A stretch of 64,000 nucleotides of DNA from Paramacrobiotus metropolitanus (Eukaryota > Tardigrada > Eutardigrada > Parachela > Macrobiotidae): the NCBI RefSeq assembly GCF_019649055.1, contig NW_026570221.1, forward strand, positions 2,542,001 through 2,606,000. Reading direction: 5' to 3'. The translations under genes and the position numbers were made by a program. Position 1 is the first letter of the stretch. Every line of letters starts with the position of its first letter. The notes under the pieces are model-generated. The model saw nothing but the letters and a program-made list of their open reading frames with translations. It made no database searches and was not told the origin of the DNA. Shown here one piece after another: positions 1-64,000 of the stretch.

Positions 1-244
1 TCTGGGAGAAGTGCTGACTAATGTATCTGTATGACTGTTATGTTACCAACTGTGGTATATAAGCGAGTGTTGTACAGAACATCTATGAACACCTTGTGGA
101 CATCACTGAATGAACAACTGCGGATGTGTCTGAGTTGGTTCGTTAGTACAGTTAGTACGGTAGTCAGTTATCACCTTCCTACAGACCACTATTTAATTTT
201 CAAGAGTTACAGTTCCTGAACGTACCAGAAGAGCCTTTATTACG

Positions 245-3200
245 TTGGTCCAGAGTCTACTGGCTATTTTTTCAGACCTCTTTGACAGTGGGAACTACAG
301 CCATCCAACCGAAAAGAAAGCCATAGATATTTACCACCAGTGCATGAATCAAACGCACGAAATTTGTAAGTTACTGAAGCACGCGTCAGCTTGGCTAATC
401 ATAGTTCTATATTGTTTTATCAGAATCGTTTCCCATGTATGGCATTGCATAAGAAGCACTACCATCCGCTTCAGCGCGCGACTACACACTGTATTCTGGG
501 GTTAAATTGAGCCGAAATCTACAGTATGCCCTATGTTATACGGTTGGGGTACACTTTGCAACTCTAGCTCAACTGAACCCGAAAATATAGTGAACAGCGA
601 CGACTGGCGGCGGTTGGCATTGAATTTCGGAAAACTTTTCGCTCAGATATTTACTTACGGTACTATTATACGAGTACTTTGTGTACTTAATTCTGGGATG
701 GACTTGCTCATTAGCGACACAAGTCTGAATTAATTTGTTCATATGCGGAACCGTTGATCCATTTGGACCAGCTGCCAACATAAAATTAGTTATGTCCTGC
801 CGCGCACTGCAATACCCGGCGTTTTACGTAGAGGGTGCTTCTTTGCGACGGCATATCAAAAAATGCATTTGTGACGCAAAAACTTCGAATCACAAAAACA
901 TCCCATTGAATAATGTTTCCACAGCCTCAGAATCCCGCGACCAAACCTTGTTTAGCACCGTGAACGACCTGCTGGGTGGATGGTCACTGCTCAATGAACA
1001 GTCCAATGTGTCCGCCGTTCGTCTGAAAGACACTCTCATTCGTCTGCAGCAGAACAACATCCAGACCTTCGGTCTTCTGTACGTTGGTGACAATATCGTG
1101 TCCGGCGACGAGCAGATCCTGTACTTCATGGCGCCTGAACGTCTCGCACTGCGGGCCGCACAGTGGCAGCCAAATGCACTGGACAACGCCCATGTCAACA
1201 GCACCATTAATAACACATTCGTAAAACTGTTCCAAGCTTGGATTCCCATCGTGCAGCAGTTAGCTAATGCGACCAATACGAACGTCCAATGGTCTACAAA
1301 CTGAAAACCGGCTAAAGGGAGCCATTATGTTAGAAGCCGTGCTAAATGCGGTGAGCCTCGATTCTATCAGTCATTAGCGGGTTTATTTTTTCTGATTTAC
1401 AGTATGTTTGGATCATTTTATGTTGTGATCATTATTTGTTTTATACAAAATTTACTACATTTAACCTTACATTTCATTTTATTTTTTCAAAATCGCTTTA
1501 TCTTTGAAAAAGGTTTCATTAATTGCTCAAACGATGTTTTACTTGTTTCCGAATTTCGTTGTTTGGAATTTTAGAGATTTTTTATTCAGGGTGTAAAAGG
1601 AAGCCAGGATGGTTTGAGGCGGATAGCGTTCGGTGACCTTTCGGCATCGCCATACCGTTCGCAGTTTCTGGCCAATTTTCTGCCGGTCTTCAATGCCATG
1701 CTGAAAGCTTTCAGGGTGAATTTCCAAGCCACAACGACCACAAAGTTTGGGGACACCAGAACAGGGTATCTTCTTCATCTGGACAAAACGATGGCGCAGT
1801 TGGAAGCGCAGGGAAACGCGGGACAGACGACATTGGCCGATTGGTTATGGTGGAACGCCGTCCATCGTTATCTCTATCAACCGACGCACCAGTGCGTGGA
1901 GCTGGTAAAAGCAAGCATGCCGTTGACCGTCTCGGGGTTGTTCTTTAAGACATACATCGGGCACAGAGCTCTACAAAAGGTCAACACAAAAACTTTTATT
2001 TATCGAACAGAGAGCGGTAATAAATGATTAGAACGAACTCTGATATCAAAATACAAAGTCTATTTAAGAACTTTTATAGATTACTGGATTTTATCCGATA
2101 TGCGGAGGCAGATCATGAGCGAGGTCCCGCCGGCGCGCCAGCTCCAAGACTTTACACTGGCACTGCGTGGATAGCTGCACATATAGCATCAAAGTTATTT
2201 AGCTGCAGCACCGCACACCAGACGAATTCATAAGATTACGTTCAAAATTGTTAACCCATACATCGTCTTTAAAAGGTGCCGTAACAATAGCGTTCCGATA
2301 CAGACAGCTGATGACGACTGGACCGGCATCCGGCACCTGCCAGCGATCTTCATCCTGGTACCGGTCCTTCAACCCGCATAATCTGAAGCCTGAATCCTTG
2401 CAGGCGAAGACAAGTTCCCCGTTCATCCGGATATTCCGTGACACAAAGTAATGCAATTCCCGCAGATGTTTCTCGCAGTTCTCCGTCATCTCCGGAGCCC
2501 CAATGTTTTCCATCAGGCAACCCATCATACTACGAGAACCACAATGACCATCGACTATCCAGTTCAATATCGAAGTGAAACTTCACTTACTGGTGCGCGG
2601 GCGCATGCATATTGCCTCCACAACAGTTGCAGATTATGTTGGCAAAATCCGGTGAACCCGGGCTACCAATAGATCTATTGGTGACCCAGAGTCACTATGT
2701 TTTTGTAAAGGTAATGGTGGCTATTCTATTTTTAAATATCTTTTATCTTTTAAGGAAGAGAGTATGGGTCTTTTTTTCGGTATGAGCTTCCAAAACTGGA
2801 AGTTTCATTATTTGATGGGACACGGTATTCATGGTTACTTCTGCTTAATAGGCGAAAGTATTGACATCGGAAATTTCAAATGGGGTTCGCGTTGCGGTCC
2901 TTTTAAAAGCGGACTGGATGGACCGCGCAAAGCAAAATGCAGCGGTGGACAAGCTTAATCATACACTGCGAATGGTCGGTTATCCCGAAGAGTTCTTGCG
3001 CAACTGGACAATACTCGACCAACTTTATGCAAAGGCAAGTAAACCAATGCTTCATATTGTTTACATTTTACAGAAATTATTATTCTAAAACAAGACTTCA
3101 CAAAAGAAGCAGTATTCAAAACTGCAGCCGAGTAAGATGTGTGAAAGGAGCAACGAGACCGTTCCCAGTTCGGAAGTCATCGAAATCATAATTAACGTTG

Positions 3201-4961
3201 TTCTTCATAACTTCAACACAACGAATTCCGGAAGAGCTGTTCGGTGGAGTCATAATCGTTTAAACGCGGCTAGTTTCGTCGATGTAATAAATTTGCCGGT
3301 CGCACTCCTAACTCTTTTACCAGTGTCAGTGGTCCCGTGGTTGGACCCTCGAGAGAACGATTGTTTCGAGGAACAGCTATCGAGCTGAAGGGCCGGCTGG
3401 GAAGAGCCATGCTGCGCAGTAAACTTGCGCTCGGTAACTTCGCGTTTCAAATATGCATTTCGTGCCGTTGGCGGACAAATCTGGAATGAATTTGGTGTTG
3501 AACCGTGGTGGCGAATTATCGCGGCTCTTTTAGCGGCATTACCAGTCGTCCGGGTTCGACCATCTACAGCCGGCCCGATTTTCTGACCTCCATTGTTCTT
3601 CTTCGATCGCGGTATAATACAATAGAGATGCCCGGGGAACAGTACATCGCGTAAGTCTGTGATATAGAATGTGCAGTACGGGTCACGCTGCCTCTGGCTC
3701 GATCTGACTCGATTCGCTTTAAGTGGTGTCTTTTACTCGATAACAGATTCGCAAGTGCAAAAGCATCGAGACTGCCGGGAGATTGCAAACAAAAAATGTT
3801 CAGATCGGGGCTGCTGAAAACATCGTATACAGGGACACATGTACTCGTACATACGGCGTAACTGAGAAGATGTAACAGGGGAGTTTGTCCAATGAACGCT
3901 AATAGAATTTAACGTGATTACTAAATTATTATTTTGGCTGATAAAGCTAGAATTTTGACATAATGCTCCGATACTCCGCTTGTAGATTGAATTAAAACGG
4001 ACATTTACCGAGACACTGCGCACCATCGATCAAAGCAACAGTTGGATCAACTTGCAGAAACTCCTCATCCGCACCCGCAATAATCCGTACTATCCAACCG
4101 ACCTCACATCGGCCAATGCAGAAATGATTCGTTACCGCAACTACGACCTTGGTACCCGATAACATCGCCGTTCACAAACATTATCAGACGTGTTGCATTC
4201 ACGAAATTTTTGGTTTGCAGTAATTCCAGCGGCATATTTACAGCCACCCATATTGTACGCGGGCAACCTAGACATTGTTAACTATGCCCGGCTGGGTGCT
4301 TCTATTGGCCACGAATTCATTCACGGCTTTGATATTTTCGGTTATTCTTGCCTGAATAAAATTATTCCTTCATTCGAACAATTTTCCGTGGTGTGCTTAG
4401 GTAAAGACGTTGGAAAAGTCGGCAAACCGCTCAGTTGGAGGACGAATGTGACACAGAGCAACTACAATGCGAGAAAATACACCTTAGTGGATCTTTACAA
4501 CAGTTTCAGTTCGCCCATCAACAGTGTGGACGGTCAGCGAACACTCAACGAGAACATCGCCGACAATGGCGGAATTCGTGCTGCATACCTGGTTAGTATT
4601 CTTATTTCAATAATAAAAAAGTTATATGGTGCGCAGATATTTGATTTTGCAGGCTTTTCATAATTTTATGAGCCGCACAGGATACCGCATCAAATTGCCG
4701 GGGTTGGAGGAAATGAACGAAGACCAACTGTTCTGGTTGGTTGCTGCACAGGTGACCTTTGTACCAATTGTTAGAATGGGAGCAACGTTTAACCGGAAGT
4801 TTGTTCAGAAATCTTGCACGCGGCATCCGAAATTGGCTGACCCCGAGCACGCACCGCTACGCTTCCGTGTGCTCGGAACCCTCATGAACAATCCGGATTT
4901 CGGTTCAGCTTACAACTGTCCTCTGGGGTCTCCGATGAACCCCTGGATTAAGGCGTGGTAG
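245..4961 (+). CDS. M13 family zinc metalloprotease (neprilysin/ECE-like), multi-exon, 5' end incomplete
   Basis: M13 enzymes are membrane-anchored ectopeptidases that trim small peptides. Pieces in family order: about 245-365 (TEKKAIDIYHQCMNQ, then donor GTAAGT); about 775-1304 (N-domain, GLLYVGD region); about 1600-1965 (LADWLWWNAVHR and the CVELVKASMP region); about 2885-3040 (WMDRAKQN, MVGYPEE); a possible exon near 3985-4140; 4221-4591 (YLQPP, then zinc motif HEFIH at about 4310, then ENIADNGG supplying the third zinc ligand); and 4653-4961 (LPGL..QLFWL, FRVLGTL, SPMNPW, stop). The last intron, 4592-4652, is only 61 bp. The exons total near the usual 700 residues, but the N-terminal anchor was not found and may lie left of the window. 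Zinc ligands are intact. Two cysteines usual in the family, after QVW and in the C-terminal CxVW, are absent. Exon limits before 4221 are approximate. Confidence 0.75.
2199..2585 (-). pseudogene. GLG1-like cysteine-rich repeat fragment, antisense in an M13 intron
   Basis: An open stretch of about 120 codons on the minus strand resembles the cysteine-rich repeat of Golgi apparatus protein 1 (GLG1/ESL-1): GCLMENIGAPEMTENC, then about 30 residues, then FACKDSGFRLC, which matches the family pattern CLxxN..MTxxC......ACKxDxxxLC. GLG1 normally has about 16 such repeats, a signal peptide and one TM segment; only one to two repeats are visible. An AG at about 2582 could be a splice acceptor opening the exon, and I see no further exons. 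It lies between two exons of the M13 gene on the opposite strand, so it is either a stray exon of a decayed gene or part of a nested gene. The family call rests on motif memory, not a search. Confidence 0.5.
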
Positions 4962-4969
4962 AGACGTCT

Positions 4970-6632
4970 CGCTTAACATTGCGTTGCTGTCAAAAAACAC
5001 TAAAATCAGCAGATGCGGCGAATCTTAATTAAAAACTGATAAGAAAGAGCGCAAAAAAAGCGAAAATTCCCGTGATGGAAACCTCATCGTTGAGTGTTAA
5101 CATTAGTGGGGAGAGCGTTACATGAAATAACTGGTGGTTATTCATAAAACTAGCTAGACATATTAATGGATTACATTCACCGATAACTGCATACCGGCTG
5201 TTGTAATTGTCGAAACCGTACGATTGGGCGTGTGAAAATTAATTTCGTTTTTCTAAAGATTCGACGCGCGACTTTTAGCTGTGAACGCATCTGGCCGCCG
5301 GACATGCGGACGCTGAAACATTATGCTTTGGGACGTAGTGCTTCGGGTTGTTCCCAATTTGCAGCAAGCAACAGCAAATTGCATCCCACTGAAATTTTCT
5401 TCGTTTTTATGTACGTATATGGGGATCACGGTTTTACTGAAAGCTCATCCGGGTTCTGTTCATAATAACGACAAGAATCAACCGAAGAAATACTGAACTT
5501 ACCGAGAAGAAATATTCAGATTTAATGCTTTCGTGAACAGTTCCAGTATATGTAATCGGTAGTGGGGCAGTTTTTATTATCTCATAGCTGGGATAACCCT
5601 GCAGTGATTTTCGCCATAACCATGCTGACGATACAGTCATCATGACGCTACACATGGCTCTCAAATTTAAAGAATATAATGTTATTCTCAGTGAGTGAGT
5701 CCTGTTTTTCTTCAGCTGGCAATTCTCGTATTTACGAAAAGAATCCGTAACACATGTAAGAGCGAAGAAAATTGTACTGCACGGCAAGTCCCCGTTAGAG
5801 CGTGGCTAAGAAATGACTTCCTTGGAGAATTCAGACAAATTACCTTTGGTTGAAACAATGATTAGCGTTAATCATAGGAGCCTGCCTTGAGCGACATGCG
5901 CTGTCATGCGCAACCGTTGCTTTCAAAAGATTTTTGCAGCGACAATGATTTCCTGGAAGATATGAAATTGTCGCACTGAATTACCAGTTTATTGGAGATG
6001 TTAATAATCAGAAGACTCGATTGTCTATGTCGGAAGTCTTCCAGTTTCAAGAGAGCTTGCTCCACCTTGATTTGCCGAAGGTATTACAGACGAGCGTAAA
6101 ATGTCGACGGGGGAAAAGACACAGCCGCTGCTTGCAAGCAGGTAGCCGGCAGGTGCATCTATCTAGTAATTATAGTCATGACATTTCCAAGTGAAATCGA
6201 TAATCGATGAGATGAATATGGCAAAGAGGACCCAACCCGGCCTGCTGTCGGTACTATTTCCAACACAGAGCATATCGATACATGGCATGTTCCTGTCCGT
6301 TTTGCTTGCTTTTTTCCTGTAAATTCAGAATTCATCTACGGTGCAGTAACATTTATTGTCATCTTATTTATTTACTATAATTTTAATCGCTCACAAAATG
6401 ACATAAAGTTACATCTGAGCGAATTATGGCGGCCGAAACTATATTTAGCGCCATTCATTGCAGCCTGGCTCGAGCGTCATATTTCTAACAAAAATCTGTT
6501 TTTCTGCCTCTCCTTAATTTTTGCTTCCGAGGATTTAATATTCAAGATTATCCCACGATTTCCGAGTCCCAAAAAATGGTTTTTCGGACAAACAGTATTT
6601 GGACTGATGATTATTTTGCAAATGCATCACAG
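4970..6632. other. Intergenic, M13 gene to GPCR
   Basis: No exon that I can support. A stretch near 5940-5990 (around ATGAAATTGTCGCACTGAATTACCAGT) resembles 39165-39195 upstream of the GPCR copy, which suggests the two GPCR regions arose by a segmental duplication that included upstream DNA. Confidence 0.4.
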
Positions 6633-7656
6633 GTCAGAGGCAACAACACGCTGAATATATATCACTCGCAACACAGCCCGACACCGTCTTCGTTGGCTAC
6701 TTATACATGATTCTTGCTATCGTCAGCTACTGCAGCAACAGTTTTTCGTGCTCATTTATGTCCAATCTCCGCAACTCTGGACACCCTTCAACATCTACAT
6801 TGTGACCTTATCGGCAATGGATTTCATCAAGTCCTGCACCAGCAACGTGGCGCAAATCAGCAACTATTTACAGTTCCGTTGGGTGTTCGGCGAATACGGG
6901 TGCTTGTTTGTCATTTACTGTGCACAACTGACCAGCGCGTGTATTGTGTCCGTTCACGTCCTTATCAGCGTCAGTCGGCTGTGGGCGGTGACCTTTCCCT
7001 ACAGCTACCGCGTTCGACACACGCGGAAACTCGCGGCGAGCTTAATTGTGGCAGTGGTCGTTATTATCAACATGCTGTCGTTGCCCGTATTTCTCCATCA
7101 CGACTGCCGCGCCCGTGGACCCGTCCTGGGAGATCTGTGCATTTACAACTTCGGCTATGATTATTTCTACAGCGCCCTCTACGGATACATCACGCACCCG
7201 TTGCCGCAAGCGCTGGTCACCGTTATCTATCCGGTCGTTTTTTGGAAAGTGAAAATTCTGCGCAAAACCCGTGCTGACACAATTACGCACTCTGTTAGTT
7301 TCGTGTCACGGTTTGGTGAGTCCACTGTGCCGGTGGGAACTCCCCGCCGAAAGGTCTGCCATCAAGACGAAAGCCGTGTGCAAAAGCGTAATACGCACTT
7401 TGTGGTTTTGACTATCCTTTTTGTTAATTCCTTGCTGTTTTGGACACCGGGTCATATCGTGTATTCCTTCATGATGACGTCTTCACGCTCTTTGCCTGTG
7501 AGAGCACTGGCTGTTGTGAATTTGTTGTTCGCCCTGGATTGTACCGTGAATCCACTGCTCTGCATGATGGCTTCCAAGCAGTGGCGTCAGGCTGCTGCGC
7601 ACTGTCTCCGCCGCCTGCAGAACGAGCGAAGGAAAGCCCGGGAAAACGATGTTTGA
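6633..7656 (+). CDS. Class A (rhodopsin-like) orphan GPCR with a frame problem between TM1 and TM2
   Basis: The main frame from about 6748 to 7656 encodes TM2 to TM7: FNIYIVTLSAMDF (TM2), CLFVIYCAQL..SRLWAV (TM3, with SRL in place of DRY), KLAASLIVAVVVIINML (TM4), an extracellular loop with DLCIYNFGYDY, PLPQALVTVIYPVVF (TM5), VLTILFVNSLLFWTPGHI (TM6, FWTP like the CWxP motif), and ALDCTVNPLLCMM (TM7, NPxxY-like) followed by a basic tail. TM1 (VFVGYLYMILAIVSYCSNSF) sits just upstream in another frame, after an acceptor at about 6632. The frames change at a T5 run (6742-6746), where one more T would make them continuous, so this is a recent frameshift, an assembly error, or a sign of decay. AATAAA lies at 7894-7899. 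The ligand is unknown. Confidence 0.75.
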
Positions 7657-7893
7657 AAAAAGAAGCTAAAATTGATTGCCAGACGTCGCACCTCAGTCTT
7701 TATTTTATAGTTCTTTTATTCTGTTGGCACTGGCAGTATTCCTCCCCAGTTGGTAATACATGTATTATGTCATATGTCAAAGTTGAAAATCGTGCCTTAG
7801 ATAATTATTTGACGAGCTAGTTCGAGCAAGTTTTGGGTAATGGTTTCTATGTAACGTAATCTACCACGAAGACACTCCAAGTCGCTGTTTTTC

Positions 7894-7899
7894 AATAAA
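7894..7899 (+). terminator. Poly(A) signal of the GPCR
   Basis: AATAAA lies about 240 bp after the GPCR stop codon. Confidence 0.4.
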
Positions 7900-8287
7900 G
7901 ATGATAGACGCTGCAGGTTTTAAATAACTGCGTATGACGTATGAAGTAGCATTGCCCTCGATCGTGTGAAAACCTGTGTAATGCCTACAAACAGATGTTT
8001 TTACCGCTTTTTACTAGCTTTCTGCCATTATTTCGGGGAGAGAGGATGGGTTTTATTTCGAAACGATTCACCGATTAACACAACACGCTAAACCTGCTGC
8101 TGTATGAATAACACGGACTGGAAATAGACAAGTCTCAGTGTAAATGAAAGCTATAAAAACAGTAAACATTCGACCACCGAGATGTTCTGTTTAGCATCAT
8201 GAAGGTGTCTAAAAGATGATGAGGACAATAAGTAGGGTTGTTGATACCAGGCACTTGAGCGTTTCTATGGTATTGGTATTTTGGTAT

Positions 8288-8639
8288 TGTTACATAATTT
8301 ATGGCAGAGCAAAGTAATTAAAGGTCACGGCACGGCTAGACCGGCCGGTAAGCTATTATATGATAATATGCATTGATGGTAAACGGAAGGCAGGGAATTG
8401 TTATTAGGAAAGAAATCAGACAGAAGTACAAAGTGTACTGTCGAAAGTGGTACTGAATGCATGCGTCCGTGCATTAGAAGTGAAGAACATCAGTATTTGT
8501 AGGCAAAACAAGTAGAGAAGAATAATATCAGATAGCACGAGTGAGCATATCGCTCAAATGAATCAGTAAACAGTAGCAACATCATAAAAGTGAATCAGAG
8601 CTGTCGCTCAATTATCTATATAAAAATCATTACGTGACA
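8288..8639 (-). repeat. LTR (3' in element orientation) of the 6.3 kb element
   Basis: Bounded by TG..CA and adjoined on its inner side by a short polypurine tract on the minus strand. It is the intact partner that shows how the other LTR was interrupted. Confidence 0.88.
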
Positions 8640-11600
8640 CTTCTCTCCGTGTGAAAAGGACTGTCCGCAGTCCATAACTAGACAAGAAAAGCAGAAAAGC
8701 CAGTTAACCAGCAATACGATAAAGCAGCTATTTTTGCGTTTAGAAATTTTCAAAACACATCCAAGAAACAACGGGTATTATTATGCAAATAATATTATAA
8801 TTGATACGGTTATAAGAAATATAGCTAATACAGCGGAATAATTTATTTTCGTAACGCTTTTAGGGAAAACCCGGGTTAAATCAAATTTTCATTTTATAAA
8901 TGTTTTTGAATTTAGATTCCCTGACTCATTTATATAATAAATGCGGTGCTAACGATGATGTCATTCGGTCGCACTTGAACTTGAACTTTGATCCGCGGTC
9001 AACCATACACCAAAACCACAACACCACACCGTATTCACGAAATTAAACAGAAAATCTTATTCTCTGAGGCAAGATCTGAACGAAAAATTCATTTGCTCAT
9101 TTCCAAGATCTTATTTCGCTGATTTCAAACACTGTTTGTTCGCCTGTCTGTAACACGCGCTTAGCGTCCACTTCTTCTCCCCATGTTGTAATTTTTCGTA
9201 CACTTGTGCAGACGGGTGCATTGTTAATTTGTCTGAGTAGATTAGTAGCATGTCTTGCGGTCAAGTCGCTTACTTACGGCTCAACACCTCGTTAACCAGT
9301 GATGCGCCCAAAGCTAGAGTTGTTACGCGGCGGCTCTGTATCGACGTCATCGCCCATGACCGAAGTATTGCTACAGCGACGGGATTGCTGATCAGACACT
9401 TTTATTTTATTAAGAACTTCGTTGTTTTTTTTTTAGAAGACTTCTAGCGATTATACTCACCTCGACATTTAGCAAACAGACTGCTGCACCAGCATCTTCG
9501 TAGGAAATTTTAATTAATAAATTTGAAATCCTGCCCCAGAAAATAGATCTCCAGCTAATCACGAAAATACAATGCGTTAACCATGACCATAATGCAGGCT
9601 ACCTAATACGAGCACTCACTGATCATTGCAAGGCTGTAATGACTGATAAAAATCGGCGACCTAAAGCTTCAGGTAGCGAACGTAATATAACTGAGTTCGC
9701 TGGAGCGAACCTTAAAATTACTGGGTTCCCGGGGGTAGAATCGGGTCTATCTCCAAGAACTTTAATTGAAATTCGAACTAAAATTTGACAATTCTCGAAG
9801 GAAATTTCCTGGCCGGTAGTTTTTGATAAATTTTCTCCAAGAACAAAGCGATCTTTTTATAATCAAAAATTTTAACACAAAAATCCGGATAATTTGAAAC
9901 CTAAGTAAGTACAACGCAAGAACCTAAATTAAATTGTTAATCAAGCAAATTATAAGAACAAAATGAATAAAATACGTTATTTTTGAAGTTTTTGGAATAA
10001 GCTCTCTTTATTGAAAATTTTGATTTATTTGCTGACTGACTTTACATAAGCGATAAAACAAGGCTAATGCTAAGCGATTATACTGAGCTGTTGGTTAATG
10101 GTTATCCGTTATCAAAGGAGCCAGCGTCCATAGCAGTACGGAAACGACGTAAAGAGACGAAATGGTCAGGGAACACGTGTGGAATCCAAACGGTATCCGT
10201 CCATCCACAGTTGTGCGTATTCGGTCCAACGCGAGAAACGAATCGGTCAGCTGTAGGGAGTTCACGGGTGTGTCCGCGCAGGAAATAGTGCGTTGATCCA
10301 AGCCTAATTGAGCCGGTCGGCTTACATTAGGCTTGTGGATTACAAGGTGATGCAGGCCCAAAGGAGGCTGAACACAGAACGCATTTGCCTGGAATGACAC
10401 TTGCAAGCGTTAGCTAAAAAGACGAACTCACTGATCAACTCTGTTTCCGTAAAAGGAATGCCGTTCTCATTTTTACGGCCTTTTGTATGATTTTCACAAA
10501 CGCAGGTGGAGCGTTACACTTTCAGCAATATTTTGATAGCTGTTATGATTCGCAATAAATTTTCCATGACGAAATATATTCAGTCATAAATGAAAAGTTT
10601 GAAATAAACTTATTTTTGTTTGGAATCAATGTAAATCTCAGTCTGCGCAGTCCTAAAATTTACAAAGAGCCATTTTGAAGAAAAATGAAACTCAGTTTAG
10701 CACGTTGCGAGAAAATAAATACATCTGGCACAATCCGCCGTTATGATCATGCAAATCTTTTTTAAATTTCCAACAGGAGTCATTTTTTGAACAACTTCAT
10801 TTGCTAACATATTTGTCTCGAGAGTATAATTTTTATATCAACGTATAATAACGGGCCTATGAGGGTTCAGATCTGCGGGGCGGGCTGCAGTAAATGCGGA
10901 GGCTTTTCAAAAACATTGCGTTTCGCGGAACACCAATGCTGCAGAAAATATTTAACGAACATATACAAATACCATCCTCGAAAAGAAAAACCCATTCGAA
11001 AGAGTACAAATAAAAGCAATAAAATATAGTTTTTCAAACACGCAATTATCAGGAATATCGGACAATCAAAAACGCATTACTCATTGAGTTCCGAGATTAG
11101 AATCCTTTTTTTGGCTCTTTCAACTTTACATAAACCAATCTGAGTTTAAGAAAACTCTTCAGTTTCGGGCTGTCAAAATTCCAAATTAAACACATTATGC
11201 GTAGACGCTACTCGCACTTTATCACTACACAGGGGATTCATTAAGATTCTTCCAACTTTTACTGCGGTCCATGGTATAGCTTCGCCGGTCTGAGTATACT
11301 CTTTTCAACTAAACGAACATTAACTTGACTCCAAGGCTTTTGCCTTTGATTAAATGCAACAATTCATTATTTTACCGGCTGGGTCACTACGCTCTCCGGA
11401 TGAGTCTGTAGTTCTTCCCCTAGGTGATACTAAAGTTTTAAAAAGAACGTGCACTTTCTTTTTAAACACTAAGTCAACATTTTTGTTAACCACGTATTTA
11501 CCTGATGATTCACTGCTATACGTCACCTACAGCGCAACGGTCTAAAGCTTTTAATTAATGTTTATTTTAAACCAATGCAAATTCTAGTCTGCAGTTCTAG

Positions 11601-12354
11601 AGCTAACAATGATTTATTTTGTTGCATATCAGAAACGTTAATCCAGACTCGCACTCTGGTAGTTTTCAGCTATGCGAATAAAGTATGTACATTGGGCACA
11701 ACGTTCGTCCAATCTGTCACCTTGACCTACTAGTTGCGTCTATCCAGTGCCGTCGCTTTGCGGAGTCATTTATTCTCTGGCCAGTTCAACAATAAAAATT
11801 CCAAAAACAAAAAAAGAAACACGTGCATTTCCTCAAAATAAAATATCAAAAACATAAAAAGCACACGTGCATTTCCTCAAAATAAATTTTCAAAAACATA
11901 AAAAGCACACGTGCATTGCTTCAGATAATTCATTCGCCGATGTGCTTCTTCCTGGATAGATAATTATTGCAGAATCTATTACGTCGCTTTTATTCCTTCC
12001 CCTCTTTGACGAAAAACTTCATACAGTAAATTTAAAAACCAGTTGTACGTTAGGTCGGATGCGTCAATGATTTGAGCCAAACATTTTGTGAAATCAAATG
12101 ATAAGTGAATAAAAGTAGATAAAAGGTTACAAAGTTAAAAAGCTAAAACAAAACGGTTATTTTTTACTACATTTTAGACGGCCATAACGTTCCTACAAAA
12201 CGATGCACTAAACGCATATCCACATGCAGTATTAAGGCAGGACAGTAATATTTTGAAAACGGAAAAGTTTCATAAACATTTTTTTTAGTGTTTCGTGAAT
12301 AATCCAATACAACTTGGCATATGTACAAGCATATATACAACAACCTCATCAATA
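8640..12354. other. Internal region of the 6.3 kb LTR element, no recognisable genes
   Basis: AT-rich DNA without a protease, RT or integrase frame in any phase I inspected. It holds a short tandem repeat near 11.8 kb. This is the place where pol would be expected for a minus-oriented element. Confidence 0.5.
11799..11924. repeat. Tandem repeat, about 45-bp unit, nearly three copies
   Basis: The unit contains AAAGCACACGTGCATTTCCT followed by CAAAATAAA. Copies begin near 11799, 11846 and 11890; the last is partial and diverged. Each contains the palindrome CACGTG. Confidence 0.8.
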
Positions 12355-12890
12355 TCAGTGTGGCTGTCCCGGTGCACTTGCCGAACGGGACGGTGATCTG
12401 GCTTGCGTGGCCGAATGCTCACCGCTTGCCGACTGTTGACGTGCACCACCAACGTTAGTAGTGTTACGTTTACCCTTTTCAACAGGCCTGTAATTACGGC
12501 TATTTGGGTTTAAATAACACACGGAATAAAGGTGACCAACCTTGTGGCAGTAGTTACAAGCACGGCTTTCGCGTTTACGTTTGGGCTTGGACGGCGCATT
12601 AAGCTGATTTAAAAGAGAACTGTACTCATTCAAAATTTGTTAACTTTGGCAACCAATGATAACAAAACCGGAGTTTTAATAACTGTAACGGGTCCTAGTA
12701 CATCGACGACCGGGCTACATGGAACTAAGTCCTTGAGGAGTTCGTGGTCCATGACTGCAACTGAATGCCGACGTGTACAAAGCTTTTCTGATGATTTCAT
12801 GGCCAACAGAAATGACTCAACCAAGCTTTGATCTGCTTCTCTTGACTGGACAGTAGGAGGGTAATTACCAGTTCTTTTGGTCTGATTCAT
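12355..12890 (-). pseudogene. Gag-like zinc-knuckle remnant of the 6.3 kb LTR element
   Basis: A minus-strand coding stretch contains CNYCHKVGHLYSVC, a CX2CX4HX4C retroviral-type zinc knuckle, after a basic segment (KPKRKRE) and before a Ser/Arg-rich tail. The upstream part lacks a recognisable capsid domain. Its position near the right LTR agrees with minus-strand orientation. It is treated as a fossil Gag and appears broken. Confidence 0.6.
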
Positions 12891-14197
12891 TTCAGTAAAG
12901 CTGCAGAGTTAACAACCAAGAAAAAACGTTGAGTAATAAGGTTCGGCAACTCTGATTAATCAGATAGATTCGAAGTTAGTTTAGGAACGGCTAGGAACGT
13001 TGAACTAGGTTCGGTTAGGGATTGGTCACAAGAAACGGTATTAGTCAAAGAAGAATACTCTTATCCAATCGCTAATCAGTAAACAAGCCCAGAAATCTCT
13101 GAAATTTTTCAACAACGAGAAAAAGTGTAATTGGGTTCGGCAGTTCCAGATTGTGAATAGGGCATAGCCCCGGCATGCAAACATCTACTGACTCAACGAG
13201 TCAAGACAGGATAAGATCAAGGCACAAATCGATAAACAACAAAATTAAAATATATTATTTTCCGAAAACAAAGGTCACCAAAAACATCAGAAACGAACTA
13301 TTCATCTTGCTAACGAATTATTAAATTTCATAAGCAGAGAACTGATAGTTCGATTGTCCAACAGAAATATCGTAACCGACACATGCTGTCAAGTAAAGAT
13401 TGTTGTAATATCGAGCTATCGCTTTTCGGAAGCACTGGTGCGGCATCGACGTAAATTTAATCCAATCAACCTTCATGGGAATTTTCGAAATGTAAAAACT
13501 TTATTTTACCATGAAACAGCAAAGCAAAATTAGAAAACAGTTACACGAATGATCTTTCTTGTTTCAAGACGCCATCAGTGAACAGTGTTCTTGAAATGAA
13601 AAACAATACGGTCAGGCATATTGAGAAATATCCGGTAATTCGAAAACAAAAGAAACATTTTTAAACAGCAATTTTTCAACTCTGCACAGTTCGGCGGAAA
13701 TTTTATGAGATAATTAAAAGCGCAGTGCAAATTATTTTTATGAAGGCAGATCTCTAAGAACTGAATCAGCAGATGATGCACCAATATCACACGCCATATA
13801 GTCGTTTTCAAGAGACACTGTTGTTTAAAACTCGAGCATTTACATAAGAACAAAGTTATCAGAAGTACTGCACTAGGATTATCGCCATTAAATTTTTTAA
13901 AAAGGCAGTTGTCAAGTATACTCACGACGGAACATGCTAGCCTGGTATTGCGAACGAACGACAAAATCGGAAAGCGCGCGAGAACATCAGTTCCCGGTTA
14001 TGGCTTGCTAGCGTCTGGAAAATCACGCTGCTCGAATGTGGCGTAGTACAAACGGCAGTGACAGCGGCAGCCGCTGTGAAGGGATGATGGTATCGTCGTA
14101 TTAAAGCATCGTGCATCAAGAAAAGGAAACAATAATACAAATAATAACTGACAGCTGAAGTAACCGACAGGTACTTCTCAGTCGACACGGACCAGTT
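12891..14197. other. Leader-side internal region of the 6.3 kb LTR element
   Basis: No supported coding content. On the minus strand, TGG follows three bases inside the LTR edge (near 14194) and might mark a primer-binding site, but I could not match it to a tRNA. Confidence 0.35.
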
Positions 14198-14449
14198 TGT
14201 TACATAGTTTATGGCAGAGCAAAGTAATTAAAGGTCACGGCACGGCTAGACCGGCCGGTAAGCTATTATATGATAATATGCATTGATGGTAAACGGAAAG
14301 GCCACGCGAGGCAGGGAATTGTTATTAGGAAAGAAATCAGTCAGAAGTACAAAGTGTACTGTCGAAAGTGGTACTGAATGCATGCATCCGTGCATTAGAA
14401 GTGAAGAACATCAGTATTTGTAGGCAAAACAAGTTGAGAAGAATAATAT
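14198..14449 (-). repeat. First part of the interrupted LTR of the 6.3 kb element
   Basis: It matches 8288-8530 and stops exactly where the giant element begins. The remaining 111 bp continue at 37436-37546 after the ATAT duplication. Confidence 0.9.
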
Positions 14450-15035
14450 TGACGTGTGGGAGTAGGATCACACGCCGGGATGTACGTACGGATGCTGACT
14501 GTCCGCCTTCCACCTGCAATATAACAGATAATCTAGTCAATCTATGCTGTGATTTGCTGTTCTCTTTTACTAGCGGTGTATGTGATGTCATAACGCGTAG
14601 TCTATATAAGTTCTGGTTACTCCTAAAATCGGCAGCAGTCACTGATCAGTAGTCTGGGATTTGCTTCTGAGACTGCTTGCTAGTTACAGTTTCCTTGTGT
14701 TGTGGACTACGAAGTGTATTAATATAGAGACAGCAATACTTGTTCCTACGGAAGTGCATAGTCGTTCCCGGATTATCGCTTAGTATACAGGTTTGCTCGT
14801 GACACAATCGTCCTGGCTCTTGTTGAACCTCGTAGAAACTGCGACCGGAGATTGCAGCTGGACTCTTCGTTAGGGATTCCTGAGTTCCTGGGTTCCTGAG
14901 TCGTTCGACCTATTTCCATTGTAGTTTATCTGTTACAGTTTGAGATAAGAGTTGCCTACCGACTGAGCATTACAGGCGTGGAAGAGTAAAGATTGTTCAT
15001 GGAGCCCTAACCGGCGTGAACGCTTATACACGACA
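14450..15035 (+). repeat. 5' LTR of the giant element
   Basis: 586 bp, TG..CA. A TATATAA box at 14603-14609 is the likely core promoter, with a TCAGT initiator-like element some 35-50 bp downstream. Confidence 0.93.
14603..14609 (+). promoter_or_regulatory. TATA box in the 5' LTR
   Basis: TATATAA in the context CGCGTAGTCTATATAAG. It is the only clear TATA in the LTR and is conserved at 36999-37005 in the 3' LTR. Confidence 0.6.
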
Positions 15036-15052
15036 TGGCGCAAACCGGTGTC
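15036..15052 (+). promoter_or_regulatory. Primer-binding site of the giant element
   Basis: TGGCGCAAACCGGTGTC begins directly after the LTR's terminal CA, as a minus-strand primer site should. Its complement ends in GCGCCA, consistent with a tRNA 3' end. I could not assign the tRNA. Confidence 0.65.
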
Positions 15053-15788
15053 TTTTAATTTTTCCCGATGTAACAGAAAATTATTGGTGGAAAGTTTGGT
15101 GGTAATTTACTCTAAAAGGGGTCCGTACAGAAAGGCGTCGAACCGCAAAGGTGCGCCGAAGGAGGTCAGCGTTCCAGATCTGGCCTAATATAATTTATTT
15201 TGGCGAGCTTCCTCGCAAACGTGAGCTTCCTCACTGGTGAGCTTCCTCGCCAATTAAATTTAAATTTAATTAAATCGGACCGTAGGAAAACAGTCGAAAC
15301 CTTAAAGGTCGGCTGTGTGAACTAAGCGGTGTTTTGTGGGTAACTTCCGGGTTGTCTGCGCAAAGCAGCAACTGCGGTGAATAAACGGTAAATTGCGGTG
15401 TCAGTGTACCTGGCCTGCAGATAAATCAGATAGTAAGCTCTGAGCCACTGTCAGTGGCCAGGTAAGATAACGATCTCCAGCAGCTCGATAAAGGCAAGCC
15501 GCAAGCGGTAGCCAAAATCAGCAGCTAGAGATAGTTGATCGTGAAAAGGTAAACACCGGCAAACGGTGATTGACCTGTGAGTTAAGATTACGGCAGCACG
15601 CAAAGTGCAGCAAAGTAATTTTAGCATTTAGTTTTTCAGTCAAACCGCAAAGGTTGGCTGTGATTAATTTTCTACTAAACGGTTCAAACCTCAAAGGAGG
15701 ACTGTCTAGTGGAAACCGAATTGCACAATCGCAATATCAGAGTTTTACGGGAAACAGTAGCACAATAGTTACTGTACGTACCGTAAGA
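15053..15788 (+). other. Leader of the giant element with iterated motifs
   Basis: A motif close to GTCAAACCGCAAAGGTTGGC recurs at about 15137, 15293, 15639 and 15683. A second motif, GAGCTTCCTC, occurs three times within 15205-15250. Such iterations upstream of gag are candidates for packaging, dimerisation or translation-control structures. The reading frame is open back to 15570, but ATG 15789 (MSNPENKNK) lies after the last motif and is my preferred Gag start. Confidence 0.5.
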
Positions 15789-18700
15789 ATGTCCAATCCA
15801 GAAAATAAGAACAAGGCGCTAAGCCAAGTTCCAGAAGATAAGGTTATACAAGGTCCATATGAAGGCGCGGCGACGCAAACCAGGTTTAAATTCAAACCCG
15901 ATGAAATACCGTTAGGTTTGATGTATTTCGCACTCAATCTGGAACCACCCAAAGGTTCCAGAGCTTATTGTGGTAAGACGTGGGTAGATTTCCAGGAGTT
16001 GGGGAAATCGGTGGACCCAAACAAAAGGGCACCCTTTTACTACAATGGATGGTATGAGACTGAACGGTGTATTCCAGAAGCCTACCTGGATATCACTGAT
16101 GAACAGTTTAATGAAGCAGTTAAAAAGGCTTACAAGTGGTTACCTGAATACAAGAAAAACATGGAAGATCGTAGAAAAGCGGCCATCGTTGCGCTTGAAG
16201 CAGCTACAAAAGTTGGAATAAAACCAAAGGAGTCCGTTTCTGACGATCGACCCAAGAGAGCGGTGGCGGCAAAATCGAAAACTACCGAGAATACAGAACA
16301 AATTACTCGTAGTGAACCAAATACAGAACCGCTTAAGCTCGTAGAGCCACTTTCAGAGGAAAGCCTCTTTAACAAGGAACAACCTCTTCCAGATTTCGAT
16401 ATGGATGAGGATAGCCGATCAGAGGATGATACGCCCATTCACATGGCGTTTGGTGAAAATGCGGATATAGCTCCGGAAGCATCTGCAAGAAAGAAAAGTA
16501 TCACGGGGGGCGGGATGTCTTTTCACCCGACACAATTGAAATTACATGCGTTTGTTTCGGAAAAAGACTTCGAACAACCTGATGAGGAATTTCTGGCTAA
16601 GGCAAAGGAAGTTGATGAGCTTCTAGCCCTTACACAAACCGATCAAGATGTGGGATTAGTCGCCCGGAAGACGATGCCCGTGCTGCTCCAGGGTCTGCGG
16701 ACATGGATCGCAACTACGAAATCAAAAGTAGACGAAATGGGGAACTCTATGTCCCTGGACGCTCGTGTGGATGCAGAACGTAATCTGAAATTAAAATTTC
16801 AATCAGATTACAACGAAATGCGTATTAAATTTGAAAATGAACAAACCGAAAATGATCGCCTGACAAACGAATTGCGTATTGCGGCTGATAATCTGTCTCA
16901 GTCAAGAGATGCTGGTAGAAACGCACAAAATGCTCTTAATGCTATGAAAGATGAGCGTGATGGATTAAAGGATGCAAACCGGCATTTGGAAAAACAATTA
17001 GAGGAAGCACAGAGAGAGCTGTCGGCAGCGAGAACTACTATCGACGGCTTTAAAGCCCAAACACTCCCTGATACGGCGAAGCAGGTTGCAGATTTAGACC
17101 AGAAATTATCGAAAGCACAGAGGGATTTAAGTGCGGAAAAAGATGCGCACAAGTTGACCAGTAAAAACTTAGCGGATGCGCAAAATTTGTCCCAAAAGCT
17201 TTCTAAGGATCTAGACGATGAAAAGAAGCGCGCTAAAGATAGAGAGGATACCCTGCAGCGGGACCTAACTAAAGCAAATATACAGCTTAACAAATTGTCT
17301 ACGGTTGGCCCAATGCATATTCCTAAGGAAAAGGATGAGCAGTCTCAAAAAGAAATTGAACGGCTCGAAGGATTACTGGATGCCGAAAAGGAGAATAATC
17401 GCAAAGTCCAGAAGGAACTGAGCGACATTAAAAATGATAAAAAGTGCGCAAATTGTGAGAAAGCGATGCAGGCGAAGAAGGAAGCACAAGCCGCCGCCTT
17501 CGAGAAGGATCAAAACTGTAATCGACTATACGAAGAAAACAAGCAGTTGCGAGACGAGTGGTACGAAAAGCAAGATCAGCTTACCAAACTGGAGGATGAA
17601 TTTAAACAAGCGTGCAGTGAGCTCCTCCAGTTCAGAAATGCAGACGTTGCTCTTGGAGGAGGTCAAAGACAGTTTCAAAGGGAAGCCCCAGTAGCGACAG
17701 GAGATGTGTTGCGGTCCACTCCGCTTTCCCTGTTTGACCCCCAGAACTTTTCGGCGTCTAATGAACAGCCATCAGCTGCTGTAATTAATCCGGCTGGCAT
17801 CCTTCGGAAGCCCAGACAGGAATCACGAGTGGGATTTCACGAGACACGTTCGTCTTCGGAAAGTCAGGTTCCCAAGGAGACGGCGTCACTTATTCAAAAG
17901 AAAAATCGGTCAACAGATTTGCGGCAAGAGATATTTAAAAGGGCGTCCGATGACGTTAGTCGCCATGTGCGCAAATCGGAAAACAGGGACGGTTCTGATA
18001 TTGAAAATGATCTGATGGATGATATGCTGGCCGATGACGAACACCGCCGTCCTAGTAGTACAGCCAGTAATAAATCCACTTCCAGAAGCACACAATTGGA
18101 GGAATGGTTAATCAAGCAAACGCAAATATCGGATAGGGCAGCGCTTACACAAGAATGCGTTGTCGAATTAATCTCGAAACTTGCGGACAAAGGAAACGAT
18201 AAAGCCGAAGGCAGTATGAAATTACTTACCTTCGACGATTCCCATCCAGAAAAAATCCAGAAGTGGCTTATGAATGTTGAGCAATGTCGAACCACGAATA
18301 ATTGGAACGATGAGGTTACTTGTCGTAGAGTAACTGGTGCTTTCTCTGGAGCATCCTTCCAGTGGTTCGAAAGATTCTGGAAAGACAATAAAGGGAAGTC
18401 ATGGTCTGATTTCTTTAAACCGGCAATTATCGAGCATTTTAATGGCTCATTATCTAAAGCTGACATTCGTAGGAAAATGAATAATCGCAAACTGGATATT
18501 TACGAGCCAGTTCGCGCTTACCTGGATAGTTTCCTCCCATGGTTCGAGGAGCTAAAAATCTCAGATGAAGAGCAAGTTGAAGCGCTCTTGGAGGGTGTAC
18601 AAGATCACCGGCCAGCATGGTTCAGGGAAATCTATAATGCGTCACCCAAGAATTACTCAGAATTTGAAAAGAAACTCCAAGATTGTGAGAAATTGTGGAA

Positions 18701-21700
18701 ACGGATGAATAAAGATAAGAAAGCTCCGGAATCGACGCAGAGAAGCGCACCCACAGAACCGAGAAGTGCTGGTAATAATAATAATAATTCGAATTACGAA
18801 AGTAGAGGCAGCCGCGGTGGCTTGTCCCAAAGAGGAAATTATTACTCGAATCGGGGAGGTCGTGGAAATTACGGGAATACCCGCGGAGGGTATTCCCGTT
18901 CATACACTGAAACGGTGATTCCACAGCAACAAAATCCCGCGGCTCCAGTGCAGCCTGTCCTGACTGTGCCCCAGCCACAGTTCGTCCCGGTCCCGGTATA
19001 TCAGCAACCGCAATTTGTCGAGCAGCATCCAGTGCCATTTGCGCAGACGTTCCAGCAGCCCATTCCGATGCAAGCTGCTATGCCAGTCCCTGTACAGATG
19101 ATGAATCCGATGATGCCGGTTATGCAGCCGCAATACCAGCAGCCGGCCCAGAATTTCGATCCGCAGTATCAGCAGGATGGTCCTGTAAATAATAATAATA
19201 ACGGCGGTTATAATCGTGGGAATTACCGCCCAAATAATAATTATCGTGGAAACAATAACCAACGTGGTGGTTTTAATAATCGTCAACAAAATCAAAATCA
19301 GAATTACCGACAAAATCAGCAGGCTGGTAGCCAGCCCCCGTTTGACGAGCGGAATATCCAGAAAGAAAAATGGCGAACAAACCGCGGTGTTGAGATTTGT
19401 TTCCGCTGCCATGGGTTACATCCGGCAGCAGGTTGTACGAATCAATTTGTACTTCCTCGTCAGTATGAACCGTCCGCAGAATTATTGGCGAAATACAACA
19501 ACCCTCAGCAGCAAATTAATATGATGGAGTTAGACTTACCAGCTGGTTTGTCTTCCCCGACGCCTCAGTGTAATAAAATGGAAGTCCAGGACTTTTCCCA
19601 GTATCCGCTGGCGGATCATGTATGTCTGCTGCCCACGCTTGATGCGCAGGCTTGGTACTCGGTGATCGATATTAATTACCAGAAAGTAAAAACAATGCTG
19701 GATACGGGTTCTAGCATTTCTGTCATGTCTCTAAAAATGGCGAAGAATTTAAATTTAAATATCCATCGCTGTCCTGATCATATTAAAGGTAGAGTTGTTC
19801 ATACAGCTTACCAGGGAAGACAGTTAATCGAGCCGCTTTCGGTTGTTGTCACAATCCATGAATTTGGCATGGCTTTTGAACACGCAATACTGGTGAGTTC
19901 TACCTTCGACAGGGATCACGTTGTTTTAGGTTTAGACTTTTTAGCCACAAAACCATTTGTCCTTGACATGAATACGATGACGTGGCGTCTTTCGCGCAGA
20001 CCGCCTGGTGCACCGGCATTTTTACGCCGCGAGACTCACCTAATGTCGGACGTAATCCGGTCGCATGATTTTGATCCTTTAATTCCTCCGGGAGTTAAAC
20101 CGTCTCCTTTAATTCCGGCGTTAATGTTGACAGAACGCATTGGCGTCGCTAAAGAAGCAAAATTCGTGCCATACGAATCTGCACATTTAATTTTGGCAAA
20201 AGCCGATCCAGAGATCTGTATCTTACACTTACAGAAAGCCAAACAGTCATGGCCTCGTCCAGTTCAGCTGCCACCAGCAACAAAAGTGGCCGATGTCACG
20301 GTGAAAGCGGAAGTCAAAGAAGTAATGCCTGCACAAGCGGCACCGTTCAGGAAAGGATCCGACCAACGTGATGAAGAGTTTGTGCGTAGTGTCGTTCAGG
20401 AAATGATTCGCCAATATCTCCCGAAAGCGGCTTCCGTTGCTGACGAACCAGTTAAACCTGTAATTAAAAAAGAAATCAACACGGAGAAAAACCCAGAACC
20501 AAGTCAAGTTCGTGGGGGAGGCGGTGTAATAATTGTACATAATATGCAGTCAAGTTCGTGGGGGAGAGAACAGGCGTCTTCCCAGCCGCAAATTAAGCAA
20601 GAAAAAGTCTGTCAGCCGTCGTTGGCAAACAATTCAAGTACCTCGTCTCCGGTATCGGTCAGTCCCGTGCCCAATTCTGGTTCACGTCAAGTTCGTGGGG
20701 GTGACGATCCCTTGCAACTTCCGATTCAGATTTTATCCTTGAACGCTGTGCTACAACAGCACCCGGCAGCAAAATATTTGTATATGGGCGTCCTAGAAAA
20801 ATCGTCTAAATCAGTGGAATGTCTCAGCATGGACAATAAGCTTCTAAACGTTATACCTGTTGAGCGTGACCGCAGAGACGTCGATGAAGTCCACGATTAT
20901 CCGTCCTACATGGCGCGGAATCCCGAGTTGAAAAGGTGGATGTCACCGATGGATCGGCCGCAGGATAAGGGCCTGTTTCCTACAGAAAAAAGATTTAGAG
21001 ATCCTCAGTTTTGGAGGGAAACTCAACAGATGTGCGTGGACAGCCGTATGTGGTACAAAATGTATAAGAAGCCATCGCATGCAAATACCAATTACACTAA
21101 ATACGAAATTAACCGGATGATAATTTGCGAAGGAATTTTGTGCAGAGTGCCTGATCACTCTGGTGCGTGTCCGAGGATTTACGTGCCTTATCAATGGCGA
21201 CAAAAGCTGATAGCCTGCTTTCATGAAATCTTAGTCCATAAGCAAGCATACGGTCCCTCTGAGAAACTGTATCCTTATCTAGTTAAATTGTTCTATTGGC
21301 CGGATTGTATAATTGAAATCGAGCGCTATGAAAAGAATTGCGATGTATGTCGTAGTTCAGTAAATGATCGGCGGCATTTTGAATTAATTAAACGAAAGGA
21401 ACAACTTCACGCACAGAAAGCAACTGGGAAACGTAAGGTTACCTTTTCGCAGGATAACCCGGCACCGGCAGGTGAATTTGAAAACGGCAGCTTTATCCCA
21501 GCCGACAGCATGCGGCCCATTGATATTGGTCCTTGTCCGGTTTCCTACGAGGATAAACAGGCGGAGAAGCAAAGAGTACTTGCTTCTCAAACTCTTGGTA
21601 ACTCACCGCAAGAATATGTGCTAACGAGTCAACACATGTCGGATTTAGTACCTCCGGCTGTCAGAGCGACATACGATACGCCTACGAATGTAAATACTAA

Positions 21701-24700
21701 CGAACAGTGGGCAATCTGGAACGAAATACAAAAACAAAAAGCGTTGAGAGAGTCAGTGGGAGTTAATACAGCACAACCCACCGTGGGAAATGACGAACAG
21801 GTATCGGAGGGCTCGGGAAGGAGTTCGCCCCGGCGCAAAAAGTCCAGTTATAGTCGACGAATTAAACGCGAATATGCCGAGCGCGAAGCTGCAACGCAAA
21901 TGTCCGCTGAGACAGTGCAACCCCCTCTGGTGCAGCAACCAGTGGCAAAAAACTTACCGAAACGGTCACAGGATGTTCGTGAGTCCACGGAGATCCCTGC
22001 ATGTGTGTACACAAAGGATGTCATTGAGCTGGCGTACAGGGACGCCCACCTGAAACAAGCCAAAGCACAGACGGAAATCAATTCGTTAGAACAGGATATC
22101 TGTCGCTTCGAGCCAGAGCCCGGCCCTATCGATTGTTTTAAAATGGAGCTATTTCCGGCTTCACCGGTGGTTATCCAGCCCCATTCGCAGGGAATTATTC
22201 GCGCAACGACGTCCATGTCTGATGAACAATTCATGGAGTTCCAGGACGAGTATTTATACACTCAGCCATTTCTCTACGAAGGAAAAATACCCGAATCGAA
22301 TAAAAATGCGGTATTACTGGATGGCGTTTTAACGCTTAACGAGTACGGTAACTGTCGGGTTTGCGTTGTCAACGTTTCTGACAAACCACTGGTTTTAAAC
22401 GAAGAGACTAACCTTGGCGAAGTTGCGCTTGTTGATGCTGTGTATCAAATGGACTCCCTGGAGTTCCAGAAGAATTACCACGATGAGTCCTGTAATGTTT
22501 CACGCGATGAGAAAGGCGTCCCAGTCCCGGAGAAGATTAGTGAATGTGCTGCAATGCAGTTACAGCCTTTCGCTCCAAGCGCTGTCGATCCTGAAACTGA
22601 AGAAACGTTCGTCAAAATTAAAGTGGGAGATATCTGCCCTAATAAAGAAGACCTTAAACAGATCTTCTATCAGGCAAAGTCTGTGTTACCAACGAAAGCT
22701 CGCCCAGTCGGATGTTGTACTATTTATGAGCACTCGGTGGACACGGGAACGAGTCTGCCGGTTCGAACTCCTCCGTATCGCACATCGTTTGAAGATAGAA
22801 AATGGCTCCAAGCTAAAACACAAGAAATGATCAAGGATGGAATTATAGAACCGACTAATTCGGCGTGGGGAAGTCCTATTTTTATAGTAAAAAAGAAGGA
22901 TAAATCTCGTCGACTAACTGTTGACTTCCGTAAATTAAATGAGCGGTTAATGGGCAGTAGCTATCCTTTGCCCAGAGTGGATGATATTCTTAATGCGTTA
23001 GATAAAGTACTGTGTTTAGTAAAATCGATTTGAAGAGTGGGTTTTGGCAGATAAAGATTAAGCCGGAAGACCGGTGTAAAACAACGATGGTCGGAGAAGA
23101 GTTTACCTTTCAATATAAAGTCTTACCGTTTGGTCTGAAGGATGCGCCTTCTGCCTTTCAGCGTGCAATGGACTTGACGCTTGCGAACATGAAATGGAGG
23201 AACGTTCTTGTTTTCATCGATGACATTATTGTCTTCAGTAAAAACCTAGCGGATCATATCCGGGATTTGCAGGAGCTTTTTCTGAGGCTCCAGGAATGCG
23301 GTTGGACCATTAATCCTGAAAAAACTGAATTATTTGTTAACTCAATAACAATTTTGGGACACACTGTAGACCAGTTCGGTATCAGCACAGACCCAGAGAA
23401 GATCCAGGCCGTGAAGGAATTTGGCCCTATAAAAGATAAGAAGGACATTTTACGCTTTTTGGGCATGGTAGGATATTATCGTCAATTTATTAAGAACTTT
23501 CAAGAAATTGCTGAACCGCTTCAAAAGTTGATTCCGAAAAAAGTTACCTTTGAGTGGGGAACAGAACAGTGCAGAGCTGTGGAGCAGCTGAAGGAGGCCT
23601 TAGTGACGGCGCCGGTTTTGGCCCGTTATGATCCAGAGGCTTTATCCCGTGTTGTGGTGGATGCCAGCACTATCGCTGTTGGCGCAGTACTTATGCAGTG
23701 CCCGCGAGACACGCCGACGGATGTGCCGACGAATTGGAGACCTATCGCGTACCTAAGTCGCAAATTAACCGAGACACAGAAAAGGCTTTACTTCCCTACA
23801 GAACTTGAAGCTTATGCAGTTATTTGCGCGTTAAAGAAATGGAAACACTACCTGTCGGACTACCAGTTTGAAGTCCAGACCGATCATCAAGCGTTGGTTT
23901 TCCTGAATAATATGCGCGATGCCGCTGGCCGTCTTGGGCGTTGGGCACTATATATACAGCAGTTTAATACTAAACCGGTCCACATTCCTGGAAAAGATAA
24001 CGTTATCGCTGACGCTTTAAGCAGAAACCCAGGAGAACAACCGGAACCCGACTCTGACGATTCTGATATTGAATTTGATTATCGGCAAACTTACCCTTTT
24101 GCCGGTGATGCAGCGATAATTGAGTGCTGTTGTGCGGTTTTGGAAAGTGATTACGCCGATATCCGCTTTGAAATGATGTCGGCCGAAGTGAAAGCCATTT
24201 CTGAAGAGGACATGAAAGCCTTCGATGCAGATAAAGTCCACAAGTTGATTACGGACGATAAAGCCTCGTATTGGGCGGAAGAGCAGTCTCGTGATGCGCG
24301 CATTGTCCGTTGGAGGTTGCTTCTAGAAAACAAAAAGGAAAAGATGTCAGAGCACGAGCAATTACATCTAAATAAATTTGTAGTTAAGCAAGGTGTTGTA
24401 TATTATAAGTTCGAATTAAACCGCAAAATCTATTACTGTATGTACGTCCCCGTGCACTGGCGTTTACAGTTCTTGCAGGACAATCACGACTCACCTTTAG
24501 CCGCGCATTTAGGCGTTTTGGCTACTTACAAACGCATGTACAAGTACTTCTATTGGCCACGGATGTTTGAGTCGGTCAGGAATTACTGTGCATCCTGTGC
24601 GGCATGCCTTGCTCAGAATGTCCCCGCTACAGCTCCGGCTGGCGCTTTGCAGTCAAACCCAACTGTTCCCCCTCGATTGGTATGGGCAATCGATGTCGCC

Positions 24701-25975
24701 CCGGCTCTTCCAACGACGGAATCTGGAAATAAAAACATAATTATTGCAGTTGACTACGGGAGTAAATATATTGTTGCTGAAGCAGTCGAAAGAAATGATG
24801 CCGCTACCTTGGCATTATTCTTTTACAAAAGGATTTTAACAGTTTTTGGAATGCCGATACACATTACGTCGGATCGTGGCAGTAATTTTATGTCAGAAAT
24901 GTTTCGAGAGCTTCTCGCTCTCGCAGGTGTTGCTCACGCACCGACAGCGTCAGGACACCAACAAGGTAACGGTCTTGTCGAAAAACGAGTAGGAGAAATC
25001 AAAAAGGCGCTAGCGAAATATGTTAACGAGCAACAAAGCGACTGGGATATTTTCCTCCCGGCACTTTGTGCTGCGTTTAATAGCAAAGTCGTGGAACGCA
25101 CGGGCCGCACACCATTTTTCATGATGCACGGCACTGAGATGCGCTTACCAGTAAATAACTTCCTCCCTTTTGAGGAAGACTTTGTTGTTCCCGCTCACGT
25201 TTATGTACAGCAGATGCAGCGCGGCCTTGGAGAGGCTTTGGATTTGGTAAACGCAGAGGAATTTCGCCACAAACTAAAAGATAAAATCGGTTATGATGCG
25301 AATGTCTCGCATGTTATTTATAAAACCGGAGATCAGGTCCTTGTGTACGTACTTCACAGAAAGGTGGGTAAAAATCCATCTCTTATGCCCCGTTGGACCG
25401 CCGGATGGGAAATTGTTCGCCAGTCAGGACCAGTCCACTATGTAGTTAAAAGTAATCGACGCGGGAATGTCAAAGTTGATACAGTTCACGTTAGTCGTTT
25501 AAAGCCCCATAACTTCCGTGATGTTGATATTATTTTACAAGATGAACATTTACCTAAATTGCTTGATTGTGTGGAGAAGGAATGTCCTGATGAAATCGTT
25601 GAGGCGCCCGCGCCGCCGCCGGTAATACCTTCACCGGATACGGCATCGTCGCCACTGGATGCGGATTATGCAAAGTACTTGGATGATCAGATGGACAAAG
25701 TTCCGTTGTTGAAGACCCGCTCTGGGCGTGTGGTCAAGCCGGTGGAGAGGTTCATTAATGAAAATAACGACAAAAAACGTAAAAGAGATCCATCGGTGGA
25801 TAATAAAAAGAGAATGACAACTAATGGTCGGGATCCGCTAACTCTGAATGTATCCCAGCCTGGGGAGAATAATCCCATACTGCCTGAAACATCTGCAAGT
25901 AATACACTGATTACTTGTAATGCTATGGAAATCGTGCTGGTACAACAAATGGAAATCCTCCAGTACCTGTGGTAA
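15789..25975 (+). CDS. Gag-Pol coding region of the giant element (fossil; about one break)
   Basis: About 10.2 kb encodes, in order: an N-terminal region; a long coiled coil (about 16790-17650); a Gag core (about 18190-18720); an Asn/Gln/Gly/Arg-rich tail (about 18770-19330); a CX2CX3HX4C knuckle (about 19395); an aspartic protease (about 19650-19960, DTG at 19701); an integrase-type zinc module (about 20940-21370); a pre-RT region; reverse transcriptase; RNase H; and integrase with a C-terminal GPY/F-like domain. Gag and Pol appear to share one frame through the protease, so a single polyprotein is suggested. Length is about double that of a typical gypsy gag-pol, mostly because of the coiled coil and the linker between protease and RT. 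Confidence 0.9.
16790..17650 (+). other. Gag N-terminal coiled-coil segment
   Basis: About 290 residues of heptad-like, charge-rich sequence (for example LKDANRHLEKQLEEAQRELS) with almost no proline. Ty3/gypsy Gags usually lack so long a coil, so it may set multimer size or bind host cytoskeletal or motor proteins (inference). Confidence 0.7.
18190..18720 (+). other. Retrotransposon Gag (capsid-like) core
   Basis: Residues around KLLTFDD.HPEKIQKWLMNVE, FQWFERFW, WSDFFKPAIIEHF, and YLDSFLPWFEEL..SDEEQVEALLEG follow the retrotrans_gag pattern of Ty3/gypsy elements. Confidence 0.75.
18770..19440 (+). other. Nucleocapsid-like Asn/Gln/RGG-rich tail with zinc knuckle
   Basis: Runs of N, G, R and Q (RGNYRPNNNYRGNNNQRGG) flank a Pro/Gln/Val-rich block, then CFRCHGLHPAAGC forms a CX2CX3HX4C knuckle. 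Low-complexity RGG tracts suggest RNA binding and possibly condensate-type assembly (inference). Confidence 0.7.
19650..19960 (+). other. Retropepsin-like aspartic protease domain
   Basis: MLDTGSSISVMS (DTG at 19701-19709) is the catalytic loop, and VVLGLDFL is the second conserved strand of retropepsins. It lies between the knuckle and RT, as expected for gypsy. Confidence 0.85.
20505..20706 (+). repeat. Three internal copies of the 3' polypurine-tract motif
   Basis: CAAGTTCGTGGGGG occurs at 20505, 20551 and 20688. The third copy continues as GTTCGTGGGGGTGACG (20691-20706), identical over 16 bases to the junction of the 3' polypurine tract and LTR at 36835-36850. They lie in the linker between protease and RT and are translated as QVRGG or as SSWG. 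Confidence 0.85.
20940..21370 (+). other. Extra integrase-type H2C2 zinc module, copy 1
   Basis: QFWRETQQMCVDSRMWYKMY, then IYVPYQWRQKL.., HEILVHK.., LFYWPD.., NCDVC. This is the pattern of the integrase N-terminal HHCC domain and its leading helix, but no catalytic core follows. It sits between protease and RT, outside the normal integrase position. Confidence 0.75.
22780..24020 (+). other. Reverse transcriptase and RNase H region
   Basis: SRRLTVDFRKLN, FGLKDAPSAFQRAM, VLVFIDDIIVFSK (FIDD active site) and FLGMVGYYRQFI identify Ty3/gypsy RT. RNase H follows with VVVDAS.., ELEAYAV, QTDHQALVFL and VIADALSR. Family placement is strong; integrity is covered in the gag-pol entry. Confidence 0.92.
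24230..25560 (+). other. Integrase with zinc domain, DDE core and GPY/F-like tail
   Basis: The zinc domain (MYVPVHWR.., HDSPLAAHLG, YFYWPRMF, CASCAAC) is copy 2 of the module found also at 21 kb and 26 kb. The core shows AIDVAP, ITSDRGSNF and GNGLVEKRVGEIKKAL (a D,D,E arrangement). The tail GDQVLVYV..PRWTAGWEIV..VHVSRLKPH is of GPY/F type. Confidence 0.9.
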
Positions 25976-26005
25976 CTTCAGAAGAGCCCCGGCTTGGGCG
26001 TCATT

Positions 26006-26452
26006 TCAGCCCCGGCTTGGGCGCGTCCGGTTGAGCAGTTCTGGCCCCAGGGCGTGATCACTGACGATGTTTTGGACAAGCAGGAATTCTGGAAGTATCG
26101 GCAAATGGAGTGTAGCGACACCATGTTGTGGGACGCTGTAATTGATGGAGACTGCATCTTGGAGGAATCCCTTTATGCGGCTTGGCATCTTCCTTTGGTG
26201 CTGAAAGTAAATGGCATTATTTGCCATTACGGCGAAAAGACTGACATTCCTAAACGAATTTCGAAAATTTTGATTCCCTTTCAGTGGCGTAAAATAGTAG
26301 CGGAATCCGTGCATCGCCGACTATTACACAAATACAATAGCTCAATATCGCCATATGATTATCTTTATTCTAAGTTGAGATTCTTTTGGCCAGGAATGAA
26401 ATCCGATTTAGCGAAATTCAGTCGGAATTGTACCTTGTGTAATTTGGATTAA
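26006..26452 (+). CDS. Separate ORF with a third integrase-type H2C2 zinc module
   Basis: About 149 codons: EFWKYRQMECSDTMLW.., ILIPFQWRKIV.., HRRLLHKYN.., RFFWPGM.., NCTLCNLD, stop. It aligns by eye with the modules at 21 kb and in integrase, including the leading xFWxxxQ..C.D.xxW helix, and ends right after the second CxxC cysteine, with no catalytic core. It begins about 30 bp after the end of gag-pol in a different frame. It may be a free zinc-binding factor or a relic of a second integrase (inference). Confidence 0.6.
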   Translation, partial: SAPAWARPVEQFWPQGVITDDVLDKQEFWKYRQMECSDTMLWDAVIDGDCILEESLYAAWHLPLVLKVNGIICHYGEKTDIPKRISKILIPFQWRKIVAESVHRRLLHKYNSSISPYDYLYSKLRFFWPGMKSDLAKFSRNCTLCNLD

Positions 26453-26786
26453 ATGGCTGAGCGGCCGTGTAAACTTGTACATTTATTTTATTTTTAAATT
26501 TTAAAGATTGAAATTTTATGCCTCAATCTATTAATTACCTGGAAAACTCCCAAAAATTGTGTGTACGTACAGTTTGAGCGCGCGCACTCGCCATTGGATA
26601 GTCTGCGGTGACGTAGCGTCGTTGTTTCCATTTCGAATGCTGCTGGTTGAAGTTGCGGGAAGGTAGTTCAAAGACGAAATTTATCTCTGTAAAGTCAGTG
26701 TTATTTAATCGCCGTTCTTGGTCTGGTGCGAGTCTGCTCTTAATCACACTGACTTTACGGCTTACGATTAGTGGCACTCAGTCGAA

Positions 26787-27602
26787 ATGCATCGCCCAAA
26801 GGTACCGTCACATCCTTCCTATCAGCATGAGGATACCACCAGTTCCTCGGAGGATTCAGTGCAGGTTTTGGCAGACGTTTCGGCAGATGTTCAACCGCCA
26901 ATCTATCCTGATCCTCATGTCGGATGGCCAGAACCAACATTTGAATGGTCGACGCGTATGGTGGACTGCGGCATTCCATCGTCTCCACATGACTATGCTC
27001 GTGGAGGAAAGAGTTACATCCCTCCGTCTGGATTGATTCACTGCCCCTACAACCCAGACACTGATTACGTCGAGTTACATCCGGAGACTCTACTGCGTTT
27101 CCGTAGCAAGATTTATCAAAATGGATCGCAAATGACGCTGGACAAGTATAACCGCTTCGTCCACACCTTGGATCTGTCAAAGGATGCACATTATGCTTTA
27201 CTCCGTTACCTGCGGGTGGATTTCCGTCAAGGATGGCTCATTGGGCAGATTGTCTGCGAACTTCGTCGGAATTTCGGCATCAATGTTGTGCGCAACCCTG
27301 TCGAGTTCCTCACGGCGTTGGACTACGCCCCGGGTGAACTTGGTGATCGCGGTGCTATCGTCACACTCGTGGATGTCTACAATCAACATGCCAATGATCC
27401 TGTCTCGGACATTGACTTTGAGTTGCAATTGGAAGCGGAAGAACGCTGGCACTCAGCCCACCGTCGTTCGGATTACCTGCAGCAAGCTCGTTGGCTGACG
27501 AAGGGACAGGAGAAACGTGGCCCTGGCAAGTTGGATGACTTGATCGCTAAACGCCACCATCCTGACCATGATGACGATGAAGACATGACTCCTGCGGTTT
27601 AA
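26787..27602 (+). CDS. Accessory protein A of the giant element, unknown function, 271 aa
   Basis: I do not recognise the family. Residues 1-110 are Pro/Ser-rich and end in a segment with HCPYNPDTDYVELH; residues 110-250 look helical, with KDAHYALLRYLRVDFRQGW and a charged C terminus (HHPDHDDDEDM). No signal peptide or TM segment, so probably cytosolic or nuclear. AATAAA at about 27838 and an upstream region with TGACGTA and an inverted CCAAT (about 26590-26610) suggest it may be its own transcription unit. Confidence 0.55.
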   Translation: MHRPKVPSHPSYQHEDTTSSSEDSVQVLADVSADVQPPIYPDPHVGWPEPTFEWSTRMVDCGIPSSPHDYARGGKSYIPPSGLIHCPYNPDTDYVELHPETLLRFRSKIYQNGSQMTLDKYNRFVHTLDLSKDAHYALLRYLRVDFRQGWLIGQIVCELRRNFGINVVRNPVEFLTALDYAPGELGDRGAIVTLVDVYNQHANDPVSDIDFELQLEAEERWHSAHRRSDYLQQARWLTKGQEKRGPGKLDDLIAKRHHPDHDDDEDMTPAV

Positions 27603-28151
27603 CCGTATATGAGTTTTTATCAGCATTATATTCTTCTTATAGAAGGCTGTATAAGCTTCGGTTATTCTAGTTTAAATGATTCGTCCTTTCGTTTGAAGCT
27701 TTTGTATAGAATTCGTAGTTCTTAGCTTTAGTCTCGGCCTTTTACCAGCATTTACATGCGTTGTTACAAGGATTCAAATTCTTAGTAGTGTCTTGCGTAC
27801 CCTTTTTGTATTCGATCGTGAGATCTCTCCGTTGTGAAATAAATCCAATCGCAATCCATTTCAGTCCTGATCTAACAGTATAATTTAACTTATTTTCATG
27901 GAAACATCGCAGATATGGTCGAAAAGAATTTACTGGGTTTAGAAAAACAAATTAAACTTTCAGGGTTTCACGTGTAAACACGTTGGATATGGGTGTCGTC
28001 TAGCAACCGCCCGTATGTCGTCAAATGTTAGGGCAGTGCCACTTTGGGGCGCTCAGCTGTTTCCGGTTGTTGCAGTGCGTCAGCAGTTTTCTTGCTTTAA
28101 CTCGTCAACATCATTCATTCTTCCTTATCTGATTCTTATTACCTAATTTTC
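27603..28151 (+). other. Spacer between accessory genes A and B
   Basis: It holds an AATAAA (about 27838) following ORF A, then a GC-richer stretch (about 27990-28080) just before ORF B that is plausible as a promoter or 5' UTR. I see no coding content. Confidence 0.35.
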
Positions 28152-28949
28152 TTGTTCAATATGGAGATGGAATTTTATAAAAGTGAGCGTGGGCGCATGA
28201 TCTGTGCGGAGCAGGATGAAAAGAAGCGCCGTAAGTTTGTGGAATTCTCTGATGTGGTGTCGTACTTCACGGTGAACCAGGAACACATCGTGAAGTTTGT
28301 TTACTTTTGGCGTTCTCTGGTCGCTCCCTATACCTCTATTAAGGAGCTGTGTAAGCTGTCTAACTCCGAAATCATGGCCTTGAACTTTGCAGAAGTTGAG
28401 CCATCGGATTTTGAGGCTCAGGTGGCTTTAGCCATTGCGGATATTCGCGCTTCAGAGATGTTGATGTATTACGTGAAGGTGGGCTTTGTGTTGTTCCCCG
28501 ACACTCCGGTTCGCCGTGAAGCTGCTGAGCGAATCCGTGCGGAGTTCGGCTTGCCGTCTCTGCTTAATCCACCGGAATCTCCGCGTACGCGTCGCCGTCG
28601 GGAACTGGAAGAAGAAAATAAGCGTATCGAACACGATCTCTGCTGTGTGGAATGTGAGAATTATGGGCCAGGTACCTGCGGCCGTATGTTTCGGACTCCA
28701 TATGAACCACCTGTCCCGAAGCTATGGGGATCTCGCGATAGGGAGGATTCGAAGAAGCCTGCCTCAGATCTTGATGACTGGTGGGAACAGAACAAGCTGG
28801 ACATTCCAGACCCACTGAAGGTTTGGCCGGAAAATGCGTTGTGGGTGGACGAAAAACTTGGTATTGAGCAGACACCCAAGCAGAAGCGTAAGCTCATCGT
28901 TGTGCAGCGTCACTCTTTGCGTGGCATTCCTTATAATTACTGGAAGTGA
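28152..28949 (+). CDS. Accessory protein B of the giant element, unknown function, 265 aa
   Basis: Not recognised. Start at 28152, with a second ATG at 28161. Helical and charged, with PRTRRRREL and KQKRKL as likely nuclear-localisation signals, and a cysteine cluster CCVECENYGPGTC that could bind zinc. No TM segment or signal peptide. The codon choice is regular throughout, which supports a real gene. It lies in tandem with ORF A on the sense strand. Confidence 0.55.
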   Translation: MFNMEMEFYKSERGRMICAEQDEKKRRKFVEFSDVVSYFTVNQEHIVKFVYFWRSLVAPYTSIKELCKLSNSEIMALNFAEVEPSDFEAQVALAIADIRASEMLMYYVKVGFVLFPDTPVRREAAERIRAEFGLPSLLNPPESPRTRRRRELEEENKRIEHDLCCVECENYGPGTCGRMFRTPYEPPVPKLWGSRDREDSKKPASDLDDWWEQNKLDIPDPLKVWPENALWVDEKLGIEQTPKQKRKLIVVQRHSLRGIPYNYWK

Positions 28950-29560
28950 AGAGGATCGCCGTCTGTCTGCACTTTTTGAACGGCTTAAAATTTAAATTGT
29001 ACAGGCCTTTTCTCTCTAAATTCCTGCCGTTCTTTCTCTGCGTGTTTAGTTGATCTCCGGATGTGGCATCTTTGACGTGTATAAAGGTAGTGACGCTGCA
29101 TCTTTAATGTTTAAACGAGTGATGCTCTTTCCCTACAGTGTGATCAAGCTGCATGGTTGTTATGGCTTGTCTTTTTCGTGAATCCTCTTGTGGCCAAATG
29201 ATTTTGCCCGTCTTCATAGTAATTTTGTAGGTTTTAAATGATACTGGAAAACAAATTGAAATTATTGTTGTAGCGTGCCGTTGGTACATATTACAAACCC
29301 TAATTTGACGGGTGTATATTGCTCGAATATACCCACTCTACTGAACATGCTGACAGAATCGGAAAGTGTTGCTGCACCTTCTGCTATATACGCACTCTGC
29401 CGTAGAGTCGCGTACGGTAGTTTTCACTGCACTACATTCTCTCGTATACTGAATATCTCCCAGCTCTTGTTCTCCTTGTTTTGGTATTTATTTCCCTTAA
29501 ATCACACTGAATAAGCTCTTGTTCTGTTTTATTGTCATTTCTGTGACAATCTCGTTCACT
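28950..29560 (+). other. Spacer between accessory genes B and C
   Basis: T-rich DNA with no supported coding region. Confidence 0.3.
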
Positions 29561-29743
29561 ATGACTCCCCCTGCATGTGCGCAGAAGGAAGCGGCCAATC
29601 AGGCGCTGCAAAACCGTGTTTCGGAATGGACGGCATCTGTTGCACAGAAGATGGCTCTACGCACTGAAGCCCAACATCGCTTCGAGCGGAAGAAGACTGC
29701 TGTCAAGGAGGCCGTCTCCAAGCTTCCGCTAAAGAACCCGTAG
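29561..29743 (+). CDS. Small basic helical protein C, about 60 aa
   Basis: From ATG 29561: MTPPACAQKEAANQALQNRV.., a single predicted amphipathic helix rich in Lys, Arg and Ala, ending KLPLKNP. The frame is open further upstream (29519), which would add a hydrophobic N terminus, but the later ATG gives a compact helical product. AATAAA at about 30077 follows. Unknown function; it could be an RNA-binding or regulatory peptide (inference). Confidence 0.35.
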   Translation: MTPPACAQKEAANQALQNRVSEWTASVAQKMALRTEAQHRFERKKTAVKEAVSKLPLKNP

Positions 29744-30787
29744 TGTTTCTTGAACTTAATGGAGTCTCGGACTGGGATTCGGTCCTTCGTTGCTTCAGTA
29801 TGGCAAACATGTGGATGTTGTGGCTCTAGTTTCTCGAGCTCTTAGTTTTTACGCTAGGTATTCAGTTGTATTCCGGCTGTATATCCCTTTGCGATCTCAT
29901 GTTTCTCGGGTCTCTTTTAGATATTTATCTTTCGGGTTGTCCATATAGCTTGTGTCAGTTTTTGTTTTGTTATGTGAGTTCCAGCTGTGCTGTTTTCCGT
30001 GTAGATAACAATACGGCTCTTGCGTTTTGTTTTTCCGTTCGTTCGAATGGTTGGCTATTATGCGGGTTGCAAATTCAATAAAATCTACGTAGTTGCCGTT
30101 TCGGCTGTTGGTCCACGAATTTTAGCTTCTGCAGCATGCAACCACACGATAGACTACTTCCGTTAATGTTCGTGCTAGTTGCACGGAGTATACTACTCGG
30201 GCGGGTAACCTACACGCAGATTATGCATTCTTGTTATGAGCAGTGGTACGTTTTAGGCGCTACAATTACCCTATGTTTTGCGTAGAGCGACCCTGCTGGT
30301 ATAGTACTGGCTCCCGTTATTGGCTTCGTGTTGGTCAGAGGTTCCAATCCATATAAAAACGCGATTTTGTAAATACACTTTCCTTTTTGGTTGTATTATT
30401 TTATGCTTTCATATTTTAGGACACGGGATTAAATAATGTGAATTATGGCCTATTCTACATTGAGAGCGACCGTTACAAAGTGGAAACCTTAATGCAGTTA
30501 ACGGTACGATATTCCGTGGCAGTAGTTTCGTCGATGCCTTGCGTGGCGTAGTGGACTAGACAAGAGGACAATACTAGGCGACTCTCTGCTAGGTCCTGGG
30601 TTCTAACCTTCTATAATTCTAAAAGTGTTTTCATAAACCTCCTTTTTTTTGGGTCTATATTTTTCAAACGGATATGCCTTATGTATTTTGTACGTTGGTG
30701 CTAATTTTATTGTAAGCATCAGTGAGCGGCGCACAATTGTACAGTCCGTGACGTTCCGTTTTGGCTATTTTTGTCGAACAAAGTGGT

Positions 30788-30891
30788 AGTGTAGTGGTCG
30801 AGTGGCCAATTTCTGTGACCACCCGGTTGATTTAAGGCCTTGGGTTCAAAACCCCCATAATTAATGCACAATTTGTTAGACCTTCTTTTTT
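30788..30891 (+). ncRNA. tRNA-like unit 3
   Basis: A box TGGTCGAGTGG (30795-30805, as in Leu/Ser tRNAs), B box GGTTCAAAACC (30843-30853), T6 at 30886-30891. The A-B spacing of 48 bp fits a tRNA. The T stem is only partly paired, so it is tRNA-like rather than a normal tRNA gene. Confidence 0.5.
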
Positions 30892-31045
30892 CGATTTTAT
30901 ATTTTTATACAGTAACATATCAATGTTTTGGTGCGCTTCCTTTAAATTTTGTCATCATAATGAATGAGCGAAGGAGTCGGATGTACGGCCGCGTAATTAT
31001 TATATACACGTTGGCGTATTTCCGGTGTCAAGTTATAATGGCGGA

Positions 31046-31153
31046 TATTCTGTGGTGTAGTGCTTAGACCGATTATCCACGCTAATCAGCTGTGGCAAGG
31101 TCTAGAGTTCAAATCCCTAAAATTAAGTTCTGTATTTTGAAAATCTTCTTTTT
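31046..31153 (+). ncRNA. tRNA-like unit 4
   Basis: A-box-like TGGTGTAGTGC (31053), B-box-like AGTTCAAATCC (31106-31116), T5 at 31149-31153. The T-arm pairs at four of five positions. Confidence 0.45.
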
Positions 31154-31255
31154 GGGTTTCATATTTTTACAATAGCACAGACCAATGCGTCGCCTATGAT
31201 AAACCTAATCCTACAATCATTTCCGATGGAAGAATTTAAAAAATTAACACCGTAG

Positions 31256-31368
31256 AACGCCGTAGTATAGTGCTCCACACTGTTGAACTACAACAATGGG
31301 CAAATTTGAAGGTTTCAGGTTCGAAACCCGGCTAAAATTAATTTGCGATTTTATACAACTCACTTTTT
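31256..31368 (+). ncRNA. tRNA-like unit 5
   Basis: B box GGTTCGAAACC (31318-31328) has one mismatch to the consensus GGTTCGANTCC. A-box-like TAGTATAGTGC at 31263. T5 at 31364-31368. The T-arm is largely pairable. Confidence 0.5.
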
Positions 31369-31788
31369 GGTTGTTATATTTTTATTCTTGCCTTATCTAA
31401 GACCCTGGCAGTCGTAGTTTAAATTCCGTGACTGCTACAAACGTACGGTTTTATAAATCCAGCGGGTATTATGCTGTGGTATTCTGTTGGATGATTTCGT
31501 AGTGTGGTGGCCGAGTAAATAATCAAGGAAATTACTTACCGAAATCTCGGGTCCACTTGTAGTGAAGCATTTGTAGTATAGCGGCTCACTTGCAGAGTCA
31601 CAAGAAGGAGCTACTCCATGCTTTTCAATAGAAATGCTTGAAATTTGTACTTACAAACCACATTTTTCGGTATTTTTGTGCCTGAATACTGAATTCAGCC
31701 CTTGACGCTCGATTTTATTTTATACACATTTATTTTATACACGACATAGCGCTTCCGGTGTCAAAGTTAACTGGGCTTCTACGTAGAG

Positions 31789-31898
31789 TACCTCGTAGCG
31801 TAGTGGCTCGGCCGGGAACTCTCGTTCTCCAACTGCTTCACAGGTCTAGAGTTCAAGTCCCTAAAGTTAAAATTGCGAATTTTGAAAACCTTCTTTTT
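31789..31898 (+). ncRNA. tRNA-like unit 7
   Basis: A box TAGCGTAGTGG (31796-31806) fits the consensus. B-box-like AGTTCAAGTCC (31850-31860). T5 at 31894-31898. It follows a primer-site-like motif by about 30 bp. Confidence 0.5.
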
Positions 31899-32527
31899 CG
31901 GGTTTATATTTTTATGATAATGTAGAATAACGTGTTGGCATTGACGATGATAATTTCGCGATCATTTCGGTTGAGCAACTTACAAGTACCGTCGTGGAAT
32001 GTCGTAGTGTAGTGCTTTGCACCGTTGAACTACTGCAACGGGGAAACTAAAAGGTATTGGGTATTGGGTAAGTCCCTCACGGTTGATTTGCATTTCCTGG
32101 GAAATCTACTTTTTCTTGTCTTATATTTTTATAATCGCTTTGAAAAGTACTGACAATAGTTTCTGGACTTGCAGAATTAAATTGGAAGAGCGGCGCATGT
32201 ATGCGTATATTCTTGAAGTGACAATGCGCATGCTCGTGTCTTCACTTGCAATCGAATGACTTCGTAGTACGGTGGCTAGGAAAGATGGCCATTCATTATA
32301 ATTACTACCTCTTTGAAGTCTCAGGTTGCATGTTGCATGTTCAGAACTTACCTTTTTCCGAACTATTTTTATGTATATTTTGGAACGAAACTATTCCAGA
32401 GAGAGATACTTAACTCCGCGACTTAACTGGGAAAAACAAACGTATAAGTTGTTCAACGCTTTACTGTAGCGATTATATATACACATGGCGCTTCCGGTGT
32501 CTAAATAATTGTTTGGAAATGTGCGTA

Positions 32528-32629
32528 GTCACGCTAGCGTAGTGGCAAGAACAGGATGTAGCCGTGCAGCTAGTTCTCAGGTTCAACTCCACGTTAAGAC
32601 CCATTTTGTAACTTATAAAATTTCTTTTT
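32528..32629 (+). ncRNA. tRNA-like unit 10
   Basis: A box TAGCGTAGTGG (32535-32545), B box GGTTCAACTCC (32580-32590, one mismatch), spacing 45 bp as in a standard tRNA, T-runs at 32604 and 32625. This is the best-formed unit. Confidence 0.55.
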
Positions 32630-33010
32630 ATTTCTTTTTGGTCTTTGCCGACGCTGATTTATGCGGATGTTGTTGTATCTTTGGGAATTAAATTTGTACC
32701 GATTACAAGTACGGTTAATTTTCTTATTAATGTACTACAGCCTAGTAATGCACAAGGTCTACGGCTAAAATTCTTTTAATTGATTTCGGCAACATTATTA
32801 CGACCGGCAATTACACTCTCTTGATAAAAATTCATGTTAAACTCAAGGGCGAGATCTGTACGACCAGCATAATCAGAAATTATATGAGCAAAGTTAGCAA
32901 AATTAAAACTCAGATCCAAAAGTTAAAATACAACCAGGATACAGGAAACACCGGCTGAATCACCAACGAATTATTTAGACAGCCACCAGAGATGTATAAA
33001 ACGCCAGAAT

Positions 33011-33574
33011 CTAATCTAAATCCACGCTTTCCTTGGCATTGTTGATGTTGGCCATGCGTTGTTCCAAAGCCTCCCGTACATACTTCACGTGATTGGCATC
33101 GGTGTACACACGCGCCTTTAAGGTGTTCACCAGTGCCTTACAGTTCTTCATGATGACCTGTTCGCTCTCCACCATCTGCAGCAGTTTATCAATGTCGTTG
33201 GTGTTGGCAATGCTCTCGTCGCCCGGTTTCTCAGCCTTCACCTTGGGCTTCTCGGTTTTTGCTGCCTTAAGCTGTTCGCCCCTTTTGGCTGCTACATATC
33301 GTGGACGGGCATTCATCTCTTTTAGTTGACTCAACGTGATAATTGGCTCTCGCTTGATCCGAGCATCCTTGTTAGAGCGGACAAGCATATTGACTCCGAT
33401 AGTGTTGTTTTTCGCTGGCTCGATGGCGTCCAAGCGCTCCATCACTCCGTCAATGATTAGCTCGACGTCTTCGCCCACATAGCCGAAACTGGCGTCGGTT
33501 ACATGTTGTTCCGATTCTGCTCGGCTCTTTTCGATCTTCAGACTGGCCATCTTCACGTCTGCAACTTGGTACAA
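33011..33574 (-). CDS. Antisense accessory protein D, 187 aa, unknown
   Basis: Charged, Lys/Glu/Ala-rich, largely helical, with a central basic stretch (AAKRGEQLKAAKTEKPKVKA) and a C-terminal helix pair. No TM segment. The strand is opposite to gag-pol. It follows ORF E (33672-34379) by 97 bp on the same strand, so they may be cotranscribed. Unrecognised family. Regular codon use over the full frame supports coding. Confidence 0.5.
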   Translation of the reverse strand: MYQVADVKMASLKIEKSRAESEQHVTDASFGYVGEDVELIIDGVMERLDAIEPAKNNTIGVNMLVRSNKDARIKREPIITLSQLKEMNARPRYVAAKRGEQLKAAKTEKPKVKAEKPGDESIANTNDIDKLLQMVESEQVIMKNCKALVNTLKARVYTDANHVKYVREALEQRMANINNAKESVDLD

Positions 33575-33671
33575 TTATGCAAATGTCCGAAAGTCAGGCT
33601 GCGTCTATTCTGCATTTTTGTGTACACGATTGTACACAGCTGACTTACAGTACTATGATCTTGAAATTAAA

Positions 33672-34379
33672 CTAGGAGCTCCTTTTTGTTATCAGTAACC
33701 GCGCAAAATACTCACTGATTGTCTGAGCCAAGGTGTCACAGAGACAACATCCGCGAATGCTACGCAGCCACAGATCAATGCAGCTGTGGACATACAGGTT
33801 CCCATACACCATCACGATTTGTTTCTTTTCCAGCAGCCGATGTAGACCGCGGTTGAACCAGTACTCGTAGTTTTCGATCTGAAGGTCGTAGGTTCCAGTA
33901 GCCCATTGCTGAATTTCTGGTCGGCTCATGGCGTAGCGGGCGTGGTAGAGAATTGCACGAACCATACACCGAAGTTTGCTGTAAGTATCCACGATTTTTA
34001 CCTTGCGGTTGTTATACACATCTTCTGCGACTTCCAAAACGAAGCGCCCGTCGCGTGCCATTTTCTTCAGTAAAATTCCAGCATTAATCGCATCTTCTAG
34101 GAAAATTTCCACACGATCGACAGTAAAGTCCGTGTGCATATCCTGTATGAACTGCTTGATGTTCGCGATATCCACATAGAAACCGGTAATATCCGCTTCG
34201 AGAATGCAGGCGTGCGCGGCTGTGTGCATAGCCAGTTGACGACGGCTTTCAGCGGTCTCGTTCTCCACAAAAGGTGCATCCATCGCAAACTGCACGGATT
34301 CTCGCGTGCGCCTTTTCCAATACCGAGCGTGTTCAATCGTATCTGTCTCTGCTGATGGTTCTCCGGGTAGTGCAGCCAT
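33672..34379 (-). CDS. Antisense accessory protein E, 235 aa, unknown
   Basis: MAALPGEPSAETDTIEHARY start, then an all-helical look (FVLEVAEDVYNNRKVKIVDT, YEYWFNRGLHRLLEKKQ) and a C-terminal cysteine pair (GCCLC). No signal peptide or TM segment. It is divergent to the ORF pair starting at 34973 across a 593-bp gap that should hold promoters for both directions. I cannot name a family. Sense-antisense gene layouts are rare in LTR elements. Confidence 0.55.
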   Translation of the reverse strand: MAALPGEPSAETDTIEHARYWKRRTRESVQFAMDAPFVENETAESRRQLAMHTAAHACILEADITGFYVDIANIKQFIQDMHTDFTVDRVEIFLEDAINAGILLKKMARDGRFVLEVAEDVYNNRKVKIVDTYSKLRCMVRAILYHARYAMSRPEIQQWATGTYDLQIENYEYWFNRGLHRLLEKKQIVMVYGNLYVHSCIDLWLRSIRGCCLCDTLAQTISEYFARLLITKRSS

Positions 34380-34972
34380 TACACTATAAGATTGGTTAGA
34401 ATACGAAATAAAATAAAGAAAGAACAGAAATAAACAAAGAAAACCGTCACCACAGAAGAATAAAATATGGTAGGGTTCTTCACTTTTGGGTTACGGAGTG
34501 ATGAACAGCTGATATTTCTTGTACTTCCGATGCGGCATTCTGTCGCTTGTCAGCCCCCTCGAGGTGTCAGTTGGCGCGGAAACTATGCAGTTTCCGGTCT
34601 ATGTTCCGAATATTTCCCAGCCGCGTGTTTTCTCTTTCCGTTTGCATTTTTAACTATTTGTTATGCGGTGCAGATGCATATTGAGGAAAATCCTAGTTTT
34701 TATACTTTTATTTTACAAATTCTCGGTCGACAAATCAGTTGAGATTTTTATTCAGTGTAGGCGCCTGAAGTGCTGGAAACTCGGTGAAATTAAGCGTGTC
34801 GCCTGTCAACCGCCAACTTGTTGGTTGCCTGAATTTCGCACTTCCGGTGGCGGTGCCGGATTAACCGTATTGCAGCCTGGTCACTTTTTATTGTGGTTTT
34901 TCGCCTTGTGCATATTTCTGCATTTTTGCCTTTTTCTGGCATCTTTCGTTCCTCGCGCTAAGAGTTGCAGAA
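34380..34972. promoter_or_regulatory. Divergent intergenic region between antisense and late sense accessory genes
   Basis: The gap between two gene starts that point apart. It contains the imperfectly repeated phrase CTTGTCAGCCCCCTCGAGG / CGCCTGTCAACCGCCAAC (34550 and 34800) and several C/T-rich blocks, but no convincing TATA. Confidence 0.35.
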
Positions 34973-35521
34973 ATGTCGTCCACTCCGAAGAAGCTCACTG
35001 CGACTGCGCGTAAAACGGTTACACCTGTGGCTCGCTCTCGCAGAGAAGTGTCAAGCTTGTCGTTTGGTTATTCGCCTGACAGCGATGAAGCTCGTTCCTC
35101 CAGCAGAGTCACTCGATCACAAGTTTCTCGGCGCACGTTAATGCAGCCAGCGTTTTCTGCCCAGTCGGCTGAGCCATCGGGAAGTCGGACGGCAGCAAAG
35201 AGTCCTAAATCTTCAACTAGTAGGACGGAGGCCATAGTTGGTGCGCTAAAGAACCGATATCGCGAAGCAAAGCGACGCACTATTGCTCGACGTAATGCAG
35301 TTGTGGTTCGCCGTCGTGATCGCCGCGGATCATTCCCTGCTGATCCTGATGTTGAGATCCGCACGTCAGCTTTGAAGAAAGTGCACAAGAAAGCGGAGAA
35401 ACAGCTGGGCACTCCAGATCTTACTGAGGAAGAGCCATCATCTTCTGAAACCCCGTCTCTCCGGGCAAAGCGAGGTACTTTCGTAATATGGTATTACTGT
35501 GGTTCCGTCTCGGTATGTTAA
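34973..35521 (+). CDS. Basic Ser/Arg-rich accessory protein F, possible first exon
   Basis: MSSTPKKLTATARKTV start. Rich in Ser, Arg and Lys, with an arginine-rich motif (RRNAVVVRRRDRR) that could bind RNA or act as an NLS. A GT at about 35473 and acceptor-like AGs before 35720 allow splicing to the next ORF, as LTR elements with regulatory genes can do. Unrecognised family; nuclear role inferred from composition. Confidence 0.5.
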   Translation: MSSTPKKLTATARKTVTPVARSRREVSSLSFGYSPDSDEARSSSRVTRSQVSRRTLMQPAFSAQSAEPSGSRTAAKSPKSSTSRTEAIVGALKNRYREAKRRTIARRNAVVVRRRDRRGSFPADPDVEIRTSALKKVHKKAEKQLGTPDLTEEEPSSSETPSLRAKRGTFVIWYYCGSVSVC

Positions 35522-35705
35522 CAGTCGGAATGGTACCCTGTCCAGTTCTTCCTATATTCATCTGCTTCTCATTATCGTCTACGGATTTATGTTGTACGTT
35601 TAATTATGATTAGCATTTTCCCCGTGTTGTACATTTGTAGGGTGTTTTTCTACAAATTTTATGGTGTACGATCGTTTAACGTGTGCTTAGGCTAATGGTT
35701 CGCCT

Positions 35706-36344
35706 ATGTTATTACTAGATGAAGAACATCTGAGTCGTGGTGGAATCTTGTACGTTCCGTATGATCCTAATGCGCCGCGGCCGGTTTACAAAACCAAGCA
35801 GACGGCTCGCAAGCGAGCTCATTCCGGAATATTTCCCAGAATGGCTATGCCGAACAAGAATGGTGAGGATGTGGTTATTTCGCAGGCCTATTTCTCTGGT
35901 CTTAATCGCTTCCATCCCCGCTATTCGGAATTGTACCTATCTCACTTTTTATATCCGAATGGAACTTTAATTCATCGTTGTGATCTTTGTTCCGTCACTT
36001 CTCGATTACCTACGCCAATTGCACGTGGAGAAAAGCGCAAGTACAAGGAGGTTTCGCCGTCCTCGTCTTCACCGGAAAGCGAAGTCTCGGTTTCGGATGA
36101 CGGTGTCGACCATGACGATCCATCTGCAGTGTTATCCGCTGATCAGCATGATGACGTCGAGGCCGACGAGAATGCTGATATGATAGTTGATTCCGATGGT
36201 GACGGTGGATCTGATTTGGATAAAATGGACGTGGATCCGTTGCCGTCAATGCAGCCAGTCCCACCTATTGTCCACGAAGATTCGCCTGAATTTGCTGAAC
36301 CGGCAGTTTATGATAAACAGCAGCCACACTCGGAGGAGTTGTAA
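35706..36344 (+). CDS. Acidic accessory protein G, possible second exon
   Basis: The N-terminal half is neutral to basic, with YVPYDPNAPRPVYKTK and a CDLC pair; the C-terminal half is strongly acidic (ADENADMIVDSDGDGGSD) and ends at 36344. A basic partner followed by an acidic region recalls transcriptional activators, but that is inference. It lies directly before the 3' LTR flank and has no TM segment. Confidence 0.5.
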   Translation: MLLLDEEHLSRGGILYVPYDPNAPRPVYKTKQTARKRAHSGIFPRMAMPNKNGEDVVISQAYFSGLNRFHPRYSELYLSHFLYPNGTLIHRCDLCSVTSRLPTPIARGEKRKYKEVSPSSSSPESEVSVSDDGVDHDDPSAVLSADQHDDVEADENADMIVDSDGDGGSDLDKMDVDPLPSMQPVPPIVHEDSPEFAEPAVYDKQQPHSEEL

Positions 36345-36834
36345 TAATACACGACTTGGAGCTCTGTTACTTTCCGTTGTCGTTGCTCTTTTTATTGGTT
36401 TCTACTTTCGTGTTGGTTGACCCATATTATGCACTTATGATCTTTATACCACTATGCTTAGCTTGTTTGTTATTGTTGTCTGTTATTGATTTTGTTCCTG
36501 TGTCACTGGTCTTCGAGAATTCGTAAGAATACCAGCCGATTGTTTTTGCGGTCCCGCTTGTTTATTACATACTTCTTAAAACGGCACAGTAGGGGTAATT
36601 CATAGTTCGTTTCCTGGATCCTTCGACCTCCGCCCTGCCAAACCCGTGGACTCCCGGATGCCTCTTCGCCAAGGATTCCACACACTAACTCATTCGGAAT
36701 CGCGGCGTACAGTCACATCGGGCATCGGATGGACACGTGGATTGTGCGGTGGATCGGGATCAGGATGGATGGAAGTGCACAATCGCACTGGGATGTTGCG
36801 GGATGGATTGTTTATATTGGCACGGCCAAGCATC
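36345..36834 (+). other. 3' untranslated region of the giant element
   Basis: No coding content. The last 150 bp are rich in GGAT (GGATCGGGATCAGGATGGAT near 36752), leading into the polypurine tract. Confidence 0.4.
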
Positions 36835-36845
36835 GTTCGTGGGGG
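36835..36845 (+). promoter_or_regulatory. 3' polypurine tract
   Basis: GTTCGTGGGGG directly abuts the TGACG that opens the 3' LTR, the expected plus-strand primer position. The purine run itself is short. Confidence 0.6.
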
Positions 36846-37431
36846 TGACGTGTGGGAGTAGGATCACACGCCGGGATGTACGTACGGATGCTGACTGTCC
36901 GCCTTCCACCTGCAACATAACAGATAATCTAGTCAATCTATGCTGTGATTTGCTGTTCTCTTTTACTAGCGGTGTATGTGATGTCATAACGCGTAGTCTA
37001 TATAAGTTCTGGTTACTCCTAAAATCGGCAGCAGTCACTGATCAGTAGTCTGGGATTTGCTTCTGAGACTGCTTGCTAGTTACAGTTTCCTTGTGTTGTG
37101 GACTACGAAGTGTATTAATAAAGAGACAGCAATACTTGTTCCTACGGAAGTGCATAGTCGTTCCCGGATTATCGCTTAGTATACAGGTTTGCTCCTGACA
37201 CAATCGTCCTGGCTCTTGTTGATCCTCGTAGAAACTGCGACCGGAGATTGCAGCTGGACTCTTCGTTAGGGATTCCTGAGTTCCTGGGTTCCTGAGTCGT
37301 TCGACCTATTTCCACCGTAGTTTATCTGTTACAGTTTGAGATAAGAGTTGCCTACCGACTGAGCATTACAGGCGTGGAAGAGTAAAGATTGTTCATGGAG
37401 CCCTAACCGGCGTGAACGCTTATACACGACA
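36846..37431 (+). repeat. 3' LTR of the giant element
   Basis: 586 bp, about six differences from the 5' LTR. It contains TATATAA at 36999-37005 and AATAAA at 37117-37122, so R probably lies between them. Confidence 0.93.
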
Positions 37432-37435
37432 ATAT

Positions 37436-37546
37436 CAGATAGCACGAGTGAGCATATCGCTTAAATGAATCAGTAAACAGTAGCAACATCATAAAAGTGA
37501 ATCAGAGCTGTCGCTCAATTATCTATATAAAAATCATTACGTGACA
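37436..37546 (-). repeat. Second part of the interrupted LTR of the 6.3 kb element
   Basis: Continues the 352-bp LTR sequence (matches 8529-8639) after the ATAT target duplication and ends in GTGACA, then GTAT. Confidence 0.9.
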
Positions 37547-38356
37547 GTATACCAGTTTACACCACTGGTATACCAGTTAATACCACTGGTATTACCAGTA
37601 ATACCTGGTATTCTAAATATGCTATGGTATTTGGCTTTTTTCGTTGAAATTAAACTTGGTATAAGCTTTAACATGAAAAAACGGTTAACTAATCCTTTCC
37701 GCTCTCGAACAAATCACAGAGTATTTAAAACGCGGTCGCTTATTTAATAATTTTCTCACATGCGGGCAAGAATCCAGTGTTCTTGATGCGGGTCAACCCA
37801 CAACCAGTGAATTAGAACACTGAGACTGATCGTCCGTTTATTCGGACTCGTTATTCAGTCATGCTCGAATATGTCCTGGATTTGCAGCTAGATTTATTAC
37901 AGGAGCTCTTAGTGATATCGAACGGGTAGTTTTGTTTTTGAAACGAACACAAAATAATGATTTCTCATTACAGTAGAATTTCTGACTGATATACCTCGTA
38001 GATGCTGATGCAGAGCGAATGATGGATACTTCTATCAAACTGCATGGTTGTGAACGATAATACTCGTGGCATTAAGCACAGTAAGCGACAGAGACTGATT
38101 CTTAGAACACCAAATCGTACCGCTGGCAGTAGATTTACGATTTTCTAAACCTGCTCCTCCATCTCCTGCAGTCCTGCACTGCAAATTAAATTAATTTTTG
38201 GAAATACCATACGCATTTTGGTATACCAAACTTTATCTGGTATATCTGGTATTTAATTTCACCATTTGACACCTGCCTGATATACCATTGGTAAGTGGTA
38301 TACCAGCCGTACCACAATACCAAATACCAAATGGTATCAACAACCCTAACAATAAG

Positions 38357-39741
38357 TACCCAGGGGGAATCGCTTACGTTATCACAAGCTTAGTGCAAGA
38401 TGCTGTATGATTTTACTCTGGGCGGGGTGCGCCATTGGCGCAGCGCCAGTGCGGATTAAAGATACGTAAAACACGTTGACATTCGATGAATGCACCGATT
38501 ATGGAACATTTCTAGGGCATAATGGCTGTCAAGTTAGCATTATCTATCGCCTGAAATCATGGGGACTCGGGTCCCAGCAACGTCGATGCAGCCCACACGG
38601 ATACTGCTGGAACAAAATACGCAAGAAAGAAAAGCATAAACGGTAAATCAAGTCAGATCTCTAAAGAAAAAGGAAGATCGAACTATTTAATCGTAATGAC
38701 ATGAGAACCGCCTTTAATCGTAACGACTTTGAGATACAACAAGAAACCTGAATTTGTCCTCTAGCTATAGTAAAGAAAGCATCGCTTTGCTCACACGCGT
38801 ACGGGTTTGATCGTAATTTTAATGTGCGTCCTTGTTAGTTTATGTAGCAGCAATTTCGCGGAACGATAATGGTGCGATAATACTCGTACCTCCCCGTGGA
38901 ATCTGGATGAGAGCTAAGCAAAGAAAAGCTAAGCTAAGAAAATGTTAAGAAAATGCCTGTAATAGCTAATGAAATGCCCGTGGATGGCTATTCTCCGTTT
39001 GGAAAGCAGCTAAGGAACTCAGTCCTTGGAGAATCCAGGCGATCCGCTTAAATGCAGGAGAGACAATAATAAGCATTATTATTTCCTTTGGAGCTGACTT
39101 ATGGGAATACCGCTAATACTACTAAAACAGACTGAGATACAACGATGGAGAATACTATCCAGAAAGCATGAAAATGCAGCATTGAATTACCAGTCAGTTC
39201 GGCGGCTATCATAATTAACGGAATGGAAAGCCCGTGGCCGTTTTCATTTGAAAATCTTCTCCCTTCCAAAAGAGCATCACCATCTTTTGTCTGGGGAATT
39301 TCAGACGCAGGTAACAATCATACGGATATGGAATACAAAATACAGCGAAACACTTTGGATAGCCGGTTTTGAATGGTACAGCCTGTAATTATAAGGGTGG
39401 TATCGCATGATGCTAACATTAGGGAATCCCACGCTGGAACACGCGTTTCGACTGTGTTGGTTCTCTTCGTCAATACATTGTGCAGCAGGCCATGTTTTCC
39501 GGTGTTGTTCCTGCATTCGGAGCTTTGTGAGATGTTGTCTTGATGAACAAAAAAGTCATATATTTTTTATTATTAGTTTTTCGAGGGCGTCCGGTCGACA
39601 ATTTGATTTGCTTATAATTAACACGCTAAAACTGGAACAAAAGAAATTTTCACCGAGCGCTCTTGGAGACCGTTGAAATCTTTTTCTGACAGCATATTTG
39701 GATTCAGCGTTGCCGATTCACCTAGAATAAGTATTCAAAAT
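38357..39741. other. Intergenic DNA right of the nested stack
   Basis: No gene that I can support. 39165-39195 resembles DNA upstream of the GPCR at 5.9 kb. Confidence 0.35.
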
Positions 39742-39951
39742 GCAGAAACAAAGTTTTTCGTCTTTGTCTCCACTGCCACCACCCCAGGCCATTCTGGGGC
39801 ACTGGGGGGCCGGCAGTCAGCATTTCGTTTTGACCTTTTCTAACTTTGAAGGATGATTTCTAGCTCAGAAAAATGCGCTGATTTTGAATCTGTAGTCGGT
39901 TTCGGTTAAAAAACAGAGGTTGGGGGGTAGCGTCAATTTACTAATATCCTT
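39742..39951. repeat. Half-copy of a MITE family abutting the GPCR copy
   Basis: Contains an imperfect hairpin (CACCCCAGG..CTGGGGCACTGG), GGCAGTCAG, and TTTCTAGCTCAGAAAAATGCG, all matching the right half of the MITE at 47.7-47.87 kb. It ends next to the start of the GPCR-like DNA. Confidence 0.55.
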
Positions 39952-39960
39952 ACGAAGTCC

Positions 39961-40819
39961 ATGGATTTAATCAAATCATGCACCAGCAACGTGGCGCATA
40001 TCAGCAATTATCTCCAGTTCCGTTGGGTTTTCGGCGAGTACTGGTGCTTATTTGTTATCTACTGTGCACAAATTACCAGCGCTGAGCGCGTGTATTGTCT
40101 CGGTGCACGTCCTTATCAGCATCAACCGGCTCTGGGCGGTCCACTACAGCTATCGCGTCCGGTACACGCGGAAATTGGCGGCCGGACTGATCACTACAGT
40201 AATTGTCATCATCAATGGGTTGTCGTTGCCGGTGTTCCTCGGTCACGATTGCCGCGGCGTGGACCGGGCCTCGGACATTTCTGCATCTACAACTTCGGCT
40301 ACGACTACTTCTACCGTTCATTTTATGGATACATCACACATCCTTTGCCGCAGGCACTGGTCACCGTTATTTATCCGGTCGTCTTCTGGAAAACGAAAAT
40401 TCTCCGCAGAACACGTGCCCATAGGGTTGTACAATCACTCCAAGGCGCTGTAGGTTCCATACCACGATATGGCGATGTGACGCATACAGTGATGAGTGAA
40501 CACTCCTCGAAGCAAAGTACACGTCCAGAACGACAGCCGTGCCCAAAAGCGCAATAAACATTTTGCGGTACTCACCATCCTTTTCGTCAACTCTCTGTTG
40601 TTCTGGACGCCGGGTCATATCGTGTTTCCCTTCATGATGACGTCAACCACCTCCTTGAGTGTGACGACATTTGCGATTGTTAATATTTTTGTTTTCGCTG
40701 GATTGCACTCTGAATCCGTTGTTGTGCATGTTGGATCGAAGCAATGGCGTCAGGCCGCTGGGCAATGCATCCACCGCCTGCAGATTGAGTCACGGAAAAA
40801 CTATCAAAGCGATGTCTGA
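39961..40819 (+). pseudogene. Decayed second copy of the 6.7 kb GPCR
   Basis: Begins MDLIKSCTSNVAHISNYLQ and tracks the GPCR at 6.8-7.65 kb to a matching C-terminal tail, but TM1 and half of TM2 are missing and the frame shifts several times: an extra five bases after AQITSA, a compensating change in the second extracellular loop, another shift between TM5 and TM6, and one in TM7. The TM6 part (VLTILFVNSLLFWTPGHI) is unchanged. It cannot give a seven-TM receptor. It is a tandem duplicate, now separated from its parent by the 30 kb nested insertion. Confidence 0.85.
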
Positions 40820-40829
40820 AGAAAGCCAC

Positions 40830-41961
40830 TTAATTTCCTTGCCCATGCACGTGCCATCATGAGGCTTTTTTTTTCTTCACAACACGACTGTTTTTTATGC
40901 TATGTCAACATCATGTTAGAGGCTCAAAAGCCCATAGATAAAGTTGTCGCCTCCCGAAATGGTTTGGCCAGTATTAAAATCTTACTATCGCAAGGCTTTC
41001 ACGGTAGCTTTCATTAGTCGGTACTCAGTACTCAGTAGTAATCAGTCTGTAAAAAACTAGAGGCTGAATGCCGATTTTCGGAAATATTCCTACGGTACAT
41101 GTTGGTTTTGCTTTTCATCAAAAAATTATGTTCAAGCAAGCAACTTGGCAGTTTTATGTTTGTTTAAAATTGTAAGTTTTTCTAAGTATTTCAGCAGTTT
41201 CCCTTTTGTGTAGAAAACAACAGGAGAAAACTAAACATCGGAAATCTGGAGGATAATATTGTTATGATTAGTAAGCATGGGCAACAGCGGTGGTAAACAA
41301 ATACTGTACTGTAATCCGACTGTTATTACGGACAAACTGGAATTCGATGACGGTAAAACCAAGTGGAAGACTGGAGTGAGGTGAGTAGAGTGAGGCGGGC
41401 CTTTAAAATACCGTTTATTCACGGCGCTTGGTTAGTCAAATACGGAAAACGCTCCGCGCCCGCACTGAAAGCGGGAAACCTCTTGCGCCAAACGGGAGTG
41501 AGCGAAGGCCAGGGCCCGCAGCTGCTTTTTAGAAAATTTATTTTACACAACTGCTCGAACTTGGCGCGGCACTCCTGTAGTTGCAAAAGCTATGGTTAAC
41601 TTTAACTTAACAACCATCCGTTGAATTTTTAATTTGGCCGAAATTTGAATTGCTCACCCACATAAAAAAAACGCTTGCACTGACAGGCACTAATTGAAAT
41701 TATTCAAAATTCGAACACGAAACATATCCGATGAAGCTGAACATGTTTGACGAATGTCGCACCATTGCGGTCATCAGTATGTATGGAATGCTGAGGAATA
41801 CAATACCTAGATAGGCTAGAATCCAGCGCGACGTATAAATGATAACTGAACGCTACATTAGATGCCACGTGAATATAGCATTTAAAAGTTTTACGGTTAA
41901 CGTCTTAAAAGCTTCCAGACATCGGAAAGTGTCCTAGAATACTTAACAAGAAGTGCATTCC
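40830..41961. other. Intergenic, GPCR pseudogene to kinase
   Basis: Nothing that I can support as a gene. Confidence 0.35.
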
Positions 41962-44862
41962 TCAGACACGACGTCCAATCTTTGAGTTCAACAGCGGCAG
42001 CGTATCCGTGTTAGCGGTAGCGGTGGTACTGTCCACCAAGGGAAGAAGGAAGGTTCTCAAAGTCTCTGCTCTGGGTCTAGATTTACTGTTCGAGATGAGG
42101 CACGCCTGGAGGATATTTTTGTAACATGGAGCCATGTGTTCGTTTACCACCGGCGCGAAACCTTCCATAATTTTCATGGCGTATGATGCGTCGATCGTAT
42201 GGTCAAAAACAATAAAATCACTGCAGCCTGCTTTGCCCAGTATTCTCACGGAAATTCCACTGGAGCTGTCAAATAAATCATGCATTATGCAACCAAGGCT
42301 CCAGATGTCCGTTGCTCGCCCCGGGGGCGGCGTCTCTTCCTCGCCGAATCGTTTCAGCATTTCGGGAGACATATAGCGAGTTGTGCCACGCAAATGGGTC
42401 ATGTCGGCAGTGCTAGTGATGTTGCTCTGCATGAGTACCAGGTTGTCAAGGTCGCCGATTAAAACCGTATCATACTGCCCGGCATGATCTTGCAGAAACA
42501 CATTTCCTGGTTTCAGGTCACCATGGATTAGTCTGCGGCTATGGAGGAATTCGAGTCCGTTGACAATCTGTATAGCATAGCGTAGAGATCGTCCCCATTC
42601 TAGGCACGCCTTGTTCTTTCTGATTTTAGACAGCGCTGTCGATAAGTCACCACCTGAAGCGATAGAAGTGGTCTTTGCTTTACCTGGTTCACATACGCAA
42701 CAGCTTATCAAATTTTACAAGACTGCAAACCGGCAAACAAATTCGTCGGTTTGAATCGCACTTTTGTGCTCTTTGAAAATAACTGCCATTTAGTGAAGCA
42801 AAACATAAACCGACATACCGGAACAGTAGTCCATTAAAAATTCAACGGAAACGCCTCTTCTTGCTCGAATGATAGAGACTTTGTGGTACGTCACAACGTT
42901 ATCGCAGCGTAATTTAATCAGCATTCTCCACCTGGCCAACAGTTTTGCCCACTCTTCATCCTGGACTACAAAATGGTCATTGCGATCGAAGTGGGTGACT
43001 TTAACGGCTAATTCCTTTTCACCGGTTGCTGTGATTGGGTCGTTTATTGTCGCAATGTACAATCGGCCATAAGAACCTTTCGCGAAATAATCGCTTGGTC
43101 GGTAACTGTAGACGCAATCGCTCCCGAACGATTCGCGGTCAGTATCGTCAGTTTCTAGCCGTAAGTGTTCTGCAGCCTGCATAATATAAAACATATTTTT
43201 ACTGTGTTGGTTATAGGTTGTTTAATGCTTACCAGTAAAGTTGAAATCAGCGCATATTGACCAAAACATGAGACCTTGTAGTATAAAATCTGCAGTATTT
43301 AAATAAGTTTTTTGTTTTCCGGTAAGTATTACTAATTTTGTGTAATAATCATCCAAAGTAAGTATGGGAGAAACGTTCGGTGACGTCTACGCACGCACAT
43401 CAAATATGCGGGTCGGCCAACTTCGCCTTTGCCGTCCATTTGCCTTTGCCGTTTCAGTTTGCCGTTTGCAACTTTACCTTTACCTTTGCCTTTGTCGTCG
43501 GAAAAGCCGTTAGCGTTCCAATTTGCCGTTTCAGAGCGCCGTCTGTAAAAGCCTTTGCCGTTTGGAAAACAAATTACCGTTAGCACATTGCCATTTCTAA
43601 ACTTTTTCTGCGCGTTTCCGGTTTCACGGCTTTTCACATTATTCTGCATACGTTATGTGCAAAGTCCGCGAAAGTTTTAAAGCTTTTGATATGTTGTTTC
43701 GTAAGATAATAAGCTTAAGCTTACAATCTAACATTGTACACTTATAAGTGTGTAGATAATGTTGTTGGTGTGCCGATAATTTTAGCTTAACCATTTTCTG
43801 GACTACGGTAATGATTATGCTGTATATATTGTTACGGTATCATTTTCTACCATTGTTGCGCACCTTGAAACTTAATTAGGGCGGTGTATACAGAAACAAA
43901 ATATCAAAAGCTTTAAAACTTTCGCGGTCTGTGCACCACGTATGCAGAATAATGTGAAAAGCCGTGAAACCGGAAACGCGCAGAAAAAGTTTAGAAATGG
44001 CAATGTGCTAACGGTAATTTGTTTTCCAAACGGCAAAGGCTTTTACAGACGGCGTTCTGAAACGGCAAATTGGATCGCTAACGGCTTTTCCGACGGCCAA
44101 GGCAAAGGTAAAGGTAAAGTTGCAAACGGGCGAAGTTGGCCGACCCAAATATGCCGCCCATCGCGCACCTTTGATAAGGATCATCTCTAATGCTGATCGC
44201 GGATATGCTGCATCGCATGGTTATCTGTTGGCAGATCATATCCGCTGATTCAGTGCGAGCTGAAGTGAAGTCAGCTGTATCTTCTGAGCACTGAACGGCA
44301 TAATTTTTGATTCTGGTTCGTAGAACCAGAGTAACTGCAATTCGAAGATTTCTAAACTTAAAAACTTGTGAAAATATTATTAATGTGTCGGCGCCCTATG
44401 TAAAACGAAAATTAGCGAATAAAAATTATTCTTTTATCGCTAACGCACCTGCCGTATAGGCAGGCCAGCGCTCAAGATCAGAGTGAAGATCGGTATCTCA
44501 GGTGCGCGATGGGCGGCATCTTTGATGTGCGCGCGTAGACGTCACCGAACGCTTTCCCATACTTGGTTTAGATGGTTATTACACAAAATTAGTAATACTT
44601 ACCGGAAAACAAAAAATTTATCCAAATACTGCAGATTTTTTACTACAAGGTGGTATAAGTCTCATATTTTGGTCAATATGCGCTGATTTCAACTTTACTG
44701 GTTAGTTATACGTACCTCTTCGGCAAAAGCATCCCTTTGCGTCTGCAGTCTAGAAGCTTTCATTTTAGCCTTTCTGCGACAGTACAAAGACGCCGCAATT
44801 ATAACTATCAGGAAGACGCCACATCCAAGTGCGACGGGAGCTATCACTGCAATCGTTAACAT
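41962..44862 (-). CDS. Membrane-anchored protein kinase, 398 aa, three exons
   Basis: Exons 44862-44716, 43176-42819 and 42653-41962 join in phase (phases 0 and 1), with donors GTACGT and GTATGT. Exon 1 encodes a TM helix (VALGCGVFLIVIIAASLY, residues about 10-27) then CRRKAK, a stop-transfer signal. The kinase domain has a G-loop (AKGSYGRLY, residues about 81-89), AVK lysine (residue 108), catalytic loop HGDLKPGN (Asp 214), and SPE at about 264-266. The metal-binding DFG reads DLD (236-238), keeping the first Asp, so activity is plausible. HGD and GDLKPxN are Ser/Thr-type. No ligand-binding domain is seen before the TM; upstream exons may exist. The first intron holds a 1.47 kb foldback transposon. 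Confidence 0.82.
43232..44701. mobile_element. Harbinger-like foldback element, 1.47 kb, in a kinase intron
   Basis: Ends CCAGTAAAGTTGAAATCAG.. and its reverse complement, flanked by TTA (43229-43231 and 44702-44704), the 3-bp duplication of PIF/Harbinger elements. The arms are long: about 200 bp of outer match, then a further inner pair (43420-43700 against 43900-44130), so the transcript could fold into a hairpin of some 450 bp per arm. The right arm carries an extra inverted-repeat insert (about 44145-44520, ends ATGCCGCCCATCGCGCACCT and complement). No transposase. Confidence 0.82.
44145..44520. mobile_element. Small inverted-repeat insert within the foldback arm
   Basis: Bounded by ATGCCGCCCATCGCGCACCT and its reverse complement near 44500-44520. 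It appears only in the right arm of the 43.2-44.7 kb element. Confidence 0.55.
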
Positions 44863-45713
44863 CGTAAGCACTATTCACTGCAGACTTTTCTCGTTAAAGC
44901 AAAAACAGGCAGCACCGTCCGGCCACGCTTGAAATTTCCTGCAATCCCTAAACACATTGTGCTGCTTCGCATGGGCTTCCTTTTAGACAACACACGTCTT
45001 ATCCGAAGAGTTACCGTATCTGATAAAACGCTTTACATGTGGTATCCGTTACAGGATGCACGCTGGCCGTATATATTTAAGGTAACTGTGAATCGCGTTG
45101 TCTGTGCGACGGTCACTGCCATCAAATGTACGTATGCACGGTGGTATTTGTTACCAGATGCACACATGCACGGTAGCCGTATATACTCAAGCCACATGCA
45201 AATCTTGGTGTATGTGCGTCGGTCTCCTTCACTACACATTCACGGGAACGTTGGCTAAGGAATTTGTTGTGAATTTTTGTTTTTTATTGCCGGTAACATT
45301 TTGTTAAAGGTCACTGACTTCCTTAAAAGCCAGCTTTCGCGTGCAAATAATTTATGTCACTAATACTATTAAAAGATTACCATTTTGGTGCAGTTGTCCG
45401 TGGAGCACTGAAAAAACGTCCGGGGGAACGTTTTTACCAGCCCTAGACGATGTTTTTTTCTTACCATTTTTAAAATGGTTAGCACAATCTGCGAGCATCA
45501 ATACACCTGAGTTTTTCTGAAGATGACAAGGACTGAAGGTGAAATACGGCAATGCTGCTTTTTAGATCCGTCGGTGGCCCTTTAATACTATCAAAGACGT
45601 TACGACATCCAGCATTCCGGACCGTATACCTAGCGGCAAACACCGAGCACCGTCCATATGTACCGTGTACAGTTCGTTTCTTATTAAATATTTTTAATAC
45701 ATACATACTGCAC
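44863..45713. other. Upstream of the kinase gene
   Basis: No exon recognised, although an extracellular part of the kinase could be encoded here or further on. Confidence 0.3.
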
Positions 45714-46589
45714 TTAAGGGAAGTGGCCCGATACATGGTACCAAATTCGTGTACATGCACGAAATCTTTCACTTTCGCGCACTCCCAAACCCTTTTTTCT
45801 CTTGTTTTATGACATTCTGTAGTCAAATGATTTGTATACACAGGCCTGAAGACCGTTTGCGCGCGCAACATCCGGTTCGGGAGTTATGGCTGTAAGAAAA
45901 TTCCCAAAAGTATAAATGCTTTCAGGTGTACCAAAAGTCTCATTATGTACCGATCTCCTTCAAATTTTGCATGTAAATGCACATGGCCATGAAGATCGTT
46001 TTTACACCGATCCAGACTTCCACGGTTTTTTTCAAATTTTAAAATGAATTTTAAAATTTTTGAAATTCATTTTAAAATTTGAAAAACATGCTAGAACAGT
46101 GGATCGGTGTAAAAACGTTCTTCGTGGTTATGTGCATTTACGTGCAAAATCTGAAAAAGATCGGTCCATAATGAGACTTTTGGTACACCTGAATGCATTT
46201 AACTTTTTGGAATTTTCTAACGGCCATAACTCGCGAACCGGATGTTGCGCGCGCAAACGGTTTTCAGGCCTGTGTATACAAATCATTTGACTACAGATTG
46301 TCATAAAACACGAGAAAAAAGGGTTTAGGAGTGCGCGAAAGTGAATGATTTCGTGCATGTACACGAATTTAATGAAGTGTAAAAACGTTCTTCGTGGTTA
46401 TGTGCATTTACGTGCAAAATCTGAAAGAGATCGGTCCATAATGAGACTTTTGTTCCACTGTTCTAGCATGTTTTTCAAATTTTAAAATCAATTTCAAAAA
46501 TTTTAAAATTTATTTTAAAATTTGAAAAAAATCGTGTACACGAATTAAGGGAAGTGGCCCGGTACCATGTACCGGGCCACTTCCCTTAA
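45714..46589. mobile_element. Foldback MITE with TTAA ends
   Basis: TTAAGGGAAGTGGCCCG on the left, CGGGCCACTTCCCTTAA on the right. Arms of about 300 bp meet at an AT palindrome near 46030-46080. TTAA may be a target duplication (piggyBac-type) or part of the TIR. The right side also holds a second copy of a segment (46125-46195 again at 46377-46455) and a perfect GGTACCATGTACC-centred palindrome. Confidence 0.75.
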
Positions 46590-47227
46590 TACGTTTTCGC
46601 GCCGTGAGTAATTTCGAGCAGCAGTTTGAAAGGTAAATACTGTGAAACTCCTCTTAACATTCACCTTCCTATAACATTCACCCCCTTACTGCATGCATGA
46701 GGCTGGGAACCAAACCGTCCGGTAGACTATAACACAGGGGAAGTTCTATGTATAACATTCATCTCTTTACAGCTATAACATACACCTTTTATGGAACCGG
46801 TAACATTTTTACCAGCTTATTCAACCCCTGCGTAACATACGGTTGGCTAGGCTGGGGAAACAACCATTTCGGTGTCTCTAAAGAAATTTCCGGCTTCTGT
46901 TTTTAATCTGTTTAGTACCGGATCTTCCAACTCCAAGCATACAAAAGGGCAGCAAAACCAACATTCAGACCGCATAATGTCCATACTCTGATATTTTGTT
47001 AGTTTTTTTGTTAAGGAACACCCACGGGGGCTGTGTCCCTGAGCCCCTGAGGGCAGTGCCCCTGGGGGTAGTGCTTCTGTATAACATACACCCCTCTGTA
47101 ACATTCCGAAAGCCTGGAACGGAGGATGCATGTTGGAGAGAAGTTTCACACAAAGAAAAAGCAAATTACAGTACACAACACGTACTACTGAACATCCTTG
47201 GGGCGAACAATATTCTCATATTTTTGT
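46590..47227. repeat. Intergenic with an iterated TAACATWCACC motif
   Basis: Between 46650 and 47110 the phrase TAACATTCACC, TAACATACACC or a near variant appears about eight times, beside a GC-rich palindromic stretch (GCCCCTGAGGGCAGTGCCCC). Possibly the remnant subterminal repeats of a DNA transposon; no gene seen. Confidence 0.5.
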
Positions 47228-47235
47228 TTAGAGGT

Positions 47236-47891
47236 CAGGGGCTATTCGAGACCACCATCGACCATGTACTATTTTTTTAAGCCGAATCTGACCACGTATT
47301 AATGATCAGCGAATTTTTCTGATCTAGAAAGTATTTTTTTAAAATTTTTTTCGGAACAAAAAAATTCTGACTCCCAGGTCCGTAAGCCTCCCACAGTATC
47401 CTGGGCGGTAGCAATGGGATCAAGGGAAAAAATTTTACTTTCGTGTTGTTTTCACTGTTTCTAGATAAATCAATAACGCTGAATTCGAATTTGATGTTAA
47501 AAAATTGATAGAAACAGTGTGGAAGAACTTTTTGCTGAGAAGGGTGTCGATAATCGATGTTACATCAATTGTGTCAAAACTTGTTTGTTTTACGTAAATC
47601 TTTTTATTTTTAGCTCATATTATATTTTTAACATCAAATTCGAATTCAGGATTATTGGTTTACCTAGAAACAGTGAAAAAAACATGAAAGTAAAATTTTT
47701 GCCCTCGATCCCATTGCTACCGCCCAGGATACCGTGGGGCGCTCAGGGGGCTGGCAGTCAGAATTTTTTTGCTCCGACAAAAATTTTAAAAAATACTTTC
47801 TAGATCAGAAAAATTCGCTGATCATTAATACGTGGTCAGATTCGCCTTAAAAAAATAGTACATGGTCGATGGGGGTCTCGAATAGCCCCTG
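47236..47891. mobile_element. hAT-like MITE, 656 bp
   Basis: TIR CAGGGGCTATTCGAGACC (47236) and its exact complement ending 47891, flanked by TTAGAGGT on both sides (47228-47235 and 47892-47899). An 8-bp duplication and CAGGGG ends fit hAT. The arms pair over much of the length. No coding content. Related half-copies at 39.74 kb and 52.75 kb. Confidence 0.88.
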
Positions 47892-48029
47892 TTAGAGGTG
47901 AAAATAAGGGGTGTGGCTTACACACAGCCTTACAGAGTATGAGAATGTCTCGGCTCTGTGCGTTCACATACAGTACTCTGTACATCCATTTAGATTAAAA
48001 ATCATCGTGCAGCGGATAGTAGAATGTCT

Positions 48030-48448
48030 CGGTTGGCAGAATTTTAATGCGAAGACAAGTGGAATCATGGCTTTTGGTTGGGTCAACTTTTACATAGAAC
48101 TTGTGAATACTTGTTAAGAAGTACAACAAGCACAGTGCGCGTGCAGATACAATCACACTCGCTACAGTAATTGAGCCAAAAATTAAAAAAACGGACTGTA
48201 CAAATGTACCGTGCATAAGATTTTATGTACCGTGCATGTATATATGTCTACCGTGCATATGTACATTTTTTCGCGGTGAGCAAGCACTGCACTCAAGCCG
48301 GAATTAATTTATTCACGAGAAGCCGTATACGACTATACGTTTTGATTTTTTGCCGTTATCTTAACAAGTATTCACAAGTTCTATGTAAATGTTGACTAAA
48401 CCAAAAGCCATGATTCCACTTGTCTTCGCATTAAAATTCTGCCAACCG
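48030..48448. mobile_element. Inverted-repeat element, about 420 bp
   Basis: CGGTTGGCAGAATTTTAATG (48030) and complement (ending 48448), arms of about 95 bp, spacer about 230 bp. No clear target duplication. Confidence 0.65.
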
Positions 48449-48863
48449 GATTGAGAGAAATGAAAAATTGAAGAACCACAGAATAGAATAAAAGGGGGTC
48501 TCAGACAACCTTGCCTTTAATATACAATTACACCTATGCTGTCCCGCTACGCTTCGGTCATGCAGTGCCCGCAAAAAGCGAATGCACTTTCCTAGTTATT
48601 GCAAGGAGTGCGTTAATAAGTCGGAATAAGTAGGTCCCTATTTTTTTCAATTAATGTCCGTAAACTTGGCTATTATCCAGAATCTCTACTTCGTTGATTT
48701 TGCTAAAACATATTTGATGGTATAATTTCATGCGGGTAGGGCAAAAGCGTTCTGCGGAAAGTTTGTTATCCGGACGGTTTTCCCGGGTACACACCCAGCA
48801 TATATATTTTTTATTATTTCATCTTTTCCAGCAATAAGGATGATTCATATGATAGCATCATCT

Positions 48864-51800
48864 CTAACTTGGATAGGAATATCCTTGTAATAAACCGTTA
48901 CTGCTGTGGTTTTCGGTCTGGCATACAGTACCTGCGGAATTATTGATGTGCAGACTGGTTGATATTCCATGGTCGGACATAGTGCCATTCCCCACAACGC
49001 GAGCTTTGGTATCATATTCGAGCGCGATTACGTCTGTAATCCAGTCTATATAAAAGCTAATGTTCAGGTTTACACCAAGATGTTCTTGTTCTCCGGTTGG
49101 CTCACTGCAAAAACAACATATATACGCCCTCAAACACGATTGGCAACGTGGATGTCAAATTGCCACCGTACTATAATGATCCGGAAATCACTCCGAGCAA
49201 CATAGGTTCCTTTCCAGGCAGTCTCAATATGACTGGGCCCCCGGAATCACCCTATGACATAAGCTCAAACGTTTTGGAAATTGTCCAAGTTTCCAAAATC
49301 CTAGTACGTGCAGCTTGTAGTAGTTACTAAGATGTTTCATAAATCGAACAATGCTGGCGGCGCTTCCATAATTTTCGGATTTTACTAGAATATCTCAAAA
49401 AGACCACACTACACCGTGAAACTGATGATGCTTTTGAGCCGGTTCGCATACAGTTATGTCCATAAAATGAATACCTGAAATTTGTTCTTATTTGTGTCGG
49501 CATTTTATCACATTGCGAAAGTCACCAATCAGCGCTTGATATCGCTGCATTATCTTTTGTATGTTTGGGTGTGAGTCTAAATTATCCCAAAAGCAGCAGA
49601 TGTACCAACCTGTGCCGAACCAGCAGGAAGGCCATTCTTCGATCCGTTGTCACAGATTTGTCTTCGCTCATAGTAATTCAGCTCATCAAAATAATCGAAA
49701 TCGACCTCATCCGACTTTTTTAATTGGTCATTATGAACAGCAATACGGCACTCACTGAGGGGCATCAAATCTACTTTGACTGCACGCAAGGCTGGGCTTC
49801 CAGTAGCAATATCTGCGAAGAAGCAAACTTTAAGTTTAAGCCGTAAGGCGATGCTCAACATAATTACTGGCAGACCGAATTATTATGTACATACGATACG
49901 TTACTAGCGCATCTAAATAATCCCTGTACTTGCTGCCGTCACCCGCCTGGAGTGGGACTTTACGGCAAATACATACAATGTAGATCTAAATACCGAATAG
50001 GCATCTTTAATTTCCATAACGCGATAACAATATCAAGGTTCAATTTCACTTAAACATATGGACTAAATTAATGGTCACATAGCCCCATACCCAGCATTCT
50101 GCACGCAAGCGGTGCAGTGCACTTGTACCAAACGGATATTTTGAACTCAGTCGCACAGTGCACTGCACTGCATGCGTAGTGAATGTGGAGAAGTTGGGTA
50201 TGCGACCAGTTCGTCCTAGCTGTATGGCTAAATCTGGTGCGATACATAAGCATCATGTCTAGCCACAACGTCACAACGTCTAGCCACCAGCCGGCTGACG
50301 GCAGCAAGTACAGGGATTATCTAGGTGAGCCAATGACATCCCCCTTATATGTACGTACGCATTCCTGCACCCAGAATTGTTATGTACGTATTTTTTCCGA
50401 ACGCTATCGTTCTTCTCTTATTCTTACAATTAAGGGTTAGTCCACACTCACCCCCTTTTGCACCATGTTTTGCTATAGGCAGCCTCTTTTTAATAGATAC
50501 TATAGCCTATAGGCACCCCGCTTTACCGCGGACCACAGGCACCGACTTTTTTATTTTTCACCGAAGACTGACGTATCTCTTGGGAACGTACTTCTTGGAT
50601 ACTGTTTGAAAGCAGGATGGGATACTTATTCTTGGATACTGTTTGAAAGCAGGATGGGATACTTATTACGGAAGTGTCCGACATCATTATTACGTACAGA
50701 GCCGTCTCTGCTGCAGAACCCAGATATATTACAAGAGAGAAAATTCTGGAGCCGGTAGTGCAGCGACTATCTGAGAATTCTCTACGGTCAAAAAAATTCG
50801 ACCTTAAAACACATCAGCGGACATTAAGAGGGTGCCTATACATAGCTTTCGCACGCGACGGGATGCAGGGATTTATTAATCGAAAACGGGTGCCTATAGT
50901 CTAATTGGGTGCGACAGGGGTGCCTATAGATATCTGAGGTGAAAGGGGATGCCTATATCAATTTCCTATGTTTAATATTTGAAGGAATAATATAGGATGT
51001 TAGCATTAGCGTAGCTGAAATTTCGAGTGAGTTTACCTGGTTCGACAGTGACTATCATAGATATTGCAGGTGGCCCAAAATGTACTGCCACTTTTGAATG
51101 CTGGTTACCAGTAGTGTCAGGATATTTCAATACTTCTCTAAAATTGAAATTTTATCACTAGGTAGGATAAAAATCTACTACGCTTCCTGCGCAAACCGTA
51201 GCCGAGTGTGGGGGAGCTGGAGAAGCTGACCGGAAGCGCGTGCAAAGTGCGTGAACGCGCGGGCTATCTGACAAGTGAGCACCAGTACAGGGCATCCTGT
51301 CCGGATGGGGATTTCCAAAAGTAAATAAAGACCATGAGCACACAAAAATTGATGACGAACCCGGATGCTTCCCTCGTAATTCATATTGCCACGGTATTTC
51401 ATATTCAATAGCTTTCTGGTACTGAAATATTCAAGAACCTATATTCTAGCTGTAATCTACTGCACCCGCAGAAACTGGCCTGTTTTTTGAAGCGAGTTAG
51501 TTTTTCATCTGCAGCATGCAGTGCGGTAATAATAATTATAGAGTTTTACTGCAAGCAACAAAATAATCTACTCAGTTATCTTTTTCCAGATAGTACAGAT
51601 AACCTATTTTTCCCCATCCCGCCACTTCCACATCCTTGGACGACACGGAGTCCCACGGAACATGTCGGCAGTTTATCGGGTAGCTTATCTCGTTTGGAAT
51701 AGGGGCAGCTAGCTCCAGTAACGCAACGTTATCGACTGGTACTCCGTAAATGGAGCTGTCACAGCTAAATCCTGGATGGAAGTGCACCTGTGATATCGCA

Positions 51801-52336
51801 CGCAGTTGTTCGACGTTCACATCTGTCCCGCGCCATGCATAATATGCCGGGGCTATAGATATTTTCTTTCTAGAACCCACAACATTAGGATGTTTCAGCA
51901 TTTTCAAAAAAGTAACTTTTCCACCTTAAGAATTCGAAGTATGCCGCTTAGTAAACAACGAACTGGATATCGAGTATTCAGCAGTATTTAAAGTTAAAAA
52001 TTTAATGTGTTACTTAGAATCATTTGACATTCGCACCGAATGTACAGGTTATAGGACTCCTCTTAGTGTTAAGCTATTGCATCTTAAGCAACAGTCAGCT
52101 GCTGTATAAATCATAGCTTACCGCATGGGGAACGTTCGATCACACAAGCACTGAGCAGCCGTAAGCACAAAAGACGGATCAATAATAATTCCACTACATT
52201 TAAAAGACATGTTTGCAAACAACTTAGCCATGAAGGAATATTCTTTCCATGACTGAACCTCATAGCCTCCAATGATGCAGAAGACATAAGGAAAAAATGT
52301 CAAAAGAACGAAACTTCGCAACATCGCACTACTCAT
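48864..52336 (-). CDS. Secreted serine protease homologue (trypsin fold), His replaced by Gln
   Basis: Exons read right to left: 52336 to about 52124 (signal peptide, IIGGY, CSGIIIDPSFVLTAAQC); about 51920-51604 (PVDNVALLEL, VAGWGKI); 49812-49610 (LSEC, QICDNG); 49251 to about 49175 (GDSGGPVIL, GVISGS); then about 49110-48864 (EPTGEQEHLG, FYIDWI). The S1 family has a His-Asp-Ser triad. Here Asp (DNVALL) and Ser (GDSGG) are kept, but the His of TAAHC is Gln (residue about 62), so it is probably catalytically dead, a known class used in arthropod immunity and clotting cascades. The N terminus IIGG follows the signal peptide directly, with no activation peptide. The exon 1 to 2 boundary is unsure. 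Confidence 0.8.
50470..50965. repeat. Cluster of GGGTGCCTATAG motifs with a 37-bp direct repeat, in a protease intron
   Basis: GGGTGCCTATAG-like motifs at about 50829, 50888, 50918 and 50947, with inverted versions at about 50476 and 50505, and a perfect 37-bp direct repeat at 50594-50630 and 50631-50667. Looks like an inverted-repeat element with multiple end motifs. Confidence 0.6.
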
Positions 52337-52339
52337 AAT

Positions 52340-53038
52340 TTAAGAACAGATCATTCAAAAATTACGAAAATAAATAACAAAATCTGAAACTTTCACCAAA
52401 AACCATGCGATTCACTATTTAACACTAAACGAATCCGTGCTCCTGATGGTGTATTGCAGTTATGCTAGATTCTGACTCGCTGCTAAGCGCTGGGCCGCTA
52501 CTAATCACTGTTAAAATTGTGCTACAATTACTTGATGTTTGTAAAATGCGTTATCTAACTGCATTCCAGGGTTTGCTCCTGTTTTGTTTACTCACGAACC
52601 ATATGCATGATATGAACTCCACGATGGCAATAATTCAAATAAAACCAGCGATAACATTACCGCACGGACGAGATTCCATTGGTATGCCTTCATTATCATC
52701 TTATTATAGCAATCAAGCAAGCATGACCGCATCAGAATACAAAAATGAATTTTTTGTCTTTTGCTTCACCACCCCAGATGATATTAGAGCTCTGGGGGCT
52801 GGCAGTCAGAATTAGGTGACCTTTTCCAAGTCTTGGTTAGTTTTTGTGGGGACAACATCGCCAATAAAGTCGATGTTTCCGGATCGTTTCGTCGATGGTG
52901 CGTATGGCGCCAGTAAGGGCTTGCCCAAACAAAATTCTACAGTTATAGACACGCTATGCTATAGCCAATGCATTTCTGCGTACGTTATTGAGTATGTAAA
53001 CGATATAGGGCGGGTCTTAGGGTTCCAAACAAATACAC
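52340..53038. other. Intergenic with a MITE fragment
   Basis: 52745-52830 matches the MITE family of 39.74 and 47.7 kb (CACCCCAGAT..CTGGGGGCTGGCAGTCAGAATT). An open frame at 52546 starts MRYLTAFQGLLLFCLLTNH, which is signal-peptide-like, but it runs into this repeat and I do not call it a gene. Confidence 0.4.
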
Positions 53039-53041
53039 TTA

Positions 53042-53195
53042 GGCGCGATTCAAGTATTACGTAACGGCTCAGGGGGTGGGGGGTGGGTCGGCTGGCGTTA
53101 CCCGCCCATAAGTAATACATGGATAAAGGTCACAAAAGGGTGGGGGGTGGTCGAAAAAGTGGAAAATTTCCGCTACGTAATACTTGAATCGCGCC
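53042..53195. mobile_element. Harbinger-like MITE, 154 bp
   Basis: TIR GGCGCGATTCAAGTATTACG and exact complement ending 53195, flanked by TTA on both sides (53039-53041 and 53196-53198). The interior is G-rich (GGGGGGTGGG twice). Confidence 0.88.
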
Positions 53196-53639
53196 TTACG
53201 ATGAAGCACTAACTCCTCGAGAGGTGGCAACGCGTATCGTATACCCCCTCGTGCGGTTCAGCAACCATACCAAAGCCAAATTCGCTTAGAACTTGAGCAG
53301 CTACTTCGTATGCTATTGTACGAGCCTTATGTGCGTTTAATATTAATTGTTTCTCTTCACACGTTTCTGAGGCGGGCTTGTAAATACTTCGGTTCCCCTT
53401 GCAAATTGGACTTCACTTGTGCTTTACGGTTCAGCACATTCAGCACACTAATCACCCAACATACAATATAAATCAATCAGCATGTATGTAGTGCGCCACA
53501 TGGGGCGGCTGGTGATCCATTGGCTGATCCGCACTTTTTACTATGCGGCTCACCTAACCGAGCAAACCACCCTTGTGCCGCATTACGTATCTGTCGACCT
53601 GGCGTCTTTGTTGAGTTCGTAGTTGAGCCTTTGTAAGTA

Positions 53640-54380
53640 TTTGTTGAGTGAGTAGATTGTTGTCGCCACACCGCCACGATATACGGTCCGGTAAACGATA
53701 CGGTGGAACACCGTATCGTGACCATATCGTCAGCACAGTACAGTGATCGCAGTCATCGTAGCCCACAAACGGTATACGATACGGTCGATTCTTGCCTTCG
53801 TAGTGAAACGTGTGAAGTTTCAATCAGCATTGGAAGTTCTGTATGTAATAAACTGCGTTCCACTGTAAGTCAAATGAAAACTAAAATTCCAAATTTTTTT
53901 TTTGATACCAAAACGTTTACATTTGAGCGCCAATGAACCTTTCTATCAGCATTTGTAATTAACACAGGAATCTACGGAGTCTGAGTGAGCAGCTCGCGCA
54001 GAGTACTCCAACTGCTCCGTAAGCTTAGCATGGTAAACGCAAATGGCTGCAGAATCGTGAATCTTTTGACAAACCGCTTCCACTTAGTATCAAAAAACTT
54101 CAAATAATTTTGTCCTTCTTTTGATTTACTGTGCTGGTTAATCAAGAATACTTAGAGCTTACTCTAGCTATTCAAAACTTTCGAGTTTTGGCAACTGCAG
54201 CCGTAGTTATGGAGGCCACCGCCACCGCGAGTGGTTGCTATATCGCAGAGCACAACGGTATGCTTGACGATATCTGAGCCTTTTACCGTCAATCCTATCG
54301 TCAAACGGTCCGGTAAGGGTACGCTCTGATGACGTGAAAGAGCCTATCGTATATCGTACCGTCTATCGTAAGCCTTTTTC
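53640..54380. repeat. Transposon debris with iterated ACGATACGGT / ACCGTATCGT motifs
   Basis: Motifs recur at about 53683-53800 and again, inverted, at about 54260-54375, giving an inverted-repeat outline of about 0.7 kb. No transposase frame. Confidence 0.5.
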
Positions 54381-54432
54381 GGCGTGCGACTACAATCTAC
54401 TAATTTGCTGAACACGGTAAAGTGCAAGGACA

Positions 54433-54468
54433 CTCCGCTCGAAAATTGGGCCGAATTTTCGAGCGGAG
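54433..54468. repeat. Perfect 15-bp hairpin
   Basis: CTCCGCTCGAAAATT, a 6-base loop, then the exact complement. Isolated and GC-rich at its base; purpose unknown. Confidence 0.8.
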
Positions 54469-54469
54469 G

Positions 54470-55354
54470 CGATTAACCTGTTAAATATAGGTCACCCTGA
54501 CCTCGAATTTCGTGAAAGCAGCATTTATCTTACGAGCCGATAGCACGAAAGAAATGGAAATATTAGCAACAGAAGCAACAGATGAAACGGAAGTACTGGA
54601 AGTTTCACCTAAGTGTAAAAAGTCTTTGTTTACTGAGTTTGGCTACTGTTGTTGCAATAATAATACCAATAATAACACAACATGTTAACTCACGCCCAAG
54701 GTGAGGTGTGTTTGCTCGCACTCGTGATGCCCGTTCATCCGTCATCGCCAAACGGGTTATTGAAATACTGAAAGCCTGTGGACTATACTTCTACCATTAC
54801 GAAGTTTGAATTCATGGTGCTATCTGCACAGTCTCACAGTGGACTGATGAAACGCTTGGCCCTTGGGGAGCGGCGGCCATCGCCATCATCAAGGAGCTGG
54901 CTAAAAGACTGCGACAATAAACAGGAGAAGTACGCTCGCACGAATTTCATCGACAGCGCTTGTCGATTGAGATCGATTGAGATTCAACGGGGGAACGCGG
55001 CGTCAGTACTGGGCACCATGGATGGAGTGGATAAGCTTACAGAGATTTTTTGTTATCGTCTGAGCGGTTCTGTTTTATATTACCCACAGTGTAACCAGCA
55101 ACGAAATCATAAAAACTATAGAAGTATTGATGAATAGTTTTTTTCTCAATGCTACAACATTTGACGAAAACCTAAGCTACACGTCTTTACTCACGGAATT
55201 GGGGAATTCTACCAGGAGATATAACTGGAAATGAATAATGCTCGTATTTTCCGTGCATGGTCAAAATTCAAAGCGATGGTAAACTGTTCGTATACACAGA
55301 TCAAAGCACACAATTAGAACCCAGTTCGCTCCCACAAAACATTCATCTTATCGG
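54470..55354. other. Possible transposable-element coding remnant
   Basis: 54778-55137 has an open frame with IEIQRGNAASVLGTM, a phrase I associate with repeated-element proteins without being able to name the family. A neighbouring frame gives AAIAIIKELAKRLRQ just before it, so the original reading seems shifted. Left as a low-confidence remnant. Confidence 0.25.
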
Positions 55355-56578
55355 TCAAATTTTGTTCCTCTCCTGTGCATTATTGACCATGCGCACCAGT
55401 ACCAACCCGGCCAAGCAGGTGATAAGGTCAGCCATGGCGAGCCCCAATGTTAACCACATAATGTGCGCCTTGATCCAGTAGGCGCTGCAGTGGGGCGGTC
55501 GGTTCCACAGATAGTAGCGCGGCCACATGGGCATGTTGTGGCAGTCCGTGAAGTTGTCGGAAAAATCCGGGTCGTCAACGAACCAGCTGAAGCGGATGGC
55601 CAGGTAGCAGACGATCAGCAGCGCGTAGAATATGGTCACGAACAGTTCCGCCACGCGCAGACCGCGGCTGTCTTTGTCCCGGCAGTATATAACCAGGGTG
55701 ATCACCGCCAAAATCCAGTCAAGCGCACCCAACGCGAAACCGGCTTTGAAGAAGTCCTCGGCGGTGTTCTTCGTGTAAAATGCGGAGCTGGCAACCTCCG
55801 CTGTGAAAATTAATTTATTATACATCAGTGTTTTGCGTACTGGAAGCGTAATTCCTGTTTCGCTTTATTAAAAAAAACGTTCATCACACAAAATTATTAT
55901 CCGCACTGGTGCACATAATTAAAGAATGTATTAGCAAACTTCAATAATTTAACCGTGGAGAAATTTTATTCCAGAGCTCAGCACACGGAAGCTGGATTAC
56001 TAATAATAGTACAGTAAAATAATAATGAAATAAAAAATGACTGAATGCAACTGGTGCCTTTCGTCACCGGGCGTTATTCAGGTAGCCACGTGCTATGTTG
56101 CAGCAGCTGAGTGTTTCTAACGTACTGCATGCAGCAAAAGCATTTCAACTGCGAAGCAAATTGAATTAATTTATTAGCTTCCAAGTACTCAGCTGTTGCA
56201 ACTTTGCATAAAACTAAATGTTCGTGGGCGTCAAAGCATACGAAAAGCAGCAAACGGCCGTAAAAGAATAAATTTTAAAAAAAACTGACCAAATTAGTGA
56301 TTGTTTTCTGCATATTTTTTCTGGATTTTTGGGCCTCTAACGCTTCATAGTACCTTACCGATTATCTGCAAGGAGATGAAGCAAAATCCAAAAATAATAT
56401 GCAGAGGTCCCAGAACCATGCGCATTCGATCGGTCTTCATTTTCGTAATATTGTAGAAAAACAGGACGCTGCAAGTAAATATTAAGCCTGTGCAATTCAC
56501 AATAATTAGAGCAGAAATCCTCGACTGCTGAACAGTACAAACGAGCAGGCTTTGCATATAACCGATCACAGCCGGCAC
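55355..56578 (-). CDS. Four-TM membrane protein 1, 221 aa, two exons
   Basis: Exon 1 56578-56359 and exon 2 55800-55355 join in phase (G then CG) with donor GTAAGG and acceptor TTTTCACAG. Hydrophobic spans: about 23-42 (ALIIVNCTGLIFTCSVLFF), 54-73 (MVLGPLHIIFGFCFISLQII), then in exon 2 DWILAVITLVIY and VTIFYALLIVCYLAI, plus a C-terminal one (LTLGLAMADLITCLAGLVLV). The loop with PDFSDNFTDCHNMP and PPHCSAYW has paired cysteines and an N-glycosylation site. The topology recalls MARVEL-like or CD20-like families, but I do not recognise it. Confidence 0.78.
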
Positions 56579-57301
56579 GGGTGCTGATTAGTGTTGATCA
56601 ACACCGGGCGAACAAGCGTATCGCACGGCGTTAGCACGAAAGTCTAATAATGACCAGACTGATAAACGGTGTTGCAAGAGAGATAACGCTGCACGGAATA
56701 TCGAGTGTTTGATTTTCTCCATTAAATGCCCGCTATTAAGTACGAAGCCAGTAAATCACCGTAAGCGTTCGTTTAAACCGCGCTCTCGCAATATGAATAA
56801 TGCCGATTTAGATAATTAATTAAAATATAAAATCAGCCATTAATATTATACGAGTACGAACAATTTAATTTGGGCAATGCCGCAATAGCCAGTACGCCTA
56901 TCGATACGCTTGCGTATCTAGATTTAAGCTAATTAGATCGATAGAAATTTAATCACGGAAAAAATGTCAAAATTGCGGCAATTATAAATAAAAACTCGAT
57001 AAAATTTAGCGGTAAGTTTTTTGTGATTTTTAATAGATTTTGTAAACAGTCTGATCTACAAGCAAAATCAAACGCAAATGCAACTCAGTTAACGGCAACC
57101 TTGCAATCACATCAACAACACTGCAAAAAAACCCCACTTTTGAGGTTTATAAAACGGTTCAATAAAAGCTGCACGGTAACGATTTACCCAATTAAAATAA
57201 AATTACAGTACAATATTACGTCAGATCTTGATTAGAGATTTCGCTTATTGCATACAACCGCAATTATTTGATCGATAGGGCGGCTTGGTTAGACCAATTG
57301 C
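56579..57301. other. Intergenic between the four-TM paralogues
   Basis: AT-rich; presumably the promoter side of gene 1 and the 3' side of gene 2. No other gene seen. Confidence 0.35.
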
Positions 57302-58170
57302 TTAGATTTTATTGCGCTCCTGAGCGTTGCTGACCACCCGCACCATGACCAGCCCGGCAAAGCATGTGATCAGATCGGCCAGTGCAATCCCGATGGTGAT
57401 CCACATGATATGCGCTTTAATCCAGTAGGCACTGCAGTGGGGCGGCCGGTTCCACAGGTAGTACTTGGGCCATGTCGGCATAAAGTGGCAGTCCGTGAAA
57501 TTGTCCGTCCAATCGGGATCCTCCACAAACCATTGAAACCGAATGCCCAAGTAGCAGATGAGGAGCAACGTGTACAAAATAGTCAGGATCATCTCGGCCA
57601 CCCGCAGACCGCGGCTGTCTTTATCCCGACAGAATATCACCAAGGTAACCGCGGCCAGGATCCAGTCCATGCCGCCCAACGCGAAGCCGGCTTTGAAAAA
57701 GTCCTCGGCCGTGTTCTGCGTGTAAAACGCCGCGCTGGTAATTTCCACTGCGAAAAAGATGTTTTTCTTAAAGGTTCGGATTTCATTAGAAATGTTTTCC
57801 CGAATATTATGACTAAATCAACGGTAAAAACCAAAGCCGGGAGCGAGAAAGTCGCCTTTAGTCTACGTTTATAAAGGTCACTTTTGAAATTATTCATTTT
57901 TGGATTTTTAGTTTAGTCAATTTGGTAACTACGCTTGATTACCGTTTTTTTCGTTTTGTTTTGTTAAGGGTGACCTTAATCTTAACATTATTTTTTTTTA
58001 AATCATGCGTCCACAAAAATGCTGTACTTTACATCTTTCTTACCAATAATCTGCAGCGCAATAAAGCAAAACCCGTAAATAATATGTACTGCCCCCAATA
58101 TCATCCGTATTCGATCGCTCCGCATTTTCGGGATGAAGCAAATCGTTGTATATCTCGCAGTTCTCGAAAA
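57302..58170 (-). CDS. Four-TM membrane protein 2, paralogue of gene 1, 5' end unclear
   Basis: Exon 2 (57747-57302) has exactly the same length as its counterpart (446 nt), the same phase, and about 80% identical residues (NTAEDFFKAGFALGG..DWILA; GLRVAEMILTILYTLLLICYLGIR; PPHCSAYWIKAHIMW). Exon 1 ends at 58044 with RMILGAVHIIYGFCFIALQII and donor GTAAGA. The first TM segment of gene 1 has no good match: the corresponding DNA is shorter and the frame yields no helix. Either the true first exon is further upstream, or the N terminus is lost and the copy is degenerating. The pair is a tandem duplication on one strand. Confidence 0.65.
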
Positions 58171-58269
58171 ATGCCTACAAACGACGTGGTCCACTAGGAA
58201 AATACTCTGCAGATGACGGTTTATGTGGATATGACAAATAATAAGAAGGCAGCAGTCTTTTGCGTATTG

Positions 58270-60150
58270 ACAGATTTCACAACGTTTTGAATGAGCAGGA
58301 TTTGTGCTTGACCAAACACCAACTGCCACAGAAGGCATCGCGCGCCGTAACCGAAAAACAAACAACACCCAGACTGATAAAGCGTTCTCATGTCAAACAT
58401 TGTAAACGTACAGAGTAACTGATTCTTCTGTTCATCACGGATTATGCAAGGTAGCCTATCGCATACTGTAGACATAGGCAGTTTAATATACCGCGTTTAC
58501 AGTCAAAGTTTAAACAGTGTTTTTAATGTTGCTGTGCATTCAGTGGCCATCCTCGACAAAATGTTTTACGTACTCTGTACATTTGCTCATTAGCGTGATA
58601 AATTGTCATGTGTGGTACCGTTGATAATTAAAGACATAATTCCTTTCCGCGACATGTGATTTTGGGTTATTGTACTTAGAAAAGCTTACACTGTCCCAGT
58701 CAATTATTTTTTGTTAGTGAGGCGGAATATTTGTGCATTACCAAAAAGGCAAAAACTGTATCGGTATTGTAGAAATGTCAGGCGGAATGAAGCAAAACTG
58801 ACATCAACAGGCGTAGTTAACCTGTGAAAAGTTTTTGCACTGTAAAGCCTGGACGTGGCTCGATTACGCAGATCCCGTGATTGTGCCCGGTGGGGGAGAG
58901 AGGCCAACCGATGGGAGGCACTCGAGTACGAGTGCCCTTGACGCTGCCGGGTAGAAAACAGCAGCAGTCGATATGCAATTATCCCCTCTTGTTCCTCCAT
59001 ACTCACAAATGATGGCTTGTAACGGTGCACTCACTGCGCCGTACAGTAGCAATCCTCTTCAAGATTGCGCTTATCCAGGGTTGTACCATGCGCACTCTCT
59101 TACTCTGTGTACTTGGAGTGTGTACGTACTCAACTAAACCGGCAACTTGACGTTCAGAGTTCAGCAGATTGACCGTACATTTCACCGCGTTCCTGCCGAA
59201 TAACTGAATGAAATAACAACATAATGCTTTAAATTACAACATCGCGAAAATCTTTTTTAAATAGCTATGCCTTATAACACTGGCAGTAAACTTTTCCCGA
59301 ATAAGTTGGAAACGGTTACTGGTTTTTGCACCCAAAATAGAAATCGCTGCACTGAAATTATGCCAAGAGCAAAAATTTTATTAGATTTCTGGATGATTTT
59401 CGGGACTCATAGGCTTCTTAGGATTAGTAATTTTTATGTTTTCGTATGCTCAGGTTTTTAGAATTCGAAGTCCTTAAAGTTCTTACACTTCCTAATTATT
59501 ACGGCACCAATGAAGTTTCAACTAAACAGATGTTTAAAAAGTTTTCATATGTTTCTCGGTTTCTGTGGCCTCGGTGGTTTTCCAGGCTATCGGAAGCTAT
59601 CACCGGAACCGGACCAGCCCGTGACGTCACAACGTAATACGAGCGTTACGAATTGTGGAGATCCCGTGTTGTGTCCAACAAAGAGCACTGCGCTTCCACA
59701 GTCAACAGGGAATCAATCGATCGTGCAGACTGCAACTGCGTGTATAGTGACTATACGTTGCTGGAGGCGGAAACGGCATATGCGCACTCCAGTATCCCCG
59801 CGACTGAGTGCAGTGCTCGTGTGCAACAATTAGCCCGATGTGGCAGGTGGCTGCGGGCGGTTGCGCGGGCTGGCATCCCCACTGCTGCGCGCTCTCGCTC
59901 ACTAACTGTCTTTCCTACCCAGGAAGAAAGCCGAGCCACATATGTTTCCACAACATTGGCCAATCTAATCGGGTTGATTACGCACTGCACTCGCTTTTCC
60001 GTGGCCATTCCGCTCGCTATGCGCATTATGCCGGCAGCCACGATCGTCTAGCGTGATAAACAAACCCGGGATTATTTTATCCTTCCGCGCATGACATATA
60101 TCTAACCATAAACACTGAAGCGTAGATGTTTTGCTGATCGATGGCATGGA
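58270..60150. other. Intergenic, no gene supported
   Basis: Several open frames exist (for example around 59650-60050) but show no family motif or splice logic. Confidence 0.35.
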
Positions 60151-60158
60151 TATGTCCG

Positions 60159-60167
60159 TATATAAAA
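60159..60167 (+). promoter_or_regulatory. TATA box of the six-cysteine gene
   Basis: TATATAAAA about 110 bp before the predicted ATG, with a GC-rich start region after it. Spacing fits a transcription start near 60190. Confidence 0.55.
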
Positions 60168-60275
60168 AACCCGGCGTAGCGACGAGGGGATGATTGTGGC
60201 GATCATGTTGCGGTTGTGAAGAGATCAGTCTTTAATGATTGATGCAGCAGGCTACTGAATGGTACGACTGTGTGT

Positions 60276-63200
60276 ATGGCGATCGGCGGAATAAGTTGGT
60301 TAGCCGTGCCGGCTCATGCGGCATCCCTTTGGATTAGACTGGCGCGTAAGGGGATCTGGGGGATTATCCTGCTCCTCGCTGCACACGGTATGTTGCCGCT
60401 ATGAACCATTAATCAGCACTTGTAATGCACAGTGTGTACATTTTGTCCAGTTGACTCTGTAGTGCCGTGCTGTAATCTTTTTTCGAGGCATGAGTGGGTA
60501 ATTTGATCGGAAATCGTTGCATGGATGTCTTGGTTTGAATAATAATTTTAGGAGATATTTAGAAGTGCTTAGAAATTTTTTGACTCGCTCTTTTAGTATC
60601 AGCAAAATAAAACTGCTTTTTCAGTATCAGAAAAATAAAATTGGTTTGCGGAAAATGGCTTGAAAAATGCTGCGGAAAAAGTATCACTTTTTTCCATCGC
60701 AACTGGCGTTTTTGCGTTAGTATCTACACTCGCGATACATCTTTCTATTTGGATATCTTTGAATTGCTCTCCTGGCTTGGAAAGCTATTTTAGAAATATT
60801 TACAATAATCAAAAATCTCTGTGCCCATAAAAAAAATCGTTTTGATAACAGCAAAACACTGTACCTATTTTTCTGTTGACTCATTTAAGAATGCACTGTG
60901 TATGGATTTTTTTAGGTAGGATCGGCACTTAATTTTTAAAAATATTATGCTCTCAGTGCTTATGGAAATAATGCAGCGTTTGTTATTTTGTAAAAGCTGA
61001 TAGAAGGCGCAATGAAAATCGGAAGGCTTTTTTTAAACAAATCTTTGATGATGGTGTTGCGTGAAGCGCGCGTTTCGCGCGTGGCCGAACGAGAGAAAAC
61101 ATATTAGGCCGGAAATTGTTTATAATGGATTATTTCAACATTGGCCCGGGCGCCTCTTGCACACGTTCGACAGGAAGCGCCGGGCGAATGCTTGGCACGG
61201 TTTTGATTGCCGGGTTAACGACAAATCGACCGGTTTATCTTTGCTAATAAAAGAAAACACCAGACGCCAGCCGGATCATTATACGCCAGCCATAAACGGC
61301 CTGACAATGCGCAGCGTTGACCTTCCTAAATGTACAGTCACGCCAACAGTCATTTATTGTTTTTGCAATCGATTTCCTTGCATTCAAATAAAATATAGTT
61401 TATCCAGCTAACATTATGTAAATAAAGAAATACTCCGAATATTGATTTATATTCCTTCCTAGCTCAAACATCAAACTTTTATCTTGCACACCGTGGTTTC
61501 TTGCAAAATAATTGCGCTTAGATTTAGCTTATAAATTATTATATATATATATATTGATTAAAATATACTAGATTCATTTTTTTTTCGATTACTAAATTCG
61601 ATAAAAATTTTAATTTTTGCATTAAATTTCAAGTTAACGTTATACTGCATTTTAAAAACATTTTCTAATCACGGCGACACTTTTCATAAAGGTCATATTT
61701 TTCCGGTATATACAATACAAAAGCTGGCGATATTTCCATAATGAAGAATGACAAGCAGCTAACAGCAAAATAATCGTCCAATTAATTCCCGATCAGCCGG
61801 TTTTTATGGGATATTTTGGGGCGTAAGTTTTTAACCAGCGGAAATGATCCGTTGCCGGGTCGGAGAAAATGTGCCGGGATTAGAAGCGTTGTTTAATTGA
61901 TCGACGACAGTTTTGTCGTTGTTAATCAGTGAGGATGAATGGCGAAACGGGCGCCCCGGCTTCCGTAATATGCAAGACAGCATTATACAGTACAGCAGCC
62001 GATCCATTTTACGCGGCTGCCAGTGCGCCGATCGATCCCCGCGACCGGAAACAATTTAATTTGGCCATGATGGACAAAAGGCTTGGAATAATACTGGACC
62101 AGTCATACAAGGGCCTGGCGCAGAACAGAAAAACGTCTTCCTGCTTTGGCGTTAATTGAAACGAGACGTGCGCTTTTCAAATCGACGATAAACACATGGC
62201 GAAGCGGTTAAGCGTGATGTCAATTCTAATTAGTGTATCACGGCCGCTGCGGATAGGGCGCCGGTGTGGCGTGATCAAGCCGGTAGCTGGCATTATTTAT
62301 TAGGATCAATTTTTACGTTCGATGGTGTCTCCGAAAATTGACCTCGTTTATCGGAGGAAAAAATCTGGATTATCGATAAATTGATTATGCGAAAAATTTT
62401 GCTAAGCTGTTTGTTTCGAAAGCCGTGCGTAGCTGGCTTCGTATTACTACACGAGTCTTTTTAGAGAATATTTACAAAAATAAAAAAGCTGAAATAAAAA
62501 ATTAGACAACAGTAAAAGTGTTCATTATTATACCTAAAATTGCGCATAAAGCAGCTATTATTTGATATCATTTTAGCATGATTCAATAAACTAAAGATTG
62601 CAGATCCCATACCTAAAACAAGGTAATTTTAATGTTAACTACGATAGCAGTTATTCTTCTTTAAATACCGAAAATTATGAGCGCTGTTTTTCGGCTAATA
62701 CATTTTTCTTTAAAGCATTTCTTGCTCGATCTGTTTTTAATAAAAGCGCTACGATCGCCTAAGTACGTAATCGATCTTGCCTTATTTGTGGGGATGAAAA
62801 CCATGCCTTCAGCTGTTGGCACATCCCTGTCAACGTATGCAAATCGTTTGCGTATACATAGCGCTAACCCACGCTGACACAATAGTGTATATAAATTGTG
62901 TATACAGTATGTTTGGTAATCGCAGCACGCTCCGCCCGCGGCTACGACGACCAGGAGGCCTGCCGTTTCCACGTCGTCAACGAGACAACCGGCCTGTACG
63001 TGTCGCACTACTTCATGTGCAAGGCCCCCTTCCCGCCCTACTGCTGCGGTACGGATACCTTCAAGGAGTGCTGCCGGTGGACGCATTATGTTATCAACCG
63101 ATTCGGAGGCGGCAGCACCGGACTCGGGTGAGCAGAGGATAATAATCGTGCTCCGCAGAAATTTACGTCATAACTATTTTTGCCAAGTTATTGTCCCGCA

Positions 63201-63914
63201 AGAATGCTTAATAATGCTTGCCTTTCTAATCGCAGGCAGTATAAAAGAATTTCTAAATTCCTTCTGTTTGCTTTCTCAAAATTGCTTTTCTAGTATCACC
63301 TATTATTAGAACGGATTATTTATGTTCCAAGAAATCAATGAACTGCTTATAAATTTTTCAACTAAATACAACACACCTTAGGTTATCGGATTACTAAAAT
63401 GAGGTCACTTTCCAAGCATGCATGTCTCTAAGGTTTTCTGCTGACGCTTATTAATTTAAGACTGGTTTAGTTTAAAACAGAATTTTCTTGAAGTAAATTT
63501 ACATCTACATCTATTTATAAATTTTTCCAATAATTTTAATGACGTAGCGGATTTTTCATTTGGTAAATAAAAGTCTAACAGTAAGTGATTCTTCCGGCTC
63601 TAGATTATCAATTTAAAGCCGTTTGTTTATTTTGTTATATGTTGAAAGCGGATTACACAAAATAAATTTCTATTTAGTTTTTCAGGAAATTATTTGCTAG
63701 CGCCATTTAGCCGCTTTTTAATCCATGACGTACCATGACCTTTCGGACTATAATTACTCGAGTGTAAACCCTGCTAAATAATCTCCAATTCTTCAGGGAA
63801 TCATGTAATCATCGGGTGTGCGACGTCTTAATTATTCGCCTGCGCTTGCGTTGCATACTAACCGATGCCGGGTTTAATTGTTGCAGGGTGGGTCTGCTGG
63901 TTGGACTGGGATTT
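60276..63914 (+). CDS. Six-cysteine single-pass membrane protein (Shisa/WBP1/VOPP1-type), 5' three exons
   Basis: Exon 1 (60276-60387) begins MAIGGISWLAV and gives a signal peptide (GIWGIILLLAAHA). Exon 2 (62926-63127) gives ACRFHV, YFMC, PYCCGT and KECCRW, that is C, C, CC, CC: the six-cysteine pattern of the STMC6 group, with one NET glycosylation site. Exon 3 (63887-63914, 28 bp) gives GVGLLVGLGF, the start of a TM helix. Phases agree at both joins (1, then 2), and donors GTATGT, GTGAGC and GTAAGT are good. These proteins act as adaptors in the endomembrane system, often through PY motifs in a Pro-rich tail that here would lie beyond the window. The right part is cut by the window edge. 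Confidence 0.75.
60388..62925 (+). other. Intron 1 of the six-cysteine gene
   Basis: About 2.5 kb, AT-rich, with a TA microsatellite at about 61541-61555. No nested gene supported. The size is large compared with other introns here. Confidence 0.55.
63128..63886 (+). other. Intron 2 of the six-cysteine gene
   Basis: 759 bp ending TTGTTGCAG. No coding content seen. Confidence 0.55.
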
Positions 63915-64000
63915 GTAAGTAAGCATTAAATCTTTGAAGACCGAGGAGTGCGCTATAACCGGCGCCGCTGATTACGAACTATCTACATGATCGGCGGAAT

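Follow-up and report, generated by a model that had tools for sequence, protein, structure and literature searches.

A putative array of tRNA-derived Pol III genes inside a Ty3/gypsy-type LTR element of the tardigrade Paramacrobiotus metropolitanus

Introduction

What could a retroelement do with a row of sequences that carry the signals of Pol III tRNA genes? The question is raised by a locus of Paramacrobiotus metropolitanus lying in the window, i.e. the whole stretch of 64,000 nucleotides analysed here. A preliminary description had reported about ten such units and had offered small regulatory RNAs, decoys for tRNA processing and TFIIIC-bound insulators as possible explanations. Serial Pol III RNA genes have been reported for a few viruses (BLV and MHV68), and short LTR elements are known to have single Pol III promoters.

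Results

The element enclosing the array

The units had been placed inside a gypsy LTR retroelement, and this held. A Ty3/gypsy-type LTR element of P. metropolitanus, 22,982 bp long (14450-37431), encloses the array and has two LTRs, a target-site duplication (TSD), a primer-binding site (PBS) after the LTR and the domain order PR-RT-RH-IN. The LTRs are 98.98% identical, with six mismatches and no gap. The terminus of the 5' LTR, ...CGACA, is followed by TGGCGCAAACCGGTGTC, the start of the PBS.

14450..15035, + strand: 5' LTR, 586 bp; ATAT directly before it (4-bp TSD)
15036..15052, + strand: PBS, adjoining the end of the 5' LTR and beginning TGGCGC
15570..23033, + strand: Gag / protease frame; gag-asp_proteas at residues 1367-1459, E 1.1e-6
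23006..25975, + strand: RT-RNase H-integrase frame; Pfam RVT_1 2-121, RT_RNaseH 209-320, H2C2 481-538, rve 558-650
26772-27602, 28101-28949 and 29561-29740, + strand: sense accessory ORFs left of the array, without known domain
33011..34490, - strand: antisense accessory gene (ORFs 33672-34490 and 33011-33574, probably spliced), convergent on the array
34865-35521 and 35691-36344, + strand: sense accessory ORFs right of the antisense gene, no Pfam match
36846..37431, + strand: 3' LTR, 586 bp; ATAT directly after it

After the integrase, the gene order is sense ORFs to 29740, the array, the convergent antisense gene at 33011-34490 and sense ORFs to 36344, so that the array lies between sense and antisense gene blocks as previously described. 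A Pfam search of ORFs 26772-27602 and 28101-28949 gave no match. Coding conservation at codon positions 1/2/3 was 0.908/0.902/0.692 in ORF 29561-29740 and 0.897/0.928/0.701 in ORF 33011-33574. The two antisense ORFs are probably parts of one spliced gene, since two annotated P. metropolitanus homologues of 404 and 410 aa appear to span both (the second part judged by eye). The predicted structure of the antisense ORF had a mean pLDDT of only 40 and was set aside.

Units of the array

Ten units, apparently derived from a tRNA and every one on the plus strand, were delimited at 30288-32640. Their A boxes start at 30298, 30544, 30787, 31053, 31263, 31500, 31796, 32005, 32265 and 32535, the spacing from A-box to B-box start is 42-61 bp, and the unit period is 209-296 bp.

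30288..30390, + strand: u1 (class A), short tRNA-like A-B spacing; class present in 40/40 arrays
30534..30650, + strand: u2 (class J), strict A+B+T5; profile match
30777..30893, + strand: u3 (class B), strict A+B+T5; class present in 36/40 arrays
31043..31156, + strand: u4 (class H), strict A+B+T5; opens higher-order repeat 1
31253..31372, + strand: u5 (class C), strict A+B+T5; weak central hairpin, class alifold z -3.5
31490..31673, + strand: u6, with A box and T-run but a degenerate B box; another A-box-like site at 31573
31786..31901, + strand: u7 (class H), strict A+B+T5; opens higher-order repeat 2
31995..32119, + strand: u8 (class D), profile match; B box degenerate in the window copy; class alifold z -2.3
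32255..32360, + strand: u9 (class G-like by position), degenerate B box
32525..32632, + strand: u10 (class K), strict A+B+T5; short tRNA-like spacing; class present in 11/40 arrays

A triplet was scored as strict when an A box with at most one mismatch and a B box with at most two were followed by a T5 run 20-55 nt after B. The box consensus used in the scans is similar to the one printed in the BLV paper (PMC4267658). Six strict triplets were present in the array, none on its minus strand and none in either LTR; both strands of the remaining 61.6 kb of the window were free of them, and 1000 dinucleotide shuffles gave a mean of 0.018 and a maximum of one. A looser scan, without the T-run and with wider spacing, found nine A-B pairs in six units, against a shuffle mean of 0.37 and a maximum of six (200 shuffles). 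The 39 copies fetched from elsewhere in the genome included 234 strict triplets on the plus strand versus 0 on the minus strand.

The number of about ten units given earlier was upheld, but the full Pol III set was complete by the strict measure in six of them: in the window copy u6, u8 and u9 have a degenerate B box, and the A box of u1 is off the consensus at two positions. In the class of u8 the B boxes of other copies are canonical (median 0 mismatches, n = 34 units). Unit u6 was missed by the profile described below, and its conservation in the close copies was 0.91 in the A box, 0.76 at the B position and 0.72 in the T-run. The corresponding values for u9, also missed by the profile in the window copy, were 0.93, 0.98 and 0.55.

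The three-unit higher-order repeat noted before was recovered as a match between 31098-31313 and 31842-32055, with 71% identity over 217 positions and an offset of about 744 bp. Its recognisable part covers units 4-5 vs 7-8, and the correspondence of u6 and u9 was judged by eye.

Profile search and unit classes

A profile HMM grown from seven window units recovered 8/10 window units and altogether 283 units across 40 arrays, with 5-9 per array. The profile built from 270 of these matches has its information in TRGY..AGTGG, GGTTC.A..CC and T5, with little elsewhere. The A core was present in 259 of the 283 units and the B core in 236. A T5 run was found 20-55 nt downstream of B in 278/283 units vs 11.6% of random linker or flank 35-mers, a figure that is partly circular because the profile that found the units itself includes the T-run. 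An A box, a downstream B box on the same strand and a T-run terminator after B are sequence features of a Pol III type-2 gene, and the architecture proposed for the units, together with their descent from tRNA, is supported.

Eleven of the 18 clusters into which the units fell have at least 11 members. The window shows the class order A J B H C H D K, and most of the distant copies show A F B D (G) E C (I); the order is consistent within each main lineage and differs between the two, and three further copies (L020, L021 and L045) are unlike both. Each position of the array keeps its own conserved body of the predicted RNA. Class G has a median of four B-box mismatches (n = 20 units), and class G and u9 keep the A box next to a non-canonical B position, for which promoter selection alone is an insufficient explanation. 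SINEs derived from tRNAs are dispersed insertions, each with a tail and TSDs of its own. Within the arrays, which were the regions examined, the order of the units is consistent, the ORFs on either side are the same and the units close with a T-run, which differs from the pattern of scattered insertions.

An internal copy of the LTR-end/PBS junction

Unexpectedly, the junction of LTR end and PBS, TACACGACA/TGGCGC, recurs within the array.

31738..31761, + strand: internal copy of the LTR-end/PBS junction; 14/15 letters as in 15027-15041

The copy was found with at most three mismatches of 15 in 39/39 fetched stretches and was exact in 31; the match in the window array, at 31738, has one mismatch. 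Conservation at 31741-31760 was 0.95 in the close copies. In the window the junction copy lies 58 bp upstream of the A box of u7, outside the predicted transcript, and in L021 just past the last detected unit. The junction copy may be a scar left by the template switching from which the higher-order repeat arose; alternatively, it may be a second priming site.

Conservation among copies

The array matches at least about 40 places of the genome (40 of 58 candidates scored), of which 39 besides the window were fetched, and all compared copies belong to the one genome of P. metropolitanus. Conservation was measured as mean pairwise column identity in a close set of 11 copies, i.e. the window and ten others with 74-88% pairwise identity, and in 26 distant copies. 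L020, L021 and L045 were left out of both sets, as were L001-L008, which repeat loci already included.

Boxes no better conserved than linkers in other copies had been named beforehand as an outcome that would refute the description; in both sets the boxes were the better conserved, and the description was not refuted by this comparison. The values in the close copies were 0.913 in the A box, 0.877 between the boxes, 0.900 in the B box, 0.811 after B, 0.864 in the T-run and 0.774 in the linkers. The difference between units and linkers had a p-value of 2.6e-22, which is only indicative because alignment columns are not independent. Four of 2369 circular label shifts reached the observed unit-linker difference, all of them shifts by one to four positions. 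In the distant copies the values were 0.949 (A), 0.906 (between boxes), 0.923 (B), 0.871 (after B), 0.939 (T), 0.834 (linkers) and 0.79-0.81 (flanks). The five T columns were 0.93-1.00 identical within 10 of the 11 classes and 0.72 identical in class I.

The neighbouring ORFs were conserved at 0.897-0.928 at codon positions 1/2 and at 0.692-0.701 at position 3, and the intergenic stretches at 0.722 on the left and 0.774 on the right. By this comparison, the rate of change in the unit cores is about that of constrained codon positions, with the linkers nearer to codon position 3. The linkers after u6-u9 are also fairly conserved (0.83-0.86 vs 0.70-0.76 after u1-u5 and u10), a value based on fewer and closer sequences because most of that stretch lacks a counterpart in the divergent copies L016-L018.

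Deeper lineages in the genome

Most of the RT matches, of which 104 were scored among 1480 candidates, lay at about 91-98, 80-88, 60-69 and 50-59% identity, and matches of the antisense protein reached down to about 26%. The antisense-gene comparison used 93 of 125 match rows, the omitted ones being mostly short or weak pieces. The pattern of an A box followed by GGTTC occurred 54 times in the genome vs 0 for the reversed pattern. Altogether 46 of these sites are in the same arrangement, located 1.5-7.2 kb upstream of a match to the antisense gene, and at five of the 46 the antisense protein is only 27-35% identical. The remaining eight are without an antisense-gene match, one of them (C293) lying about 8 kb from an RT match. 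Judged by the pattern of A box and B-box start, such putative units predate the window's lineage, since the pattern stands upstream of antisense matches of only 27-35% identity.

tRNA descent, cloverleaf and folding

The cloverleafs had been called degenerate, and the searches agree with this. ARAGORN at default (bacterial code) found no tRNA and Rfam at the gathering threshold no match in the window, and none of the five weak Rfam matches at E<=10 in 29400-33000 was a tRNA. ARAGORN at relaxed thresholds gave scattered isotypes on both strands and was uninformative. A maintained cloverleaf was rejected, as the seven acceptor pairs were paired at 0.00-0.48 vs 0.00-0.54 expected, a single one being above expectation (0.32 vs 0.27). 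The T-stem pairs were modestly above expectation (62-74, 0.65 vs 0.49; 61-75, 0.35 vs 0.27), and the B-box position equivalent to tRNA position 57 is free to vary. With the information of the profile sitting in the boxes and T5, and the acceptor pairs at about chance or below, it is the putative DNA promoter that is kept and not the cloverleaf.

Host tRNAs were compared as 22 distinct sequences from 30 loci fetched of 60 scored. The best match was tRNA-Val(UAC) with 13.2 bits, vs 12.3 for Thr and 12.1 for Arg, and a stretch before the B box is common to the units and the host tRNA-Val. The units likely descend from a tRNA.

Hairpins of the miRNA type were also rejected. The eight window units tested, i.e. 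all except u6 and u9, fold no better than shuffled sequence (z -0.9 to +1.2), and the miRNA part of the parallel drawn earlier to the TMERs of MHV68 is not supported. When the classes were folded against a column-shuffle null, classes C (z -3.5) and D (z -2.3) showed a central hairpin and the other nine ranged from -1.9 to +1.5; none of the 11 classes had a strong hairpin, and 9/11 were within 2 sd of the null. The units resemble neither tRNAs nor the pre-miRNAs of TMERs and BLV, because the cloverleaf is not maintained and strong hairpins are absent.

Three other structural features were considered. A stem pairing the segment after the A box with that before the B box was rejected, as only class E clearly exceeded shuffles. 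A small hairpin between the B box and the T-run is suggestive only, with class means of 5.26 vs 4.34 bp in shuffles and 5.03 vs 4.66 in the linker control. A self-made primer, in which the 3' end of a unit would prime at the PBS, was rejected as well, since the array has only scattered 6-mers of the PBS complement.

Discussion

The array is best read as a battery of about ten separate, compact, tRNA-derived Pol III genes (type 2, with internal promoter) in the 3' half of the element, giving distinct RNAs that would likely act in trans, to which we assign a probability of roughly 0.6. TFIIIC would bind the A and B box of each unit; transcription by Pol III would begin a few bases before the A box and end at the conserved T-run. 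The resulting RNAs, of about 100-120 nt, would no longer be tRNAs, nor would they form strong hairpins, and each position would yield a conserved RNA of its own. These RNAs would most likely act by sequence or bound to protein, to the benefit of the element. We infer Pol III transcription, the RNA ends and the function of the RNAs from the DNA: boxes, terminators and bodies are conserved together with positional identity, which argues for individual Pol III genes whose RNAs matter. Conservation between the boxes is in itself no proof of an RNA product. Of the three options proposed at the outset, small RNAs would agree best with the data, since conservation extends from the boxes to bodies and terminators; an insulator is possible.

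The main rival, which we regard as unlikely, is a cis element in which TFIIIC or Pol III on the units acts as a roadblock, or barrier, that separates the sense block from the convergent antisense gene, the RNAs being by-products. A barrier accounts for the location of the array, flanked by ORFs that converge on it (sense ORFs up to 29740, antisense ones from 33011), and for the boxes, which are the most conserved columns across paralogous units, and it suits the multiplicity of the units. It does not account for bodies and identities: the intervals between the boxes are nearly as conserved as the boxes (0.877 vs 0.913), and every array position retains its own body. The near-identity of the T columns in all classes but I also counts against it, as extra-TFIIIC sites are not known to need a terminator, and the full-length genomic RNA has to cross the array. 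Functionless remains, whether tRNA genes in decay or a cluster of tRNA-SINEs that the element carries with it, would explain that some boxes are degenerate, that the detected units vary from 5 to 9 per array and that some linkers are conserved too. The unit cores, however, are about as slow as codon positions 1/2 of the neighbouring genes, the linkers (0.774) and the left intergenic stretch (0.722) are nearer to codon position 3, and the unit order is consistent within lineages; this explanation is disfavoured and the least probable of all.

Two other readings were considered. If the RNAs were tRNA mimics, or acted as decoys for RNase P/Z or other factors of tRNA processing, this would agree with the tRNA descent, including the stretch that the units and host tRNA-Val have in common before the B box, and with the T-stem pairs, of which 62-74 is above and 61-75 slightly above expectation. 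The acceptor positions, pairing at about chance or below with 0.32 vs 0.27 at best, and the free tRNA position 57 speak against a mimicry of tRNA structure, and the decoys suggested before are improbable. Still a little less probable are viral-type miRNA precursors, in which the units would be Pol III-made pre-miRNA genes as in BLV or the MHV68 TMERs. Tandem genes of the same type exist there, and those of BLV lie in an LTR retroelement (PMC4267658), but the z-scores of the eight window units and the lack of a strong hairpin in any class are at odds with precursors.

The Pol III miRNA gene cluster of the retrovirus BLV, which the preliminary description did not mention, is closest in kind to the array, closer than the MHV68 TMERs, with Pol III promoters located in LTRs next. 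In BLV (PMC4267658), too, an LTR retroelement has several individually transcribed compact type-2 genes with A box, B box and T-run, but these make hairpin pre-miRNAs, have the terminator between A and B box and belong to a deltaretrovirus. In the tardigrade array B precedes the T-run, folding is weak, and the units appear tRNA-derived and lie in a Ty3/gypsy-type element. The TMERs are likewise several tRNA-like Pol III genes in a viral genome, and differ (PMC8223928) in having tRNA-like structure and miRNA hairpins and a triplicated A box in a herpesvirus; in the array a cloverleaf is unsupported and strong hairpins are absent. TRIMp3 elements (Cassandra, Helenus, Ajax; PMC10886601) are LTR elements with Pol III promoters derived from small-RNA genes. 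They are short and non-autonomous (Helenus 311-1263 bp) and have the small-RNA-derived sequence in the LTR, whereas the tardigrade array has many putative genes internal to an element of about 23 kb with its own gag-pol. The array is set apart from these three systems, as it is without the hairpins of the first two and without the LTR position of the third. Giant gypsy elements such as Burro are also LTR elements of more than 20 kb with extra coding capacity; in the review text (PMC6431247), from which the term tRNA is absent, the extra domains are largely in one huge polyprotein, while in the tardigrade element ambisense accessory ORFs flank the array. The matches listed in the open-access literature, mostly titles and beginnings of abstracts, included no Pol III RNA-gene array in a gag-pol-bearing gypsy element.

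More tentatively, and at somewhat less than even odds, an autonomous, virus-like LTR retroelement may encode a whole series of conserved Pol III RNAs, each distinct and of tRNA origin, which would belong neither to the tRNAs nor to the pre-miRNAs and would represent a new class of retroelement ncRNA acting in trans; the internal LTR-end/PBS copy in each array could additionally be a second priming site aiding reverse transcription of the 23-kb genome. If the array is indeed such a battery of genes, retrotransposons, too, would carry private RNA genes, and dozens of natural copies would be at hand for comparison. The question then opened in the tardigrade is what a retroelement may gain from Pol III RNAs of its own.

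Coding regions of the element

In the window copy, the insertion of the Ty3/gypsy-type LTR element under study, positions 15570-25975 hold two overlapping frames, one encoding gag-protease and the other RT-integrase. Among the matches listed, other copies in the genome have one uninterrupted frame at RT, reaching about 3,600 codons in length, and judged from this difference in frames the insertion in the window may be defective. Besides the H2C2 zinc-binding domain of the integrase itself, two further stretches similar to this domain were detected. The antisense accessory gene retrieved two proteins in the protein search, both from P. metropolitanus, and its product showed a weak linker-histone-like match (E 0.0016, below the cut-off).

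Residues 1873-1929 of frame 15570-23033, H2C2-like stretch before RT (E 0.006, below the cut-off)
25976-26452, H2C2-like stretch after the integrase (E 7.5e-6)
33011-34490, minus strand, antisense accessory gene

Features within the array

Many of the tRNA-derived units of the array carry a small A/T-rich hairpin between the B box and the T-run, frequently with GC in the loop, which recurs though its stem letters vary from one unit class to another. The recurrence hints at a 3' feature conserved in the RNAs of the units, but the linkers between them are likewise slightly above their own shuffles.

The array also includes a copy of the junction formed by the 5' LTR end and the adjoining primer-binding site (PBS).

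31738-31761, LTR-end/PBS junction copy, inside the array

All 39 array loci fetched from elsewhere in the genome retain this copy, either inside the array or at its end (at most 3 mismatches of 15), 31 of them exactly. Weaker junction-like forms were seen by eye near 31005 and 32479, and a further site lies at 36348 (2 mismatches of 15). The copy in the array is possibly an internal priming site or the scar of a template switch.
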